Shown here: one piece after another, positions 1 to 64,000 of the stretch
How positions within the stretch are numbered: the stretch's first letter is position 1
Layout: each line of letters begins with the position of its first letter
Source: Neoroseomonas oryzicola
GTDB taxonomy: Bacteria > Pseudomonadota > Alphaproteobacteria > Acetobacterales > Acetobacteraceae
Length of the DNA: 64,000 nucleotides
Direction of reading: 5' to 3'
Assembly (NCBI RefSeq): GCF_012163135.1
Contig: NZ_JAAVUP010000006.1
Coordinates: forward strand, 1-64,000
Position numbers and translations under genes: made by a program
Notes under the pieces: generated by a model
The model's database searches: none
Told to the model about the DNA's origin: nothing
The model's input: the letters and a program-made list of their open reading frames with translations, nothing else

Positions 1-466
1 GGCGGTCGGCGCGGGAATGGCGCATCCCCTCGATCATCGAGGCGTGGTTCATCTCGTCCGAGACGATGACGCAGCCGGGGATGCGGGAGGCGAGCGTCGA
101 CAGTGTCGCCCAGTTGGACATGTAGCCCGAGTTGAACAGCAGGGCGGATTCGGTGCCGTGCAGCGCGGCGAGGTCGCGTTCGAGCAGGACGTGCTCGTGG
201 TTGGTGCCGGAGATGTTGCGCGTCCCGCCCGCCCCGGCGCCGTAGCGATCCAGCGCGGCATGCATCGCGGCGAGCACCTTGGGGTGCTGCCCCATGCCGA
301 GATAGTCGTTGGAGCACCAGACGGTGACCTCGCGCGCCGCGCCGGCATCGTGGCGGATCGCGCGCGGGTACTGCCCGGCCTGGCGCTCGATGTCGGCAAA
401 GACACGGTAGCGGCCCTCGCGGCGCAGGCCATCGAGCTGCGAACGAAAATAGGCTTCGTAGTTCAT
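1..466 (-). CDS. hemA: 5-aminolevulinate synthase, N-terminal part (cut by window edge)
   Basis: About 155 N-terminal residues are visible, starting [20 protein letters not shown] and running through [13 protein letters not shown] and [10 protein letters not shown], which are characteristic of the PLP-dependent ALA synthase that condenses glycine and succinyl-CoA in the first step of tetrapyrrole synthesis. The PLP lysine lies outside the window. The ATG overlaps the puhE stop by 4 bp (463-466), so it is translationally coupled as the last visible gene of the bch-puh operon. Its place after puhE is the usual one in alphaproteobacterial photosynthesis clusters and suggests a copy dedicated to pigment supply. 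Whether the genome has a second ALA synthase cannot be seen. Confidence 0.93.
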
Positions 467-1308
467 GGCCTGCTCCCGTGGGGCTTGGAGACGGCGGCAC
501 GCGGCACGACGCCGCGCGACGGCACATGGAGGTCATCCGGAAAGGCAACCGGCCGCGCCGGAAGGATTCGTCGGTAGAGCGCCTCGGGCGGCACCGGCAG
601 CACCATGAAGGCGTGCTCCAGCACCCCGAGCGCAATGAGGCTCGCCAGCAATGTATGGCCGGTCGCGGTCACCACGTCGCTTCCCGGCGCAGCCGCGGTG
701 GCGATCAGGCCGACGCAGGCCGCGGTGCCACCCAGAACGGAGAACGGAAAGAGCGCGTTCATCCGGCGCCGCGCGAAATAGGTCTCGAGGTAGCGGAGAT
801 GCTCCGGCAGCATGGCCTCGCCGAAGTTGCGCACCCCGAGGAAGAGGTTGAGCTTCGCGCTCAAACGCATCGCCGCCAGGGCGAGAAAGGCCACCCCGCC
901 ATAGGGGTTCGGCGCGTCCAGCGTGATCAGCGCCACGACGACGCCGACGGCGACGATCGCCAGTTCATGCCACAGGATGACCGCGATCGCCGCCCGCAGG
1001 CGCACCCAGCCGCGCGCCTCCGGCGGGCAGGCCACGCGCCGCGGCCCCGTGACGAAGCCGGTCAGGAAGGCGATCTCTATCCACCCCCAGGCCAGGATCG
1101 CCGAGACGAGGCCGAGATAGACCGCGGCCAGGCTTCTCTCCTGCGCGCTCCAGGCGAGGCCGGCGACACCCGCCGCCAGCAGCGCCGTCGCGCCAAGCAT
1201 CGTCCACCGGAAGGTGGCGCGCGGCAGCCAGTCGAGGCGCAGGATCAGGCCCGTGCTCCCCCACCAGAGGGCCACCGCGAACACCACCGGCAGAAGGTGC
1301 TCGACCAT
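463..1308 (-). CDS. puhE: Photosynthetic complex assembly protein PuhE
   Basis: The 281-residue polytopic membrane protein starts [16 protein letters not shown] and has repeated hydrophobic segments (about residues 1-22, 35-55, 60-85, 110-135, 200-235). Length, topology and position between acsF and hemA match PuhE, the conserved factor that modulates reaction centre and bacteriochlorophyll assembly. No catalytic motif is visible. It starts 6 bp after the acsF stop and overlaps hemA by 4 bp, so it belongs to the same transcript. The identification rests on family resemblance plus synteny; the molecular role of PuhE is poorly known. Confidence 0.88.
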
Positions 1309-1314
1309 CGCGCG

Positions 1315-2388
1315 CTACCAGGTCGGCGCCAGGCGCACATCGGCCGGCAGCGCCTTGTGCCGGCCGGGCATCACCAGGAGCTGCAGGAACTGCGCCGCGG
1401 CACGCACGCCAAGGCCCGCACGCCGCACCGCGCCGCCGATGCCCTTGGCGCTCTTGGCCTCGAGCATCAGGTCGCTCGTCCGGCGCAGGCGCTCCATGCG
1501 CTTCAGGAAGGCCGGGTTGTCGACGTCGAGCGTGATGGGGAAGACCTGCTCGCAGATCTTCGCGGTTGTGCGGAAGACCCGCATGTCGTAGTCGGTCGGA
1601 TCCATCCCCAGCGCCTCGTGGAAGGCCGGGCGCTGGTGGTCGCGCACGAACATCGTCGCGAAGACCGCGAGCTGGAAGAACTTGGCCCAGTACTTGTTCA
1701 CGCCCTTCAGCAAGGAGGGGTTCGCGTGCATCAGCAGCGCGAAGGCCTCGCCGTGGCGGAACTCGTCGTTGCACCACTTCTCGAACCAATTGAAGATCGG
1801 GTGGAAGCGGCGTTCCGGATGGCGCTCGAACTGCCGGAAGATCGTGATGTAGCGCGCGTAGCCGATCTTCTCGGACAGGTAAGTCGCGTAGAAGATGAAC
1901 TTCGGCCGGAAGTAGTGGTACTTCTTCGCCTTCGTCAGGAAGCCGAGATCCACGCCGATCCCGATATCCTTCAGGCTGTCGTTGATGAAGCCTGCATGGC
2001 GCGCCTCGTCGCGGCTCATGTAGCCGAACAGGTCCTTCATGTCCTGGTTCGTCACGCGCTTGCGGATCTCGGCATAAAGCACGCAGCCGGAGAATTCCGC
2101 GGTCACCGAGCTCACCAGGAACTCCAGCAACTCCTTCTGCAGCGGCTCGGGCAGCGCCTTCAGGTCGAAGTCGTCGAAGGCCTCGGTGCGGACGAAATGG
2201 CCCTTGTTCGGGTCGGAGCGGAACTCCTCCATCAGCGCGTCCCACTGGGCGCGCACCGGGCCGACGTCGATCGCGTCCATCGCCTTGAAGTCGGTGGTGT
2301 AGAAGCGCGGGGACAGGACCGTCTCGGTCAGCGCGTGCTGCGTCGCGGCGTTGACCGGGGCGCGGGGCGTGGGGGACACGGCGTTCAT
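1315..2388 (-). CDS. acsF: Aerobic Mg-protoporphyrin IX monomethyl ester (oxidative) cyclase
   Basis: The 357-residue AcsF is the diiron, oxygen-dependent enzyme that closes the isocyclic ring to give protochlorophyllide. Diiron-ligand motifs are present: E98 (TAEFSG), E128/H131 (DEARH) and E209/H212 (DEFRH). The start [11 protein letters not shown] is chosen because its ATG overlaps the upstream gene's stop (2385-2388); the frame stays open further upstream but runs into other genes. Its presence implies chlorophyll synthesis in air. No anaerobic cyclase bchE is in the window, though one elsewhere cannot be excluded. Confidence 0.96.
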
Positions 2389-2705
2389 GTGGCCTCCTTG
2401 GGCTCGAAGCCGCAGTGATAGAGTTCGGTGAGTTCGAACAGCGCCTGGACCTCGGTCCACAGGCGCTCCAGTCCGTTCGCGCGGATCACGGTCGCGCGGC
2501 AGGTCAGGTGGCGTGTCTCGCCGAAGCCCACCTCGGTCGGGGCGCCGTGGACGATGACGCGATCGCCGGGGCGCAGGTCGATGCCCTCGGGGATGGCGTG
2601 GGCGTGCAGGCTGTCGAAGCTCTGCTCGATGTCCACGCTGCAGGTGATCTCGATCCGCCGGCGGCCGCCGAGGCCAAGCCGGGACAGGAGGCCCTCGCTG
2701 CTCAT
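2385..2705 (-). CDS. Conserved small protein of the puh operon, unknown function
   Basis: The 106-residue protein has no signal peptide or membrane segment. It opens with a basic stretch ([19 protein letters not shown]), then a beta-rich middle with a PGDRVIVHG turn, and ends in an acidic helix and [11 protein letters not shown]. Two cysteines (in TCSVD and HLTCRA) and a C-terminal HCGF are the only potentially reactive residues. It overlaps puhC and acsF by 4 bp at both ends, so it is surely translated with them. A gene of this size at this spot recurs in other alphaproteobacterial clusters, from memory. A role near the cyclase or in complex assembly is only inferred from location. Confidence 0.8.
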
Positions 2706-3145
2706 GGCTGGTTTCCTTCGCGGGTGAGGAGACGGGCAAAGGCCTCGGTCTGGCTCGGACCGAAGGCCTTGATGTCGATGCGCCGGCCGGTGGCCGGGTC
2801 ATCCAGCGTCATCCGGCCATCCTGCCAGGTGACCAGGCGGAACGGCACTTCCGGCCCCTGCGCCTCGCGCATCCGTTCACGTGCCAGGCCACGCAGCGCG
2901 GCCCGCATGAAGCCGTTGGTGCCAGGCTCGAGCACGGCGAAGGGCGCGGTCGCCTGCGCATCGCGCACCGTCACCGCGCCGTCGGCGCGATCCTCGAAGA
3001 CCAGGTCACGCTGCTGCACTGCCACGCCACGTTCGGGCGCCGGCGACGCGCCGATGAAGGCGACGCCGACGGTGACGCCCAGCAGGCCCGCCACGCCCAG
3101 CAGCGGGAGCCTCGGGAAGGTTCGGTCCGTGGCGTGGTGGGTCAT
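2702..3145 (-). CDS. puhC: Photosynthetic complex assembly protein PuhC
   Basis: The 147-residue protein has a short cytoplasmic N-terminus, one hydrophobic anchor (about residues 13-33, [20 protein letters not shown]) and a periplasmic domain containing the PuhC-typical segment [21 protein letters not shown]. PuhC is needed for efficient reaction centre and LH1 organisation in Rhodobacter. It starts 12 bp after puhB and overlaps the following 106-residue gene by 4 bp. Length matches the family (about 135-160 residues). Confidence 0.92.
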
Positions 3146-3157
3146 GCTCGCTTCCTC

Positions 3158-3808
3158 CTAGGCTGCCGCGGCCGCTTCGGGCGCGGCCGCGCCGCCGGGG
3201 CTGTCGCTTGCGGCATGCAGCGCACGGGCCGGCATCGCGGCGGAAGCCGAGAGCGCCCGCGACAGGGCCTGCGCCGCGGCCTCGGCATCCGGCAGCGCGC
3301 GCAGGACGGGTGCGGGCTGACCGATCCGCCACATGCGCACATGCGGCCAGAGAGCGACGTAGGAGACACGGTGGCCCGGCAGCAGGCGCAGCAGGATGTC
3401 CCCGCTCCGGTCGCCCGCCAGGCGCAGGTCGGCGCTGCGGATCGCGGCGAAGGGGATGTTCACCGTCATCGGCAGCGCGACGCCGACGCGCATCACGATG
3501 CGGCGGTTGGTGATGGTGTAGAGCGTCGTGCGGCAGATGAAGCGCGACAGGACCGCGAGCACGACGAGCGCCACCATCCCGAAGGCCAGGATCCGCGCCG
3601 CGCCGAAGATGGCGAGGGTGGTGTCGACGCCCCATCCTTCCGCCAGGTGCCAGGCCGCGAGCAGGCCGAAGTAGAGCGCGAGCCACGGCAGGCGGAACCC
3701 GTGCAGGACGAAGCCGCGCCAAGCCGGTGCGCCCTGCCAGAGGATCGTCTCCCCCTCCGGCAGGAGCTCCGGCAGGCCGGGCACCGGCTCGTTGTCGTGC
3801 TCCCTCAC
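3158..3808 (-). CDS. puhB: Reaction centre assembly protein PuhB (PH-like domain)
   Basis: The 216-residue protein starts with LPEGETILWQGAPAWRGF, typical of bacterial PH-like (DUF304) membrane proteins. Two or three membrane segments follow (about residues 38-55, 62-90), and then a PH-like fold with LYTITNRRIVMRVGVALP. PuhB assists reaction centre assembly. The Ala/Pro-rich tail (about 45 residues) is low complexity. The ATG overlaps puhA's stop by 4 bp. Symbol assignment is secure from order puhA-puhB-puhC. Confidence 0.93.
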   Translation of the reverse strand: MREHDNEPVPGLPELLPEGETILWQGAPAWRGFVLHGFRLPWLALYFGLLAAWHLAEGWGVDTTLAIFGAARILAFGMVALVVLAVLSRFICRTTLYTITNRRIVMRVGVALPMTVNIPFAAIRSADLRLAGDRSGDILLRLLPGHRVSYVALWPHVRMWRIGQPAPVLRALPDAEAAAQALSRALSASAAMPARALHAASDSPGGAAAPEAAAAA

Positions 3809-4566
3809 AGCACCGGCCCCAGCCGCAGCGGCGTGGCGTAGAGATGGCCGGAGGCGAAGTAGGCCGAGATCCGGTCCTCCTCGCGCAGCGTGATCTGCTC
3901 GGGCTCGCGCGTCGTCGGCGCGGCGGCGAGCTGCCCGGCGGTCACCGAGGCGAGGTTCACGCGACCGCGGCGATGGTCGATGCGCGCAAGCGTCATGGGC
4001 ACCAGGACACGGCGGCCGCCCTCCACCTCGACCTCGAGGTAGCGCAGCAGCATGTCCGACCGGTCGATCCAGGCATCGACGACCTTGCCGCCCGACGTGC
4101 GGTCGATGCCATAGACCGGCATGCCGCGCGGATCGGGATCCTCCGGCTCGAGCGAATAGGCCGGGGCGACGCGCAGCGGCACGATCTTCGGCACCGGGTC
4201 GTCGAACATCAGGTCCGGATGGTCGTCACGCATCGCATAGGCCGCGGGACCGACGCCGTCCTGCATCGGATCGCCGGTCGGCTCGAGCGGCGCGCCCGGG
4301 AAGCCCGCGACGGGCCGCGCGGCCGGCGGCGGCTCGGTCTCCGCGCGCGGCACCTGGATGCTGTGGCCGTTCGCCAGCTTGAATGTCTTGGGCGACGGCA
4401 CGGCAGGGAAGCCCTGCACGGTCACGCGCTCGCCGCGGTCGGACTGCAGCGGGTAGCCTTCCCGCTTGTCCTCCCGGCGCAGGTAGAAGATCAGCCCGGC
4501 AAAGAAGATCCAGAACGCGTAGAGCGTGATCTGGGCCAGGTCGATGGAGCCGACGACGTTCCGCAT
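3805..4566 (-). CDS. puhA: Photosynthetic reaction centre H subunit
   Basis: The 253-residue H subunit has a short periplasmic N-terminus, a single transmembrane helix (about residues 11-29, ITLYAFWIFFAGLIFYLRRE) and a cytoplasmic beta-barrel domain with PRG...VYGIDRTSGGKVVDAWIDRSD and the C-terminal motif TLREEDRISAYFASGHLYATP. It caps the L/M core and shapes proton delivery to QB. The L and M genes (pufLM) are not in this window. It starts 16 bp after lhaA and overlaps puhB by 4 bp. Confidence 0.97.
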   Translation of the reverse strand: MRNVVGSIDLAQITLYAFWIFFAGLIFYLRREDKREGYPLQSDRGERVTVQGFPAVPSPKTFKLANGHSIQVPRAETEPPPAARPVAGFPGAPLEPTGDPMQDGVGPAAYAMRDDHPDLMFDDPVPKIVPLRVAPAYSLEPEDPDPRGMPVYGIDRTSGGKVVDAWIDRSDMLLRYLEVEVEGGRRVLVPMTLARIDHRRGRVNLASVTAGQLAAAPTTREPEQITLREEDRISAYFASGHLYATPLRLGPVL

Positions 4567-4582
4567 GGCGTCCTCCTCGGTG

Positions 4583-6022
4583 TCACGTCACCGTCGGCGA
4601 CTCGGCGAGGCCGAGCCGCGACGGATGTCCCGACCGGTTCTCTCGTGCCCAGCGCACGAGCGGACCGACCGCGATCAGGGTTGCAAACAGAAGCACGATC
4701 TCGATCAGGTAGACGGCGCCGTAGCCCGTGGCCGGGGAGGCGAGCGCCTCCCCCAGCGTCCCGTTGCGCGCCATGGCGCCGATGCCGTCGCGCAGCAGGC
4801 CGCCGAATGCGACGGCCGCGCCCGCGGTGGTCGCCTGCACGGCGCCCCAGGCGCCGAGGGCAAGGCCGACCTGCCCCTGCGGCGCCGCTTCCATGCAGGC
4901 CGTCAGCGTCGCATGGGCGAACAGCCCTGCGCCCATGCCGATGCCGAGCGTCGCCGCGCCGAAGACCGGCGCGCTGTCGAGCGGCGCGGCGAAGATCACC
5001 AGCGCGAAGGCCACCGCGCCGAGCAGCGCACCGCTGCCCGCGACGCGATAGGCATCCGCCCCCTGCCCGAGCACGCGCGCGCCCCACAGGAACCCCACCA
5101 CGCCGCCGAAGGCGAGCAGCGCCGTCAGCACCGTGGTGGCCGCGACGCCCAGGCCGAGCACCTCTCCGCCATAGGGTTCGAGCAGCACGTCCTGCATCGC
5201 GAAGCCCGCCGTGCCGAAGGCGACGGCAACCAGGCGGCGCACCCACGGGCCATTGCCACGCAGATGCCGCCAGCTCTCGCGGAAGCCCGGCGCATCACCC
5301 CGGCCGCGCGTGCGCGACGGATCCCGCGCTTCCTGCTTCCACAGGGCGACGATGTTCAGCACCATGGAGGCGACCGCGGCCCCCTGGATCACCTGGATCA
5401 GCCGCAGCTGGCTGAACTGCGCGAGCAGCGCCCCGAAGACGAGGCCAGCGGCCAGCATCCCGACCAGCAGCATCACCGACAGCAGCGCCACGACGCGCGG
5501 CAGGCTGCGCGGCGGGGCGAGGTCCGCGGCCAGCGCCAGGCCGACCGTCTGCACCACATGCATCCCGACGCCCACCAGCAGGAAGGCCAGCGCCGCCGCG
5601 ACATGCCCCGCCCAGACCGGCCCGTTGCTGTCGCCCGAGAGGATGATCAGCGCGAAGGGCATGATGGCGAGCCCGCCGAACTGCAGCAGCGCCCCGAACC
5701 ACAGATACGGCACCCGCCGCCAGCCCAGCACCGAGCGATGGTTGTCCGAGCGGAAGCCGATCAGGGCGCGGAAGGGCGCAAACAGCAGCGGCAGCGCCAC
5801 CATCGCCGCGACCAGCCCGGCGGGGACGTGCAGTTCCACGATCATCACGCGGTTCAGCGTGCCGATCAGCAGCGCCGCCGCGATCCCGACCGAGACCTGG
5901 AACAGCGACAGCCGCAGCAACCGGCCGGCCGGAAGCTCCGGCGTCACCGCATCGGCGAAGGGCAGGAACCGCGGGCCGAGCCGCGTCCAGGCCTGCGCGA
6001 TGGCGATGCGCCGTCCGCTCAT
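4583..6022 (-). CDS. lhaA: Light-harvesting complex 1 assembly protein LhaA (PucC-family MFS)
   Basis: The 479-residue protein has about 12 membrane segments and belongs to the PucC/LhaA branch of the major facilitator fold. Hallmarks are the N-terminal GTLNRVMIVEL, FRALIGFRSDNHRSVLGWRRVPY and the mid-protein FAMQDVLLEPYGGEVLGL. It helps insert LH1 polypeptides and bacteriochlorophyll. The start MSGRRIAIAQAW is chosen because its ATG overlaps the bchM stop (6019-6022); a longer open frame upstream lies inside bchM and is spurious. A paralogue of the same family lies at 18159-19460. Confidence 0.94.
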   Translation of the reverse strand: MSGRRIAIAQAWTRLGPRFLPFADAVTPELPAGRLLRLSLFQVSVGIAAALLIGTLNRVMIVELHVPAGLVAAMVALPLLFAPFRALIGFRSDNHRSVLGWRRVPYLWFGALLQFGGLAIMPFALIILSGDSNGPVWAGHVAAALAFLLVGVGMHVVQTVGLALAADLAPPRSLPRVVALLSVMLLVGMLAAGLVFGALLAQFSQLRLIQVIQGAAVASMVLNIVALWKQEARDPSRTRGRGDAPGFRESWRHLRGNGPWVRRLVAVAFGTAGFAMQDVLLEPYGGEVLGLGVAATTVLTALLAFGGVVGFLWGARVLGQGADAYRVAGSGALLGAVAFALVIFAAPLDSAPVFGAATLGIGMGAGLFAHATLTACMEAAPQGQVGLALGAWGAVQATTAGAAVAFGGLLRDGIGAMARNGTLGEALASPATGYGAVYLIEIVLLFATLIAVGPLVRWARENRSGHPSRLGLAESPTVT

Positions 6023-6701
6023 GCCGCCCGCACCTCCAGCCCCTGGGAGATGTAGAAGCCGCGCGCCACGCGGTGGCTGCGCCCAAGGCGATGCTTCGTC
6101 AGCAGGCCGGACAACCGCGCGTGGGAGACGGGCTCGATCGCGGGGGCACGGTTGCCGCGCGGGAACAACCGTCCGGCGGCGTGCATCGCGCTCAGCAGCG
6201 GCGTGCGCGGGGCGAATGTGAAGACCACCGATCCGTCGGCGCGGGCAGCGAGCTGCGCCACCGCCTCGGCCATGTCCTCGGCGCGGTAGTGGATCAGGCT
6301 GTCCATCGCGACCACGTGGTCGAAGCGGCCGAGCGCAGGATCGAGCATGTCGCCCACCAGGAAGCGCACGCTGCCCGCGCCATGCCGGCCGGCCGAACGT
6401 TCCTCGGCCAGCGCGACCAGCGTGGGCGAGATGTCCACCGCGACAACCGAAGCCCCGCGACGCGCAGCCTCCACCGCCAGCGCCCCGGTGCCGCAGCCGG
6501 CATCGAGCAGCCGCGCCCCGCGCAGGTCCTGCGGCAGCCACGACAGCAGCGTGTCGCGCATCTCCGTCCGGCCGGCACGCACCGTGGCGCGGATGCCATT
6601 GAGCGGTGCGTCGGAGGTCAGCCGCTTCCAGGCCTCGGCCGCGGTGCGGTCGAAATAGGTCTCGAGCTCGCCGCGGCGGGCGGTGTAGCTGGACGAGCGC
6701 A

Positions 6702-6702
<1 letters not shown>
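6019..6702 (-). CDS. bchM: Mg-protoporphyrin IX O-methyltransferase
   Basis: The 227-residue SAM-dependent methyltransferase has motif I LLDAGCGTGALAVEAARRG and a downstream VVAVDIS, followed by MDSLIHYRAEDM, characteristic of BchM. It methylates the ring-C propionate of Mg-protoporphyrin before the AcsF reaction. The start at 6702 shares one base with the bchL stop (TGATG), and its own stop overlaps lhaA by 4 bp, so it is tightly coupled in the operon. Length agrees with the family (about 225-235). Confidence 0.96.
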
Positions 6703-11138
<4,436 letters not shown>

Positions 11139-11164
<26 letters not shown>

Positions 11165-12677
11165 CGTAGAGCGTCTCGATGGTGATGGTCGCGAGGCCGC
11201 GTTCCGCGGCGAAGGCCTCCGTGTTGCGCCGCGCCTTGCCGCGGACGAAGAAGGGGATCTTGCGGAGTTCGCTCTCCGCGTCCTGCGCCCAGCGCACCAC
11301 TTCGACGGCGGCCGGCACAGGCACCGGTGCGGCTACCGGCACGGGCGCCGGCGCGGCGGCCGCGCCGAGATGCGAGGCGCCGGCGTCGTCATGGAACTCG
11401 AAATCGTCGCGGAACATCCGCAGCAGGTGTTCCTCGAGGCCCATCATCAGCGGATGGACCCAGGTGTCGAACAGGACGTTCGCGCCCTCGAAGCCCATCT
11501 GCGGGGAATGGCGCGCCGGGAAGTCCTGCACATGCACTGGCGCCGAGATGACAGCACAGGGAATGCCGAGCTTCTTCGCGATGTGGCGTTCCATCTGCGT
11601 GCCGAGCACGAGCTCGGGCTGCGCCGCGGCGATCGCAGCTTCCACCGCCAGGTAGTCGTCGCTGATCAGCGCCTCGAGCCCGTACTCCCGCGCCGCCGCG
11701 CGCACGTAGCGCGCCTGTTCGCGGGAATAGGTGCCGAGGCCGACCACCTCGAAGGCGAGTTCCTTCGCCGCCACCCGCGCCGCGGCGATGGCATGCGTCG
11801 CATCGCCGAAGACGAAGACCCGCTTGCCCGTCAGGTAGTTCGAATCGACCGAGCGCGAATACCAGGGCAGCCGCGACGATTCGGCCGCGAGGATCGGCCC
11901 CGCGTCGACGCCGGCGAGGCCCGCCACCTCCGCGATGAAGTCCCGCGTGGCGCCGACGCCGATCGGCACCACCGTCGTCGCCTTCTGGCCGAAGGTGCGC
12001 GCCAGCCATTCCGCGGCGACGCCGGCGGTCTCGGGATAGAGCACGACGTTGAAGTCGGCCTCACCGAGCCGCGTGAGATCGGCCGGCGTCGCGCCCAGCG
12101 GCGCCACCACATTCACATCCACGCCGAGCCGCGCGAGCAGCCCGCGGATCTCGACCAGGTCGTCGCGATGGCGGAAGCCGAGCGCCGTCGGCCCGAGGAT
12201 GTTGCAGGTCGGGCGATCGCCGCGCGGCGTGCTGCGCGGCTGCGCGAAGGCGCGGACCAGGCGGTACAGCGTCTCCGCCGCGCCCCAGTTCTCCTTGCGC
12301 TGGTAGGACGGCAGCTCGATCGGCACCACCGGCACCGGCAGGCCGAGCGTGCGGGCGAGGCCGCCGGGATCGTCCTGGATCAGCTCCGCCGTGCAAGAGG
12401 CCCCGACCAGCAGGGCCTGCGGCTGGAAGCGCGCGACCGCGTCGAGTGCCGCCGCCTTCAGCAGTTCCGCCGTGTCCCCGCCCAGGTCACGCGCCTGGAA
12501 GGTGGTGTAGGTGACGGGCGGGCGCCGGTCCCGCCGCTCGATCATGGTGAAGAGCAGATCCGCGTAGGTGTCGCCCTGCGGTGCGTGCAGGACGTAGTGC
12601 AGCCCCTCCATTGCGGTGGCGACGCGCATCGCCCCCACATGCGGCGGCCCCTCATACGTCCAGACCGCGAGCTGCAT
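11139..12677 (-). CDS. bchB: Protochlorophyllide reductase subunit B
   Basis: The 512-residue BchB subunit forms the catalytic heterotetramer with BchN. Asp36 (in [10 protein letters not shown]) is at the position of the unusual aspartate ligand of the interdomain 4Fe-4S cluster. The C-terminal domain after about residue 450 ends in [19 protein letters not shown], typical for the subunit. An Ala/Pro/Val repeat linker (about residues 425-450) precedes it. It lies 3 bp after the bchN stop and overlaps the bchH start. Confidence 0.97.
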
Positions 12678-12680
12678 CGC

Positions 12681-14539
<1,859 letters not shown>

Positions 14540-14556
14540 TGCTTGACAATGCTCCG

Positions 14557-14658
14557 TCAAAGGCGTCCGCTCGGACCGAAACGACCGGACGGCTCATTGG
14601 AGCGTCCGGCACGGGGGAAGAGATGCTCCGGGAGCTTCAAGTCTCCGCTGCGGCTCAT
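14557..14658 (-). CDS. Possible 33-residue leader peptide upstream of bchF
   Basis: An ATG at 14658 follows a strong GGGGAGGGG ribosome site about 4 bases upstream. It opens a 33-codon frame (MSRSGDLKLPEHLFPRAGRS...) that ends with TGA at 14557, 17 bases before the bchF ATG and in another frame. It would be the first coding sequence of the transcript starting near the predicted promoter at 14693-14721. It may be a translated leader or chance; there is no homology evidence. Confidence 0.25.
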   Translation of the reverse strand: MSRSGDLKLPEHLFPRAGRSNEPSGRFGPSGRL

Positions 14659-14692
14659 TCCGCCCCTCCCCACGCTATCTGCGTTGAACCGA

Positions 14693-14721
14693 CGCTAGGC
14701 CCCTCGGCAGCGAAGTGTCAA
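14693..14721 (-). promoter_or_regulatory. Candidate promoter of the bchF-hemA operon
   Basis: On the minus strand a consensus -35 TTGACA (14721-14716) is followed after 17 bases by CTAGCG (14698-14693; TAGCGT with an 18-base spacer). The -35 box is the left end of the palindromic PpsR-like double site, so repressor binding would directly block it. Transcription would start near 14686, leaving a leader of about 145 bases. Confidence 0.5.
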
Positions 14722-14749
14722 GCGAGATAGACGTTCGAAAATCTTGACA
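14716..14749. promoter_or_regulatory. Palindromic double PpsR-like operator between bchF and aerR
   Basis: Two near-consensus PpsR sites abut: TGT-N12-ACG at 14716-14733 and CGT-N12-ACA at 14732-14749, each with one mismatch. Together they make a 34-bp dyad whose ends are TGTCAAG (14716-14722) and CTTGACA (14743-14749), centred on ACGT at 14731-14734. The outer ends are the TTGACA boxes of divergent promoters: 14716-14721 toward bchF and 14744-14749 toward aerR. The aerR -10 would be the weak TGAAGT at 14767-14772. Confidence 0.55.
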
Positions 14750-14789
14750 CCGATCCGCGCCGGGTTTGAAGTCGCAACGGGAGGATGGA

Positions 14790-15719
14790 ATGACCGAGAA
14801 GGCGTCAGCCGCGTTGCAGACCATCTCCACGGAGGATGGACCCCTGGAGGATCGCTCGCGCCCGATGGACTGGCCCACGGAGTCCGGGTTCGACGCCTTC
14901 CGTGCCTGCCTCACCCCCGATGCCGTCTCCCAGGCCCGCCGCTCGAGCGGCGTGCTGGCCCTGGCCGACATCATCGAGCGCGAGGTCATTCCGCGCCTGG
15001 TGCTCGCCCATCGGACCGCCCCGGCCTATGTCGACCGCGCCCCCGCCGCGCTGCCGACCGAGGAGGAGGTGACCACGCTGACCGCGCTCTCGGTGCGCGG
15101 CAACGCGGTCGACATCGCCGCCTATGTCGAGGGGATCCTCGGCCGCGACGTGCCGCTCGAACGCGTCTACCTCGACCTCCTCGCCCCCGTGGCGCGGCGT
15201 CTCGGCGCGATGTGGGAAGCGGATGCCTGCGACTTCGCGACCGTCACCATGGGGCTCTGCGCGCTGCAGCAGATCGTGCTCGACACCGGGCGCCGTGCCC
15301 GCGAGCCCTTCCATCGCCCGCGCGCCGACCGGCGCGCCGTGCTCGCCCCCGTGCCGGGGGAGCAGCATGGCTTCGGCCTGCTGCTGGTCGCCGAGTTCTT
15401 CCGCCGCTCCGGCTGGGAAGTCTGGAGCGGCACGGGCGCAGGCGAAGGCGAGATCGCCGCCAAGGTACGGGGCGAGAACTTCGCCATCGCCGGCTTCACC
15501 CTGTCCAGCGAGGACCGGGTGGGCGCGCTGGCCCAGTTGATCCTCGTCGTGCGGCGGGTCTCGATGAACCGCCGGATCGGCATCCTCGTGGGTGGAACGA
15601 TCTTCCAGGGGCGCCCCGGCCTGGTGGCCGATGTGGGGGCCGATGCGACGGCTGCGGACGGGGCGGAGGCTGCCCTCCAGGCCGAAACCCTGATCGCCAT
15701 GCGGGGCCTGCGGGCGTGA
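14790..15719 (+). CDS. aerR: AerR/PpaA-type cobalamin-binding photosynthesis regulator
   Basis: The 309-residue soluble protein has a helical module about residues 100-185 (VYLDLLAPVARRLGAMWEAD, DFATVTMGLCALQQ) followed by a B12-binding-like Rossmann half (APVPGEQHGFGLLLVAEFFRRSG, IAGFTLSS, GILVGGTIF). This is the layout of AerR/PpaA, which binds B12 and antagonises PpsR. Position directly before ppsR and divergent from bchF is the classical one. ATG at 14790 has GGAGG five bases upstream. Which residue would ligate cobalt cannot be fixed from the sequence alone. Confidence 0.85.
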   Translation: MTEKASAALQTISTEDGPLEDRSRPMDWPTESGFDAFRACLTPDAVSQARRSSGVLALADIIEREVIPRLVLAHRTAPAYVDRAPAALPTEEEVTTLTALSVRGNAVDIAAYVEGILGRDVPLERVYLDLLAPVARRLGAMWEADACDFATVTMGLCALQQIVLDTGRRAREPFHRPRADRRAVLAPVPGEQHGFGLLLVAEFFRRSGWEVWSGTGAGEGEIAAKVRGENFAIAGFTLSSEDRVGALAQLILVVRRVSMNRRIGILVGGTIFQGRPGLVADVGADATAADGAEAALQAETLIAMRGLRA

Positions 15720-15747
15720 GTCCGTCAAGCGCCCCGAACACATGGAG

Positions 15748-15777
15748 TTGACCTTTGGGAGGAACGGATCGTCTAAG
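15748..15777 (+). promoter_or_regulatory. Candidate ppsR promoter
   Basis: TTGACC (15748-15753) and TCTAAG (15772-15777) are separated by 18 bases in the 89-bp gap between aerR and ppsR. This would allow ppsR transcription independent of aerR. The -10 match is weak, and no PpsR site was found here. Confidence 0.3.
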
Positions 15778-15808
15778 GAGTCCTCTGGCATGAAGGACGG
15801 GACGCAGA

Positions 15809-17236
15809 GTGAAGTCGTTCAAGGCTCCGAAGACTGCCCTGGGTCCGCTCGACGCGGAGGCAACGGCTGCGCTGGTCGCCGCCGCCGCGGACGTCGCCCT
15901 CGTGCTTGACGAGTCGGGTACCATCCGGGACGTCGCCTTCAGCAATGACGAGCTCTTCGGGGAGTTCGGCCGCGGCGAACGCTGGCTCGGCCGACCCTGG
16001 ATCGAAACGGTCGCCCGCGACAGCCGCCCCAAGGTCGAGGACATGCTGCGCGACGGCCAGCACCCGGACCGGCCGCGCTGGCGCCACATCAATCAGCTGG
16101 GCGCCGGCGGCGTCTCCATACCCCTGCTCTATGCCGCCTGCGCGCTCGGCCAGCCGGGCCGGCGGGTGGTCTTCGGCCGCGACCTTCGTCCCCTGTCGCA
16201 GCTGCAGCAGCGCCTGGTCGAGGTGCAGCAATCGGTCGAGCGCGGCTATGCCCAGCTGCGCCAGGCCGAGACGCGCTACCGCCTGCTCTTCCAGACCGCC
16301 GAGGACGCGGTGCTGATCGTCGACGGCGACAGCGGCAAGGTGGCCGAGGCCAACCCCGCGGCCCAGCGCCTGTTCGGCCATGCCGCCCGCCGCCTGGTCG
16401 GCCGCCCGGTCGCCGAGGCCTTCGCCGCCTCGAGCCGCGAGGCGATCCAGGCCATGCTCGCCGCCCTGCGCAGCCTCGGCCGGGTCGAGGAATTCGAGGC
16501 CAGCATCGCCGACTCCACCCCGCTGCGCGTCGCGGCCACCGCCTTCCGCCAGGAAAACGGCCTCGTCTGCCTGCTGCGCCTGTCGCCGTCGGGGGATGCC
16601 GCGGAGACCGGCGGCCTGGCCCAGAGCGGCCGGATGCTGCTGCGCGTGGCGGAATCCGCCCCGGACGGCCTCGTCGTGACCGACGCCGACGGGAGCATCC
16701 TGACCGCCAACGCCGCCTTCCTCGACATGGCGCAGCTGACCGCCGAGGACCAGCTGCGCGGCATGACGCTGGAACGCTTCCTCGGCCGCCAGGGCCTCGA
16801 GGCCGAGGTGCTGGTGAGCAACCTGCGCACCCGCGGCGCCGTGCGTCTCTATGAAACCACGCTGCGCGGCGCGCTCGGCGCCTCGATCGAGGTCGAGATC
16901 TCGGCCGTCTCCGTCATGGATGGCGGGGAACGGCGCTTCGGCTTCTCCGTCCGTGACGTCAGCACCCGCCTGCGCCCGCCGCCTTCCGCCCCGGCCGTGC
17001 ACGGCCGCACGGTGCAGGAACTGACCGACCTGATCGGCAAGGTGCCGCTGAAGGACCTGGTGCGCGAAGCCGCGGACGCGATCGAGCGGCTGTGCATCGA
17101 GGCCGCGCTCGAGATCACCCGGGACAACCGCGCCTCGGCGGCCGAGATGCTCGGGCTGAGCCGGCAGAGCCTCTACGCGAAACTCCACCGCTACGGCCTC
17201 GGCGACCTCGACGCCGAGACCAAGGACCAGAGGTAG
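15809..17236 (+). CDS. ppsR: PpsR/CrtJ redox-responsive repressor of photosynthesis genes
   Basis: The 475-residue regulator has the PpsR layout: N-terminal PAS (about 18-115), glutamine-rich helical linker (about 125-155, QLQQRLVEVQQSVERGYAQLR), PAS1 (about 155-260), PAS2 (about 268-385) and a Fis-type HTH (about 430-466, ASAAEMLGLSRQSLYAKLHR). Cys254 and Cys429 fall where the redox cysteines of Rhodobacter PpsR (251/424) and CrtJ (249/420) lie. Start is GTG at 15809; a nearby ATG at 15790 is out of frame. It aerobically represses bch and puc-type promoters by binding TGT-N12-ACA, and such sites occur at 14531 and 23212. Confidence 0.95.
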   Translation: MKSFKAPKTALGPLDAEATAALVAAAADVALVLDESGTIRDVAFSNDELFGEFGRGERWLGRPWIETVARDSRPKVEDMLRDGQHPDRPRWRHINQLGAGGVSIPLLYAACALGQPGRRVVFGRDLRPLSQLQQRLVEVQQSVERGYAQLRQAETRYRLLFQTAEDAVLIVDGDSGKVAEANPAAQRLFGHAARRLVGRPVAEAFAASSREAIQAMLAALRSLGRVEEFEASIADSTPLRVAATAFRQENGLVCLLRLSPSGDAAETGGLAQSGRMLLRVAESAPDGLVVTDADGSILTANAAFLDMAQLTAEDQLRGMTLERFLGRQGLEAEVLVSNLRTRGAVRLYETTLRGALGASIEVEISAVSVMDGGERRFGFSVRDVSTRLRPPPSAPAVHGRTVQELTDLIGKVPLKDLVREAADAIERLCIEAALEITRDNRASAAEMLGLSRQSLYAKLHRYGLGDLDAETKDQR

Positions 17237-17238
17237 CG

Positions 17239-18159
17239 ATGCCCGCCCCGGCACCGGTTCCGACGGCGCCCGCGCAGCGGCGCGCCCAATGGCCGGCGCC
17301 GGCCGCGGTGCTGGAACTGCTCAAGCCCATCACCTGGTTCCCGCCCATCTGGGCCTTCGGCTGCGGCATCGTCGCGTCCGGCGCCGCGCTGTCCGAGGTC
17401 TGGCCGCGCGCCCTGCTCGGCCTGGTGCTGGCGGGCCCGCTGGTCTGCGGCATGAGCCAGGCGGTGAACGACTGGTTCGACCGCCATGTGGACGCGGTGA
17501 ACGAACCGCAGCGTCCGATCCCCTCGGGCCGGCTGCCGGGGCGCTGGGGCCTGTGGATAGCGATCGCCTGGACGCTGCTCTCCCTGGGCGTGGGCTGGGC
17601 GCTCGGCCCCTGGGGCTTCGCGGCGACCGCGGTGGGCGTCGCCCTGGCCTGGGCCTACAGCGCGCCGCCGCTGCGCCTGAAGCGGGATGGCTGGCTGGGC
17701 AACGCCGCATGCGCGCTCTGCTACGAGACGCTGCCCTGGATCACCGCCGCCGCGGTGCTGTCCGGCGGCGCGCCCGATCCGCGGGTGGTGCTGGTCGCGC
17801 TGCTCTACGGGGCCGGCGCGCATGGCATCATGACGCTGAACGACTTCAAGTCGGTCGAGGGGGACCTCCGCTTCGGCATCCGCTCCCTGCCGGTGCAGCT
17901 CGGCCCGGATCGCGCCGCGCGGCTCGCCTGCGTGGTGATGGCAGTGCCGCAGGCGGTCGTCGTCGGGCTGCTGATCGCCTGGGGCGCGCCCTTCGCGGCG
18001 GCGGCGATCGGCGCCTCGCTGGCGGCGCAGGGCGCCTGCATGGCGCGGATGCTGCGCGACCCGCGCGGCCTCGCGCCCTGGTACAATGCGACCGGCATCA
18101 GCCTCTACGTGCTCGGCATGATGGCGAGTGCCGTCGCGCTGCGCGGGGGCGCGCCGTGA
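17239..18159 (+). CDS. bchG: Bacteriochlorophyll a synthase (chlorophyllide prenyltransferase)
   Basis: The 306-residue UbiA-fold membrane prenyltransferase has the two Asp-rich Mg/diphosphate motifs NDWFDRHVDAVNEP from residue 77 and NDFKSVEGD from residue 201. It esterifies bacteriochlorophyllide a with geranylgeranyl or phytyl diphosphate. The ATG follows the ppsR stop by 2 bp, and its stop shares one base with the next start (TGATG), giving an aerR-ppsR-bchG-bch2-bchP unit. Confidence 0.96.
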   Translation: MPAPAPVPTAPAQRRAQWPAPAAVLELLKPITWFPPIWAFGCGIVASGAALSEVWPRALLGLVLAGPLVCGMSQAVNDWFDRHVDAVNEPQRPIPSGRLPGRWGLWIAIAWTLLSLGVGWALGPWGFAATAVGVALAWAYSAPPLRLKRDGWLGNAACALCYETLPWITAAAVLSGGAPDPRVVLVALLYGAGAHGIMTLNDFKSVEGDLRFGIRSLPVQLGPDRAARLACVVMAVPQAVVVGLLIAWGAPFAAAAIGASLAAQGACMARMLRDPRGLAPWYNATGISLYVLGMMASAVALRGGAP

Positions 18160-19460
18160 TGCTCGGCTGGTTCGGCATCGTCCGGCTGGGCCTGGTGCAG
18201 ACCGCGCTGGGGGCGGTGGTGGTGCTGACCACCTCGGCGCTGAACCGCGTCATGGTGGTGGAATACGCGCTGCCGGCGACGCTGCCCGGCGTGCTGGTCG
18301 GGCTGCACTACGCGCTGCAGATGCTGCGGCCGCGCATGGGGCATGGGTCCGATGTCGGGGGGCGGCGCACGCCCTGGATCATCGGCGGCATGGCGGTGCT
18401 CTGCCTCGGCGCCGTGCTCGCCGCCATCGCGACCGGGATGATGGGCGGCGCGCTGGTCCCGGCGATCGGGCTCGCGACCTTCGCCTTCCTGCTGGTCGGC
18501 GCGGGCGTGGGCGCGGCGGGGACGAACCTGCTCGTGCTGCTCGCCGCGCGGGTGGCGCCGGAACGGCGGCCGGCGGCGGCCTCGCTGGTCTGGATCATGA
18601 TGATCGCCGGCTTCGTGCTGACCACCGCCATCGCGGGCCGCCTGCTCGATCCCTATTCGCCGGAGCGGCTGGTGACGGTCTCGGCCGGCGTCGCCGGCAT
18701 CGCCTTCCTGCTCGCGGCCGTCGCGGTGGCCGGGATCGAGGGCCTCGCCGCGGCGGCCGACACGGCGCGCCGCCCGACCGCCTTCCGCGCCGCACTGGCG
18801 GAGGTCTGGCAGGAACGCGAGGCGCGGCACTTCACGCTGTTCGTCTTCGTCGCGATGCTCGCCTACAGCGCGCAGGATCTGGTGCTCGAGCCCTTCGCCG
18901 GCACCGCCTTCGGCATGTCGCTCGGCGAGTCGACGCGGCTCGCCTCGCTGCAGCATGGTGGCGTCCTGGCGGGGATGGTGCTGATCGCGCTGCTCGGCTC
19001 CTGGTGCCATGGGCGGCTCGCGGTGCTGCGCGGGATGATCCTCGGCGGCTGCCTGCTGGCGGCCGCGGTGCTGGCCGTCCTGGCCGGCGCCGGCTTCGCG
19101 CCGGAAGGCTTTCCGCTGCGCGCGGCCTATGCGGCGCTCGGCCTCGGCAACGGCATCTTCGCCGCGGCGGCCATCGCCGCGATGATGCAGCTCGCCTCGC
19201 GCGGCGCGCCGGGCCGGGACGGCGTGCGCATGGGCCTGTTCGGCGCCGCGCAGGCCATCGCCTTCGGCCTTGGCGGGCTCGCCGGGACGGTGATGCTCGA
19301 TCTCGGGCGGCTCGCCACCGGCAGCGCGATCGGCGGCTATGCCGCGGTGTTCCTGGCCGATGCCGCGCTCTTCGTCGCCGCGGCGGCCATGGCCCCGCGC
19401 ATCGGCCGCGCGGAGGCGCCGGGCCGTCGCACCTGGCCCAGCGCCGCATCGCCCGCCTGA
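18159..19460 (+). CDS. PucC/LhaA-family MFS protein of the bchG-bchP operon
   Basis: The 433-residue protein with 12 predicted helices is related to LhaA at 4583-6022. Shared signatures are TSALNRVMVVEYALPATLPG, LRPRMGHGSDVGGRRTPWI and AYSAQDLVLEPFAGTAFGMS. It equals the gene called orf428 or bch2 between bchG and bchP in Rhodobacter and is presumed to move or deliver bacteriochlorophyll during antenna assembly. Start ATG at 18159 overlaps the bchG stop. Confidence 0.9.
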   Translation: MLGWFGIVRLGLVQTALGAVVVLTTSALNRVMVVEYALPATLPGVLVGLHYALQMLRPRMGHGSDVGGRRTPWIIGGMAVLCLGAVLAAIATGMMGGALVPAIGLATFAFLLVGAGVGAAGTNLLVLLAARVAPERRPAAASLVWIMMIAGFVLTTAIAGRLLDPYSPERLVTVSAGVAGIAFLLAAVAVAGIEGLAAAADTARRPTAFRAALAEVWQEREARHFTLFVFVAMLAYSAQDLVLEPFAGTAFGMSLGESTRLASLQHGGVLAGMVLIALLGSWCHGRLAVLRGMILGGCLLAAAVLAVLAGAGFAPEGFPLRAAYAALGLGNGIFAAAAIAAMMQLASRGAPGRDGVRMGLFGAAQAIAFGLGGLAGTVMLDLGRLATGSAIGGYAAVFLADAALFVAAAAMAPRIGRAEAPGRRTWPSAASPA

Positions 19461-19471
19461 GGAACCCTGCC

Positions 19472-20665
19472 ATGACCCCGACCGGACTCGATGCGGACAT
19501 TGTCGTGGTGGGGGGCGGGCCGGCGGGCGCTACCGCCGCGGACGACCTGGCGCGCGCCGGGCGGGCGGTCGTGCTGCTCGACCGCGCGGGGCGCATCAAG
19601 CCCTGCGGCGGCGCCATCCCGCCGCGCCTCGTGCGCGACTTCGATATCCCCGCCGATCTGATGGTCGCGCGGATCAGCGCGGCGCGGATGGTTGCGCCCT
19701 CGGCCCGCACCGTCGACATGCCCATCACCGACGGCGGCTATGTCGGCATGGTGGACCGCGACGTCTTCGACGAATGGCTGCGCGACCGCGCCGCATCCCA
19801 CGGCGCCGAACGCCGCACCGGCACCTTCGAACGCATCCTGCACGACGCGGACGGCGCCACCATCGTCGAATACAGCACCAAGGACGGCGAGACCGTCCGG
19901 CTGCGCACGCGCTGCGTGATCGGCGCCGACGGCGCCCGCAGCGCGGTCGGCCGCCAATCCGTGCCGGGCGCCGAGCGCGTCCCCTGCGTCTTCGCCTACC
20001 ACGAGATCCTGCGCACGCCCGACAACGCCCCGGCGCCCTACGATCCGAAGCGCTGCGACGTCTATTACCAGGGCCATCTCTCGCCCGATTTCTACGCCTG
20101 GATCTTCCCGCACGGGGAGACGATGAGCATCGGCACCGGCAGCGCACAGAAGGGCTTCTCGCTGCGCGGATCGGTCGGCGCGCTGCGCGCCGCGACGGGG
20201 CTCGATACCGCCGAGACCATCCGCCGCGAAGGCGCGCCCATCCCGCTCAAGCCGCTGCGGCGCTGGGACAACGGCCGCGACGTGATCCTCGCCGGCGATG
20301 CCGCGGGGGTCGTCGCGCCGGCCTCGGGCGAGGGCATCTACTACGCCATGCTCTGCGGCCGCCTGGTTGCCGAGGCAGCCGAGGAATTCTGCCGCAGCGG
20401 CAATCCGCAGGCGCTGCGCAGCGCGCGCAAGCGCTTCATGAAGGCGCATGGCCGCGTCTTCTGGGTGCTCGGGATGATGCAGTACTTCTGGTACTCCTCC
20501 GACCGCCGGCGCGAGCGCTTCGTCGCGATCTGCCAGGACAAGGACGTGCAGCGCCTGACCTGGCAGTCCTACATGAACAAGGAACTGGTGCGGCGGGACC
20601 CGCTCGCCCATGTCCGCATCTTCTTCAAGGACCTCGCCCACCTGTTCGGCCTCGTGAGGGCCTGA
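19472..20665 (+). CDS. bchP: Geranylgeranyl diphosphate/bacteriochlorophyll reductase
   Basis: The 397-residue FAD-dependent reductase has a dinucleotide fold VVVGGGPAGATAADDLARAG near residue 10, KPCGGAIPPRL, DRDVFDEWLRDRA and the second FAD motif VILAGDAAGVVAPASGEGIYYA (in parts). It saturates the geranylgeranyl tail to phytyl. The start has an 11-bp gap from the PucC-like gene. The order bchG-bch2-bchP is the standard operon; idi, which follows in Rhodobacter, is replaced here by hemC. Confidence 0.96.
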   Translation: MTPTGLDADIVVVGGGPAGATAADDLARAGRAVVLLDRAGRIKPCGGAIPPRLVRDFDIPADLMVARISAARMVAPSARTVDMPITDGGYVGMVDRDVFDEWLRDRAASHGAERRTGTFERILHDADGATIVEYSTKDGETVRLRTRCVIGADGARSAVGRQSVPGAERVPCVFAYHEILRTPDNAPAPYDPKRCDVYYQGHLSPDFYAWIFPHGETMSIGTGSAQKGFSLRGSVGALRAATGLDTAETIRREGAPIPLKPLRRWDNGRDVILAGDAAGVVAPASGEGIYYAMLCGRLVAEAAEEFCRSGNPQALRSARKRFMKAHGRVFWVLGMMQYFWYSSDRRRERFVAICQDKDVQRLTWQSYMNKELVRRDPLAHVRIFFKDLAHLFGLVRA

Positions 20666-20691
20666 GGGGCGATGCAGGGGAACGCCACGCC

Positions 20692-21729
20692 ATGATCGCC
20701 TTTCCCGCCGGCACGACCGAGGTCGCCGACCGTCCCCTCGCCCCGCCTCAGAATGGCGCCATGGTGCGCCCGCATGGTCGGCTGCTGCCGCTGCGCGTGG
20801 GCACGCGCGGATCGCCGCTCGCGCTGTGGCAGACGCGCGACTTCCTCGCGCGCATCACCTGCTTCTGCCCGGTGCTGCGCAACGCCCGCGCCTTCGAGGA
20901 ACACGTCATCGCCACCTCCGGCGACCTCATCCAGGACCGCGCGCTCGCCGAGGTCGGCGGCAAGGGCTTGTTCGCCAAGGAGATCCACGAGGCGCTGCTC
21001 GACCGCCGCATCGATTTCGCGGTGCATTCGCTGAAGGACCTCGAGACGGCGCTGCCGCCCGGCATCGTGCTCGCCTGCACGCTGCGGCGGGAGGATCCGC
21101 GCGACGCACTGCTGCTCGGCGCGGGGTACGAGGCCGCGGTCGATCCCGCCCACCCCTTCGACGCGCTGCCGCATGGCGCGCTGATCGGCACCTCCTCCGC
21201 CCGCCGCCAGGCGCAGCTGCTGCATGCGCGGCCCGACCTGCGCGTCGCGCTGATGCGCGGCAACGTGCAGACGCGGCTCGGCAAGCTCGCGCGCGGGGAG
21301 GTCTCGGCGACGCTGCTCGCACTCGCCGGGCTGAAGCGCCTGGGACTCGAGGCGGAGGCCGACATCGCCATCGACGCCGAATGCATGGTGCCCGCAGCCT
21401 GCCAGGGCATCGTCGGCGTCACGGTGCGGGAGGACGATGCGGAACTGCGCGAGCTCCTCGCCGCCATCGAGGACCCGGTGGCGCGCGCGGTCTCCTCGGC
21501 GGAACGCGCGCTGCTCGCCGCGCTGGACGGATCCTGCCGCACGCCGATCGGCGGCCATGCGGTGCCGCTGCCGGGCGGGCGGCTGCGCCTGACCGGCCTC
21601 GTCGCGCGCACCGACGGGTCGTTCCTGCTGCGCCGGACGATCGAAGGCGGCTGGCGCGACGCCGTGGCACTCGGATGCGACCTCGGCGACAGCCTTCGGC
21701 GCGATTCCCCCGCCGACCTGTTCTGCTGA
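20692..21729 (+). CDS. hemC: Porphobilinogen deaminase (hydroxymethylbilane synthase)
   Basis: The 345-residue HemC has LRVGTRGSPLALWQTRDF, AVHSLKDLETALP, GTSSARRQAQLL and the dipyrromethane cofactor Cys282 in LDGSCRTPIGGHA. The enzyme joins four porphobilinogens. The N-terminus carries about 33 residues before the conserved core; ATG at 20761 is an alternative start. It lies 26 bp after bchP on the same strand, so it probably shares the bchG-bchP transcript, coupling a haem/chlorophyll common step to PpsR-controlled genes. It converges with ispH with no gap. Confidence 0.95.
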   Translation: MIAFPAGTTEVADRPLAPPQNGAMVRPHGRLLPLRVGTRGSPLALWQTRDFLARITCFCPVLRNARAFEEHVIATSGDLIQDRALAEVGGKGLFAKEIHEALLDRRIDFAVHSLKDLETALPPGIVLACTLRREDPRDALLLGAGYEAAVDPAHPFDALPHGALIGTSSARRQAQLLHARPDLRVALMRGNVQTRLGKLARGEVSATLLALAGLKRLGLEAEADIAIDAECMVPAACQGIVGVTVREDDAELRELLAAIEDPVARAVSSAERALLAALDGSCRTPIGGHAVPLPGGRLRLTGLVARTDGSFLLRRTIEGGWRDAVALGCDLGDSLRRDSPADLFC

Positions 21730-22713
21730 TCAGGCGAGTCCGGCGGGCAGGCGGAATCGGATATCCTCCGTCACGCCGGCCTGTTCCTCCAGGCTGACCT
21801 CGGCCCAGTTCGACAGCGCGGCCGCGACGTCCTGCACCAGGTGCTCGGGGGCCGAGGCGCCGGCCGTGATGCCAACGGAACCGATGCCGGCGAACCATTC
21901 GGCGCGCAGCGCAGAGGCATCGGGGATCAGCCGCGTCGGCACGCCGCAATCCTCGCCGATCTCGCGCAGGCGGTTGGAATTGGAACTGTTCGCCGCGCCG
22001 ATCACGAGCAGCAGCTCGACCTCCGCGGCCAGCGCACGCACCGCCGCCTGCCGGTTCTGCGTCGCATAACAGATGTCGCGCGTCTCGGGCCCGACCACGT
22101 CGTCGAAGCGGCCGCGGATGGCAGCGATGGTCGCGCGGGTGTCGTCGACGGAAAGCGTCGTCTGCGTCACGAAGGCGACACGACGGTCGCGCGGCAGTGG
22201 CAGGCGCTCCACCGCGGCGGCATCGGCGACGAGGTGCACCTCGCCCGGGATCTGGCCGACCGTACCGATCACCTCCGGATGGCCGGCATGGCCGATCAGC
22301 AGGATCGCGCGGCCGTCCGCGGCATAGCGGCGGCCTTCGACATGCACGCGCGTGACCAGCGGGCAGGTGGCGTCGATCACCGGCAGGCCGCGGCGCTGCG
22401 CGTCCTGCTCGACATCGCGCGGCACGCCATGGGCGCTGAAGATGGTCACGCGGCCGTCAGGCACCTCGTCGAGCGTCTCGACGAAGACGGCGCCCTGGCG
22501 CGCGAGGCTGTCGACGACATGGCGGTTGTGCACGATCTCGTGACGCACATGCACGCCGGGGCCGTGGCGGCGGATGGCGTGCTCGACGATGGCGATGGCG
22601 CGCTCAACCCCTGCGCAGAAGCCGCGCGGGCTGGCGAGCAGGACGCGCAGGGACGGCTTCGCGGCGCGGGAGAGTTCCGCGTCCGCCAGCCCGTCGCTGC
22701 GCAGATGTGTCAT
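21730..22713 (-). CDS. ispH: 4-hydroxy-3-methylbut-2-enyl diphosphate reductase
   Basis: The 327-residue IspH has the three 4Fe-4S cysteines in [25 protein letters not shown] and [13 protein letters not shown], plus the substrate motifs [11 protein letters not shown] and ANSSNSNRL. It makes IPP and DMAPP in the last step of the MEP pathway, feeding carotenoids, quinones and the phytyl tail. The gene lies 12 bp downstream of the 129-residue unknown gene on the same strand, so it may share that gene's PpsR-overlapped promoter. Confidence 0.96.
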
Positions 22714-22725
22714 CCCGGCCTGACG

Positions 22726-23115
22726 TCAGTGCGCCAGGGAGGCGCTCCAGGCGCCCCGCACCGGCATGGCCGGCTGCCGCCGCTGCACCTCGTCGGCCAG
22801 CACACGGCGCAGCATGGCGATCTGCCCGTCGCCGAGGCTCGCAAGCCACAGCCGCGTGAAGCTCGCATCGTGCACCGGGTCGAGGACACGGCGCGGCAGG
22901 CCCATGCGTTCGGCGTGGTCGCGGATCTCGGCGGCGCAGGCGGGGCTGTCCGCTTCGACCGAGCGCAGCTTCCGCGGGTCGCAGGCGATGGTGGCGACGA
23001 AGGCGTCCAGCGCCTCATGCGCACGGGCAAGGGCTTCAGTCCCTGGCGCGCGGGCTGCGTCGTCGATCGCCGTCTTCAGGGCGTCGTAGGTCGACCGGTA
23101 GCTGGTCCTGCTCAT
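22726..23115 (-). CDS. Unknown soluble protein, predicted PpsR regulon member
   Basis: The 129-residue, mostly helical soluble protein (MSRTSYRSTYDALKTAIDDA...) has two cysteines (IACDP, ADSPAC), no signal peptide and no motif I recognise. The start is picked because GGGAGGG lies about 10 bases upstream of ATG 23115; the frame continues open to 23217 but without a ribosome site. It stands 12 bp upstream of ispH. The promoter in front of it (23224-23252) is covered by two PpsR-type sites, which argues for a role in pigment or photosystem biology; the role itself is unknown. Confidence 0.75.
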   Translation of the reverse strand: MSRTSYRSTYDALKTAIDDAARAPGTEALARAHEALDAFVATIACDPRKLRSVEADSPACAAEIRDHAERMGLPRRVLDPVHDASFTRLWLASLGDGQIAMLRRVLADEVQRRQPAMPVRGAWSASLAH

Positions 23116-23211
23116 GGCCGCGGGCCCTCCCCGTACCAGGCGGGCCGACGGGCCCCGACTGGTCCGAACGCGCATCCTCGATGGTGGTATCGAGCGCCGC
23201 ACACCATCGAA

Positions 23212-23251
23212 TGTCAATTTGAATTTACACGCTTGACGCGGATCATTGACA
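23212..23251. promoter_or_regulatory. Tandem PpsR operators
   Basis: A perfect TGT-N12-ACA lies at 23212-23229 (flanks TGTCAATTT / AAATTTACA-like dyad) and a one-mismatch TGA-N12-ACA at 23234-23251, four bases apart. Paired, closely spaced sites are how PpsR binds its targets in Rhodobacter. The first covers the -10 and the second the -35 of the predicted minus-strand promoter. Confidence 0.65.
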
Positions 23252-23252
23252 A
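23224..23252 (-). promoter_or_regulatory. Promoter for the 129-residue gene and ispH
   Basis: On the minus strand TTGTCA (23252-23247) and TGTAAA (23229-23224) are separated by 17 bases, a good sigma-70-type promoter in an AT-rich patch of otherwise GC-rich DNA. The start codon of the gene it would serve is about 100 bases downstream. Confidence 0.55.
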
Positions 23253-23277
23253 ACGGGTTCGCGTGCCAAATTCCTCA

Positions 23278-23574
23278 TCAGTCTCGTGACTCCGCGCCAG
23301 CGCCGGGAAGCGCGCGAAGCCTTTGATGGAGGTCCGCGACATGCGCGATCAGCGCACCGGCGAGCGAAAGGCCCACCCAGCCCCACCACGCGTCCACCAG
23401 GGCCGCGCGCAGCGCGAGCGCGAGCATGACGCCCGGCAGGATCAGCGCGGCCACCTTGGCCATGCCGAGGCCGCGGCCCGTGCGCCACCGCCAGGCCAAA
23501 AGCCCGGCCGCTTCAAGCGCAAGGCAGAGCAGCACCAGATCGGCGACCTGCCCGCTGCGGATCAGTTCGGCCAT
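23278..23574 (-). CDS. Small three-helix membrane protein, unknown
   Basis: The 98-residue protein has three hydrophobic segments (about residues 10-28, 38-58, 62-80) with tryptophans (AWRWRTGRG, DAWWGWVG) and an arginine/alanine tail. ATG 23574 has a clear GGAGGAAGGAG ribosome site 8 bases upstream, preferred over an upstream start at 23622. It is divergent from the cytochrome c gene with 51 bp between. I do not recognise the family. Its setting inside the photosynthesis region suggests a membrane energetics role, by location only. Confidence 0.65.
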   Translation of the reverse strand: MAELIRSGQVADLVLLCLALEAAGLLAWRWRTGRGLGMAKVAALILPGVMLALALRAALVDAWWGWVGLSLAGALIAHVADLHQRLRALPGAGAESRD

Positions 23575-23625
23575 CGGCGCTTCTCCTTCCTCCACTGACA
23601 CGCAACGTCCACGGAAAAACACAAC

Positions 23626-24018
23626 ATGCGCAACGTCACGTCAGCTCTTCTCGCCACCGTCTTCCTCGCCGCCGCGCCGGCGATCGCCCAGGCCCAATCC
23701 GCCGGCGACGCCGAGGCTGGCCGCCGGGTCTTCAACCAGTGCCGTGCCTGCCACATCATCGACAACAACGGCCGCAATGCCGTAGGACCCAACCTGTTCG
23801 GCGTGGTCGGGCGGCGCGCCGCCTCGATCGAAAACTTCCGCTACTCGGCGAACATGCGCGAACTCGGCGCATCCGGACACGTCTGGACGGTCGAGAATCT
23901 TCGCGCCTACATCACCAACCCCAAGGCGGTGGTGCCGCAGGGCATCATGTCCTTCCCCGGGCTCCGGAACGAGACGCAGCTGAATGACCTTCTCGCCTTC
24001 CTGCAGACGCAGCACTAG
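23626..24018 (+). CDS. Periplasmic class I cytochrome c (cytochrome c2-like)
   Basis: The 130-residue precursor has a signal peptide (about residues 1-23, cleaved near AQAQS), the haem motif CRACH at about residues 38-42 (FNQCRACHIIDNNGRNAVGPNLFG) and a methionine ligand in PQGIMSFPGLRNETQLNDLLAFL. This is the c2/c550 class of soluble electron carriers that can re-reduce the photosynthetic reaction centre. Placement next to photosynthesis genes supports that role, but a purely respiratory carrier cannot be excluded. Confidence 0.88.
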   Translation: MRNVTSALLATVFLAAAPAIAQAQSAGDAEAGRRVFNQCRACHIIDNNGRNAVGPNLFGVVGRRAASIENFRYSANMRELGASGHVWTVENLRAYITNPKAVVPQGIMSFPGLRNETQLNDLLAFLQTQH

Positions 24019-24024
24019 CATCGC

Positions 24025-24498
24025 ATGATGGAGATCGTCGCCCTGCTCGGCTTCATCGCCGCGGTCGCCGCGGTGGCGAGCACGGGCGCGTTCTTCCCGC
24101 CGGACAGCTGGTACCAGTCGCTGCGCAAGCCGCGCTGGTGCCCGCCGAACTGGCTGTTCGGGCCGGCCTGGACGATGCTCTACCTGATGATCGCCGTCTC
24201 GGGCTGGCTCGTCTGGCGGAAGGCCGGCCTCGCCGGCGCCGCCGGGGCCTTCACGATCTATGCGCTGCAGCTTCTGTTGAACGGCGCATGGTCCGGGATC
24301 TTCTTCGGCCTGCGACGGATGGACCTTGCCCTGGCGGAACTCGCGCTGCTGTGGCTCGCCATCCTCGCGACCATCGTGGCCTTCGCGACGCATGACGCGC
24401 TCGCCGCCTGGCTGCTGGTGCCATACCTCGCCTGGGTGACCTTCGCCGGCGCGCTCAACGCGGCCTTGCTGCGGGCGAATGCTCCCGCCCGCGGCTAG
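24025..24498 (+). CDS. tspO: Tryptophan-rich sensory protein TspO (CrtK)
   Basis: The 157-residue, five-helix membrane protein has the TspO/MBR core W-P-P-N-W (WCPPNWLFGPAWTMLY) and LLNGAWSGIFFGLRR. In Rhodobacter TspO lies in the carotenoid cluster and dampens pigment gene expression in oxygen, probably through tetrapyrrole efflux or degradation. It starts 6 bp after the cytochrome c stop, so the two are likely co-transcribed. It converges with hyuB after 12 bp. Confidence 0.93.
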   Translation: MMEIVALLGFIAAVAAVASTGAFFPPDSWYQSLRKPRWCPPNWLFGPAWTMLYLMIAVSGWLVWRKAGLAGAAGAFTIYALQLLLNGAWSGIFFGLRRMDLALAELALLWLAILATIVAFATHDALAAWLLVPYLAWVTFAGALNAALLRANAPARG

Positions 24499-24510
24499 CA
24501 AAGCCGGCGG

Positions 24511-26484
24511 TCAGGCGTCGAGACCCGGATAGGCCTGCCGCAACCGCCCGAAGGCCTCCCGCACCGCCATGCCGCCCTCCCCGAGCGGGGCGTTCACCAT
24601 GGCGAAGAGGTGCGTCTTCACGAAGAAGCGCCAATGCGTGGGCAGCGACCGCATGATCTCGGCCATCGCGGCGTAGCCTTCCGCGGTCCAGACCTGCTCA
24701 TGCGCCTCGCGTTCCGGCCCGAAGTCGAAATGCGCGGCTGTGGTGGGGCAGGCGGCGCGCAGCACGGCGCGCAGGGTCGCGGTGGCCACCGCGTCGATCC
24801 CGCCGTCACGCACCACGACGCCGTAGTCCCGTTCGGCCGCCGCCGCCGACACATAGCCGCGCCGGACATCGATCAGCACGCGTTCCGGTTCGCGGTCGAG
24901 CGGACAGCCGCGACCACCGCCGCCCGGCGAATGGATGTGCAGCACGTCGCCGGGATCCATCGTCACCAGGTCGATGTTGCCCAGCACCTTCTCCCGCGCC
25001 GTGCCCGGATTCAGCACGAAGTCCGACGGCGCGCCCGCCTTGCCGCCCAGGATTCCCCAGGGGCGGAAGCGGCAGCGGTCGCGGTTGCGCGCGGTCACGC
25101 GCGAATTCGGCGCGAAGACGGTGAAGTCGAGCGCGGTAGCGAGTCCGCCCCGCCAGCGCCCCGCGCCCCCGGTATCCGGCATCAGCCCGTAGCGCAGGAT
25201 GCGGATCGGCACCTCCGTCTCGGTGATCTCGACCGGCGTGTTCTTGAGGTAGGCGCTGTCCGCCCCCGACCCGTTGGTCCCATCACGCGTCGGCATGCCG
25301 CCGCCGCCGCCGACGATCGGGTTGATCGCCGCCAGCACCGTGCGCCGCGTGCGGTTGTCCGTCGTCATCACGTTCATGATGGAGGACGACCCCGCGGGCG
25401 CGGCCGGCATGCGGTCGGGCACGGCAAGGCCGAAGGCGCCGAAGATCAGGCTGCGCAGCCGCGCGCAGGTCAGGCTGCGCATCCCCACCGCGGCCGGGAA
25501 GGTCGGGTTCAGCGCCGTGCCCTCCGGCACGATGCAGGTGAAGGGCCGCGTCAGCCCCGCATTCAGCAGGATCTGCGGGTTCAGCGTGTAGAGCACGTAG
25601 AACACGCCGACCAGCAGCAGGGTATGCCGCGGATGGTTCCCGGTCGGCACGTTCAGCGCCGAGGTCAGCTGCGGGTCGGTGCCGGTGAAGTCGAGGATTG
25701 CCTCCTCGCCCCTGATCACCAGCCGCAGCGCGAGCCGCACCGGATTCCCGTTCGGCCCGTCCTCGTCGCAATAGTCCGAGAAAACGTATTCGCCATCGGG
25801 GATGGAGCGCAGCACCTCCCGCGCCTGGTGCTCCGCATAGTCGAGCACCCCGGCCAGGCCCGCGCGGAAGCCGTCCACGCCGAACTTCCGGATCATCGCA
25901 CGCAGCTTGCGCTCCCCGGTGTTGAGCGCGCCGGTGAAGGCCTTGAGGTCGCCGAGGTTCTGCTCCGGCTTGCGCACGTTGAGCAGCATCACGCGCAGCG
26001 CCTCCTCGTTCAGCTCCCCGCGTCGGTACATCTTCATCGGCGGGAAGCGGATGCCCTCCTGGTGCACCTCGGTCAGCGAGCGGGAAAGCGAGGCCGGCAC
26101 CGCGCCGCCCATGTCGGTGTTGTGGATGTGCCCGCCGGCCCAGGCGAGGATCTCGCCATCCTCGAAGATCGGCTTCCACATGTGCAGGTCGGGCACATGG
26201 GTCGCGAGGTAGCCGCTGTAGGGATCGTTGGTGAAGCCGATGTCGCCCGGCTCGTAGTCGTCGATCATGCCGATCGCCGCGCCGTAGTCGATGCCCGGAT
26301 ACCAGGTGGCGCCGAAATCCATCGGCACGGCCGCGACCTTGCCGCCGGGCTCGAGGACCTGGACGGTGAAGTCCTCCGTCTCCTTCACGAAGGTGGAATG
26401 CGCCGTGCGATAGAGCGTATAGGCCATGTTCTCGGCCGCGGCGCGCGCGTGGTTGGCGAAGACCTGAAGCGTGACCTTGTCCAT
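24511..26484 (-). CDS. Hydantoinase/oxoprolinase subunit B
   Basis: The 657-residue HyuB-family protein starts MDKVTLQVFANHARAAAENM and contains HSTFVKETEDFTVQ, GDIGFTNDPYSGYLATHVPDLHM, the histidine/Gly-rich GGHIHNTDMGG and the C-terminal PGGGGRGCPLDREPERV. With HyuA it forms an ATP-dependent amidohydrolase of hydantoins, N-methylhydantoin, acetone carboxylase-like substrates or 5-oxoproline; the substrate cannot be read from sequence. Start ATG 26484 is 5 bp after the hyuA stop. A longer upstream frame lies within hyuA and is rejected. Confidence 0.92.
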   Translation of the reverse strand: MDKVTLQVFANHARAAAENMAYTLYRTAHSTFVKETEDFTVQVLEPGGKVAAVPMDFGATWYPGIDYGAAIGMIDDYEPGDIGFTNDPYSGYLATHVPDLHMWKPIFEDGEILAWAGGHIHNTDMGGAVPASLSRSLTEVHQEGIRFPPMKMYRRGELNEEALRVMLLNVRKPEQNLGDLKAFTGALNTGERKLRAMIRKFGVDGFRAGLAGVLDYAEHQAREVLRSIPDGEYVFSDYCDEDGPNGNPVRLALRLVIRGEEAILDFTGTDPQLTSALNVPTGNHPRHTLLLVGVFYVLYTLNPQILLNAGLTRPFTCIVPEGTALNPTFPAAVGMRSLTCARLRSLIFGAFGLAVPDRMPAAPAGSSSIMNVMTTDNRTRRTVLAAINPIVGGGGGMPTRDGTNGSGADSAYLKNTPVEITETEVPIRILRYGLMPDTGGAGRWRGGLATALDFTVFAPNSRVTARNRDRCRFRPWGILGGKAGAPSDFVLNPGTAREKVLGNIDLVTMDPGDVLHIHSPGGGGRGCPLDREPERVLIDVRRGYVSAAAAERDYGVVVRDGGIDAVATATLRAVLRAACPTTAAHFDFGPEREAHEQVWTAEGYAAMAEIMRSLPTHWRFFVKTHLFAMVNAPLGEGGMAVREAFGRLRQAYPGLDA

Positions 26485-26489
26485 GGCGC

Positions 26490-28532
26490 TCAGCCCTCCG
26501 CCACCAGATGGAGATTGCCCTGCGCATCGACCGAGGCGGCGAAGCCGCCGGGGATGCAGGCGGTGGAATCCTCCTGCGCCACGATCGCGGGGCCGTGGAA
26601 GGCATGGCCGTGGTGCAGCGCCGCGCGCAGAAAGAGCGGCACCTCCCGCCAGGCGCCGTCGAGCCAGGCGCGCACCATGCGCTCGGGCACGGGCGCGCCG
26701 TCGACGCGCGGCTCCTCGGGCCATTCGGGCGGCGTCGTCGCGCCGATCACGACAAGGCGCAGGTTCACCACCTGCACCGGCGCCTCGGCGTCGTGGAAGT
26801 CGTAGATGGCGTCGTGCTGACGATGGAAGGCGTCGCGCAGCGCATCGAGGTCGCCGCCCTCGATCCAGGACGGTTCCAGCGGCGCCTCGATCTCGAAGGA
26901 CTGGCCGCGGTAGCGCATGTCGGCGGTCAGGCGGATCGCGGCGGGGCCGGCGTAATGCTGGTCCTCGCGCAGCCAGCGCTCGCCCTCGGCACGAAGGTCG
27001 CGCAGCGCGTCCTGCAGCGCGGGCAGGTTCGCCTCCTCGATGTCGAGGAACAGCGTCCGCACCACGTCGTTCTTCGCATCCGCGATCAGCCCGCCGAGCG
27101 CGCTCACCACGCCGGGCCGACGCGGGATCATCACCCGCCCGATGCCAAGCTCTCGCGCCAGCAGGCAGCCCAGCATCGGCCCCGCACCGCCGAAGGGCAG
27201 CAGGGTGAAGTCGCGCAGGTCGACGCCGTAGCGCGCGACCAGCTTGTTCACCTCGGCGAACATCGAGGAGATCGCGACATCGACGATCGCCTCACCCGTC
27301 TCCTCGGGGCTGCGGCCGAGCTGCACCGCAAGGCGGCCGACGACCTCCGCCGCCTTGGCGCGATCCATCGAGACCGAGGCATAGGCGAGCGGCACATGGC
27401 CGAGCAGACCGCAGACCGCCATCGCGTCGGTGATCGTCGCGCGATCCCCGCCGCGCCCGTAGCAGGCGGGGCCCGGTGTCGATCCCGCGCTCTCGGGCCC
27501 CACCTTCAGCATGCCGAAGCCGTCGACGGTCGCGATCGACCCACCGCCATCGCCGATGGAGGAGACGGAGACGCTCGGCACATGCAGCGGGAACTCGCCG
27601 ATCAGTTCGCCGGTGCCGAACTGCGGCTCGCCGTCCAGGATCAGCGCCACGTCGGCGCTGGTGCCGCCGATGTCGAGCGTCAGCGCGCGGTCGATCCCGG
27701 CGTTGCGCGCCAGGAAGGCCGCGCCCATCACGCCCGACGCGGTGCCCGACAGCAGCATCGACACGCAGGACGACCGTCCAAGCCCCGCGCGCATGATCCC
27801 GCCATTCGACTTGGTGATCATCGGCGTCGCGGCGACGCCGCGCGCCGCCAGCGCGGCCTCGAGCGAGCCGAGGTAGCGATCGACGCGCGGATGGACGTAG
27901 CCGTTCAGGATGCCGGTGGTGGTGCGCTCGTATTCGCGGATCACCGGCCAGATCTCGGCGGCGCCGAAGACGAACAGGTCGGGCGCAGCCTCCCGGAGGA
28001 TCGCCCGCGCCGCGCGCTCATGCGCCGGGTTCCGGTAGGCATGCAGGAAGGAGACGATGATGCCCTCGGCGCCCGCCGCCCGCGCCTTCGCTGCGGCTTC
28101 GCGCACCGCGGCTTCGTCGAGCGGCTCGGCCTCGCTGCCGTCCGCCAGGATGCGCCCGCCGACGCCGAAGATGCGGTCGCGCGGGATCAGCTGCTCCGGC
28201 CGGGCGCAGAACAGGCTGTACATCTCGGGCATGCGCAGGCGCGCGAGCTCCACCACGTCCTCGAAGCCCGCATTCGTCACCAGCGCGAGCGGCGCGCCCT
28301 TGCGCTGGATGACCGTGTTGATGCCGACCGTCGTGCCATGGACGAAGGCGGTGACGGCGGCGGGGTCGAGGCCATGGCGGTCCTGCAGCAGGCCGACGCC
28401 TTCCAGCACCTCCCGCCCCGGCTCGTCCGGCGTGGTCAGCACCTTCAGCGTGTGCATGCGCCCCGAGGAGTCCTCGAGCGCGCAGAAATCGATGAAGGTG
28501 CCGCCGATGTCGACGCCGATCCGCCAGCCCAT
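26490..28532 (-). CDS. Hydantoinase/oxoprolinase subunit A
   Basis: The 680-residue HyuA-family ATPase starts MGWRIGVDIGGTFIDFC (actin-like phosphate loop), then VHGTTVGINTVIQRKGAPLALV, LTLDIGGTSADVALI and LPFGGAGPML. It supplies ATP-driven activation to the HyuB partner. Gene order hyuA-hyuB with a 5-bp gap indicates an operon. The upstream gap of 90 bp to the lysR stop contains a LysR-type dyad (28612-28626), so regulation by that LysR protein is likely. Confidence 0.93.
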   Translation of the reverse strand: MGWRIGVDIGGTFIDFCALEDSSGRMHTLKVLTTPDEPGREVLEGVGLLQDRHGLDPAAVTAFVHGTTVGINTVIQRKGAPLALVTNAGFEDVVELARLRMPEMYSLFCARPEQLIPRDRIFGVGGRILADGSEAEPLDEAAVREAAAKARAAGAEGIIVSFLHAYRNPAHERAARAILREAAPDLFVFGAAEIWPVIREYERTTTGILNGYVHPRVDRYLGSLEAALAARGVAATPMITKSNGGIMRAGLGRSSCVSMLLSGTASGVMGAAFLARNAGIDRALTLDIGGTSADVALILDGEPQFGTGELIGEFPLHVPSVSVSSIGDGGGSIATVDGFGMLKVGPESAGSTPGPACYGRGGDRATITDAMAVCGLLGHVPLAYASVSMDRAKAAEVVGRLAVQLGRSPEETGEAIVDVAISSMFAEVNKLVARYGVDLRDFTLLPFGGAGPMLGCLLARELGIGRVMIPRRPGVVSALGGLIADAKNDVVRTLFLDIEEANLPALQDALRDLRAEGERWLREDQHYAGPAAIRLTADMRYRGQSFEIEAPLEPSWIEGGDLDALRDAFHRQHDAIYDFHDAEAPVQVVNLRLVVIGATTPPEWPEEPRVDGAPVPERMVRAWLDGAWREVPLFLRAALHHGHAFHGPAIVAQEDSTACIPGGFAASVDAQGNLHLVAEG

Positions 28533-28611
28533 GGGCCGAGATGCCTCCGTGATGCCGGTCCAGCACGCCCGCGCGCGGCCGCCCTGTCCAAGAGGAATTC
28601 GGCGTCCGGCG

Positions 28612-28626
28612 ATAAGCGGGGCTTAT
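28612..28626. promoter_or_regulatory. LysR-type dyad upstream of hyuA
   Basis: ATAAGC-GGG-GCTTAT is a perfect inverted repeat containing a T-N11-A LysR box (T28613, A28625). It lies about 80 bases before the hyuA start and overlaps the lysR stop codon. A closely similar dyad lies at 29561-29575 (14 of 17 bases identical over ATA...TATGC). Confidence 0.55.
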
Positions 28627-29543
28627 GCCGGGCTCAGCAGCCCCCGCGCCGCGGGCTCGGCGGCATAGGCGGCGAAGGCGGTGCGCAGGCCGCGCCGCAG
28701 CCGGTCCTGCTGGTGCGACAGCGGCCGCCGGCTGCCGGTCAGCACCGCGATGGGCAATCGCACCAGCGGGCGGAAGGGTCGCACCACCAGCCCCGGATGG
28801 CTCAGCCACGGGATCAGCCCGTCCACCAGCGCCACCCCGATGCCCTGCTGCACGAAGGACAGCGCGATGATGGACACGTCGATCTCGACCTGGGTGCGGT
28901 AGGCCAGCCCCGCGCGGCCGAATTCCTGCGCCAGCAGCTGCCCCGGCAGACTGTCCGGGCGGTAGGAGATCAGCGTCTCCTCCGTCAGGTCGGCGGGTCC
29001 GATCGCCTTGCGGCGCGCGAGCCGGTGCCCGGCGGGCAGGACGCAGACGGTCTCGACATGGCCGATCGTCTCGGCCTGGACCAGCGGCGTCGCGACGTCG
29101 CTCATCGCCACGCCAAGGTCGGCATCGCCGCGCCCGAGCATCTCCGCGGCCACCTGGACCGGCACGACATAGGCGGACAGCCGCACGCCCGGCATGGCGG
29201 CGCGGAATTCCGCCAGCGCGCGCGGCAGGAAGGACAACGACGGCGGCGCGGAGGCGACGAGGCGCACCGATCCCGCCACGCCGTCGCGCAGATCCGTCGC
29301 GAACCGCCGGAAGCCCTCGATGTCGCGGTGCAGGCGCTCGGCCTCGGGGTAGAGCTGCAGCGCCTCGGGCGTCGGCACCAGGCGGCCGCGCAGCCGGCGG
29401 AACAGCTTGTAGCCAAGCCGGTCCTCGGCATGCAGCAGCAGCTGCGACAGCGCCGGCTGGGAGACGTTGAGCGCCTGCGCCGCCCCGGTGAGGGTGCCGA
29501 GGCGCATGATGGTGCGGAAGACCTCGATCTGCCGGGCGTTCAT
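28623..29543 (-). CDS. LysR-family transcriptional regulator
   Basis: The 306-residue LTTR has a winged HTH at residues 1-60 (RQIEVFRTIMRLGTLTGAAQALNVSQPALSQ) and a periplasmic-binding-like effector domain (about 90-295). The start at MNARQIEVF fits the family; a longer start at 29579 would put the extra residues through the putative operator. It lies between hyuAB (same strand) and the divergent three-gene oxidase set. Matching dyads on both sides suggest it controls both operons and itself. The effector is probably the hydantoin or amine substrate, by inference. Confidence 0.9.
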   Translation of the reverse strand: MNARQIEVFRTIMRLGTLTGAAQALNVSQPALSQLLLHAEDRLGYKLFRRLRGRLVPTPEALQLYPEAERLHRDIEGFRRFATDLRDGVAGSVRLVASAPPSLSFLPRALAEFRAAMPGVRLSAYVVPVQVAAEMLGRGDADLGVAMSDVATPLVQAETIGHVETVCVLPAGHRLARRKAIGPADLTEETLISYRPDSLPGQLLAQEFGRAGLAYRTQVEIDVSIIALSFVQQGIGVALVDGLIPWLSHPGLVVRPFRPLVRLPIAVLTGSRRPLSHQQDRLRRGLRTAFAAYAAEPAARGLLSPA

Positions 29544-29560
29544 GCGCCGATCCTCGGCCC

Positions 29561-29575
29561 ATAGGGCGGGCTTAT
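29561..29575. promoter_or_regulatory. LysR-type dyad between lysR and the HcnABC-like operon
   Basis: ATAGGG-CGG-GCTTAT, followed by GC as at the other site, is the partner of the dyad at 28612-28626. It lies 18 bases before the lysR ATG and 58 bases before the divergent ATG at 29633, the expected place for autoregulation and activation. Confidence 0.5.
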
Positions 29576-29632
29576 GCAACAGGACCGATTGCCGATTGGA
29601 CAGCCGGCGCGCGGCACGACGAGCCTTCCACC

Positions 29633-29932
29633 ATGACAGGACTGCTTCATCGCGTCGGCGAGACGCAGCGGCGCGCCGTCCGCATCCGCGTGGACGGCGC
29701 GGAGGTGAGCGCGCTCGAGGGCGACACGCTGCTCGTCGCGCTGCTGACCAGCGGCGCGCGGCTGCGGGAAAGCGAGTTCGGCGACGGCCCGCGCGCCGGC
29801 TTCTGCCTGATGGGCGCCTGCCAGGATTGCTGGGTCTGGACCGAGGATGGCGGCCGCCTGCGCGCCTGCTCGACGCCGGTCGCGGAGGGAATGCGCGTGG
29901 TCACGCGGGGGGCGCCATGGCCGGCCCCGTGA
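29633..29932 (+). CDS. 2Fe-2S subunit of HcnABC/opine-oxidase-type dehydrogenase
   Basis: The 99-residue ferredoxin-like small subunit has cysteines 58, 63, 66 and 79 (GFCLMGACQDCWVW...RACSTP), the 2Fe-2S pattern of HcnA and of the gamma subunits of amino-acid/opine oxidases. It overlaps the next gene by 16 bp, so the three oxidase genes form one translational unit. It has no signal peptide, so the complex is cytoplasmic or on the inner membrane face. Confidence 0.86.
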   Translation: MTGLLHRVGETQRRAVRIRVDGAEVSALEGDTLLVALLTSGARLRESEFGDGPRAGFCLMGACQDCWVWTEDGGRLRACSTPVAEGMRVVTRGAPWPAP

Positions 29933-31281
29933 TCGTCGTCGGTGCCGGCCCCGCCGGCATCCGCGCCGCCGAACGCCTGGTCGAGGCCGGGCTGCGGCCC
30001 GTGCTGATCGAGGAATCCGCCCGCGACGGCGGCCAGATCTACCGCCGCCAGCCCGAGGGCTTCACCCGCCCGCACGAGGCGCTCTACGGGTCCGAGGCCG
30101 CCAAGGCCCGCGCGCTGCACGCGGCGGCCGAAGCGCTGCGCCCGCGCGTCGACTGGCGCCCGGAGACGCTGGTCTGGGCCGCGCGCGACAACGCGCTGCT
30201 GGTGAACGCCGCCGGGCGCAGCGAAAGCCTGCCCTACGCGGCCCTGATCCTCGCCACCGGCGCGACGGACCGCGTCATGCCGCTGCCCGGCTGGACGTTG
30301 CCCGGCGTCACGACGCTCGGCGGCGCGCAGATCGCGCTCAAGGCGCAGGCCTGCACCATCGGCGCGCGGCCGGTCTTCCTGGGTACCGGGCCGCTGCTCT
30401 ACCTGGTCGCCTGGCAGTACTTGAAGGCCGGCGCGGCGGTGCAGGCGGTGCTCGACACCAGCCCCTTCATGAAGCGCGTCGAAGCCCTGCCCTGGATGCT
30501 GGCGCGGCCGGGCCTCGTCGTGCGGGGCTGGACCTATACGCGCGACCTGCAGAAGGCGGGCGTCCGGATCGCGACGGGCATCATGCCGGTCGCGATCGAA
30601 GGCGATGACCGCGCCGCCGCGGTGCGCTGGCGCGACGCGACGGGACAGGACCACCGCACGGAGTGCGATGCGGTCGGCATCGGCTACGGGCTGCGGTCCG
30701 AGACGCAACTCGCCGACCTCGCGCGCTGCGCCTTCGCCTTCGACGCCGGGGCGCGGCAATGGCTGCCGGTCGCCGACGAGGACGGGCGGGCGGGCGTGCC
30801 CGGCGTCTACCTCGCCGGCGATGGGGCCCAGGTGCGCGGCGCGGATGCCGCGGAACTCGCCGGGCGGCTTGCCGCCTGCGCCGCGCTGCGCGACCTCGGC
30901 ACCGCGGTGGACGAGATCGAGATGGTCACGCTGCGCCGGCGCCTCGCGCCCATGACGCGCTTCCGCCGCGGGCTGGAACGCGCCTTTCCCTGGCCGGCGA
31001 ATCTCGCCGCCGCCCTGCCGGACGAAGCGCTGGTCTGCCGCTGCGAGGCGATCACCGCCGGCACGCTGCGCCGCGCCGGCGGCGAATACGGCGCGCCGGA
31101 GGTCAACCGCGCCAAGGCCTTCTCGCGCACCGGCATGGGGCGCTGCCAGGGCCGCATGTGCGGCCTCGCGGCAGCCGAGGTCCTGGCCGCGGCGCGCGGC
31201 GAACCCATCGAGGCCGTGGGCCGCCTGCGCGGCGCCGCCCCCGTCAAGCCGCTGCCCGTGGCGACGGAGGCCGCGCCATGA
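29917..31281 (+). CDS. FAD/NAD(P)-binding subunit with BFD-like 2Fe-2S tail (HcnB/OoxA type)
   Basis: The 454-residue flavoprotein begins MAGPVIVVGAGPAGIRAAERL (FAD fold), has a second nucleotide motif near LGGAQIALKAQACTIGARPVFLG and a C-terminal BFD-like cluster domain with Cys374, Cys376, Cys410 and Cys415 (VCRCEAI, GMGRCQGRMCGLA). It serves as the central electron-transfer subunit in HcnABC-like glycine/opine/proline dehydrogenases. Start ATG 29917 overlaps the 2Fe-2S subunit gene; its stop overlaps the next gene by 4 bp. Confidence 0.88.
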   Translation: MAGPVIVVGAGPAGIRAAERLVEAGLRPVLIEESARDGGQIYRRQPEGFTRPHEALYGSEAAKARALHAAAEALRPRVDWRPETLVWAARDNALLVNAAGRSESLPYAALILATGATDRVMPLPGWTLPGVTTLGGAQIALKAQACTIGARPVFLGTGPLLYLVAWQYLKAGAAVQAVLDTSPFMKRVEALPWMLARPGLVVRGWTYTRDLQKAGVRIATGIMPVAIEGDDRAAAVRWRDATGQDHRTECDAVGIGYGLRSETQLADLARCAFAFDAGARQWLPVADEDGRAGVPGVYLAGDGAQVRGADAAELAGRLAACAALRDLGTAVDEIEMVTLRRRLAPMTRFRRGLERAFPWPANLAAALPDEALVCRCEAITAGTLRRAGGEYGAPEVNRAKAFSRTGMGRCQGRMCGLAAAEVLAAARGEPIEAVGRLRGAAPVKPLPVATEAAP

Positions 31282-32414
31282 CCCGCGCCGACGTCATCAT
31301 CGTGGGCGGCGGGCTCATGGGTGCGGCGACCGCCTTATTCCTCCGCCAGCGCGGGGTCAGCGTCATCCTGCTGGAACGCGACCTGGTCGGCAGCCATGCC
31401 AGCGGGACGAATTTCGGCAACGTCCGCCGCCAGGGGCGCTTCCTGCCGCAGCTGCCGCTCGCCAACCGCTCGCGCGAGATCTGGGGCCGCCTGCCCGAGG
31501 TCATCGGCGAGGATGCCGAGTTCCTGCCCTCCGGCCATCTGCGCGTTGCCTTCTCCGACGCCGCGATCGGCAAGCTCGAGGCCTATGCGCGGGACGCCCG
31601 GCCCTATGGGCTCGAGCTCGAGCTCATCACCGGCAATGCGCTGCGGGCGCGGTTCCCGTTCCTCTCGCCCGAGGCGCGGATGGCGTCCTATTCGCCGCTC
31701 GACGGGCATGCCAATCCGCGCCTCGCCGCGCCGGCCTTCGCCCGCGCCGCACGCCGCGCCGGGGCGGAGGTGCAGGAACGGACGGAAGTGCTGTCCATCG
31801 CGAAATCCGCCGAGGACTTCCTGGTCGAGACGCCGGCCGGCACGTTCCGTGCGCCGATCCTGCAGGTCTCGTCCGGCGCCTGGGGCGGGCGCATGGCCGA
31901 GGCCTTCGGCGAACCGGTGCCGATCACGCCGCGCGGCCCGCAGATGGGCGTGACCGAGCCGGTGCCCTACCGCATTGCCCCCGTGCTCGGCGTCGCGAGC
32001 GACGTGACGGAGGAAGGCGTCTACCTCCGCCAGGTCGAGCGGGGGAACATCGTCTTCGGCGGCGGGCTGCGCAGCGAGGCCTCGCTCGATACGAAGCGCG
32101 CCAGGCTGGACCCGGTCAACACGCTGCGGCAGCTGCCCTACCTCGCGCGGCTGCTGCCCGCGGTGCGCGCGCTGTCGGTCATCCGCACCTGGAGCGGCGT
32201 CGAGGGCTACATGCGCGACGACATCCCGGTGATGGGGCCGAGTGCGAAGGTGCCGGGCCTGTTCTACGCCTTCGGCTTCTGCGGCCATGGCTTCCAGCTC
32301 GGTCCCGGCGTCGGCGCCACCATGGCCGAGCTGATCGCGACGGGCAGCCCCGGCGTGCCGATCGATCCCTTCCTGATCTCCCGCTTCGCCGCCTCCGAAG
32401 GAGACCCGCGATGA
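31278..32414 (+). CDS. FAD-dependent amine oxidase subunit (HcnC/OoxB type, DAO family)
   Basis: The 378-residue D-amino-acid-oxidase-fold protein has IIVGGGLMGAATALFLRQRG at the N-terminus and a C-terminal FCGHGFQLGPGVGATMAELI. It is the substrate-oxidising subunit of the three-gene complex. GTNFGNVRRQGRFLPQ replaces the more common SGRNGG flavin-proximal motif seen in the other DAO proteins of this window. Substrate is unknown; an opine, sarcosine-like or imino acid is plausible from family and from the adjacent uptake genes. Confidence 0.87.
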   Translation: MTRADVIIVGGGLMGAATALFLRQRGVSVILLERDLVGSHASGTNFGNVRRQGRFLPQLPLANRSREIWGRLPEVIGEDAEFLPSGHLRVAFSDAAIGKLEAYARDARPYGLELELITGNALRARFPFLSPEARMASYSPLDGHANPRLAAPAFARAARRAGAEVQERTEVLSIAKSAEDFLVETPAGTFRAPILQVSSGAWGGRMAEAFGEPVPITPRGPQMGVTEPVPYRIAPVLGVASDVTEEGVYLRQVERGNIVFGGGLRSEASLDTKRARLDPVNTLRQLPYLARLLPAVRALSVIRTWSGVEGYMRDDIPVMGPSAKVPGLFYAFGFCGHGFQLGPGVGATMAELIATGSPGVPIDPFLISRFAASEGDPR

Positions 32415-33394
32415 CCCCTTTCCGCCGAGGGCTCCTTCTCGCGGCCGCCGCGGCGCCGGCGCTGGTGCGCCCCGCGATGGCGCAGGGCACCTGGCCGTCC
32501 CAGCCGGTGCGCATCATCGTCCCCTTCGGCCCCGGCAGCGGCACCGACGTCACCATCCGGCTGCTGGTGCCGAAGATGACGGAGTTCCTCGGCCAGCCGC
32601 TGGTGATCGAGAACCGCCCGGGCGCGGGCAGCACCATCGGCACCGACATGGTGGCGAAGGCGCCGCCGGACGGGTCGGTCTTCGTCCATGCGACGCTGTC
32701 CTCGACCGGCATCGCCGCCGCGCTGTACCGGCGCCTGCCCTATGATCCGCTGCGCGACCTCGCCCCCGTCGCGGCGACGGTCTTCGTGCCCCTGGTCCTC
32801 GCCGTCACAACGCGCGGCTGGGACATCACCAATCCGGGGCAGCTGATCGCGACCCTGCGCGGGGCGCCCGACCGCTACCAGTATGGCAGCAACGGCATCG
32901 GCGCGACCGGGCACCTGGCCAGCGCGAACTTCGTCACCCGGATCGGCGCCAAGGCCGTGCACGTGCCCTATCGCAGCGGGGCCGAGACCATCACCGCCCT
33001 GGTCGCCGGGCAGATCCAGTTCATGCACGACATCACCGGGCTGCTGCTGCCGCACCACCAGGCGGGCACGGCGCGCTGTCTGTTCGTCACCTCCGAGCAG
33101 CGTTCCCCGGTGATGCCCGACGTGCCGACGATGAAGGAGGCCGGGGTGCCCGACTACCCGGCCTATTCCTGGTTCGGCCTGTTCGGCCCGGCCGGCACGC
33201 CGCGGCCGATCCAGAACCGGATGTCGGCCGCCGTGCAGCATGCCCTGGCCGACCCGGCGGTGTCGGAGCGCCTCGCCGCCCTCGGCACGCCATCGATGCC
33301 TGGCTATGGGCCGGATCGCTTCGCCGCCTATGTGCGGGCCGAGACGGAGCTCTGGGGCCCGCTGGTCCGCGCCTCGGGCGCCGAGGCGGACTGA
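32411..33394 (+). CDS. TctC/Bug-family extracytoplasmic binding protein
   Basis: The 327-residue precursor has an Arg-led export signal (FRRGLLLAAAAAPALVRPAMA) and the Bug core (WPSQPVRIIVPFGPGSGTDVTIR, YRRLPYDPLRDLAPVA, VHVPYRSGAETITALVAGQIQFM). Such proteins trap small carboxylates or similar molecules. No TctA/TctB membrane genes are near. The 4-bp overlap with the oxidase gene makes it part of the HcnABC-like operon, so it probably binds that complex's substrate. Confidence 0.9.
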   Translation: MTPFRRGLLLAAAAAPALVRPAMAQGTWPSQPVRIIVPFGPGSGTDVTIRLLVPKMTEFLGQPLVIENRPGAGSTIGTDMVAKAPPDGSVFVHATLSSTGIAAALYRRLPYDPLRDLAPVAATVFVPLVLAVTTRGWDITNPGQLIATLRGAPDRYQYGSNGIGATGHLASANFVTRIGAKAVHVPYRSGAETITALVAGQIQFMHDITGLLLPHHQAGTARCLFVTSEQRSPVMPDVPTMKEAGVPDYPAYSWFGLFGPAGTPRPIQNRMSAAVQHALADPAVSERLAALGTPSMPGYGPDRFAAYVRAETELWGPLVRASGAEAD

Positions 33395-33397
33395 GCG

Positions 33398-33415
33398 CGG
33401 CAGATGATTCTGCCG
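33398..33415 (+). terminator. Hairpin after the oxidase-TctC operon
   Basis: CGGCAGA-TGAT-TCTGCCG forms a perfect 7-bp stem with a 4-base loop just after the stop at 33394. No T-run follows, so it is at best a weak or processed 3' end signal. The rest of the 129-bp gap before the aminotransferase shows no clear promoter. Confidence 0.4.
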
Positions 33416-33523
33416 GGGAGCCGCCGCACAACACGCAACTCTCCCAAGCACGGCCCCGTTTGAAGCGGATCGCGCCGCAGGCGCCCTCCTAGGCTTGCCG
33501 GATCACCCAGGACCGGTGGCACC

Positions 33524-34816
33524 ATGCTCGAGACGCGCGACAGGACCGCAACGCTGATCGAGGAACGCACGCGCCACGTGCCGCGCGGCGTGCTGACGGC
33601 CCATCCCATCGTTCTGGAACGCGCGCAGGGCGCCGAGGCCTGGGACGTGGACGGGCGGCGCTACCTCGATTTCGTCGGCGGCATCGGCGTGCTGAACCTC
33701 GGCCACAACCACCCGCGCGTGGTGGGCGCGGTGCAGGAACAGCTCGGTCGCATCACCCACGCCGCCTTCCAGGTCGCGGCCTACCCATCCTACCTCGATC
33801 TCGCGCGGCGGCTCTCGGCGCTGGTGGGCGGCGGTGAGGCCTATAAGGCGGCCTTCTTCACCTCGGGCGCCGAGGCGGTGGAAAATGCCGTCAAGATCGC
33901 GCGCGCCCACACCAATCGGCCGGCGGTCATCGCCTTCCGCGGCGGGTTCCACGGGCGGACGCTGCTCGGCACCACGCTGACCGGCATGAGCGCGCCCTAC
34001 CGCCAGAATTTCGGCCCCTTCGCGCCGGAGATCTTCCACACGCCCTTCCCCAACCCGTATCGCGGGGTCAACGGCGCGGATGCACTCGCCGCGCTGGAAG
34101 ACCTCTTCGCGACCGAGGTCGCTCCGGAACGGGTCGCGGCGATCCTCATCGAGCCGGTGCAGGGCGATGGCGGCTTCCTGCCGGCGCCGCCCGGCTTCCT
34201 GCAGGCGCTGCAGGATCTCGCGCGCCGGCACGGCATCGTGCTGATCCTGGATGAGATCCAGAGCGGCTTCGGCCGCACCGGCAAGCTGTTCGCCTTCGAA
34301 CATGCCGGCCTCCGCCCCGACCTGGTGACGGTGGCAAAGAGCCTCGCGGGCGGGCTGCCGCTGTCGGGCGTCGTCGGCCGCGCGGAGATCATGGACGCGC
34401 CGACGCCAGGCGGCCTCGGCGGCACCTATGGCGGCAACGGCCTCGCCTGCGCCGCCGCGCTCGGCGTGCTCGACGCCTTCGAGCAGGACGGGCTGCTGGC
34501 GCGCGCCGAGGTGCTCGGCACGCGGCTGCGCGCCGGGTTGCAGGCGCTGCAGCAGCGCTACGCCCCGATCGGGGAGGTGCGCGGCCTCGGCTTCATGCTG
34601 GCGATGGAGATCGTCGCCGACCGCGCCTCGCGCAAGCCGGACGCCGACATGGCCCAGCGCATCATCGATGCCGCGCGGGACGAAGGGCTGCTCGTGATCA
34701 AGTGCGGCGTCCACCGCAACGTGATCCGCTTCCTCGCGCCGCTGGTGACGACGGACGCGCAACTTGACGAAGGGCTGGATCTTCTGGACCGCGCCCTGGC
34801 GCGGAGCGCAGCATGA
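33524..34816 (+). CDS. Class III PLP aminotransferase (4-aminobutyrate aminotransferase-like)
   Basis: The 430-residue aminotransferase has the PLP lysine at about residue 272 (TVAKSLAGGLPLSG), preceded by ILDEIQSGFGRTGKLFAFEH, plus FTSGAEAVENAVKIAR and FHGRTLLGTTLTG. It resembles GabT/PuuE enzymes that use omega-amino groups such as GABA. It precedes a peptide/opine-type ABC transporter and an FAD amine oxidase on the other strand, which together suggest polyamine or amino-acid-derivative use. Exact substrate unknown. Confidence 0.9.
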   Translation: MLETRDRTATLIEERTRHVPRGVLTAHPIVLERAQGAEAWDVDGRRYLDFVGGIGVLNLGHNHPRVVGAVQEQLGRITHAAFQVAAYPSYLDLARRLSALVGGGEAYKAAFFTSGAEAVENAVKIARAHTNRPAVIAFRGGFHGRTLLGTTLTGMSAPYRQNFGPFAPEIFHTPFPNPYRGVNGADALAALEDLFATEVAPERVAAILIEPVQGDGGFLPAPPGFLQALQDLARRHGIVLILDEIQSGFGRTGKLFAFEHAGLRPDLVTVAKSLAGGLPLSGVVGRAEIMDAPTPGGLGGTYGGNGLACAAALGVLDAFEQDGLLARAEVLGTRLRAGLQALQQRYAPIGEVRGLGFMLAMEIVADRASRKPDADMAQRIIDAARDEGLLVIKCGVHRNVIRFLAPLVTTDAQLDEGLDLLDRALARSAA

Positions 34817-34836
34817 GACCGGGATGACATAACGCA

Positions 34837-34854
34837 CCGGTGGCATACCGCCGG
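34837..34854 (+). terminator. Hairpin between aminotransferase and transporter operon
   Basis: CCGGTGG-CATA-CCGCCGG can form a 7-bp stem with one G-T pair, 20 bases after the stop. No T-run follows. It is 16 bases before the next gene and could instead be a 5' leader hairpin of that gene. Confidence 0.28.
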
Positions 34855-34870
34855 CATTGAGGAGGCAGGG

Positions 34871-36493
34871 ATGACGAAAAGGACTGACGGGCCGCTCGCC
34901 ATGCTGGGCGCGGCGGATGAGGCGCGGGTGCTCGATGCGGTGCGCCGCGGAGCGTCGCGGCGCGAGATGCTGGCGATGCTCGGCGCGGGGGGCATGGCGG
35001 CGGCGACGGCCGGCGGCATCCTCGGCGCGGCGGGCCAGGCCGTGGCGCAGGAACCACGGCGCGGGGGGCGCATCCGGGTCTCGGGGACATCGACCTCGAC
35101 CTCCGACACGCTCGATCCGGCGAAGCAGTCGCTGTCGACCGACTATGCCCGCTGCAACATGTTCTACAACGGGCTGACGACCTTCGACGGCAGCCTGACG
35201 CCGCAGCCGGCGCTGGCGGAATCCTGGGAGCAGGACCGCGCGACGGTCTGGACCTTCAAGCTGCGTCGCGGCGTCACCTTCCATGACGGCAAGCCGCTGA
35301 CCTCCGAGGACGTCGTCTTCTCGCTGAACCGGCACAAGGATCCGGCCACCGCCTCGCGCGCGCGTTCGCTCGCGATGCCGATGCAGGAGATCGTCGCGAC
35401 CGGCCCGAACGAGGTGAGGATCACCCTCGACGCGCCGAACGCCGACCTGCCGGTGGTGCTGGCGACCTTCCACTTCCACATCATCAAGGCGGGCACGACC
35501 GACTTCGCCACCGCCATCGGCACCGGCCCCTTCCTCTGCCGCGAGTTCCAGCCCGGCGTGCGTTCCATCGGGGTTCGCAACCCGAACTACTGGCGGGAGA
35601 ACAAGCCCTATCTCGACGAGGTCGAGTTCATCGGCATCCCCGACGAACAGGCGCGCGTGAACGCGCTGCTGTCGGGTGACGTGCAGCTGATCGGCGGCGT
35701 CGATCCGCGTTCGGTCCGCCGCATCCAGCAGACCCAGGGCTATTCGGTCTTCGAGACCAAGTCCGGCTACTACACCAATCTCATCATGCGGCTGAACGAG
35801 GCGCCGGGGAACAACCCGGACTTCGTGCTGGCCATGAAGTACATGTTCGACCGGGCGCAGATGCGCACCGCGATCCTGCGCAACTACGGCGTCATCGGCA
35901 ACGACCAGCCGATCGACCCGACCAACCGCTTCTACTTCCCCGGCCTGCCGCAGCGGCCCTTCGACCTCGACCGCGCACGCTTCCATTTCCAGAAGTCGGG
36001 CGTGGGCAGCACGACGCTGCCGGTGGTGTGCTCCCCGGCGGCGCCGAACTCGGTCGACATGGCGCAAGTGCTGCAGCAGACCGGCCAGCGCATCGGCATG
36101 AACCTCGAGGTGCGGCGCGTGCCGTCGGACGGCTACTGGTCGAACCACTGGTTCAAGCACCCGATCGGCTTCGGGTCGATCAACCCGCGGCCCTCGGCCG
36201 ACATCCTGCTCACGCTCTTCTTCAAGTCCGACGCGGCCTGGAACGAGAGCGCCTGGCGCAACCCGCAGTTCGACCAGCTGCTGGGCGCCGCGCGGGCCGA
36301 GACGGACGAGGCGAAGCGGCGCCAGATGTATGCCGACATGCAGGTGATGATCCACAACGAGTCCGGCATCGGCATCCCGGTCTTCCAGAGCCTGCTCGAC
36401 GGCCATTCGTCGAAGCTCAAGGGCCTCGGTGCGATCCCGGTCGGCAACCTGATGGGCTTCGACTTCGCCCAGCATGTCTGGCTGGAGTCCTGA
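34871..36493 (+). CDS. ABC transporter substrate-binding protein, family 5 (peptide/opine type)
   Basis: The 540-residue precursor has a Tat-type signal (GASRREMLAMLGAGGMAAATAGG, cleavage near AVAQE; arginine pair at about residues 39-40) and the SBP family 5 fold (LVPQPALAESWEQD-like LTPQPALAESWEQD, TFKLRRGVTFHDGKPLTSEDVVFSLNR in parts). It delivers oligopeptides, opines or glutathione-like molecules to the permeases that follow. An N-terminal stretch of about 38 residues before the arginine pair is longer than usual. GGAGG stands 8 bases before the ATG. Confidence 0.92.
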   Translation: MTKRTDGPLAMLGAADEARVLDAVRRGASRREMLAMLGAGGMAAATAGGILGAAGQAVAQEPRRGGRIRVSGTSTSTSDTLDPAKQSLSTDYARCNMFYNGLTTFDGSLTPQPALAESWEQDRATVWTFKLRRGVTFHDGKPLTSEDVVFSLNRHKDPATASRARSLAMPMQEIVATGPNEVRITLDAPNADLPVVLATFHFHIIKAGTTDFATAIGTGPFLCREFQPGVRSIGVRNPNYWRENKPYLDEVEFIGIPDEQARVNALLSGDVQLIGGVDPRSVRRIQQTQGYSVFETKSGYYTNLIMRLNEAPGNNPDFVLAMKYMFDRAQMRTAILRNYGVIGNDQPIDPTNRFYFPGLPQRPFDLDRARFHFQKSGVGSTTLPVVCSPAAPNSVDMAQVLQQTGQRIGMNLEVRRVPSDGYWSNHWFKHPIGFGSINPRPSADILLTLFFKSDAAWNESAWRNPQFDQLLGAARAETDEAKRRQMYADMQVMIHNESGIGIPVFQSLLDGHSSKLKGLGAIPVGNLMGFDFAQHVWLES

Positions 36494-36511
36494 GGTGACG
36501 GGCGCGCGGCC

Positions 36512-37456
36512 ATGCTGAGGCTGGTCGCGGCGCGGCTCGGCCTCGGCATCGTCTCGCTCTTGCTGGTCTCGCTCGCGATCTTCGCGATCACCAGCCTGCT
36601 GCCGGGCGATGCCGCCGAGGAGCTGCTCGGACAGTATGCGACGCGCGAGACGGTGGCCGGGCTGCGCGCGCAGCTCGGCCTCGATCTGCCCGGCCATGTC
36701 CGCTACCTGCACTGGCTCGGCGGGCTCATCACCGGGGATTTCGGGCGCTCGCTCGCGAACGGCGTGCCGGTGGCGCAGCTGATCGGGTCGCGGCTGCCGA
36801 ATTCGCTGATGCTGGCGGCGGCGACGGCGGCGGTCTCGGTTCCGCTCGCGCTGACGATCGGCATCACCGCGGCGATGTGGCGGGGCGGCGCCTATGACCG
36901 CGCCGTGTCGATGCTGACGCTGTCGGTCGTCTCGGTGCCGGAATTCCTCGTCGCCACCGCGGCGGTGATCGTCTTCGCGGTACACCTGCGCTGGCTCTCG
37001 GCGCTGTCGGCGGCAACCGACATCACCTCGGTCGCGCAGTTCTTCCGCGTCTTCGCGCTGCCGGTCTTCTCATTGTGCTGCGTCATCATCGCGCAGATGG
37101 TGCGCATGACGCGCGCGGCGATCATCGACCAGCTCCGCGCGCCCTATGTCGAGATGGCGGTGCTGAAGGGCGTCGGGCCGTTCCGCGTCGTGCTGCGCCA
37201 CGCCCTGCCGAATGCGATCGGGCCGATCGCCAATGCCGTGGCGCTCAGCCTGTCCTACCTGCTCGGCGGCGTCATCATCGTCGAGACGATCTTCAACTAC
37301 CCGGGCATCGCCAAGCTGATGGTCGACGGCGTCGCGACGCGCGACCTGCCGGTGGTCCAGGCCTGCGCCATGATCTTCTGCGCGGCCTACCTGGTCCTGG
37401 TGACCACGGCCGACGTCGTCGCGATCCTCGCCAATCCGCGGTTGCGCCACCGATGA
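36512..37456 (+). CDS. ABC transporter permease (DppB-like)
   Basis: The 314-residue permease has six predicted helices, N-terminal RLGLGIVSLLLVSLAIFAITSLLPGDAAEELLGQ (in parts) and the EAA-type loop APYVEMAVLKGVGPFRVVLRHALPNAIGP that docks the ATPase. First of a two-permease pair; it begins 18 bp after the binding protein stop and overlaps the next permease by 4 bp. Confidence 0.93.
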   Translation: MLRLVAARLGLGIVSLLLVSLAIFAITSLLPGDAAEELLGQYATRETVAGLRAQLGLDLPGHVRYLHWLGGLITGDFGRSLANGVPVAQLIGSRLPNSLMLAAATAAVSVPLALTIGITAAMWRGGAYDRAVSMLTLSVVSVPEFLVATAAVIVFAVHLRWLSALSAATDITSVAQFFRVFALPVFSLCCVIIAQMVRMTRAAIIDQLRAPYVEMAVLKGVGPFRVVLRHALPNAIGPIANAVALSLSYLLGGVIIVETIFNYPGIAKLMVDGVATRDLPVVQACAMIFCAAYLVLVTTADVVAILANPRLRHR

Positions 37457-38277
37457 CGGGGATCCTCCGCCGCCTCTCCATCGGGGGCATCGTCGGCCTC
37501 GTCATCCTGGGCTTCTGGGTGGCGATGGCGGTCTTCGGCCCGGCGGTCGCGCCGCACGAGGCCGGTGCCATCGTCGACATGGACGTCTTCCTGCCGGTCA
37601 GCGCCGAGTATCCCTTCGGCACCGACTATCTCGGCCGGGACATGTTCAGCCGGGTCCTGCACGGGGCGCGCTACACCGTCGGCGTCGCCCTGGTCGCCGC
37701 GCTGATCGCGAGCGGATCGGGCCTGCTGCTCGGCATGTGCGCGGCCGTCTGGGGCGGGCTGGTGGACGGGTTCATCAGCCGGGCGCTCGACACGCTCATC
37801 TCCATCCCGAGCAAGATGTTCGCCCTCGTCGTCGTCGCCGCCTTCGGATCGTCCGTGCCGGTGCTGATCCTGATGGCGGGCATCATCTACACGCCGGGCG
37901 CCTATCGCATCGCGCGGTCGCTCGCCGTCACGGTCAATGCGCAGGACTTCGTCACCGTCGCCCGCGCGCGGGGCGAAGGAACGCTCTACCTGGTGCGGGA
38001 GGAAGTGCTGCCGAACATCATCGGTCCCGTGCTGGCCGATTTCGGGCTGCGATTCGTCTACATCGTCCTGCTGCTGGCGGGGATGAGCTTCCTCGGCCTG
38101 GGCGTGCAGCCCCCGAATGCCGACTGGGGATCGCTGGTGCGGGAGAACATGGCCGGCCTGCACGAAGGCGCCCCGGCGGTGCTGATGCCCGCCTTCGCCA
38201 TCGCCTCGCTCACCATCGGCGTGAACCTCGCCATCGACGTGCTGAGCGGCGGCCGCCGCGCCGGCGAGGCCGGCTGA
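37453..38277 (+). CDS. ABC transporter permease (DppC-like)
   Basis: The 274-residue permease has FGTDYLGRDMFSRVLHGAR at the start of the transport domain and the EAA loop QDFVTVARARGEGTLYLVREEVLPNI (in parts). It forms the translocation pore with the preceding DppB-like protein. Its stop shares one base with the ATPase start (TGATG). Confidence 0.93.
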   Translation: MTGILRRLSIGGIVGLVILGFWVAMAVFGPAVAPHEAGAIVDMDVFLPVSAEYPFGTDYLGRDMFSRVLHGARYTVGVALVAALIASGSGLLLGMCAAVWGGLVDGFISRALDTLISIPSKMFALVVVAAFGSSVPVLILMAGIIYTPGAYRIARSLAVTVNAQDFVTVARARGEGTLYLVREEVLPNIIGPVLADFGLRFVYIVLLLAGMSFLGLGVQPPNADWGSLVRENMAGLHEGAPAVLMPAFAIASLTIGVNLAIDVLSGGRRAGEAG

Positions 38278-40082
38278 TGGCCCCGCAGCTGGAGGTCCGG
38301 GACCTCGAGGTCCGCGCCCGCAACGCGGCGGGGGAGGAGGTGCCGATCGTCCGCGGCGCCTCCTTCGCGCTCGAGAAGGGGGAAGTCCTCGCGCTCATCG
38401 GTGAATCGGGCTCGGGCAAGACGACGATCGCGCTGTCCCTGCTCGGCTATGCGCGGCCGGGCTGCCGCATCGCCGGCGGCAGCATCCGGCTCGGCGAGAC
38501 CGACGTGCTCGCCCTGTCCCGCCGTGAGCTGCGGCACTTCCGCGGCCGTCGCGTCTCCTATGTCGCGCAGAGCGCGGCGGCCGCCTTCAACCCCTCCCGC
38601 ACCGTCATGGCGCAGGTGACGGAGATGGCGCTGCTGCACGGCGTCGCGAGCCGGGAAGCCGCGGAGAGACGCGCCGTCGATCTCTTCCGCGCCCTCGCGC
38701 TGCCGGACCCGGAGGGCATCGGCGCGCGCTACCCGCACCAGGTCTCCGGCGGGCAGCTGCAGCGCCTGATGGCGGCGATGGCGCTGATCGCCGAGCCCGA
38801 GCTGGTGGTGCTGGACGAACCGACCACGGCACTCGACGTCACCACGCAGATCGAGGTGCTGCGCGCCTTCAAGCAGGTGGTGAAGGGCAGCGGCACGACG
38901 GCGGTCTATGTCTCCCACGACCTCGCGGTCGTCGCGCAGATGGCCGACCGCATCCTGGTCCTGCGCAACGGGGAGATGCAGGAGACGGGCCCGACGGCGC
39001 GCATCCTCGCGGCGCCCGAGAACGCGTACACGCAAAGCCTGCTCGCCGCCGCCGACCCGGTGCCCCGCGGCGCCGAGGCGCCCCCCGAGACGGAACCGCT
39101 GCTGACGGTGCGCGGCCTGTCGGCCGGTTACGGGCGCACCGGCGCCGACGGCATGCCCGCCGTGCCCGTGCTGCGCGACATCGACTTCACCATCCGCCGC
39201 GGCTCCTCCCTCGGCGTGATCGGCGAATCCGGCAGCGGCAAGAGCACGCTCGCGCGCGTCATCGCCGGCCTGCTGCCCGCCGCGCGGGGGGAGGTGCTGC
39301 TCGACGGCCAGGCGCTGCCGCCGGCGCTCGCGCAGCGCACGCCGTCGCATCTGCGGCGCATCCAGCTGGTGTTCCAGAGCGCCGATACCGCGCTCAACCC
39401 GCGCCGCAGCGTCGCGGGCATCCTCGGCCGCCCCATCGAGTTCTTCCACGGGGCGCGGGGGGCGGACCGCGACCGCCGCGTGCGCCGCCTGCTGGACCTG
39501 GTGCAGTTGCCCGCCGCCCTGGCCGACCGCCATCCGGGCGAACTTTCCGGCGGGCAGAAGCAGCGGGTGAACCTCGCCCGCGCCCTCGCCGCCGAGCCGG
39601 ACCTGATCCTCTGCGACGAGGTCACCTCCGCGCTCGACACCGTGGTGGGCGCGGCGATCCTCGACCTGATGGACGAGCTGCGGCGCGAACTGGGCCTGTC
39701 GACCATGTTCATCAGCCACGACCTGCACACGGTGCGGTCGGTCTGCGACGAGGTGATGGTGCTCTATGCCGGGGAACGCGTGGAGGCCGGCAGCCGCCGC
39801 GCGATCCAGGAAGCGCCCTGGCATCCCTACACCGAGTTGCTGATCTCCTCGGTGCCCGAGCTGCGCCAGGGCTGGCTCGAGGAACGCGGCAGCGTGCGCG
39901 GACCGGAGGTGACGGAGACTTCCAAGCCCGCCTGCGCCTTCTTCCCGCGCTGCGGCCTTGCGATCCCGGGCACCTGCGACCTCGTCGCCCCGCCGCGGCG
40001 GATGCTCTCGAAGGGGGCGGAGATCCTGTGCCACCGGGAAGAGGCGGACCTCCTCCGCGCGGCTATTCCAGCCGGTCCTTGA
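38277..40082 (+). CDS. Fused double-ATPase subunit of peptide/opine ABC transporter
   Basis: The 601-residue protein contains two complete ABC cassettes. Cassette 1 (about 1-265) has GESGSGKTT, VSGGQLQR and LVVLDEPTTALD; cassette 2 (about 275-560) has GESGSGKST, LSGGQKQR and LILCDEVTSALD. The second carries the Cys-containing variant Walker B seen in some DppF-like subunits and ends with the Cys-rich CAFFPRCGLAIPGTC tail of the oligopeptide family. One polypeptide replaces separate DppD and DppF. The last 20 bp overlap the convergent oxidase gene. Confidence 0.92.
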   Translation: MAPQLEVRDLEVRARNAAGEEVPIVRGASFALEKGEVLALIGESGSGKTTIALSLLGYARPGCRIAGGSIRLGETDVLALSRRELRHFRGRRVSYVAQSAAAAFNPSRTVMAQVTEMALLHGVASREAAERRAVDLFRALALPDPEGIGARYPHQVSGGQLQRLMAAMALIAEPELVVLDEPTTALDVTTQIEVLRAFKQVVKGSGTTAVYVSHDLAVVAQMADRILVLRNGEMQETGPTARILAAPENAYTQSLLAAADPVPRGAEAPPETEPLLTVRGLSAGYGRTGADGMPAVPVLRDIDFTIRRGSSLGVIGESGSGKSTLARVIAGLLPAARGEVLLDGQALPPALAQRTPSHLRRIQLVFQSADTALNPRRSVAGILGRPIEFFHGARGADRDRRVRRLLDLVQLPAALADRHPGELSGGQKQRVNLARALAAEPDLILCDEVTSALDTVVGAAILDLMDELRRELGLSTMFISHDLHTVRSVCDEVMVLYAGERVEAGSRRAIQEAPWHPYTELLISSVPELRQGWLEERGSVRGPEVTETSKPACAFFPRCGLAIPGTCDLVAPPRRMLSKGAEILCHREEADLLRAAIPAGP

Positions 40083-41340
40083 GGCTGTACCAGGCGCCGA
40101 CCAGCGGCAGGAACCATGGCGTTCCGTAGTTGAAGGCGATCGCCGGCCAGTCGAGGGCGCGGAACGGATTGGCCTCGCGCTCGCCGGCCATCACCTTCGC
40201 CATCTGCTGGCCCAGATGCACCGACATCTGCGCGCCGTGGCCCGACATGCCCATGGCGTAGAACAGCCCGTCCTGCTCGCCGGCGCGCGGCAGCCTGTCC
40301 TCGGTCATGTCGACCAGGCCGCCCCAGCAATAGTCGAGCCGCACGTCCTTCAGCTGCGGGAAGGCGGCGCGCAGCTGGGCGCGCAGCACCTCGCCGCTCT
40401 TTGCATCCTCGGTGGGATTGGACATCGCGAAGCGCGCGCGACCGCCCCAGATCAGCCGGTCGTCGGGCGAGATGCGGAAGTAGTTGCCGATGTGCTTCGT
40501 CGTCGTCGCGGTGCGCCGCGTCGGCATGATGCTGTCGAGCATCGCGGGCGGCAGCGGCTCCGTCACGACGATGAAGGACCCGACCGGCACGATGCGGCGG
40601 CGGAACCAGGCGAAGGGGCCCTGACGGCTCGGCCCCGTCGCGACGAGCACCTGCGCGGCTTCGATCGTGCCGCTCGGCGTCGTGACGCGGTGCGCGGCGC
40701 CGCTGAGGCGCTGCAACGCCGTGACCGGCGCCTCCTCGAAGATCCGCGCCCCGGCCCGTACTGCGGCATCGGCGATGCCGGCGCCGAAGCGGCCCATGTG
40801 CATCATCGCGCTCTTGCGATAGAGCAGCCCGCCGAAGAAGGCGTCGGAGCCGACCTCGTCGCGGATCCGCTCGCGCGGCACCAGCTCGGTCTGCGGGTCG
40901 CAGTCGCGGTTCAGCACCTCGAAGCTGCGGGCGAGCTTGTCGTAGTGCGCCGGCTTGGCCGCGAGCTTGATCTTGCCGCTGCGGCGGAAGTCGCACTGGA
41001 TCTGCTCCTCCCGCACGATGCGCTCGACCGTGTCGACCGCGTCGTCGAAGGCGCGATAGAGCGCGCGGGCCTGCTCCACCCCGAGGCTCGCCGCCAATCC
41101 CGCGTAGTCGTGGGAGGTGCCGTTGTTGACGTGCCCGCCGTTGCGCCCCGAGGCGCCCGCCGCGACCCGCCCCGCTTCCAGCACGACGACCGAGGCGCCG
41201 CGGCGCGCCAGCGCCAGCGCCGCGGACAGCCCGGTGAAGCCGCCGCCGATCACCGCGACGTCGGCGCGCCCCTCCACCGGCCCCGCCGCCGCGCCGGCGA
41301 AGGGCGTCGAGGATTCGAGCCAGTAGGAGGCGAGCTTCAT
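40063..41340 (-). CDS. FAD-dependent amine oxidase (PuuB/DAO family)
   Basis: The 425-residue enzyme has VAVIGGGFTGLSAALALARRG, GASGRNGGHVNNG near residue 60 and a C-terminal GMSGHGAQMSVHLGQQMA, like gamma-glutamylputrescine oxidase and related enzymes. It oxidises a secondary or primary amine with release of H2O2. It is convergent with the ABC ATPase gene (20-bp overlap) and lies 7 bp after the HAD gene on its own strand, suggesting a HAD-oxidase operon. Likely substrate is what the neighbouring transporter brings in. Confidence 0.9.
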   Translation of the reverse strand: MKLASYWLESSTPFAGAAAGPVEGRADVAVIGGGFTGLSAALALARRGASVVVLEAGRVAAGASGRNGGHVNNGTSHDYAGLAASLGVEQARALYRAFDDAVDTVERIVREEQIQCDFRRSGKIKLAAKPAHYDKLARSFEVLNRDCDPQTELVPRERIRDEVGSDAFFGGLLYRKSAMMHMGRFGAGIADAAVRAGARIFEEAPVTALQRLSGAAHRVTTPSGTIEAAQVLVATGPSRQGPFAWFRRRIVPVGSFIVVTEPLPPAMLDSIMPTRRTATTTKHIGNYFRISPDDRLIWGGRARFAMSNPTEDAKSGEVLRAQLRAAFPQLKDVRLDYCWGGLVDMTEDRLPRAGEQDGLFYAMGMSGHGAQMSVHLGQQMAKVMAGEREANPFRALDWPAIAFNYGTPWFLPLVGAWYSLKDRLE

Positions 41341-41347
41341 GGCGCCC

Positions 41348-42016
41348 TCACACGCCGATCAGCTGCGCGAGGCCCTCGATGCTCGTCGCCTGGTGGGCGC
41401 CGTAATAGGGGATCTCGGGCTCGTAGCCGCGGTTGATGTACAGCTTGTGCGTCACGCCAAGACCGTAGGCCGGGATCAGGTCGTAGCGGTAGCTCGCCGA
41501 GACGTGCAGCACGTCCTCAGGCCCGCAGCCGAGCATGTCGAACATGTACTCGAAGGCCTGCATGCGCGGCTTGTAGGCCTGCGCCTGCTGCGCCGTGTAG
41601 ACCTTGTGGAAGGGCGCTTCGAGCAGCGCGACATTCTTCAGGATCTGGTCGTCCGAGGCATTGGACAGCACCACCAGCGGAACGCGCGCGGCGACGCGCT
41701 TCAGTGGCTCCGGCACGTCCGGATGCGGGCCCCAGGTCGGGACCGCGTCGTAGATCGCCTGGCCATCGGCCTCGCGGAACGGGACGCCGTGGCGCTTGCA
41801 GGTTCGCTCCAGCGAGGCCTTGAGCACGTCGACGTACGGCTTCCAGGCGCCCAGCACCTCGTCGAAGCGGTACCAGCCGAAATCCTTCAGGAAGGCGTCC
41901 ATGCGCTCCGCCGGGACGCGGTCGGCCATGAGGCCGCGCGTGACGTCGCCGACCCGGAACCAGGTCAGCGTCCCATAGCAGTCGAAGGTCACGAACTTCG
42001 GCCGGATCACGCTCAT
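41348..42016 (-). CDS. HAD-superfamily hydrolase, haloacid dehalogenase type II-like
   Basis: The 222-residue HAD protein has the nucleophile loop TFDCYGTLTWF, VVLSNASDD (motif II), YKPRMQAFEYMFDML (motif III lysine) and HVSASYRYDLIPAYGLG (motif IV). It resembles L-2-haloacid dehalogenases, but many such proteins are phosphatases. It is transcribed with the downstream PuuB-like oxidase. A second protein of this family lies at 44709-45425, again beside a DAO oxidase. Confidence 0.87.
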   Translation of the reverse strand: MSVIRPKFVTFDCYGTLTWFRVGDVTRGLMADRVPAERMDAFLKDFGWYRFDEVLGAWKPYVDVLKASLERTCKRHGVPFREADGQAIYDAVPTWGPHPDVPEPLKRVAARVPLVVLSNASDDQILKNVALLEAPFHKVYTAQQAQAYKPRMQAFEYMFDMLGCGPEDVLHVSASYRYDLIPAYGLGVTHKLYINRGYEPEIPYYGAHQATSIEGLAQLIGV

Positions 42017-42235
42017 CGCGGGCACTCCCAGGTCTCTGCATCGCCATGCTATGCGGCCCGCGGGCGCAGGGAAGTCGCTGCATGCGCCCGCGCGGCGCAG
42101 ATCATGCCGTTTGCGCGTGGCCGCACGGCAGCGGCTGCCTGCGCGGCGAAGTGGAAAATCCCGAATCGCGACGACATTCGGAAGCCCATGCTTCGCAGGG
42201 CGGTCCAGCCTCGCGGTGCCGGACGGAGGATGAGG
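42017..42235. other. Divergent intergenic region HAD / GNAT
   Basis: The 219-bp gap between divergent starts holds promoters for both sides by position. I see no convincing -35/-10 pair, repeat or RNA fold in it. The lower-GC patch near 42150-42180 (GGAAAATCCCGAATCG) is the most likely promoter zone. Confidence 0.3.
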
Positions 42236-43090
42236 ATGAAGGCGAAGGTGGCACTGCAGCCGCTGATGCGGGCGCTGGTCCCGGGGGATCTCGTGGCGGC
42301 GCAGGGCTTGTCGGCCGCCGTCGCCTGGCCCCACCGCGTCGAGGACTGGCACTTCGCCCTCGCCCTCGGGGAGGGCTTCGCGCTCGAGGCCGGCGGCCGC
42401 CTGGTGGGCACCGCGATGTGCTGGCCCTTCGGGCCGGACTGGGGAACGCTCGGCATGGTCATCGTCGCGCCGGACCTGCAGGGACGCGGCCTGGGCGGGC
42501 GGCTGATGGATGCGGTGATGGCCGGCCTCGGCGCGCGGGGCATCCAGTTGCACGCCACCCCGGCGGGCGAACCGCTCTACGCGCGGCTCGGCTTCGCGCC
42601 GACCGCCACGATCCGCCAGCACCAGGGCGCCGCCTTCAGCGTCGGCTTCCATGCCCCGCGCGCGGGGGAACGCCTGCGCCCGGCGGGGCGCGCCGACCTC
42701 GCGGTGCTCGCCGCGCTCGACACCGCCGCGACCGGCATGGCGCGCGGCCAGCTGCTCGCCGCCCTGGTCGAGGATGCGGAAGGCATCGTGCTCGACCGCG
42801 ACGGGGTGGCGAGCGGCTTCGCCATGCTGCGCCGCTTCGGCCGCGGCAAGGTGATCGGCCCGGTGATCGCGCCGGACCCGGAGGCCGCGCGGCTGCTGGT
42901 GGCGCACTGGCTCGGCCACCGGCAGGGCGAGTTCATCCGCATCGACGTGACCGAGGATTCCCTGCTCTCCCCCTGGCTCCAGGATGTCGGCCTGCCGGAG
43001 GTCGACACCGTCACGCGCATGGTCCGCGGCCGCCCGCCGGCGCCGGCGGCCGTGCGCTCCTTCGCCCTCGTCAGCCAGGCGCTCGGCTGA
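42236..43090 (+). CDS. GNAT-family N-acetyltransferase with YitH-like C-terminal domain
   Basis: The 284-residue protein has a GNAT domain (about 1-130) with the acetyl-CoA loop VIVAPDLQGRGLGGRLMDAV and a second acetyltransferase-like domain (about 135-284), the arrangement of the YitH/HolE family. Start is set at 42236 because GGAGG lies 6 bases upstream; ATG 42230 would overlap it. Its stop shares one base with the next gene's ATG. The acceptor is unknown; an amine or amino acid would fit the neighbourhood. Confidence 0.85.
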   Translation: MKAKVALQPLMRALVPGDLVAAQGLSAAVAWPHRVEDWHFALALGEGFALEAGGRLVGTAMCWPFGPDWGTLGMVIVAPDLQGRGLGGRLMDAVMAGLGARGIQLHATPAGEPLYARLGFAPTATIRQHQGAAFSVGFHAPRAGERLRPAGRADLAVLAALDTAATGMARGQLLAALVEDAEGIVLDRDGVASGFAMLRRFGRGKVIGPVIAPDPEAARLLVAHWLGHRQGEFIRIDVTEDSLLSPWLQDVGLPEVDTVTRMVRGRPPAPAAVRSFALVSQALG

Positions 43091-44016
43091 TGGCGTTCCT
43101 CTACAAGGCGGACCCGGTCCTCGGCCGCGAATGGGCGCGGCTTTTCGCCGAACGCCGGCCCGACCTGCCCTTCCACATCTGGCCCGAGACCGGCAATCCG
43201 GCCGCGATCCGCTACATGGCGGCCTGGGTGCCGCAGCCCGACGTCGCGACGCGCTTCCCGAACCTCGAGGTGATGTTCTCGACCGGCGCGGGTGTCGACC
43301 AGTTCGACCTCTCGACGCTGCCGCCCGGCGTGCCGCTGGTGCGCATGATCGAACCCGGCATCATCGACGCCATGGTCGAATACGCGACCATGGCCGTGCT
43401 CGCGATCCATCGCGACATGCCCGACTACCTCAACCACCAGCGCGAGGGTGCCTGGCGGAAGATCCGCGTGCGGCGCGCGGCGACGCGGCGGGTCGGCATC
43501 CTGGGCCTGGGCGAGCTCGGCCGCGCGGTGCTGGCGGCGCTGGCCCCCTTCGGCTTCGCGCTGTCGGGCTGGAGCCGGTCCCCGCGCGCGGTGCCGGGCG
43601 TCACCTGCCACGCGGGCGCCGCGGCGCTGCCGGGCTTCCTGGCCGGTTGCGACATCCTGGTCTGCCTACTGCCGCTGACGGACCAGACACGCGGCATCCT
43701 GAACCGGGACCTGTTCGCGCGGCTGCCGAAGGGCGCCGCGCTGGTGAACACCGGGCGCGGGGGACATCTGGTGCAGCAGGATCTGCTGGCGGCGCTCGAC
43801 TCCGGGCAGCTGTCCAGCGCCATCCTCGACGTGACCGACCCCGAGCCGCTGCCGCAGGGCCACCCCTTCTGGACCCATCCGCGCATCTGGCTGACGCCGC
43901 ACATCGCCAGCATGACCCAGCCCGAGACGGCGGTGGAGGCGGTGCTCGCCAACCTCGAACGCCATGAGCGCGGCGAACCCATGGCCGGCGTGGTCGACCC
44001 GGCCCGCGGCTACTGA
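43090..44016 (+). CDS. Glyoxylate/hydroxypyruvate reductase A-like 2-hydroxyacid dehydrogenase
   Basis: The 308-residue D-isomer 2-hydroxyacid dehydrogenase of the GhrA type has the NAD(P) fold VGILGLGELGRAVLAAL, NTGRGGHLVQQDLL (catalytic Arg region) and the catalytic His in WLTPHIASMTQPE. It reduces glyoxylate, hydroxypyruvate or similar 2-oxoacids. It overlaps the GNAT gene by one base and is followed by an Lrp regulator on the same strand. Confidence 0.9.
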   Translation: MAFLYKADPVLGREWARLFAERRPDLPFHIWPETGNPAAIRYMAAWVPQPDVATRFPNLEVMFSTGAGVDQFDLSTLPPGVPLVRMIEPGIIDAMVEYATMAVLAIHRDMPDYLNHQREGAWRKIRVRRAATRRVGILGLGELGRAVLAALAPFGFALSGWSRSPRAVPGVTCHAGAAALPGFLAGCDILVCLLPLTDQTRGILNRDLFARLPKGAALVNTGRGGHLVQQDLLAALDSGQLSSAILDVTDPEPLPQGHPFWTHPRIWLTPHIASMTQPETAVEAVLANLERHERGEPMAGVVDPARGY

Positions 44017-44030
44017 CCCTGCGGCGGTGC

Positions 44031-44060
44031 TTGTCATCGCGCCGCCGCAGATCCTACCGT
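44031..44060 (+). promoter_or_regulatory. Candidate promoter of the Lrp-family gene
   Basis: TTGTCA (44031-44036) and TACCGT (44055-44060) are separated by 18 bases, placing the start of transcription about 18 bases before the ATG at 44085. Confidence 0.42.
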
Positions 44061-44084
44061 CCGGTCCAGGGAGATTTCACCGCG

Positions 44085-44576
44085 ATGGACCCGGGCCTGC
44101 CGAAGCTGGACCGCATCGACCTGCGCATCCTCGCGCATCTGCAGAAGAATGCGCGGGTGACGAATGTCGAGCTCGCGGACGCGGTGGGCCTGTCCGCGAG
44201 CCCCTGCCTGGTGCGCGTCAAGCGGCTCGAGAAGGCGGGCTACATCCTCGGCTACGGCGCCGACATCTCGATGCGGAAGCTGGGCGACACCACCTCGATC
44301 TTCACCGAGGTGACGCTCGCCGACCACCGGATGCAGGATTTCTCCCGCTTCGAGACGGCAATCCGCGGCGTCGACGAAGTGCTCGAATGCCATCTGGTCA
44401 GCGGCGGCTACGACTATATGCTGAAGTTCCTCACCCGCAGCATCCAGCACTACCAGGAGATCATCGAGGAGCTGCTGGCGCGCAACATCGGCATCGAGAA
44501 GTACTTCAGCTACGTCGTCATCAAGTCGGTCTTCGTGAAGCGGCACTACCCGCTGGAGAAGTTCTTCGACACCTGA
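44085..44576 (+). CDS. Lrp/AsnC-family transcriptional regulator
   Basis: The 163-residue regulator has an N-terminal HTH (about 8-55, LDRIDLRILAHLQKNARVTNVELADAVGLS) and a RAM effector domain (about 75-150, DFSRFETAIRGVDEVLECHLVSGGYDYMLK in parts). ATG 44085 gives the normal family N-terminus; an open frame from 44031 is rejected because it would include the predicted promoter. It likely senses an amino acid and controls the surrounding oxidase, HAD or reductase genes. Confidence 0.9.
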   Translation: MDPGLPKLDRIDLRILAHLQKNARVTNVELADAVGLSASPCLVRVKRLEKAGYILGYGADISMRKLGDTTSIFTEVTLADHRMQDFSRFETAIRGVDEVLECHLVSGGYDYMLKFLTRSIQHYQEIIEELLARNIGIEKYFSYVVIKSVFVKRHYPLEKFFDT

Positions 44577-44592
44577 CCGCAGGGGATCCTGC

Positions 44593-44607
44593 CGCGGCCG
44601 GGCCGCG
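44593..44607 (+). terminator. GC-rich hairpin after the Lrp gene
   Basis: CGCGGC-CGG-GCCGCG makes a 6-bp stem with a 3-base loop 16 bases after the stop, directly behind a weaker GCAGG/CCTGC hairpin (44579-44592). No T-run follows. Confidence 0.35.
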
Positions 44608-44708
44608 ATACGGGATCATGCGCCGCCGCGGTCCCCGCTTCGCGCCGGCGCTGCCGCCGGGCGGCGCGCAGAGTGACGACATCGTATCCAGGAACGAGGA
44701 AGCATCCC

Positions 44709-45425
44709 ATGGCGGAGCGTGAACCGAAGGTCCTGACCTTCGACGTGGTCGGCACCATCATCGACTTCGAGGCGGGGCTGCTCGCCTATCTGCGTGGCGC
44801 CTGCGGCGCTGCGGCGGAAAAGGTGACCGACGCCGCCATCCTCGACGCCTATCGCCTGTCGCGCGGGTCGAAGGAGGCCTGGCGCTTCCCCGACGACCTC
44901 GAACGGGTCTACGGGGAGATCGCGCCGCAGTTCGGCCTGCCGGCCGATGCGGCCATCGCCAAGGGCTTCGCGCAATCGGCCCGCGACTGGCCGCCCTTCG
45001 CGGATTCGATCGAGGCGCTGCAGCGTCTCGGCCGGCGCTACAAGCTCGTCGCCATGACCAATGCGGCACGCTGGGCGCTGGACCTGATGTCCGCGCGGCT
45101 GGGCCATCCCTTCCACGACACGGTCACGGCGGACGAGGCGCTCTGCGAGAAGCCCGACCCGCAATACTTCGCCTTCACCCGCGGGCGGCTGAGCCGCGAC
45201 GGCTTCACGCAGGCCGACATCCTGCATGTCGCGCAGAGCCAGTACCACGACATCGGCGTGGCCAGGCGCCTCGGCTACACGGTGTGCTGGATCGAACGGC
45301 GCATGGGCATGAAGGGGGCCGGCGGCACCATCGCCGCGGAACGCACCGAGCCGCACTATCACTTCGCGACGCTGCGGGAACTCGCCGACCATGCCGAGGC
45401 CGGACGGCTGGTGATGCGGACCTAG
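44709..45425 (+). CDS. HAD-superfamily hydrolase, haloacid dehalogenase type II-like
   Basis: The 238-residue HAD protein has TFDVVGTIIDFEAGL (nucleophile Asp), VAMTNAARW, CEKPDPQYFAFTRG (Lys motif) and HVAQSQYHDIGVARRLG (metal-binding Asp). It is a homologue of 41348-42016. The start MAEREPKVLTF is used; the region before it lacks coding character. It converges on an FAD oxidase at 45447, repeating the HAD plus DAO oxidase pairing. Confidence 0.86.
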   Translation: MAEREPKVLTFDVVGTIIDFEAGLLAYLRGACGAAAEKVTDAAILDAYRLSRGSKEAWRFPDDLERVYGEIAPQFGLPADAAIAKGFAQSARDWPPFADSIEALQRLGRRYKLVAMTNAARWALDLMSARLGHPFHDTVTADEALCEKPDPQYFAFTRGRLSRDGFTQADILHVAQSQYHDIGVARRLGYTVCWIERRMGMKGAGGTIAAERTEPHYHFATLRELADHAEAGRLVMRT

Positions 45426-45446
45426 AGCCGTTTCCGTTCGCCTGCG

Positions 45447-46730
45447 CTACAGACCCAGGCGATCCCGGATCCGCCCTTCCATCACCTTCGCCATGACGCC
45501 CATGCGCCAGAAGCGATGGAAGGCGATGGGGCGGATCCCGGTGACCGGCATCGCGATGTCGCCCGCCGGCGTGCCGGAGACGAGCCGCGCGATCTCCCCG
45601 CCCATGGCCGTCGCCAGCGCGACGCCGCGCCCGTTGTAGCCGAGGCACGCATAAAGACCCGGCGCCGGCGCGTGGATGTGCGGATAATGGTCCTTCGTCA
45701 TGGCCAGCTGGCCGTTCCACCCATGCGTCCACGTCGCGCCGCGCAGCTGCGGCCAGAGCGTTTCCGCATAGTCGATCAGGTATTGCACCGACCGGTGGTC
45801 GGCGATCGGCCGCTGCGGGCCGCGCCCGCCGATCAGCAGCCGTCCTGCCTGGTCGACCCGCAGATACACGGTGATGTGCCCGCTTTCGTAGAGCGATCCG
45901 CGGTGCGGCATGATGCCCGCCACGATCCCGGGGTCGAGCGGCGCGGTCGCGGCGATCGAGCTGAACACCGGCACCACTGATTCCCGCAACCCCGGCCACA
46001 GCCCGTCCGTGTAGCCGTTGGTGGCGAGCACGACATGGTCGGCGCGCACCGTCCCCGTCGGGGTGGTGGCGTGCCAGGACCCCGCCTCGCGCCGCAGCGA
46101 GGTGACGCGCGTGTGGCCATGCACGATCGCGCCGGCGCGCTGCGCGGCCCCGGCCAGGCCGCGCGCATAGTCGAGCGGCTGGACGTCGCCCCCGCTCGCA
46201 TCCAGCATCACCGCGAGGTAGCGGTCATGCCCGGTCGCGGCGCGGGCCGCCTCCCCTTCCAGCAGCGTCACCGGCATGCCGCGCCGGATGCCCTGCTCGG
46301 CGGATCGCCGCACGCCATCCGCATGGCGGGGCTGATAGGCGGCGCGCATCGTCCCGCCCTGCCGCGCATCACAGGCGATCTGCCAGCGGCGGATCAGCCC
46401 GAAGGTGGTCTCCGGCGCACCCCAGGCGAAGCGGACCATGCGCGCGCCGAGCTCCGGCCCGAAGTCGCGCTCGACCTCGTCCGGATCGAACTTCAGGCCA
46501 GGGTTCACCTGCCCGCCATTGCGCCCCGAGGCACCCCAGCCCGGCTCCGCGGCCTCGAGCACCATGGTGCGCGTGCCTGCCTCGGCCAGGTGCAGCGCGG
46601 TGGACAGCCCGGTGAAGCCCGCGCCGACCACCAGCACATCGACCGAGGCATCGCCGTCGAGCGGCGGCGTATGGGGCGCCGGGCGCGCGGTCGCGGCATA
46701 GAGGCTCGGCGGCAGGGTCGGTGCGGTCAT
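45447..46730 (-). CDS. FAD-dependent amine oxidase (DAO/PuuB family)
   Basis: The 427-residue enzyme has VLVVGAGFTGLSTALHLAEAG near residue 32, GASGRNGGQVNPG near 66 and a C-terminal GYNGRGVALATAMGGEIA. It is the same family as 40063-41340 and 60523-61854, but clearly diverged. It oxidises an amine substrate that the sequence does not reveal. It is divergent from the nitronate monooxygenase gene. Confidence 0.89.
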   Translation of the reverse strand: MTAPTLPPSLYAATARPAPHTPPLDGDASVDVLVVGAGFTGLSTALHLAEAGTRTMVLEAAEPGWGASGRNGGQVNPGLKFDPDEVERDFGPELGARMVRFAWGAPETTFGLIRRWQIACDARQGGTMRAAYQPRHADGVRRSAEQGIRRGMPVTLLEGEAARAATGHDRYLAVMLDASGGDVQPLDYARGLAGAAQRAGAIVHGHTRVTSLRREAGSWHATTPTGTVRADHVVLATNGYTDGLWPGLRESVVPVFSSIAATAPLDPGIVAGIMPHRGSLYESGHITVYLRVDQAGRLLIGGRGPQRPIADHRSVQYLIDYAETLWPQLRGATWTHGWNGQLAMTKDHYPHIHAPAPGLYACLGYNGRGVALATAMGGEIARLVSGTPAGDIAMPVTGIRPIAFHRFWRMGVMAKVMEGRIRDRLGL

Positions 46731-47004
46731 CGGTCAGCCCGTCGGCAAGGCGTTCACACGGAGCACGCGCGTCACCATGCCCGCAGCCTCGGAGGATGCG
46801 GCACGGCCGGTCGCCGCGAAAGTCCCGGTCTCTGCTGTCCCGCCGCAGATCGCCCGCTGGCTCCTTCCGGCCCGGCGCTGCGTGCGCCGCCGGTCCACCG
46901 GTTCCCCACCGAATCGCGATCGCCTAGGCTCGGCTTCCAGAGGAAACGGTGCAGGCGGGCTGTCGCAGGACACGCCTTCCGCGCGACAGGAGAACGGAAC
47001 GCCG
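46731..47004. other. Divergent intergenic region oxidase / nitronate monooxygenase
   Basis: This 274-bp gap contains no gene I can support. TAGGCT at 46925-46930 with TTCCCC 17 bases upstream is a possible weak promoter for the nitronate monooxygenase; an AGGAGAA ribosome site lies at 46988-46994. Confidence 0.3.
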
Positions 47005-47940
47005 ATGCCCATTCCCGCGATCTTCGAGGGCCGCCTGTCCGTGCCCGTCGTCGCCTCGCCGCAATTCCTCGTCTCGGGGCCCGACTATGTGGTGGAGGCC
47101 TGCCGGGCCGGGGTAGTCGGCACCTTCCCCGCCCTGAACCAGCGCACCACCGAGGGCTACGACGCCTGGCTCGCGCAGATCGGAGAGCGCCTCGCCGCCA
47201 TCCCGCGTGCCGCGCCCTTCGGCATCAACCTGATCGTCCACAAGTCCAACGCGCGCCTCAAGGACGACCTCGCCGCGACGGTGCGGCACAAGGTGCCGCT
47301 GGTGATCACCTCCCTCGGCATCGTGCCCGAGGTGATCGCCGCGGTGCAGTCCTATGGCGGCCTGGTCTTCCACGACGTGACCAACATGCGCCACGCGGTG
47401 AAGGCGATCGAAGGCGGGGTGGACGGGCTGATCGCGGTCTGCGCCGGTGCCGGCGGCCATGCCGGGCGGCTCAGCCCCTTCGCGCTGCTGCCGGAACTGC
47501 GCGCGATCTACGCGGGCCCGCTGCTGATGGGGGGCGCGATCTCGACCGGGCGGCACATCGCCGCGGCGCTCATGCTCGGCGCCGACATGGCCTATATGGG
47601 CACGCGCTTCATCGCGGTGCGCGAAAGCATGGCCGTGCAGGCGCACAAGGACATGGTGGTGCAGGCGAAGGCCGCCGACATTGTCTACACGCCCGCCATC
47701 AGCGGGGTGCACGCCAACTTCCTTCGCGCGAGCATCGCAGCCGCGGGCCTCGATCCCGACAACCTGCCCGAGGCCGCCGGCACCCATGTCGGCGACCATG
47801 ACAAGCGCCCGTGGAAGAACATCTGGTCGGCCGGGCAGGGCGTTGGCGCGATCGAGGACGTGCCCTCGATCGCCGAACTCGTCGCCCGGCTCGGCGCGGA
47901 GTATCGCGCCGCGCTGCGCGAGGCCGCCGCCGCGGCCTAG
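47005..47940 (+). CDS. Nitronate monooxygenase (2-nitropropane dioxygenase family)
   Basis: The 311-residue FMN-dependent TIM barrel has SVPVVASPQFLVSGPDYV at the N-terminus, the active-site loop AVCAGAGGHAGR with the conserved His, and MGGAISTGRHIAAALMLGADMAYMGTRF. It oxidises alkyl nitronates such as propionate-3-nitronate. The start is after AGGAGAA at 46988. Its TAG stop forms a CTAG overlap with the stop of the convergent MarR gene. Confidence 0.9.
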   Translation: MPIPAIFEGRLSVPVVASPQFLVSGPDYVVEACRAGVVGTFPALNQRTTEGYDAWLAQIGERLAAIPRAAPFGINLIVHKSNARLKDDLAATVRHKVPLVITSLGIVPEVIAAVQSYGGLVFHDVTNMRHAVKAIEGGVDGLIAVCAGAGGHAGRLSPFALLPELRAIYAGPLLMGGAISTGRHIAAALMLGADMAYMGTRFIAVRESMAVQAHKDMVVQAKAADIVYTPAISGVHANFLRASIAAAGLDPDNLPEAAGTHVGDHDKRPWKNIWSAGQGVGAIEDVPSIAELVARLGAEYRAALREAAAAA

Positions 47941-48431
47941 AGGCTTTCCCCGCGCAGCCTGGCGCCGAGCCGGCTGCGCAGCGCGGTGAGGACGCGATCC
48001 GCGGCCTCGACATCCTCGCGCGGCAGGCCGCGCAGCAAGGTCTCGTTCAGTTCGCGCCCGACCGCGATCATGCGGTCGAGCACGCGCCCGCCCCGCGCGG
48101 TGAGATAGACGCGGTTCAGCCGCCGGTCCGAGGCATCCGGCCGGCGGGACACCAGGCCCGCCGCCTCGAGCCTTGCGGCCATCGCGCCAGCGGCCACCTT
48201 GCCCAGCCCCAGCACGCGCGCGAGTTCCGCCTGCGTCATGCCGCCCGCCGGGTCATGCCGCGTGAGCTGCGCCAGCGCCCACCACTGCGCGCGCGTGACG
48301 CCATGCGGCTTCATCGCCTGGTCGAACACGGTCTGCCGCAAACGGGAGACATCGTGCACCAGGAAGCCGATGCGGAACTCGCTGCTGCCGCGCGTGGCGC
48401 GGATCCGGGGCGCGTCGGCCGCGCGGCTCAT
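47937..48431 (-). CDS. MarR-family transcriptional regulator
   Basis: The 164-residue winged-helix regulator has its HTH at about 60-110 (MTQAELARVLGLGKVAAGAMAARLEAAGLVSRR in parts) and wing DASDRRLNRVYLTARG. The start MSRAADAPR overlaps the TctC stop by 4 bp (48428-48431), so it is co-translated with the TctC-CoA-transferase genes and may control them in response to an aromatic or carboxylate ligand. Confidence 0.88.
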   Translation of the reverse strand: MSRAADAPRIRATRGSSEFRIGFLVHDVSRLRQTVFDQAMKPHGVTRAQWWALAQLTRHDPAGGMTQAELARVLGLGKVAAGAMAARLEAAGLVSRRPDASDRRLNRVYLTARGGRVLDRMIAVGRELNETLLRGLPREDVEAADRVLTALRSRLGARLRGESL

Positions 48432-49390
48432 TCGCGCGGAAGGCCCGCGGCCTGGGCGATGCGGCCCCATTGCTCGATCTCGCGGGCCTGGAAGCGCGCG
48501 AGATCCTCCGGCGTACCGGTCGAGGAGACGAGACCAAGGCCGAGCGAGTACCGGCGGCCCTCCTCGCTGTCGAGCACGGCGCGGATCTCGCGGTTCAGTC
48601 GGGTGATCGCCGCCTCCGGGCTGCGCGACGGCAGGAAGACCGCGACCCAGGAGGCAAAGTCGTAGCCGGGCACGCCGGCTTCCTGCAGCGTCGGAACGTC
48701 AGGCAACATCGGGATGCGCTGCGCCGGCGTGACGCCGAGCGCGCGCAGCGTGCCCGCGCGGACATGCTCGCCCGCCGAGGCCAGGTCGCTCACCATGAAG
48801 TGCAGCCGGCCCGCGAGCAGGTCGGTCACCGCCGCGGGCGTGCCGCGATAGGAGATACGTTCCGCCGAGATGCCCGTGATGCTGATCAGTAGCTGCGCCG
48901 CGGCCAGGCTGCCGATGTTGCCGGTCCCGTAGTTGAGGCTGTTCCCCCGCGCCTTGGCCTCCGTGATGAAGCCCGCCACGTCGGTCGCCGGAAAGTCGGC
49001 CCGGACCATCAGCACCAGCGGGGCGATGCTGGTCAGAGTCACCGGCGCGAAGTCGCGGACCGGATCGTAGCCGGGCTCGCGCATCAGGTGCACGGCCGCG
49101 GCATGGGTCGAGTTGGTGGCGAAGAGGAAGCTGTGCCCGTCCGGCGCCGCGCGCGCGGCCTGCCGCGCGGCGATGGCGCCGTTGCCGCCCGTGACGTTCT
49201 CGACGACGACCGGCTGGCCCAGGCTGCGCGAGATGCGCTCCGCGACGAAGCGCGCCACGCCATCCGTCGCGCTGCCGGGCGGAAAGGGAACGATGGCGCG
49301 CAGGGGTCGCGTGGGGAAGGCGTCGCCGCCCTGCGCCTGAGCGGCGAAGGGCAGCAAGGGCGTGGCGAGGACGAGCCTTCGTCCGATCAT
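48428..49390 (-). CDS. TctC/Bug-family extracytoplasmic binding protein
   Basis: The 320-residue precursor has signal peptide MIGRRLVLATPLLPFAAQAQG and Bug core motifs FPTRPLRAIVPFPPGSATDGVARF, EPGYDPVRDFAPV and ISYRGTPAAVTDLLAGRLHFM. The start at 49390 gives a normal signal peptide; the open frame upstream does not. It sits 13 bp after the CoA-transferase gene, implying it binds the acid that the transferase activates. Confidence 0.9.
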   Translation of the reverse strand: MIGRRLVLATPLLPFAAQAQGGDAFPTRPLRAIVPFPPGSATDGVARFVAERISRSLGQPVVVENVTGGNGAIAARQAARAAPDGHSFLFATNSTHAAAVHLMREPGYDPVRDFAPVTLTSIAPLVLMVRADFPATDVAGFITEAKARGNSLNYGTGNIGSLAAAQLLISITGISAERISYRGTPAAVTDLLAGRLHFMVSDLASAGEHVRAGTLRALGVTPAQRIPMLPDVPTLQEAGVPGYDFASWVAVFLPSRSPEAAITRLNREIRAVLDSEEGRRYSLGLGLVSSTGTPEDLARFQAREIEQWGRIAQAAGLPRE

Positions 49391-49403
49391 CGGGACCTTC
49401 CTC

Positions 49404-50594
49404 TCACGACGTGCCGAGCGCGCCGGCGGCGCGCAGCCCGGCGATCTCGTCTGCACCGAAACCATAGGATGCCAGGGCCTCGGCCGAATGCTGGCCGAGC
49501 ATCGGCGGCGGCGATCCGACTGTCCGCTTCCTGCCGTCGAACTGGATCGGCTGCGCCATCGTCTTCAGTGGGCCGAGCTGCGGGTGGTCGTAGTCCATGA
49601 CCATGCCGCGCGCGGCCATGTGCGGATGCGCCAGCATGTCGGCGATGGTGTTCACCGCCGCGCAGGGGATGCCGATGCGCAGGCAGAACTCCACCCAGTC
49701 ATCGGCACGGCGCGTGGCGACGATCGCCTGCAGGACGGCCACGGTCTCGGCGAAGTTGGCCACCCGGTCGGCATTGGTGCGGAAGCGTGGATCCTCGGCC
49801 AGTTCCGGACGCTCGACGCCGGCGGTGAAGCGGCGCCAGAGATTGTCGTTGGCGATGCCGATCAGCACCGGCCGGTCGGCCGCGTCGAAGGCCTGGTACG
49901 GGCAGAGAGATTCATGGCCGGACCCGCACTTCTCCGGCAGGCTCCCCTTCTCCCAGAAGATCTGGAAGTTGTAGCCGAGCAGCGCCGCGGCGGTCTCGAA
50001 CAGCGAGACCTCGAGCCGGCATCCCTGTCCGGTGCGATGGCGTTCCAGCAGCGCGGCGAGAATGCCGGAGAAGGCATTCATCCCCGTCGACTGGTCGATC
50101 GGGGAGAAGGGGCTGCGCGCCGGGCCGCCGCCGCGCTCACCCGTCATCGCCATGATGCCGCTGAAGGCCTGTAGGATGACGTCGTAGCCGAGCCCGTCCT
50201 TCAGCGGCCCGGTCCGCCCGAAGCCGGAGATGGAGCAGTAGACCAGGCGCGGGTTCAGCGCGCGCATCTCCTCCGCCCCGATGCCCAGGCGGTCGGCGAC
50301 GCCCGTCGCATAGGATTCGATCAGCACATCCGCCTGCGCGGCCATGCGGCGTGCGGCGTCGCGCCCCGCCTCGGTCTTGAGGTCGAGCGCGAGCGACTTC
50401 TTGTTGCGGTTCGCGCTGAGGAACACCGCGCCGACACCGCCGCGGAAGGGTGGCCAGCCGCGCGTGTCGTCGCCGCCGCGCGGCGGCTCGATCTTCGTCA
50501 CCTCGGCACCGAGATCGCCCAGCCACTGCGCACAGAGCGGCCCCGCCAGCACCTTGGAGAAATCCAGGACGCGGATCCCTGCGAGCGGCGTCAC
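49404..50594 (-). CDS. Class III (CaiB/BaiF) CoA-transferase
   Basis: The 396-residue protein reads VTPLAGIRVLDFSKVLAGPLC at the N-terminus, has FGRTGPLKDGLGYDVILQAFSG with the catalytic Asp in GYD, and STGMNAFSGILAALLERHRTGQG. It moves CoA between acids such as succinate and a substrate. The GTG start at 50594 is chosen because the family begins exactly there; GTG 50603 is possible, and a much longer open frame would cross the divergent promoter. First gene of a CoA-transferase-TctC-MarR operon. Confidence 0.9.
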   Translation of the reverse strand: MTPLAGIRVLDFSKVLAGPLCAQWLGDLGAEVTKIEPPRGGDDTRGWPPFRGGVGAVFLSANRNKKSLALDLKTEAGRDAARRMAAQADVLIESYATGVADRLGIGAEEMRALNPRLVYCSISGFGRTGPLKDGLGYDVILQAFSGIMAMTGERGGGPARSPFSPIDQSTGMNAFSGILAALLERHRTGQGCRLEVSLFETAAALLGYNFQIFWEKGSLPEKCGSGHESLCPYQAFDAADRPVLIGIANDNLWRRFTAGVERPELAEDPRFRTNADRVANFAETVAVLQAIVATRRADDWVEFCLRIGIPCAAVNTIADMLAHPHMAARGMVMDYDHPQLGPLKTMAQPIQFDGRKRTVGSPPPMLGQHSAEALASYGFGADEIAGLRAAGALGTS

Positions 50595-50666
50595 GCGCGG
50601 CACCCTGCGGCAAAGGCTCGCGTGCCGAGCGAAAGGCCCAACTCCATGCGCTTCCCCCGCGACTGC

Positions 50667-50704
50667 TTGCACGATGATCGTACGCATGCTTACCATTTGC
50701 AAGC
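50667..50704 (+). promoter_or_regulatory. Candidate promoter and operator of the acyl-CoA operon
   Basis: TTGCAC (50667-50672) and TTACCA (50690-50695) are 17 bases apart. An inverted repeat GCTTAC-CATTT-GCAAGC (50688-50704, 5 of 6 pairs) lies over the -10 and could bind a TetR-type or MarR-type regulator controlling both this operon and the divergent CoA-transferase operon. The AT content here is the highest in the neighbourhood. Confidence 0.4.
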
Positions 50705-50729
50705 GAACGAGAACGATCGAGGAAACGGC

Positions 50730-51890
50730 ATGCTGGACCGGCCCCGCACGGTGCTGAGCCCGGATCACGAGATGTTCCGCACCTCCGTGCGCCGCTTCGT
50801 GGAGTCCGAGTTGGTTCCCCATGCCCTGGCTTGGGACGAGGCCGGCATAGTCCCGCGCGAAGCCTGGCTCAAGGCCGGCGAGGCGGGACTGCTGTGCTGC
50901 GACGTCGCGCCCGACTATGGTGGTCCCGGCGGCGATTTCGGCCACTGCGCGGTGGTGACCGAGGAACTAGCGCGCGCAAACCTCTCCGGCCCCGGCTTCG
51001 TCGTGCATTCGGACATGGTCGCGACCTACCTCGCGAAGTTCGGGTCCGAGGCGCAGAAGCGCCGCTGGCTGCCGGGCATGGTCGATGGCTCGCTGATCGG
51101 CGCCATCGCGATGACCGAACCCGATGCGGGCAGCGACCTCAAGGGCATGCGCACACGGGCCGTGGCGGATGGCGACCACTACGTTATTCGCGGGCAGAAG
51201 ACCTACATCTCGAACGGCCAGAACGCCGACATCGTCATCACCGCCTGCAAGACGGACGCGAATGCCGGTGCGCATGGCGTCAGCCTGATCGTGATCGAGA
51301 CGAAGACGCCCGGCTTCCGGCGCGGCCGTAACCTCGCCAAGATCGGCATGAAGGCGCAGGACACCTCGGAACTGTTCTTCGACGAGGTACGCGTGCCGAT
51401 GGAGAACCGCCTCGGCGCCGAGGGCCAGGGCTTCGGCATGCTGATGACGAACCTCGCGCGCGAACGCCTGGTGCAGGCGGTGCGCGGCACGGTGCTGGCC
51501 GAGGAAGCGATCCGCTGGACCATCGATTACACCCGCGACCGCAAGGCCTTCGGCCGCACCATCGCCGACTTCCAGAACACCCGCTTCGTGCTGGCGGAAC
51601 TCGCCACCAAGACCGCCGCAGCGCGCGCACTGACCGACCGGCTGATCGGACTACAGATGGACGGCACGCTCGACCCGGTCGAGGCCGGCATGGCGAAGCT
51701 GTTCTGCACCGACCTGCAATGCGAGGTGCTGGACCGCTGCCTGCAACTGTTCGGCGGCGCGGGCTACATGGTGGAAACGCCGATCGCGCGGGCCTGGGCG
51801 GATGCGCGCGTGACGCGCATCGCCGGCGGCGCGGCGGAAGTCATGAAGGAGATCATCGGCCGGCGCCTGTTCCAGGATGCCGCCCGATGA
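50730..51890 (+). CDS. Acyl-CoA dehydrogenase (long-chain/isovaleryl-type active site)
   Basis: The 386-residue FAD enzyme has AMTEPDAGSDLKGMRT, DRKAFGRTIADFQNTRFVLAELATKTAAAR (in parts) and LQLFGGAGYMVETPIARAWADAR. At the C-terminus RIAGGAAEVMKEIIGRR lacks the usual catalytic Glu of the YEGT motif. As in LCAD and isovaleryl-CoA dehydrogenase the base is probably the Glu of NLARERLVQA. It should introduce an alpha,beta double bond into an acyl-CoA in the cytoplasm. Start MLDRPRTVLSPD follows a GAGGAAA site. First gene of the plus-strand operon. Confidence 0.91.
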   Translation: MLDRPRTVLSPDHEMFRTSVRRFVESELVPHALAWDEAGIVPREAWLKAGEAGLLCCDVAPDYGGPGGDFGHCAVVTEELARANLSGPGFVVHSDMVATYLAKFGSEAQKRRWLPGMVDGSLIGAIAMTEPDAGSDLKGMRTRAVADGDHYVIRGQKTYISNGQNADIVITACKTDANAGAHGVSLIVIETKTPGFRRGRNLAKIGMKAQDTSELFFDEVRVPMENRLGAEGQGFGMLMTNLARERLVQAVRGTVLAEEAIRWTIDYTRDRKAFGRTIADFQNTRFVLAELATKTAAARALTDRLIGLQMDGTLDPVEAGMAKLFCTDLQCEVLDRCLQLFGGAGYMVETPIARAWADARVTRIAGGAAEVMKEIIGRRLFQDAAR

Positions 51891-51915
51891 CGCAGGATCG
51901 GAGGACAAGGCGCCG

Positions 51916-53100
51916 ATGAGCGAGCGCACATTGCGCGGCAAGGTGGCGATCGCCGGCATCGGCGAGACCACCTACTACAAGCACGGGCAATCCCCCGATG
52001 CGGAGTTCAAGCTGGCGCTGCAGGCGATCCTCGCCGCATGCGACGACGCCGGCATCGACCCGAAGGAAGTCGACGGCTTCGCCTCCTATGGCGACGATCG
52101 CTCGGACGCGCCGCGACTGGCGGCCGCACTGGGCATCAAGGAACTGCGCTTCTCCAACATGCATTGGGGCGGCGGGGGTGGCGGCGTCGCGGCCTCGGTC
52201 GCCAATGCCGCGGCGGCGGTGCATTCGGGCATGGCGAATTGCGTCATCGCCTTCCGCTCGCTCGCGCAGGGGCAGTTCGCGCGCTACGGCCGCAGCCGGC
52301 TCGGTGCGGCGGCGATGGGGGATGACGCCTTCCTCGCGCCCTATGGCCTGATCTCCCCGGCGCAGCGTTTCGCCATGAAGATCACCCGCTTCATGAGCGA
52401 CCATGGCATCCGGCACGAGGCGCTGCGCGCCATCGCCATGGCCTCCTACCACCATGCCCAGTCCAACCCGCGCGCGGTGATGTACGGACGGCCTCTGACG
52501 GAGGAGAAGTACGACGCCTCCCGCTGGATCATCGAGCCCTTCCATCGCCTTTTCGACTGCTGCCAGGAGAATGACGGCGCCGGCGCGGTGCTGGTGGTGC
52601 CGGCCGATCGCGCGAAGGACCTGCCGCACAAGCCGACCTATCTGCTCGGCACCGCGCAGGGCGGGCACCACCGCAGCGCGGCGCCGGTGCACAACGCGCC
52701 GGACTATGCGTCTGCGCACTTCCCCACCGTCGCGAAGAACATGTGGGCCATGGCGAAGCTCGGCCCGCAGGATGTCGACGTCGTGCAGGCCTATGAGAAC
52801 TTCACCGGCGGCGTGCTGCTCTCCCTGGTAGAGCACGGCTTCGTCGACCCGAAGAAGGCGAACGAGTTCCTGGTGCTCGAGAACCTGCTCGCGCCGAGCG
52901 GGAAGATGCCGATGAACACCAGCGGCGGGAATCTCGCCGAGTGCTACATGCACGGGCTCGAGATGGTGAACGAGGCCGTCCGCCAATTGCGCGGCACCGC
53001 CAACAACCAGGTCGCCGGCGCCGAGGTCGTCGCCGTCCTCGGCGGCCCGATGGTGACGCCCGTCAGCAGCCTGGTCCTCGGCACGGAGGCGACCCTGTGA
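51916..53100 (+). CDS. Thiolase-fold protein of Ltp2/DitF type (probable retro-aldolase)
   Basis: The 394-residue lipid-transfer-protein/thiolase-like protein lacks the nucleophilic Cys of true thiolases: the corresponding loop is MHWGGGGGGVAASVANAAAAV. Instead it has Tyr293 (VQAYENFTGG) and Tyr344 (NLAECYMHGLEM) in the positions of tyrosines proposed as catalytic in the steroid side-chain aldolase Ltp2 (from memory). It is followed by its usual DUF35 partner with a 4-bp GTGA overlap. Ltp2-DUF35 pairs cleave tertiary beta-hydroxyacyl-CoAs to a ketone and propionyl- or acetyl-CoA; a similar role is inferred. Confidence 0.85.
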   Translation: MSERTLRGKVAIAGIGETTYYKHGQSPDAEFKLALQAILAACDDAGIDPKEVDGFASYGDDRSDAPRLAAALGIKELRFSNMHWGGGGGGVAASVANAAAAVHSGMANCVIAFRSLAQGQFARYGRSRLGAAAMGDDAFLAPYGLISPAQRFAMKITRFMSDHGIRHEALRAIAMASYHHAQSNPRAVMYGRPLTEEKYDASRWIIEPFHRLFDCCQENDGAGAVLVVPADRAKDLPHKPTYLLGTAQGGHHRSAAPVHNAPDYASAHFPTVAKNMWAMAKLGPQDVDVVQAYENFTGGVLLSLVEHGFVDPKKANEFLVLENLLAPSGKMPMNTSGGNLAECYMHGLEMVNEAVRQLRGTANNQVAGAEVVAVLGGPMVTPVSSLVLGTEATL

Positions 53101-53543
53101 GCACGACCACGAAGCGCGCCCTGCCCGATGGCCTGCCCGCGCCCGACCAGCCGCCGCTGACCAAGCCCTATTGGGACGGCACGCGCGCCGGCAAGCTGGT
53201 GATCCAGCGCTGCAAGGGTTGCGGCGCGCATCAATGGGGGCCCGAATGGGTCTGCCATCGCTGCCACTCCTTCGACCTCGGTTGGGAGGAAGTGGCGCCG
53301 ACCGGCCGCATCTGGTCCTGGCAGCGGCCGCATCACCCCGTCCACCAGGCGCTGACGGGCTTCGGACCCTACACCATCGTGCTGGTGGAACTGCCCCATG
53401 CCGGCAATGTCCGCATGGTCGGCAACCTGATCTGTGAACCGACCGCGCCCGTGGAGATCGGCGCAGAGGTCGAAGCGGTGTTTGAACCGCATGACGAAGC
53501 GGACCCGCCCTATACGCTGGTCCAGTGGCGCCTGAAGGACTGA
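53097..53543 (+). CDS. DUF35 zinc-ribbon/OB-fold partner protein
   Basis: The 148-residue protein has a rubredoxin-like zinc ribbon with Cys39, Cys42, Cys53 and Cys56 (CKGCG...CHRCHS), then an OB-fold. DUF35 proteins are obligate partners of DitF/Ltp2-like proteins and help channel CoA substrates. GTG start at 53097 overlaps the preceding stop; the N-terminal LTKPYWDGTRAGKLVIQRC is typical. Confidence 0.9.
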   Translation: MSTTTKRALPDGLPAPDQPPLTKPYWDGTRAGKLVIQRCKGCGAHQWGPEWVCHRCHSFDLGWEEVAPTGRIWSWQRPHHPVHQALTGFGPYTIVLVELPHAGNVRMVGNLICEPTAPVEIGAEVEAVFEPHDEADPPYTLVQWRLKD

Positions 53544-53548
53544 GGACG

Positions 53549-54001
53549 ATGGCAGGACTGTATTTCGAGGAGTTCGAGGTCAGGCAGGTGTTCCGGCACG
53601 CGATCCGCCGGACGATCACCGAGACCGACAATGTCTGGTTCTCGGCGATCACGCACAACCCGGCGGCGCTGCATCTCGACGAGGAATACGCGAAGGGCAC
53701 CGAATTCGGCACGCGCATCGTCAATTCCTGCTTCACGCTGGGGCTGATGGTCGGCATCTCGGTGGGCGACACGACGCTCGGCACCACCGTCGCCAATCTC
53801 GGCTGGGACGAGGTGCGCTTCCCGAAGCCGCTGTTCCACGGCGACACCATCCGCGTGGAATCCGAGGTGCTGTCGAAGCGCCCGAGCAAGTCGCGTCCTG
53901 GCCAGGGCATCGTCGAGTTCATGCACCGCGCCTACAACCAGCATGACGTGCTGGTGGCCCACTGCCGCCGCCAGGCGCTGATGCTGAGCAAGCCGGCATG
54001 A
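53549..54001 (+). CDS. MaoC-family enoyl-CoA hydratase (mesaconyl-CoA hydratase-like)
   Basis: The 150-residue hot-dog-fold protein has RRTITETDNVWFSAITHNPAALHLDEEYA, containing the hydratase N-P...H-x-D motif, and DEVRFPKPLFHGDTIRVESEVL. This subgroup includes mesaconyl-CoA/beta-methylmalyl-CoA hydratases. The adjacent overlapping CitE-type lyase supports a hydration-then-cleavage pair. It starts 5 bp after DUF35 and overlaps citE-like by 4 bp. Confidence 0.87.
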   Translation: MAGLYFEEFEVRQVFRHAIRRTITETDNVWFSAITHNPAALHLDEEYAKGTEFGTRIVNSCFTLGLMVGISVGDTTLGTTVANLGWDEVRFPKPLFHGDTIRVESEVLSKRPSKSRPGQGIVEFMHRAYNQHDVLVAHCRRQALMLSKPA

Positions 54002-54879
54002 TCCGCTCCTGGCTCTTTGTCCCGGCGGACAGCGAGCGCAAGCTCGCCAAGGGCGGGGAGAGCGGCGCGGATGCGCTGATCCTGGACCTCGAGGATTCCG
54101 TCGCCGCCACGCGGCGCCCCGTCGCGCGGGGCATGGTGGTGGACTACCTCGCGGCACATGCGGGTGCCGCGCGGCGGCCGCAGCTCTGGGTACGCATCAA
54201 TCCCCTCGACGGCGAGGGCCTGACCGACGCAGCGGCCGTGGTGCGTGCGGCGCCGGATGGCCTCGTCGTGCCGAAGGTGAACGGGCCGGACGATCTGCTG
54301 CGCCTGTCGCATTGGCTGGACGCGCTGGAAGCGCGCGACGGTCTCGCTCTCGGTGGCATCAAGCTGCTCGCGGTGGCGACCGAAACCGCGGCCGCCGTGC
54401 TGCGCCTGTCCGAATACGCGAAGGTCGCGGTGCCGCGCCTCGCCGCGCTGACCTGGGGGGCGGAGGACCTGCCCGCCGCGCTCGGCGCCAGCACCAACCA
54501 GGATCCCGCGGGCGGCTATGCGCTGACCTATCGTCTCGCGCGCTCGGCCTGCCTGCTCGCGGCGGTGGCCGCCAATGTGCAGCCGATCGACACGCTCGAG
54601 GTGGACTTCCGCGACGAGGCCGCGCTGCGCGCCGCCTGCGCCGATGGCCGCCAGCAGGGCTTCACCGGCAAGATCGCCATCCACCCCGCGCAGGTCGGCC
54701 CGATCAACGAAGGCTTCCGCCCGACGGCCGAGGAGGTCGCCCATGCGCGTCGTGTCGTCGCGGCCTTCGCGGCGAATCCCGGCATCGGCACGGTGGGGCT
54801 CGACGGGAAGATGATCGACATGCCGCATCTGCGCCAGGCGCAGCGCGTGCTCGCCGCCGATGCGGCGTTCCAGGCCTGA
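53998..54879 (+). CDS. CitE/HpcH-family CoA-ester lyase
   Basis: The 293-residue TIM-barrel lyase has RSWLFVPADSERKLAKG, ADALILDLEDSVAATRRP with Mg/CoA-binding acids, VPKVNGPDDL, LAVATETAAAVL and GFTGKIAIHPAQVGPINEGF. Family members cleave malyl-, beta-methylmalyl- or citramalyl-CoA to glyoxylate or pyruvate plus an acyl-CoA. Coupled to the MaoC gene by a 4-bp overlap, so it likely cleaves the hydratase product. Confidence 0.88.
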   Translation: MIRSWLFVPADSERKLAKGGESGADALILDLEDSVAATRRPVARGMVVDYLAAHAGAARRPQLWVRINPLDGEGLTDAAAVVRAAPDGLVVPKVNGPDDLLRLSHWLDALEARDGLALGGIKLLAVATETAAAVLRLSEYAKVAVPRLAALTWGAEDLPAALGASTNQDPAGGYALTYRLARSACLLAAVAANVQPIDTLEVDFRDEAALRAACADGRQQGFTGKIAIHPAQVGPINEGFRPTAEEVAHARRVVAAFAANPGIGTVGLDGKMIDMPHLRQAQRVLAADAAFQA

Positions 54880-54894
54880 CGGGGGAAGCGACGC

Positions 54895-55758
54895 ATGGCG
54901 ATCGACTACGACAAGCTGAAGAACCGGAGCTTCGCCGATATCGAGCAGGCCTACGGCATCAAGGACACGATGCTCTACGCGCTCGGCCTGGGCCTCGGGC
55001 AGGACCCGATGGATCCGAAGCAGCTGCGCCATGTCTATGAGGAAGACCTCGTCGCCCTGCCCACCATGGGCGTGGTGCTGGCGACACCAGGGTTCTGGGT
55101 GAAGGAACCCGATACCGGCGTCGACTGGCCCAAGGTGCTGCACGGCGAACAGGGGCTGACCATCCACAAGCCCTTGCCGCCGCAGGGCCGGGTCGTCAGC
55201 AGGTTCCGCATCGACGAGATCATCGACAAGGGCGCCGGCAAGGGCGCGCTGATGTACACGACGCGCGAACTGCGCGACGTCGCGACCGGCGAGTTGCTCT
55301 GCAGCCTCACCAGCACCTCCTTCCTGCGCGGCGATGGCGGCTTCGGCGGTCCGAGCGGCCCGATCCGCCAGCCGCATCCCGTGCCCGAGGGCACGCCCGA
55401 TGCATCCTTCGACTGGACGGTCGGCCGCCACGCCGCGCTGCTCTACCGCCTGAACGGCGACTACAACCCCGTCCATGCCGACCCGAAGGCCGCCGCGAAG
55501 GGTGGCTTCGCGCAGCCGATCCTGCACGGGCTCTGCTCCTACGGCGTTGCCGGCTGGGCCGTGATGAATCTGGTCTGCGACGGCGACGCATCGCGGCTCC
55601 GGCGCTTCGACCTGCGCTTCACCGCGCCGGTCTACCCGGGCGAGACGCTGCGCACGGAGGTCTGGAATCAAGGCCCAGGTGTGGCCGCCTTCCGCGTGCG
55701 CGTCCCGGCACGGGACGTCATCGCGCTGAACAACGGCCGGGCGGAATACCTGCCGTGA
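54895..55758 (+). CDS. MaoC-type 2-enoyl-CoA hydratase 2
   Basis: The 287-residue double-hot-dog hydratase has the hydratase-2 signature YRLNGDYNPVHADPKAA at about residues 184-200 with catalytic Asp and His, followed by FAQPILHGLCSYG. It resembles the hydratase unit of peroxisomal multifunctional enzyme 2 and adds water to trans-2-enoyl-CoAs to give R-3-hydroxyacyl-CoA, fitting between the dehydrogenase and the Ltp2-like aldolase. Overlaps the ligase start (GTGA). Confidence 0.91.
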   Translation: MAIDYDKLKNRSFADIEQAYGIKDTMLYALGLGLGQDPMDPKQLRHVYEEDLVALPTMGVVLATPGFWVKEPDTGVDWPKVLHGEQGLTIHKPLPPQGRVVSRFRIDEIIDKGAGKGALMYTTRELRDVATGELLCSLTSTSFLRGDGGFGGPSGPIRQPHPVPEGTPDASFDWTVGRHAALLYRLNGDYNPVHADPKAAAKGGFAQPILHGLCSYGVAGWAVMNLVCDGDASRLRRFDLRFTAPVYPGETLRTEVWNQGPGVAAFRVRVPARDVIALNNGRAEYLP

Positions 55759-57275
55759 CGGCGCCGGCGGTCATCGTCAGCGGTGACCGCCAGGTCACCC
55801 GCGACGCGCTGATGGCCCGCGTTCGGCGTGCGGCGACGGGGTTCTCGGCGCTCGGCGTCGGTCCCGGCGACTGCGTCGCGCTGCTGCTGCGCAACGACTT
55901 CTCCTTCCTCGAGGCGAGCCTCGCCGCGACGACACTCGGCGGCTACGCGGTGCCGATCAACTGGCACTGGAAGCCGGACGAGGTCGCCTACCTCCTGCGC
56001 GACTGCGAGGCGCGCATCGTCGTCGTGCACGCCGACCTCGCGCACCTGCTGTCGGAAGCCCCGGAGGGGCTGACGATCCTCGTCGTTCCCACGCCGCCCG
56101 AGGCCGCCGCCGCCTACGGCATCCCGCCCGGGCAGCACCCCGCGCCCGGCGAGGACTGGGACGCCTTCATCGCCCGCCACGCCGAATGGGACCGTCCGCC
56201 CCAGCCGGCGCGGGAGAGCATGATCTACACCTCCGGCACGACCGGCCGGCCGAAAGGCGTGCGCCGCCAGCCGCCGACGCCCGAACAGGCCGCTGCCACC
56301 GCGCGCAACCGCGCGCAGATCTATGGCCTGGTTCCCGGCATCCGCGCGCTGGTGCCGGGGCCGATGTATCACTCGGCGCCGAACGGCTTCGGCCTGCGCG
56401 CCGTGCCGTTGTCCGAAGTGCTGGTGCTGATGCCGCGCTTCGACCCGGAGGAGACGCTCGCGCTGATCGAGCGCCACCGCATCACCACCGTCTTCCTCGT
56501 CCCCACCATGATGGTGCGCCTGCTCCGCCTGCCGGAGGAGGTGAAGCGCCGCTACGACCTCTCCTCGCTGCGCCACGTCACCCATGCGGCCGCACCCTGT
56601 CCGCCCGAGGTGAAGCAGGCGATGCTCGACTGGTGGGGCCCGGTCATCCACGAGTTCTACGGCGCGACCGACCTCGGCGCGCCGACCGCCTGCACGCCGG
56701 AGCAATGGCTCGCGAAGCCGGGCACCGTCGGCACGCTGACCGAAGGCGCGATCGTGAAGATCCTCGGCGCGAATGGCGAGGAATGCCCCGTCGGCGTGCC
56801 CGGCGAGATCTTCGCCAGCGTCGCCTACATGCCGGACTTCACCTACAACAAGCGCGACGGCGAACGGCGCGCGGTGGAACTCGGCGGGCTGATCACCGTC
56901 GGCGATGTCGGCTACTTCGACGCGGACGGCTACCTGTTCCTCTGCGACCGCAAGCGGGACATGGTCATCTCCGGCGGCGTGAACATCTACCCCGCCGAGA
57001 TCGAGGCCGTGATGATCGGCATCCCAGGCGTGCTCGACTGCGCCGTCTTCGGCATTCCGGATGCGGAGTATGGCGAGAGCCTCTGTGCCGCGGTGCGCGC
57101 CGCGCCGGGCACCACGGAAGCCACGATCCGCGAGGCGCTGAAGGCGAAGCTCGCCAACTTCAAGGTACCGCGCGTCATCGACTTCCACGACGAATTGCCG
57201 CGCGACGATTCCGGCAAGCTGCTCAAGCGCAAGCTGCGCGAACCCTACTGGCAGGGAGCCGGCCGCGCCATCTGA
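55755..57275 (+). CDS. AMP-forming acyl-CoA synthetase
   Basis: The 506-residue ANL-family ligase has P-loop YTSGTTGRPKG at residues 158-168, FYGATDLG (adenine-binding), GDVGYFDADGYLFLCDRKRDMVISGG and the C-terminal lysine DDSGKLLKRKLREPYW. It activates the pathway's free acid with ATP and CoA. GTG start overlaps the hydratase stop. The substrate pocket cannot be read, so chain length is unknown. Confidence 0.92.
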   Translation: MTAPAVIVSGDRQVTRDALMARVRRAATGFSALGVGPGDCVALLLRNDFSFLEASLAATTLGGYAVPINWHWKPDEVAYLLRDCEARIVVVHADLAHLLSEAPEGLTILVVPTPPEAAAAYGIPPGQHPAPGEDWDAFIARHAEWDRPPQPARESMIYTSGTTGRPKGVRRQPPTPEQAAATARNRAQIYGLVPGIRALVPGPMYHSAPNGFGLRAVPLSEVLVLMPRFDPEETLALIERHRITTVFLVPTMMVRLLRLPEEVKRRYDLSSLRHVTHAAAPCPPEVKQAMLDWWGPVIHEFYGATDLGAPTACTPEQWLAKPGTVGTLTEGAIVKILGANGEECPVGVPGEIFASVAYMPDFTYNKRDGERRAVELGGLITVGDVGYFDADGYLFLCDRKRDMVISGGVNIYPAEIEAVMIGIPGVLDCAVFGIPDAEYGESLCAAVRAAPGTTEATIREALKAKLANFKVPRVIDFHDELPRDDSGKLLKRKLREPYWQGAGRAI

Positions 57276-57314
57276 CGACACCGCGCCGGGAGCGCGCGAA
57301 CAGGGAGGTCCAGC

Positions 57315-58298
57315 ATGAACCGCATCGCCACCCCACGCCGCGCCCTGCTTGCCGCGGGCCTCGCGCCGCTGCTCGCCCCGCGCCTCGGCCGCGCGCAATC
57401 CGCCTTTCCCGGCACCAGGCCTGTCAGCCTGATCATCCCCTATGCCGCCGGCGGCATCCCCGACGTCTTCGGCAATGCCGTCAACCAGGGGCTGCAGGAA
57501 CGGCTCGGCGGCACCTTCGTCATGGATCACAAGCCGGGGGCGAGCACGACGCTCGGCACCCGCCAGGCCGCCCGCGCACGGCCGGACGGCTACACCATGG
57601 TCTTCGCGGGGAACGCGACCTTCACCATCACGCCCTTCGTGCTGCGCAGCGCGGGCTACGATCCGTCAAAGGACTTCACCTGGCTCGGCATGACCGGCAT
57701 CGCCGTCTACCTGTTCGTCGCGCATCCGCGCTGGGAGAGCCTCGATCAGCTTCTCGCCGCCGCGAAGCGCCGGCCGAACGAGATCTCCTATGCCACCTGG
57801 GGCGTCGGCTCCTCGGCGCATCTCGGCACCTTCGACCTCGCGCGGCGCGCGGGGGTCGAGATGATCCACGTCCCCTACAACGGCACCGCCGCCGCGCTGG
57901 TCGACGTGTCGAGCGGCCGGGTCGACTTCATGCTCAGCACCCTCGCCCCGGCGCGGCCGCACATGGAGGCGGGGCGCGTGCGCGCGCTCGGCATCGCGAC
58001 GGCGCAGCGCTTCCGTCCCCTGCCCAACCTGCCGACCGTCGCGGAACAGGGCTATCCCGGCTACGTCGTGCCCAACTGGACCGGCATCGCCGCACCCGCG
58101 GGCCTGCCCGACGGCATCGCGACGCAGCTCGAAACGGCCCTCGCGCAGACCTTCTCGGACGAGGCGCTTCTCACGCGGCTGGAACCGCTCGGCATCACCG
58201 CCTCGCCGACCGGCGCGCGGGCCATGCGGGAACAGGTCGCGAAGGACCTCGCGGAGAATGCGGAACTGGTGCGTCGCGCCGGGATCACCCCGGAATAG
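57315..58298 (+). CDS. TctC/Bug-family extracytoplasmic binding protein
   Basis: The 327-residue precursor has signal RRALLAAGLAPLLAPRLGRAQ and Bug core SLIIPYAAGGIPDVFGNAVNQG, SAGYDPSKDFTWLG and IHVPYNGTAAALVDVSSGRVDFM. It lies 39 bp after the ligase, so it belongs to the acyl-CoA operon and probably captures the acid substrate. No TctA/B genes accompany it. Confidence 0.9.
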   Translation: MNRIATPRRALLAAGLAPLLAPRLGRAQSAFPGTRPVSLIIPYAAGGIPDVFGNAVNQGLQERLGGTFVMDHKPGASTTLGTRQAARARPDGYTMVFAGNATFTITPFVLRSAGYDPSKDFTWLGMTGIAVYLFVAHPRWESLDQLLAAAKRRPNEISYATWGVGSSAHLGTFDLARRAGVEMIHVPYNGTAAALVDVSSGRVDFMLSTLAPARPHMEAGRVRALGIATAQRFRPLPNLPTVAEQGYPGYVVPNWTGIAAPAGLPDGIATQLETALAQTFSDEALLTRLEPLGITASPTGARAMREQVAKDLAENAELVRRAGITPE

Positions 58299-58352
58299 AC
58301 GGACCGCGGCGGACGGACGTAGCCTGCGCCCGCCATCCGGGGAGGACTCATC

Positions 58353-59318
58353 GTGAAGATCACGCGACGCAACGCGCTCGCCGCCGCCACACTGGCCCTT
58401 CCCACCGCTGCGCTGGCCCAGCCGCGCACCTGGCCGAACCGCCCGGTGCGCATCATCATCCCCTACGCGCCTGGCGGGCCGGTGGAGATCCCCGGCCGCT
58501 TCCTCGCCGAACACCTCTCGGCACGGCTCGGCCAGCCCTTCATCGTCGAGACGCGCCCCGGCGCCGGCGGTGCGGTCGGCACCAAGCAGGTCATCGCCAC
58601 CACGGACCAGCACACCCTGGCCATGGTGACCGGCGCCGTCGCCATCCAGCCGGCCGTGCAGCCCGACATCGGCTACGACCCGGTGAACGACCTCCTACCC
58701 ATCTCCCTCGTCTCGGAAGCGAGCATGGGCTTCATGGTGCGCCCCAACGCGGCCTTCCGCGACCTGCCGGCGCTGATCGCCGCGGCGAAGGCCGCGCCGG
58801 GGCGGATCACCTACGGTTCCTCGGGCAACGGCACCACCACGCACATGGCGGCGGCATTGTTCGGCGCGCGGGCCGGCATCAACTGGCAGCACGTGCCCTA
58901 TCGCGGCGGCGGGCAGCTCATCAGCGGCTTCCTCGCGGGCGACGTGGACGTGATGAGCGGCGACCTCGCGACGCTGCTGCCGCATGTGCAGGAAGGACGC
59001 GGCGTGCTGCTCGGCGTGACCTCGCCGGATCGCGTGCCCGTGGTGCCGAACGTGCCTTCGATCGCCGAGGTCGTACCCGGCACTGGCATCACCATCTGGT
59101 TCGCGCTCTTCGCCCCGCGCAACTTCCCCGAGGAGGCGACGGCGCGCCTCGTCGCCGAATTCGCGCCGCTGCGCAGCGGTTCGCCGCTCGGCGAACGCAT
59201 GGCCGCGACCGGCGGACGCCTGCTGCTGACCGGACCTGCGGAACTCTCCGAACGCCTGCGCCGCGAACTCCCGCTCTGGCGCCAGGTCGTCGCCGAGGCC
59301 GGCATCCGCCCCGAGTGA
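58353..59318 (+). CDS. TctC/Bug-family extracytoplasmic binding protein
   Basis: The 321-residue precursor starts with GTG behind GGGGAGG, has signal RRNALAAATLALPTAALAQ and Bug core WPNRPVRIIIPYAPGGPVEIPGRF, QPDIGYDPVNDLLPISL and HVPYRGGGQLISGFLAGDVDVM. Second Bug protein in a row; the two share the fold but little detailed sequence, so they may bind different acids of one pathway. Confidence 0.9.
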   Translation: MKITRRNALAAATLALPTAALAQPRTWPNRPVRIIIPYAPGGPVEIPGRFLAEHLSARLGQPFIVETRPGAGGAVGTKQVIATTDQHTLAMVTGAVAIQPAVQPDIGYDPVNDLLPISLVSEASMGFMVRPNAAFRDLPALIAAAKAAPGRITYGSSGNGTTTHMAAALFGARAGINWQHVPYRGGGQLISGFLAGDVDVMSGDLATLLPHVQEGRGVLLGVTSPDRVPVVPNVPSIAEVVPGTGITIWFALFAPRNFPEEATARLVAEFAPLRSGSPLGERMAATGGRLLLTGPAELSERLRRELPLWRQVVAEAGIRPE

Positions 59319-59325
59319 CGCATCC

Positions 59326-60516
59326 ATGATTCCGCTTCTGCCCGGCCTTCGCGTCCTCGACCTCACCAGCGTCATCTACGGCCCGCTGATCGGGCAGGTG
59401 CTCGGCGACCTCGGTGCCGAGGTCATCAAGGTCGAGGGACCGGAAGGCGACCTCGCGCGCGGCATCCAGCCCCGCGGCCCGCAGGGCGACAGCGCGATGT
59501 TCGTCTGCAACAACCGCAACAAGCGCAGCGTCGTGCTCGACCTCAAGACCCCCGCGGGATGCGAGGTCTTCAGCCGTCTGCTGCGCTGGGCCGAGGTCTT
59601 CGTCCACAACATGCGCCCCGCCGCGATCGAGCGGCTGGGCTTCGGCTTCGACAAGGTCGCGGCGATCAATCCGCAGATCATCTACTGCGCCGCCGTCGGC
59701 TTCGGCAGCGGCGGCCGCTATGCCGGGCGGCCGGCCTTCGACGACGTGATCCAGGCGGCCGGCGGCATCGCCGCGCTGCCCTCCTATCGCGGGCAGGACC
59801 CCGCCTATGTGCCCGGCGTGATGGCGGACAAGGTCGCCGCACTGACCGCGACCTATGGCGTGATGGCCGCGATCGCCGCGCGCGGCCGCGGCATGGCGGG
59901 CCCGATCGAGGTCGAGGCCGCGATGTTCGAATCGGTCGCCGCCTTCGTGCTGAACGAACACCTGGCCGCCGCCGCCTTCGGCGGCCCGCCCGAGATCGCC
60001 GGCTATCACCGCATGTTCGCCGCCGATCGCCGGCCCTACCGCACGCAGGATGGCTGGATCGCGGCCCTTCCGTACACCGAGCAGCAATGGCGCCGCCTGC
60101 TGGACTTCACCGGCCGGCGCGACGTGCTCGAGGCGCCGTGGTTCGCCGATCCCGGCGAGCGCAGCGCCCATATCGCCGAGCTCTACACCGTGCTGGCCGA
60201 GGAGATGACCCGCCGCAGCACCGCCGACTGGCTGCAGGCGCTGCAGGACCTCGACATCCCGCATGCGCGCGTCAACCGGCTCGAGGACCTGCTGACCGAT
60301 CCGCACCTGCAGGACGTGGATTTCTTCGCACCCAACGGCAGCGGCCTCGCGCGATCGGCGCGACAGCCGGTGTCCTACCCCGGCCTCGCCGCGCAGCCGG
60401 ATCGTCCGGCACCCGTACTGGGCGCGGATACCGAAGAGGTCGCGCAGATGCTCGGCTACGACGCATCCGCTGTTGCCGCGCTGCGCGCCGCCGGCGCCTT
60501 CGGGAAGGCAGGCTGA
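59326..60516 (+). CDS. Class III (CaiB/BaiF) CoA-transferase
   Basis: The 396-residue protein has LLPGLRVLDLTSVIYGPLIGQVLGDLGAEVIKVE (in parts), GGRYAGRPAFDDVIQAAGGIA with the catalytic Asp, and IEVEAAMFESVAAF. It is the same length as the transferase at 49404-50594 but on the other strand and clearly diverged. It ends the acyl-CoA operon, 7 bp after the second Bug gene, and converges with an oxidase gene. Confidence 0.91.
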   Translation: MIPLLPGLRVLDLTSVIYGPLIGQVLGDLGAEVIKVEGPEGDLARGIQPRGPQGDSAMFVCNNRNKRSVVLDLKTPAGCEVFSRLLRWAEVFVHNMRPAAIERLGFGFDKVAAINPQIIYCAAVGFGSGGRYAGRPAFDDVIQAAGGIAALPSYRGQDPAYVPGVMADKVAALTATYGVMAAIAARGRGMAGPIEVEAAMFESVAAFVLNEHLAAAAFGGPPEIAGYHRMFAADRRPYRTQDGWIAALPYTEQQWRRLLDFTGRRDVLEAPWFADPGERSAHIAELYTVLAEEMTRRSTADWLQALQDLDIPHARVNRLEDLLTDPHLQDVDFFAPNGSGLARSARQPVSYPGLAAQPDRPAPVLGADTEEVAQMLGYDASAVAALRAAGAFGKAG

Positions 60517-60522
60517 CCGCGA

Positions 60523-61854
60523 TCAGCCGACATCCTTCACCCGCCAGCCATCCAGGCGGTCGCGCAGCTGGTAGGCGGTGCCCACCAGCGGCATGAACCA
60601 CGGATTGCCGGTGTAGAAGGGCCGCGTCGGAAAGGTCAGGCGGGTGAAGGCGGACACGCTGTTCCCGCCCCCCATGATCTGCTGCGCCGCGACGCGCCCG
60701 AAATGCGTCATCGCGACCACGCCGCTGCCGTTGCAGCCCATCGCGTAGCGGATGCCGTCATGCACGCCGACATGCGGCATCATGTCGAAGGCGAAGGCGA
60801 CATTGCCGAACCAGCCATGGGTGATGCGCACGCCGGCGAGGTCCGGGATGAGGTCCACCATGAAGCGGTGCAGCCGCACGGAGGCACGGCGCGCATCGTT
60901 GTCCACGAAGCTCGCCCGGCCGCCGAACAGGATGCGCGTGTGGTCCGGCGAGGGCCGGAAGTAGTAGAGGATCTTCTTGGTGTCGCCATAGACGCGCAGC
61001 TTCGGCAGCGCGGCGCGGACGCGCTCCTCCCCGATCGGCTCGCTCGCGATCATGTAGCTCGCGACCGGGATCAGGCGGCGGCGATGCCACGGCGCAGCCG
61101 GACCTGTGTAGCCGTTCGTCGCCATCATCAGGTGCCGCGCGCGCAGCCTGCCGCGGTTCGTCTCGACCACGAAGGCGCCATCCGCCTGCCGTGTGGCGCC
61201 GCGGTACTCCACGCCGCCGATCAGCATCGCACCAGCCCGCGCCGCGGCCTGCGCGAGCGACCGTACATACTTCCCCGGATGCACCGAGGCCGCGCGGAGC
61301 AGCAGCATCCCGCCATGGTAGCGATCGGTCGCGATCTCCTCGCGCACGCGCCCGCGGGGCAGCAGGAAGGCTTCCTCGCTGCCGGTCGCGTTGATCATCT
61401 CGGCGCGGCGCTTCAGCGCCTCCATCGCCTTGGGCGCGTGCGCGCCGACGAAGCGGCCGCAGCGCACGTATTGGCAGTCGAGGCCCTCGCGCGCGACCAG
61501 CGCCTCGAAATCCTCGAAGGCCTGCTCGCCCTCGGCCGCGAGTTCCGCGACGAAGGTCGCGCCGAAGGTCTCGACCAGGTCGGATCGGACCTTGCCCAGG
61601 CTGCCCGCCCCGCTCAGCGCCCCGCCATTGCGCGAGGACGCGCCCCAGCCGATCGCCTCCCGGTCGATCACCAGCGCCTTCACGCCGTTGCGCCCGAGCT
61701 CGAGTGCCGTCGCCAGCCCAGCGATGCCGCCGCCGACGACCAGCACCTCCACGGCATCCGGCAACGGCGCCTGGGCCGGCGTGGGCGGCGCCTCCTCCCA
61801 CCAATAGGGGCGTTCGACGAAGCCGGGGGCGAAGGGATCGGATGCGGTGCTCAT
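60523..61854 (-). CDS. FAD-dependent amine oxidase (DAO family)
   Basis: The 443-residue enzyme has PYWWEEAPP before VLVVGGGIAGLATALELGRNG, then GASSRNGGALSGAGSLGK, and C-terminal GCNGSGVVAMTHFGRVAAQQI. It belongs with gamma-glutamylputrescine oxidase-type enzymes. The start MSTASDPFAPGF is preferred; the longer upstream frame has no ribosome site or conserved sequence. It lies 49 bp after the HerA-like gene on the same strand but no functional link is apparent. Confidence 0.88.
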   Translation of the reverse strand: MSTASDPFAPGFVERPYWWEEAPPTPAQAPLPDAVEVLVVGGGIAGLATALELGRNGVKALVIDREAIGWGASSRNGGALSGAGSLGKVRSDLVETFGATFVAELAAEGEQAFEDFEALVAREGLDCQYVRCGRFVGAHAPKAMEALKRRAEMINATGSEEAFLLPRGRVREEIATDRYHGGMLLLRAASVHPGKYVRSLAQAAARAGAMLIGGVEYRGATRQADGAFVVETNRGRLRARHLMMATNGYTGPAAPWHRRRLIPVASYMIASEPIGEERVRAALPKLRVYGDTKKILYYFRPSPDHTRILFGGRASFVDNDARRASVRLHRFMVDLIPDLAGVRITHGWFGNVAFAFDMMPHVGVHDGIRYAMGCNGSGVVAMTHFGRVAAQQIMGGGNSVSAFTRLTFPTRPFYTGNPWFMPLVGTAYQLRDRLDGWRVKDVG

Positions 61855-61903
61855 GCCGCCGCCAGCCTGCCACAGCCGGGCGGCGCTGCATCCTGCCTTT
61901 CGG

Positions 61904-63418
61904 TCAGGCGGCGCGGATGCCGTCGGACGGCGCGTTCGGATCGCCCGGCGCGGTCTCCCAGCCGAGGCCCACGATCGCCACCACACGCCGTCCGCCACGG
62001 TCCGCGCGACAGACGATGCAGGATTGCTCCTCGAGCCAGGTCAGCAGCCGCCGCGCGCGTCCGGCCGATCGGCTGCCATAGGCGAGCGCGATGGCACCGT
62101 CCGGCGGGCAGGGCTCGCCCGCCAGCGCGGTGCGCGCGAGCAGCAGGTACACACCCTGCGCGTCCTCGGGCAGCGCCTCCGCGCGCTCGACCGCGCGCGG
62201 CCAGTCGGTGCCATCCATCGCGCGCATGTCGACACCCGCGCGCGCGATCGCGAGCATCCGGCGGAAGGCCGGCAAGTCGGGCGGCGGCCCGCCGATCTCC
62301 TGAATCCGGCAGCGCACCTGGAAATCCTGGTAGAGCACCGCCGAAGGACGGAACGGCGCCTCGGGATCGGCGAGGATCTGCCGCAGCACCTCGGTCAGCA
62401 CCTTCTCGCGCTCCGCGGCTTCCTCGGGCGTCGGCGGCGGGGCCTCCGGCGCCTTGGCGCCGCGCGCCTGCGGCGGCTGGAACTGCGCGAGCTGCTGCAG
62501 GATGTCCGGCGCGGGCGCCCGCGGCTGGCGACGCGGGCGCGGCGGCAGCGCCGCCTCGGCCTCCGGCATGCGCAGGATCATGTCGCGCGCTTCCTCCAGC
62601 GCGGTCGCATCCGGCGGCGGCACCAGGCGCGGGCCGCCGCTGCGCGAGCTCGTCTCGACGGCCCCGATCCGCACCGGCAGCGGCCGCCGCGACACTGCCG
62701 GCCCGAGCGCGATGAAGTTCCCGCGCGGCAGGTCGCGGAACATCTCCGCCTGGCGCCGCTCCATGCCGAGCAGATCGGCCGCGCGCGCCATGTCGATGTC
62801 GAGGAAGGTGCGCCCCATCATGAAGTTCGAGGCCTCGGCCGCCACGTTCTTCGCGAGCTTCGCCAGGCGCTGCGTCGCGATGACGCCCGCGAGGCCGCGC
62901 TTGCGGCCGCGGCACATCAGGTTCGTCATCGCACCGAGCGAAAGCCGCCGCGCCTCATCCGACACGTCGCCGCCCGAGGCAGGGGCAAACAACTGCGCCT
63001 CGTCCACCACCACCATCGCCGGCGTCCAGGCGTCGCGCTCCGCGTTGAACAGCCCGGACAGGAAGGCTGCGGCCAAGCGCAGCTGTTCCTCCACCTCCAC
63101 ATGCTCGAGGTTGAGGACGACCGAGACGCGATGCTGGCGCACCACCTCCGCCGAACGCTGCAGGGATGCCTCGGTATGCTCCGCGACGTCGACGACGAGA
63201 TGGCCAAAACGCTCGGCGAGAGTGACGAAATCCCCTTCCGGATCGACCACGACCTGCTGGACCCAGGGCGCGCTCTGTTCCAGCAGGCGCCGCAGCAGAT
63301 GCGACTTGCCCGATCCGGAATTGCCCTGCACCAGAAGGCGCGTGGAAAGCAGTTCCTCCAGGTCGAGGACCACCGCCTCCCCGGCGGTGCCGAGGCCCAT
63401 GTCGACACTGATCGTCAT
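61904..63418 (-). CDS. HerA-like (DUF87) P-loop ATPase, unknown role
   Basis: The 504-residue HerA/FtsK-type ATPase has Walker A GNSGSGKS at residues 32-39, Walker B AMVVVDEAQLF near 135, an arginine-rich CRGRKRGLAGVIATQRLAKLAKN sensor stretch and a proline-rich linker (about 275-330) before a helical C-terminal domain. Homologues are annotated only as ATP-binding proteins; HerA relatives pump or process DNA. No nuclease partner (NurA, Sir2-type) lies beside it here, so a defence role is not supported by context. Confidence 0.85.
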   Translation of the reverse strand: MTISVDMGLGTAGEAVVLDLEELLSTRLLVQGNSGSGKSHLLRRLLEQSAPWVQQVVVDPEGDFVTLAERFGHLVVDVAEHTEASLQRSAEVVRQHRVSVVLNLEHVEVEEQLRLAAAFLSGLFNAERDAWTPAMVVVDEAQLFAPASGGDVSDEARRLSLGAMTNLMCRGRKRGLAGVIATQRLAKLAKNVAAEASNFMMGRTFLDIDMARAADLLGMERRQAEMFRDLPRGNFIALGPAVSRRPLPVRIGAVETSSRSGGPRLVPPPDATALEEARDMILRMPEAEAALPPRPRRQPRAPAPDILQQLAQFQPPQARGAKAPEAPPPTPEEAAEREKVLTEVLRQILADPEAPFRPSAVLYQDFQVRCRIQEIGGPPPDLPAFRRMLAIARAGVDMRAMDGTDWPRAVERAEALPEDAQGVYLLLARTALAGEPCPPDGAIALAYGSRSAGRARRLLTWLEEQSCIVCRADRGGRRVVAIVGLGWETAPGDPNAPSDGIRAA

Positions 63419-63543
63419 TCACACACCCGGCGCGTCATTCGACCCGATTCCCGCCGACGCGCGGCGGGCAGCGATGGATGGTCCTATCGTCGTTTGAACG
63501 GCGGATAAAGCGGGCCGAGTCGCTTGTCGGCAGGCCCGGCCGG

Positions 63544-64000
63544 TCAAGCCGCTTTCAGCACCCCGGGCAGCAGCCTGATGCGCGATTCGGTCGCCGCCTC
63601 CACCGCCGCGCGGCTGTAGAGCATCGGTACGTAACGATCCTCTGCCCAGAGCCGGAACAGGTCGCAATAATGCGGGCTCGCGGGATCGCCGGACTGGCCG
63701 GGCGCGTTGATCGTCCAGCTCGCATCCCAGTTGCCGACGTCGAGCACCATCCGCCAGGACACGCCCGACATGACCCGGAAGTCGCTGCCGCGATAGCCGT
63801 TATTGTTGATCGTCAGGTTCGATCCGGCCTTCGGCGCCGGTCCGACATCGAGCCGCGCCGCGAGCTCCGGCGGTGCCAGGCGCGACAGCGGATGGCTGAA
63901 ATAACCCTGATGGATGCGGCCCCAGCTCCAGCCTCCGGTGTCCTCCCCCATGCGCTGCCGCGCCTCGGCCCATGCGGCGGCGAGGGTGTCGAGCAGCAGC
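63544..64000 (-). CDS. Penicillin acylase-family protein, C-terminal part (cut by window edge)
   Basis: About 151 C-terminal residues are visible, ending PGVLKAA. They include WSWGRIHQGYFSHPLS, NNNGYRG and NAPGQSGDPASPHYCDLFRLWAEDRYVPMLYSR, typical of the beta subunit of penicillin/acyl-homoserine-lactone acylases. Such enzymes are periplasmic Ntn hydrolases; the signal peptide and the self-processing serine lie beyond the right edge. Substrate could be an acyl-homoserine lactone, penicillin or another amide. Confidence 0.87.
   Translation of the reverse strand, partial: LLLDTLAAAWAEARQRMGEDTGGWSWGRIHQGYFSHPLSRLAPPELAARLDVGPAPKAGSNLTINNNGYRGSDFRVMSGVSWRMVLDVGNWDASWTINAPGQSGDPASPHYCDLFRLWAEDRYVPMLYSRAAVEAATESRIRLLPGVLKAA

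Follow-up and report, generated by a model that had tools for sequence, protein, structure and literature searches.

A Neoroseomonas oryzicola gene cluster joining a candidate Ltp2-like acyl-CoA retro-aldolase and a CitE-type lyase, possibly for branched carboxylic acids

Gene content and layout of the locus

The window (the whole 64,000-nucleotide stretch that was analysed, from contig NZ_JAAVUP010000006.1 of Neoroseomonas oryzicola) contains ten plus-strand genes between positions 50730 and 60516. A conserved divergent minus-strand operon encoding CaiB, Bug and MarR proteins adjoins them, outside the coordinates considered in the initial annotation. The gene content listed there and its outer coordinates were reproduced, but its count of nine genes has to be corrected to ten, the number that its own list also holds. 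The features are as follows.

47005..47940, plus strand: nitronate-monooxygenase-like FMN protein, neighbour
47937..48431, minus strand: MarR-family regulator, last gene of the divergent operon (Pfam)
48428..49390, minus strand: divergent Bug/TctC binding protein (Pfam)
49404..50603, minus strand: divergent CaiB, family III CoA-transferase, start uncertain (Pfam, codon model)
50591..50647, minus strand: acad2 remnant, 5' end of a second acyl-CoA dehydrogenase (alignment with sister genomes)
50604..50729, no strand: shared divergent promoter region, element around TCGTACGCATGCTTACCAT partly conserved (13-region alignment)
50730..51890, plus strand: acad, acyl-CoA dehydrogenase, 386 aa (Pfam; best PDB matches 2pg0 and human LCAD 8w0t)
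51916..53100, plus strand: ltp2-like, thiolase-fold protein of the YENF clade, predicted acyl-CoA retro-aldolase (profiles, alignment, tree, fold)
53097..53543, plus strand: duf35, DUF35 partner, GTG start (Pfam; best PDB match 6ok1_B)
53549..54001, plus strand: maoc1, single-domain MaoC hydratase, Ich/RipB-like (Pfam, NCBIfam, PDB search, alignment)
53998..54879, plus strand: citE, CitE-type beta-hydroxyacyl-CoA lyase, Ccl/RipC-like (Pfam, NCBIfam, PDB search, alignment)
54895..55758, plus strand: maoc2, MFE-2-type double-hotdog hydratase 2 (Pfam, PDB search, alignment)
55755..57275, plus strand: acs, AMP-forming acyl-CoA ligase (Pfam; PRK12406)
57315..58298, plus strand: bug1, Bug/TctC periplasmic binding protein (Pfam)
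58353..59318, plus strand: bug2, Bug/TctC periplasmic binding protein (Pfam)
59326..60516, plus strand: caiB(+), family III CoA-transferase (Pfam, NCBIfam, PDB search, alignment)

Three of the nine junctions (ltp2/duf35, maoc1/citE and maoc2/acs) overlap by 4 bases each and the remaining six are gaps of 25, 5, 15, 39, 54 and 7 bases, so the earlier description of mostly overlapping junctions was too strong. The codon model placed the ltp2 start at 51877, which would give a fourth overlap, but 51916 was kept because the Met at this position is conserved. The dN/dS values of all ten genes were 0.05-0.20 against locus L022 and 0.06-0.18 against L023, which indicated that they are real coding genes. 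The Pfam scan took in 19 window genes (44.1 to 63.4 kb); membership of the neighbouring nitronate-monooxygenase-like FMN protein in the locus is uncertain.

In acad, the probable catalytic Glu245 is at the LCAD/IVD-type position, and the aligned Glu, which we take to be the LCAD/IVD catalytic base, is replaced by Gln in 8w0z. A paralogue of acad (56% identity) is found elsewhere in the same genome and dehydrogenases of this type are common. The active-site motif of maoc1, N37-x4-H42, replaces D-x4-H, presumably the usual MaoC hydratase motif, and maoc2 has D189-x4-H194. The residues E129, E156-D157 and H229 are conserved in citE, whose product scored 122.8 bits against PDB 3qll (RipC, we assume) and 98.7 against 6aq4 (presumably Rv2498c). 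In caiB(+), D168, the residue that we take to be catalytic, is conserved, and acs scored above the PRK12406 cut-off (765.6 versus 701).

The plus- and minus-strand operons have a common starting region of about 126 bases. The conservation of the element around TCGTACGCATGCTTACCAT was judged from 13 aligned regions without statistics, L044 differing most. The acad2 gene is intact in sister genomes and its window copy is lost: an ORF begins at 50647 with MELGLS, where L022 has MDFGLS, and then diverges and stops. Queries for acad2 and MarR were taken from sister loci (acad2 probably from L025, MarR from L026).

The Ltp2-like protein and its DUF35 partner

The nucleophilic Cys that characterises SCP2-type thiolases is absent from the Ltp2-like protein, in which W84 followed by a run of Gly occupies this position (alignment, tree set). 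Y293 and Y344 were present in 81 of 81 rows (80 loci, the best of 254 relatives, plus the window), and the alignment with the start at 51916 thereby agreed with the initial annotation, which had described a protein without the thiolase Cys and with both tyrosines. The same 81 rows all have a YENF motif in place of the YDHF of Ltp2, the oxyanion-hole His of Ltp2 being Asn in the Ltp2-like protein, and a Delftia relative with 64% identity has YDSF instead.

In a tree of 34 hand-chosen rows, where the SCP2 thiolase, Sal, 7yvy, TcLtp2 and L144 were flagged as long branches, the Ltp2-like protein was sister to TcLtp2 (support 100/100), with the Cys thiolases placed separately. TcLtp2 was also the nearest characterised protein in a PDB sequence search, and the best fold match was the Ltp2 structure (the structure model has low-confidence loops at 120-134, 141-145, 212-214 and 256-261). 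The score against NCBIfam PRK07855 (lipid-transfer protein), which we take to stand for Ltp2, was 367.8 bits and under the cut-off of 469. A normal thiolase was rejected on the basis of the missing Cys, the PDB search, the tree and the fold comparison; a placement with Cys-bearing thiolases, named beforehand as evidence against the retro-aldolase proposal, was seen in none of the latter three, all of which put the protein beside Ltp2.

The DUF35 protein consists of a zinc ribbon (C39-x2-C42-x10-C53-x2-C56) and an OB fold, with all four ribbon Cys present in 76 of 77 rows and a gap in the remaining row. Its gene lies directly downstream of ltp2 in 80/80 loci (best of 254 relatives), as expected of the partner that had been proposed, and from sequence the pair is predicted to be a candidate acyl-CoA retro-aldolase. 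These 80 loci include members of the clade from Acetobacteraceae, Burkholderiales, Gammaproteobacteria and further groups, and the 7 records from a plasmid search all covered less than 80% of the query. Copies seen in Delftia are annotated as acetyl-CoA acetyltransferase and the NCBIfam model that matches best carries the name lipid-transfer protein, and under such labels members of this clade are easily overlooked.

Conservation and linkage of the gene set

In some loci, genes escaped the codon model (among them the divergent CaiB of L021, acad2 of L022, and maoc1 in L155 and L157), and the linkage counts for the 80 Ltp2-like loci, the best of 254 relatives, therefore use tblastn identity thresholds. 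Orthologues of maoc1-citE (at least 70%) were found in 14 of the 80 loci. A divergent CaiB (at least 70%) and/or Bug (at least 59%) accompanied them in 14/14, compared with 0/66 loci without the pair, of which 44 have 5 kb or more on each side and 22 have less than 5 kb on at least one. The divergent CaiB orthologue was present in 13 of the 14, the Bug orthologue alone in L032, and a MarR family member was called in 10. Weaker CaiB or Bug homologues occur in 26 of the 66, and in L043 a maoc1-citE pair of lower identity (55%/51%) lies at a distance of about 4 kb, with no divergent CaiB or Bug orthologue. Among 35 own-plus-same-genus genomes, a citE orthologue (at least 91% identity) was found in exactly the seven that have an ltp2 orthologue (at least 93%). 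All genes of the set are present in N. marina, N. soli and N. lacus.

Given that 66/80 loci are without maoc1-citE and 67/80 without maoc2 and acs, the two halves of the gene set seem able to function independently. As judged by sequence, MaoC1-CitE is a separate unit that is common in Alphaproteobacteria and occurs without an Ltp2-like gene. In 25 alphaproteobacterial maoc1/citE regions (chosen, not random, 20 of them from the better matches of one search and 5 from another, with gene-call counts as lower bounds) the pair was adjacent in at least 21, acad2 (at least 50%) was present in at least 12 and CaiB in at least 8. A Methylobacterium plasmid carries the unit with acad2 (70%), a CoA hydrolase/transferase-family gene and a MarR gene (56% to that of L026). 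A single indivisible pathway, as first proposed, is thus not upheld, because MaoC1-CitE occurs alone and 66 of 80 loci have Ltp2-DUF35 with no MaoC1-CitE orthologues near it; the presence of two C-C cleaving enzymes within one gene set was confirmed.

In L143 and L152, acad (60%), acad2 (72%), maoc1, citE and maoc2 are found again, together with genes for a Cys thiolase and an SDR, and clusters of this kind belong to two other families. The same enzyme types being joined there supports two cuts in one pathway. Pfam detected no SDR among the 19 window genes (44.1 to 63.4 kb), an argument weakened by the SDR beside ltp2-duf35 in the Paracraurococcus loci L033 and L036.

A proposed pathway, its alternatives and known systems

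We consider the chances about even that the locus is one catabolic regulon, probably under MarR control, for a carboxylic acid that is branched and may be alicyclic or beta-branched, with two cassettes in one linear pathway that each activate, dehydrogenate, hydrate and cleave. The sequences establish which genes are present, how they are conserved and linked, and their catalytic residues. We infer the reactions, the substrate, the co-regulation and the single linear pathway for both cassettes as follows. In cassette 1, the CaiB CoA-transferase would activate a branched dicarboxylate, the enoyl-CoA would be formed by acad2 in sister genomes and here presumably by acad or a paralogue, MaoC1 would give a citramalyl-CoA- or HMG-CoA-like tertiary alcohol, and CitE would split this into acetyl-CoA and a keto acid. 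In cassette 2, the AMP ligase would form the acyl-CoA, the LCAD/IVD-type dehydrogenase the enoyl-CoA, and MaoC2 a tertiary or otherwise non-oxidisable beta-hydroxyacyl-CoA. Retro-aldol cleavage by the Ltp2-like/DUF35 pair, in which Tyr293 would serve as the base and Tyr344 as the acid, would then yield acetyl- or propionyl-CoA and a ketone or aldehyde. The Bug proteins may capture the substrates. The earlier guess of a branched dicarboxylic or side-chain acid is compatible with such a scheme.

A broader suggestion, made tentatively, is that the YENF clade consists of widespread non-steroid acyl-CoA retro-aldolases, which in Neoroseomonas and its kin form one regulon with a CitE cassette resembling that for itaconate. 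Bacteria could thereby process side-chain acids, beta-branched or alicyclic, without a carboxylase, by dehydrogenation, hydration to a tertiary alcohol, splitting off of acetyl- or propionyl-CoA and release of a ketone, and the CitE cassette would finish the released branched dicarboxylate.

It is possible, though rather unlikely, that two unrelated pathways share one promoter region after shuffling, one for an itaconate/methylsuccinate/3-methylglutarate-type dicarboxylate (CaiB, Bug, MarR, MaoC1, CitE) and one a branched-monocarboxylate retro-aldolase route (acs, acad, maoc2, ltp2-duf35). Separate enzymes for activation, hydration and cleavage are present in each cassette, and each cassette occurs without the other: L042 (a 6-kb contig) and L043 have acad-ltp2-duf35-maoc2-acs without orthologous maoc1-citE, and L044 and L049 have acad-ltp2-duf35-maoc1-citE without maoc2-acs. 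Against this, maoc1-citE directly follows duf35 in 14/14 loci having the pair and precedes maoc2 in 9/9 having both, the arrangement is kept in five genera (Neoroseomonas, Siccirubricoccus, Paracraurococcus, Roseicella and Paeniroseomonas), and in L143 and L152 a thiolase accompanies the same enzyme types.

It is improbable that the Ltp2-like protein is a Claisen-type enzyme of an unusual kind, working by acyl transfer or thiolysis and not as an aldolase. BbsB, PhlC and the acetoacetyl-CoA thiolase complex have the same fold, and DUF35 proteins also occur in thiolase and acyltransferase complexes (PMC12329534, as excerpted), but the Gly run at the nucleophile position with both Ltp2 tyrosines in all 81 rows (best 80 of 254 relatives plus the window), and the fully supported position beside TcLtp2, apart from the Cys thiolases, argue otherwise.

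Degradation of steroid or bile-acid side chains, the known role of Ltp2 and Sal, is very improbable and a steroid substrate was rejected as unproven: TcLtp2 is the nearest characterised protein, the ACAD resembles LCAD and L161 has a KstD/ChcC-kind FAD enzyme (under all listed cut-offs) near a related aldolase, but HsaA, the one steroid marker searched, exceeded its cut-off in 0/7 operon genomes (best 158 versus 450 bits; weak matches in 7/7 operon and 7/14 control genomes), the 19 window genes scanned (44.1 to 63.4 kb) include no steroid-ring gene, as first noted, and CitE and a family III CoA-transferase are absent from the enzyme set named in the abstract of PMC12502768.

The operon would be a compact, testable enzyme set for branched or alicyclic acids, and a conserved sister clade of Ltp2 would make retro-aldol side-chain cleavage a more general route round beta-branching. 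The YENF enzyme, if truly a retro-aldolase, would fit the (1-hydroxycyclohexyl)acetyl-CoA lyase step (EC 4.1.3.35) of cyclohexaneacetate degradation, for which no report of the gene was found in titles and abstract starts of the open-access literature. In the same literature, the matches listed contained no prior description of the Ltp2-DUF35-CitE combination, and the papers on DUF35-dependent retro-aldolases among them all concerned steroid side chains.

Among the closest known systems is Ltp2-ChsH2(DUF35), the steroid C3 side-chain aldolase (PDB 6ok1), which has YDHF where YENF is found here. In the present locus no steroid-ring marker was found (one searched), CaiB, Bug and CitE genes accompany the pair, and DUF35 is a separate gene and is not fused to a MaoC domain. 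The catalytic pair of TcLtp2 is Tyr294/Tyr344, and the Sal-Shy bile-acid aldolase (PDB 9myr) is likewise a DUF35-dependent thiolase-fold aldolase, whose YDCY motif and Gln at the second Tyr contrast with YENF and Y344 here (PMC12329534, excerpted text). Sal is 26% identical to the Ltp2-like protein and lies outside the group of Ltp2 and the YENF clade in the tree.

A CitE-type lyase is shared with Rv2498c of itaconate and leucine catabolism (PMC6689899); maoc1-citE relatives lie beside carboxylase genes in L135 and L142, whereas no carboxylase is present among the 19 window genes scanned. The scores of maoc1 against Ich/RipB (140.8 versus 340 bits) and of citE against Ccl/RipC (163.2 versus 375 bits) are under the NCBIfam cut-offs. 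The 19 window genes contain no MmgE/PrpD and acad2 is deleted in this strain, in which the gene set differs from the ict-ich-mcd-ccl cluster. The combination had been called unrecognised, which holds only in part, since that cluster, which performs similar chemistry on itaconate and methylsuccinate (PMC12290011, as excerpted; see also PMC9875883), resembles part of it: a set of CoA-transferase, ACAD, hydratase and lyase is common to both, and the itaconate-type set here comprises the linked divergent CaiB, maoc1 and citE.

Organization and coding status of the operon

The gene set at 50730-60516 is real, conserved and catabolic. The window has a GC content of 71% and belongs to a genome of 5.3 Mb, and the closest named relative is Neoroseomonas marina (99% identity at the Ltp2-like protein, a thiolase fold lacking the nucleophilic Cys). 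Ten genes were called with a codon model, and the following features were assigned:

50730-60516, plus strand: in order (Pfam) ACAD, Ltp2-like, DUF35, MaoC1, CitE, MaoC2, AMP ligase, Bug, Bug, CaiB
50591-50647, minus strand: start region of acad2, MELGLS (MDFGLS in the related locus L022), then a stop

Adjacent genes overlap by 4 bases at three of the nine junctions and are separated by 5-54 bases at the other six (ltp2 starts at 51916). The dN/dS values of all ten genes were 0.05-0.20 against L022 and 0.06-0.18 against L023. Glu245 of the ACAD, at what we take to be the position of the catalytic base, aligns with Glu of LCAD and with Gln of the 8w0z chain, and the LCAD kind of placement presumably goes with branched substrates.

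The short stretch at 50591-50647 is what is left of acad2, which encodes an acyl-CoA dehydrogenase and is deleted here but intact at this position in sister genomes. This gene (at least 90% identity) was present in 5/7 operon-bearing genomes, and in the sister loci that hold it, it lies between the divergent CaiB gene and the shared promoter; the window genome and G021 carry only a 60% paralogue elsewhere on the contig. The divergent promoter region is partially conserved across genera, as seen by alignment without statistics. A nitronate-monooxygenase-like gene (47005-47940, plus strand) adjoins the MarR gene; it is also close to the operon in L021, L023, L024 and L051, and L143, a region from another family, has a 48% relative.

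Two modules across the Ltp2-like loci

Among the best 80 of 254 relatives, maoc1 and citE (at least 70% identity) were located close to ltp2 in 14 loci, all of which had the minus-strand divergent CaiB (at least 70%) and/or Bug (at least 59%) gene: 10 loci had both, 3 only CaiB and 1 only Bug. MarR genes were called in at least 10 of these 14 loci. At these thresholds neither divergent gene was found in any of the 66 loci of this sample without maoc1-citE, whose flanks reached at least 5 kb on each side in 44 and at least 9 kb in 37. Weaker CaiB or Bug homologues occurred in 26 of these 66, and one (L043) had a weaker maoc1-citE pair (55%/51%). The MaoC2 and ligase genes (maoc2, acs) were close to ltp2 in 13/80 loci, 9 of them also with maoc1-citE. 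The complete ten-gene set with divergent CaiB and Bug was present in the window and six loci (L021-L025, L051), and bug2 and the plus-strand caiB were the sole genes missing in L026-L028; DUF35 was the only gene of the tested set in 59/80 loci. Orthologues of ltp2 (at least 93%) and citE (at least 91%) were found in an identical 7/35 genomes (own and same genus).

No account of the Ltp2-DUF35-CitE combination was found among the matches listed in open-access literature. The gene set thus brings together a candidate aldolase from an uncharacterised Ltp2-like clade and a CitE cassette of the itaconate type, with a mechanism that we infer.

HsaA, the sole steroid marker searched, was above cut-off in 0/7 operon genomes (best 158 vs 450 bits), with weak matches in 7/7 of these and 7/14 control genomes.

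In 20/80 loci (L054-L100) the genes called near ltp2-duf35 include a conserved PF04909 amidohydrolase of about 403 aa, at most 1.5 kb away in 15, which is an alternative partner for the same Ltp2-like aldolase. A 64% identical aldolase (motif YDSF) with DUF35 is located at 11992-13634 of L161, on Delftia plasmid NZ_CP065696.1, which also holds IS1071, a Rieske protein, CaiB and a KstD/ChcC-like FAD enzyme; a Variovorax plasmid (L162) carries a similar Rieske-CaiB-ltp2-duf35 set.

Thiolase-bearing counterparts and the one-pathway reading

It is plausible that cassette 1 (CaiB/acad2/MaoC1/CitE) and cassette 2 (ligase/acad/MaoC2/Ltp2-DUF35) serve one pathway. In two other families, L143 and L152 carry acad (60%), acad2 (72%), maoc1 (62-67%), citE (54-58%) and maoc2 (44-48%) together, with an SDR and an HDCF thiolase in which the Cys is present; the L143 thiolase is above the PRK06157 cut-off (657.5 vs 403). 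A retro-aldol cut would dispense with the beta-hydroxyacyl dehydrogenase step, which fits the presence of an SDR in L143 and L152 and the lack of one, by Pfam, among the 19 window genes called over 44.1-63.4 kb. Against this argument, an SDR adjoins ltp2-duf35 in L033 and L036; dehydrogenases of the acad type are also widespread, and the same genome encodes a 56% paralogue.

The L143 cluster (182-13889) combines maoc1-citE-acad2 with the thiolase and an ACP_syn_III_C protein bearing an OB_ChsH2_C domain. Its beta-keto acid cleavage enzyme is above the NCBIfam cut-off for that family (556.3 vs 430) and its BadI-like hydrolase is under its own cut-off (416.8 vs 467.6); the cluster may represent an alicyclic-ring pathway.

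The MaoC1-CitE cassette and known pathways

In 25 selected alphaproteobacterial maoc1/citE regions, the two genes were adjacent in 21; acad2 (at least 50%) was present in 12, CaiB in 8, and 2 regions had a carboxylase pair. In L135 the neighbours of maoc1-citE are an ACAD and genes of the biotin-carboxylase and carboxyltransferase families, a cluster that we infer to be a leucine operon. On the Methylobacterium aquaticum plasmid pMaq22A_2p maoc1-citE is found with acad2 (70%), a MarR gene (56% identity to that of L026), a gene of the CoA hydrolase/transferase family and one for a beta-keto acid cleavage enzyme, and this stretch contains no Ltp2-like gene. Rv2498c is reported to act in both itaconate and leucine breakdown (PMC6689899). 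The window maoc1 and citE fall short of the NCBIfam cut-offs for RipB/Ich and RipC/Ccl, and membership is therefore not claimed. In gene set, cassette 1 resembles the ict-ich-mcd-ccl enzymes, whose cluster serves itaconate and methylsuccinate (PMC12290011, PMC9875883).
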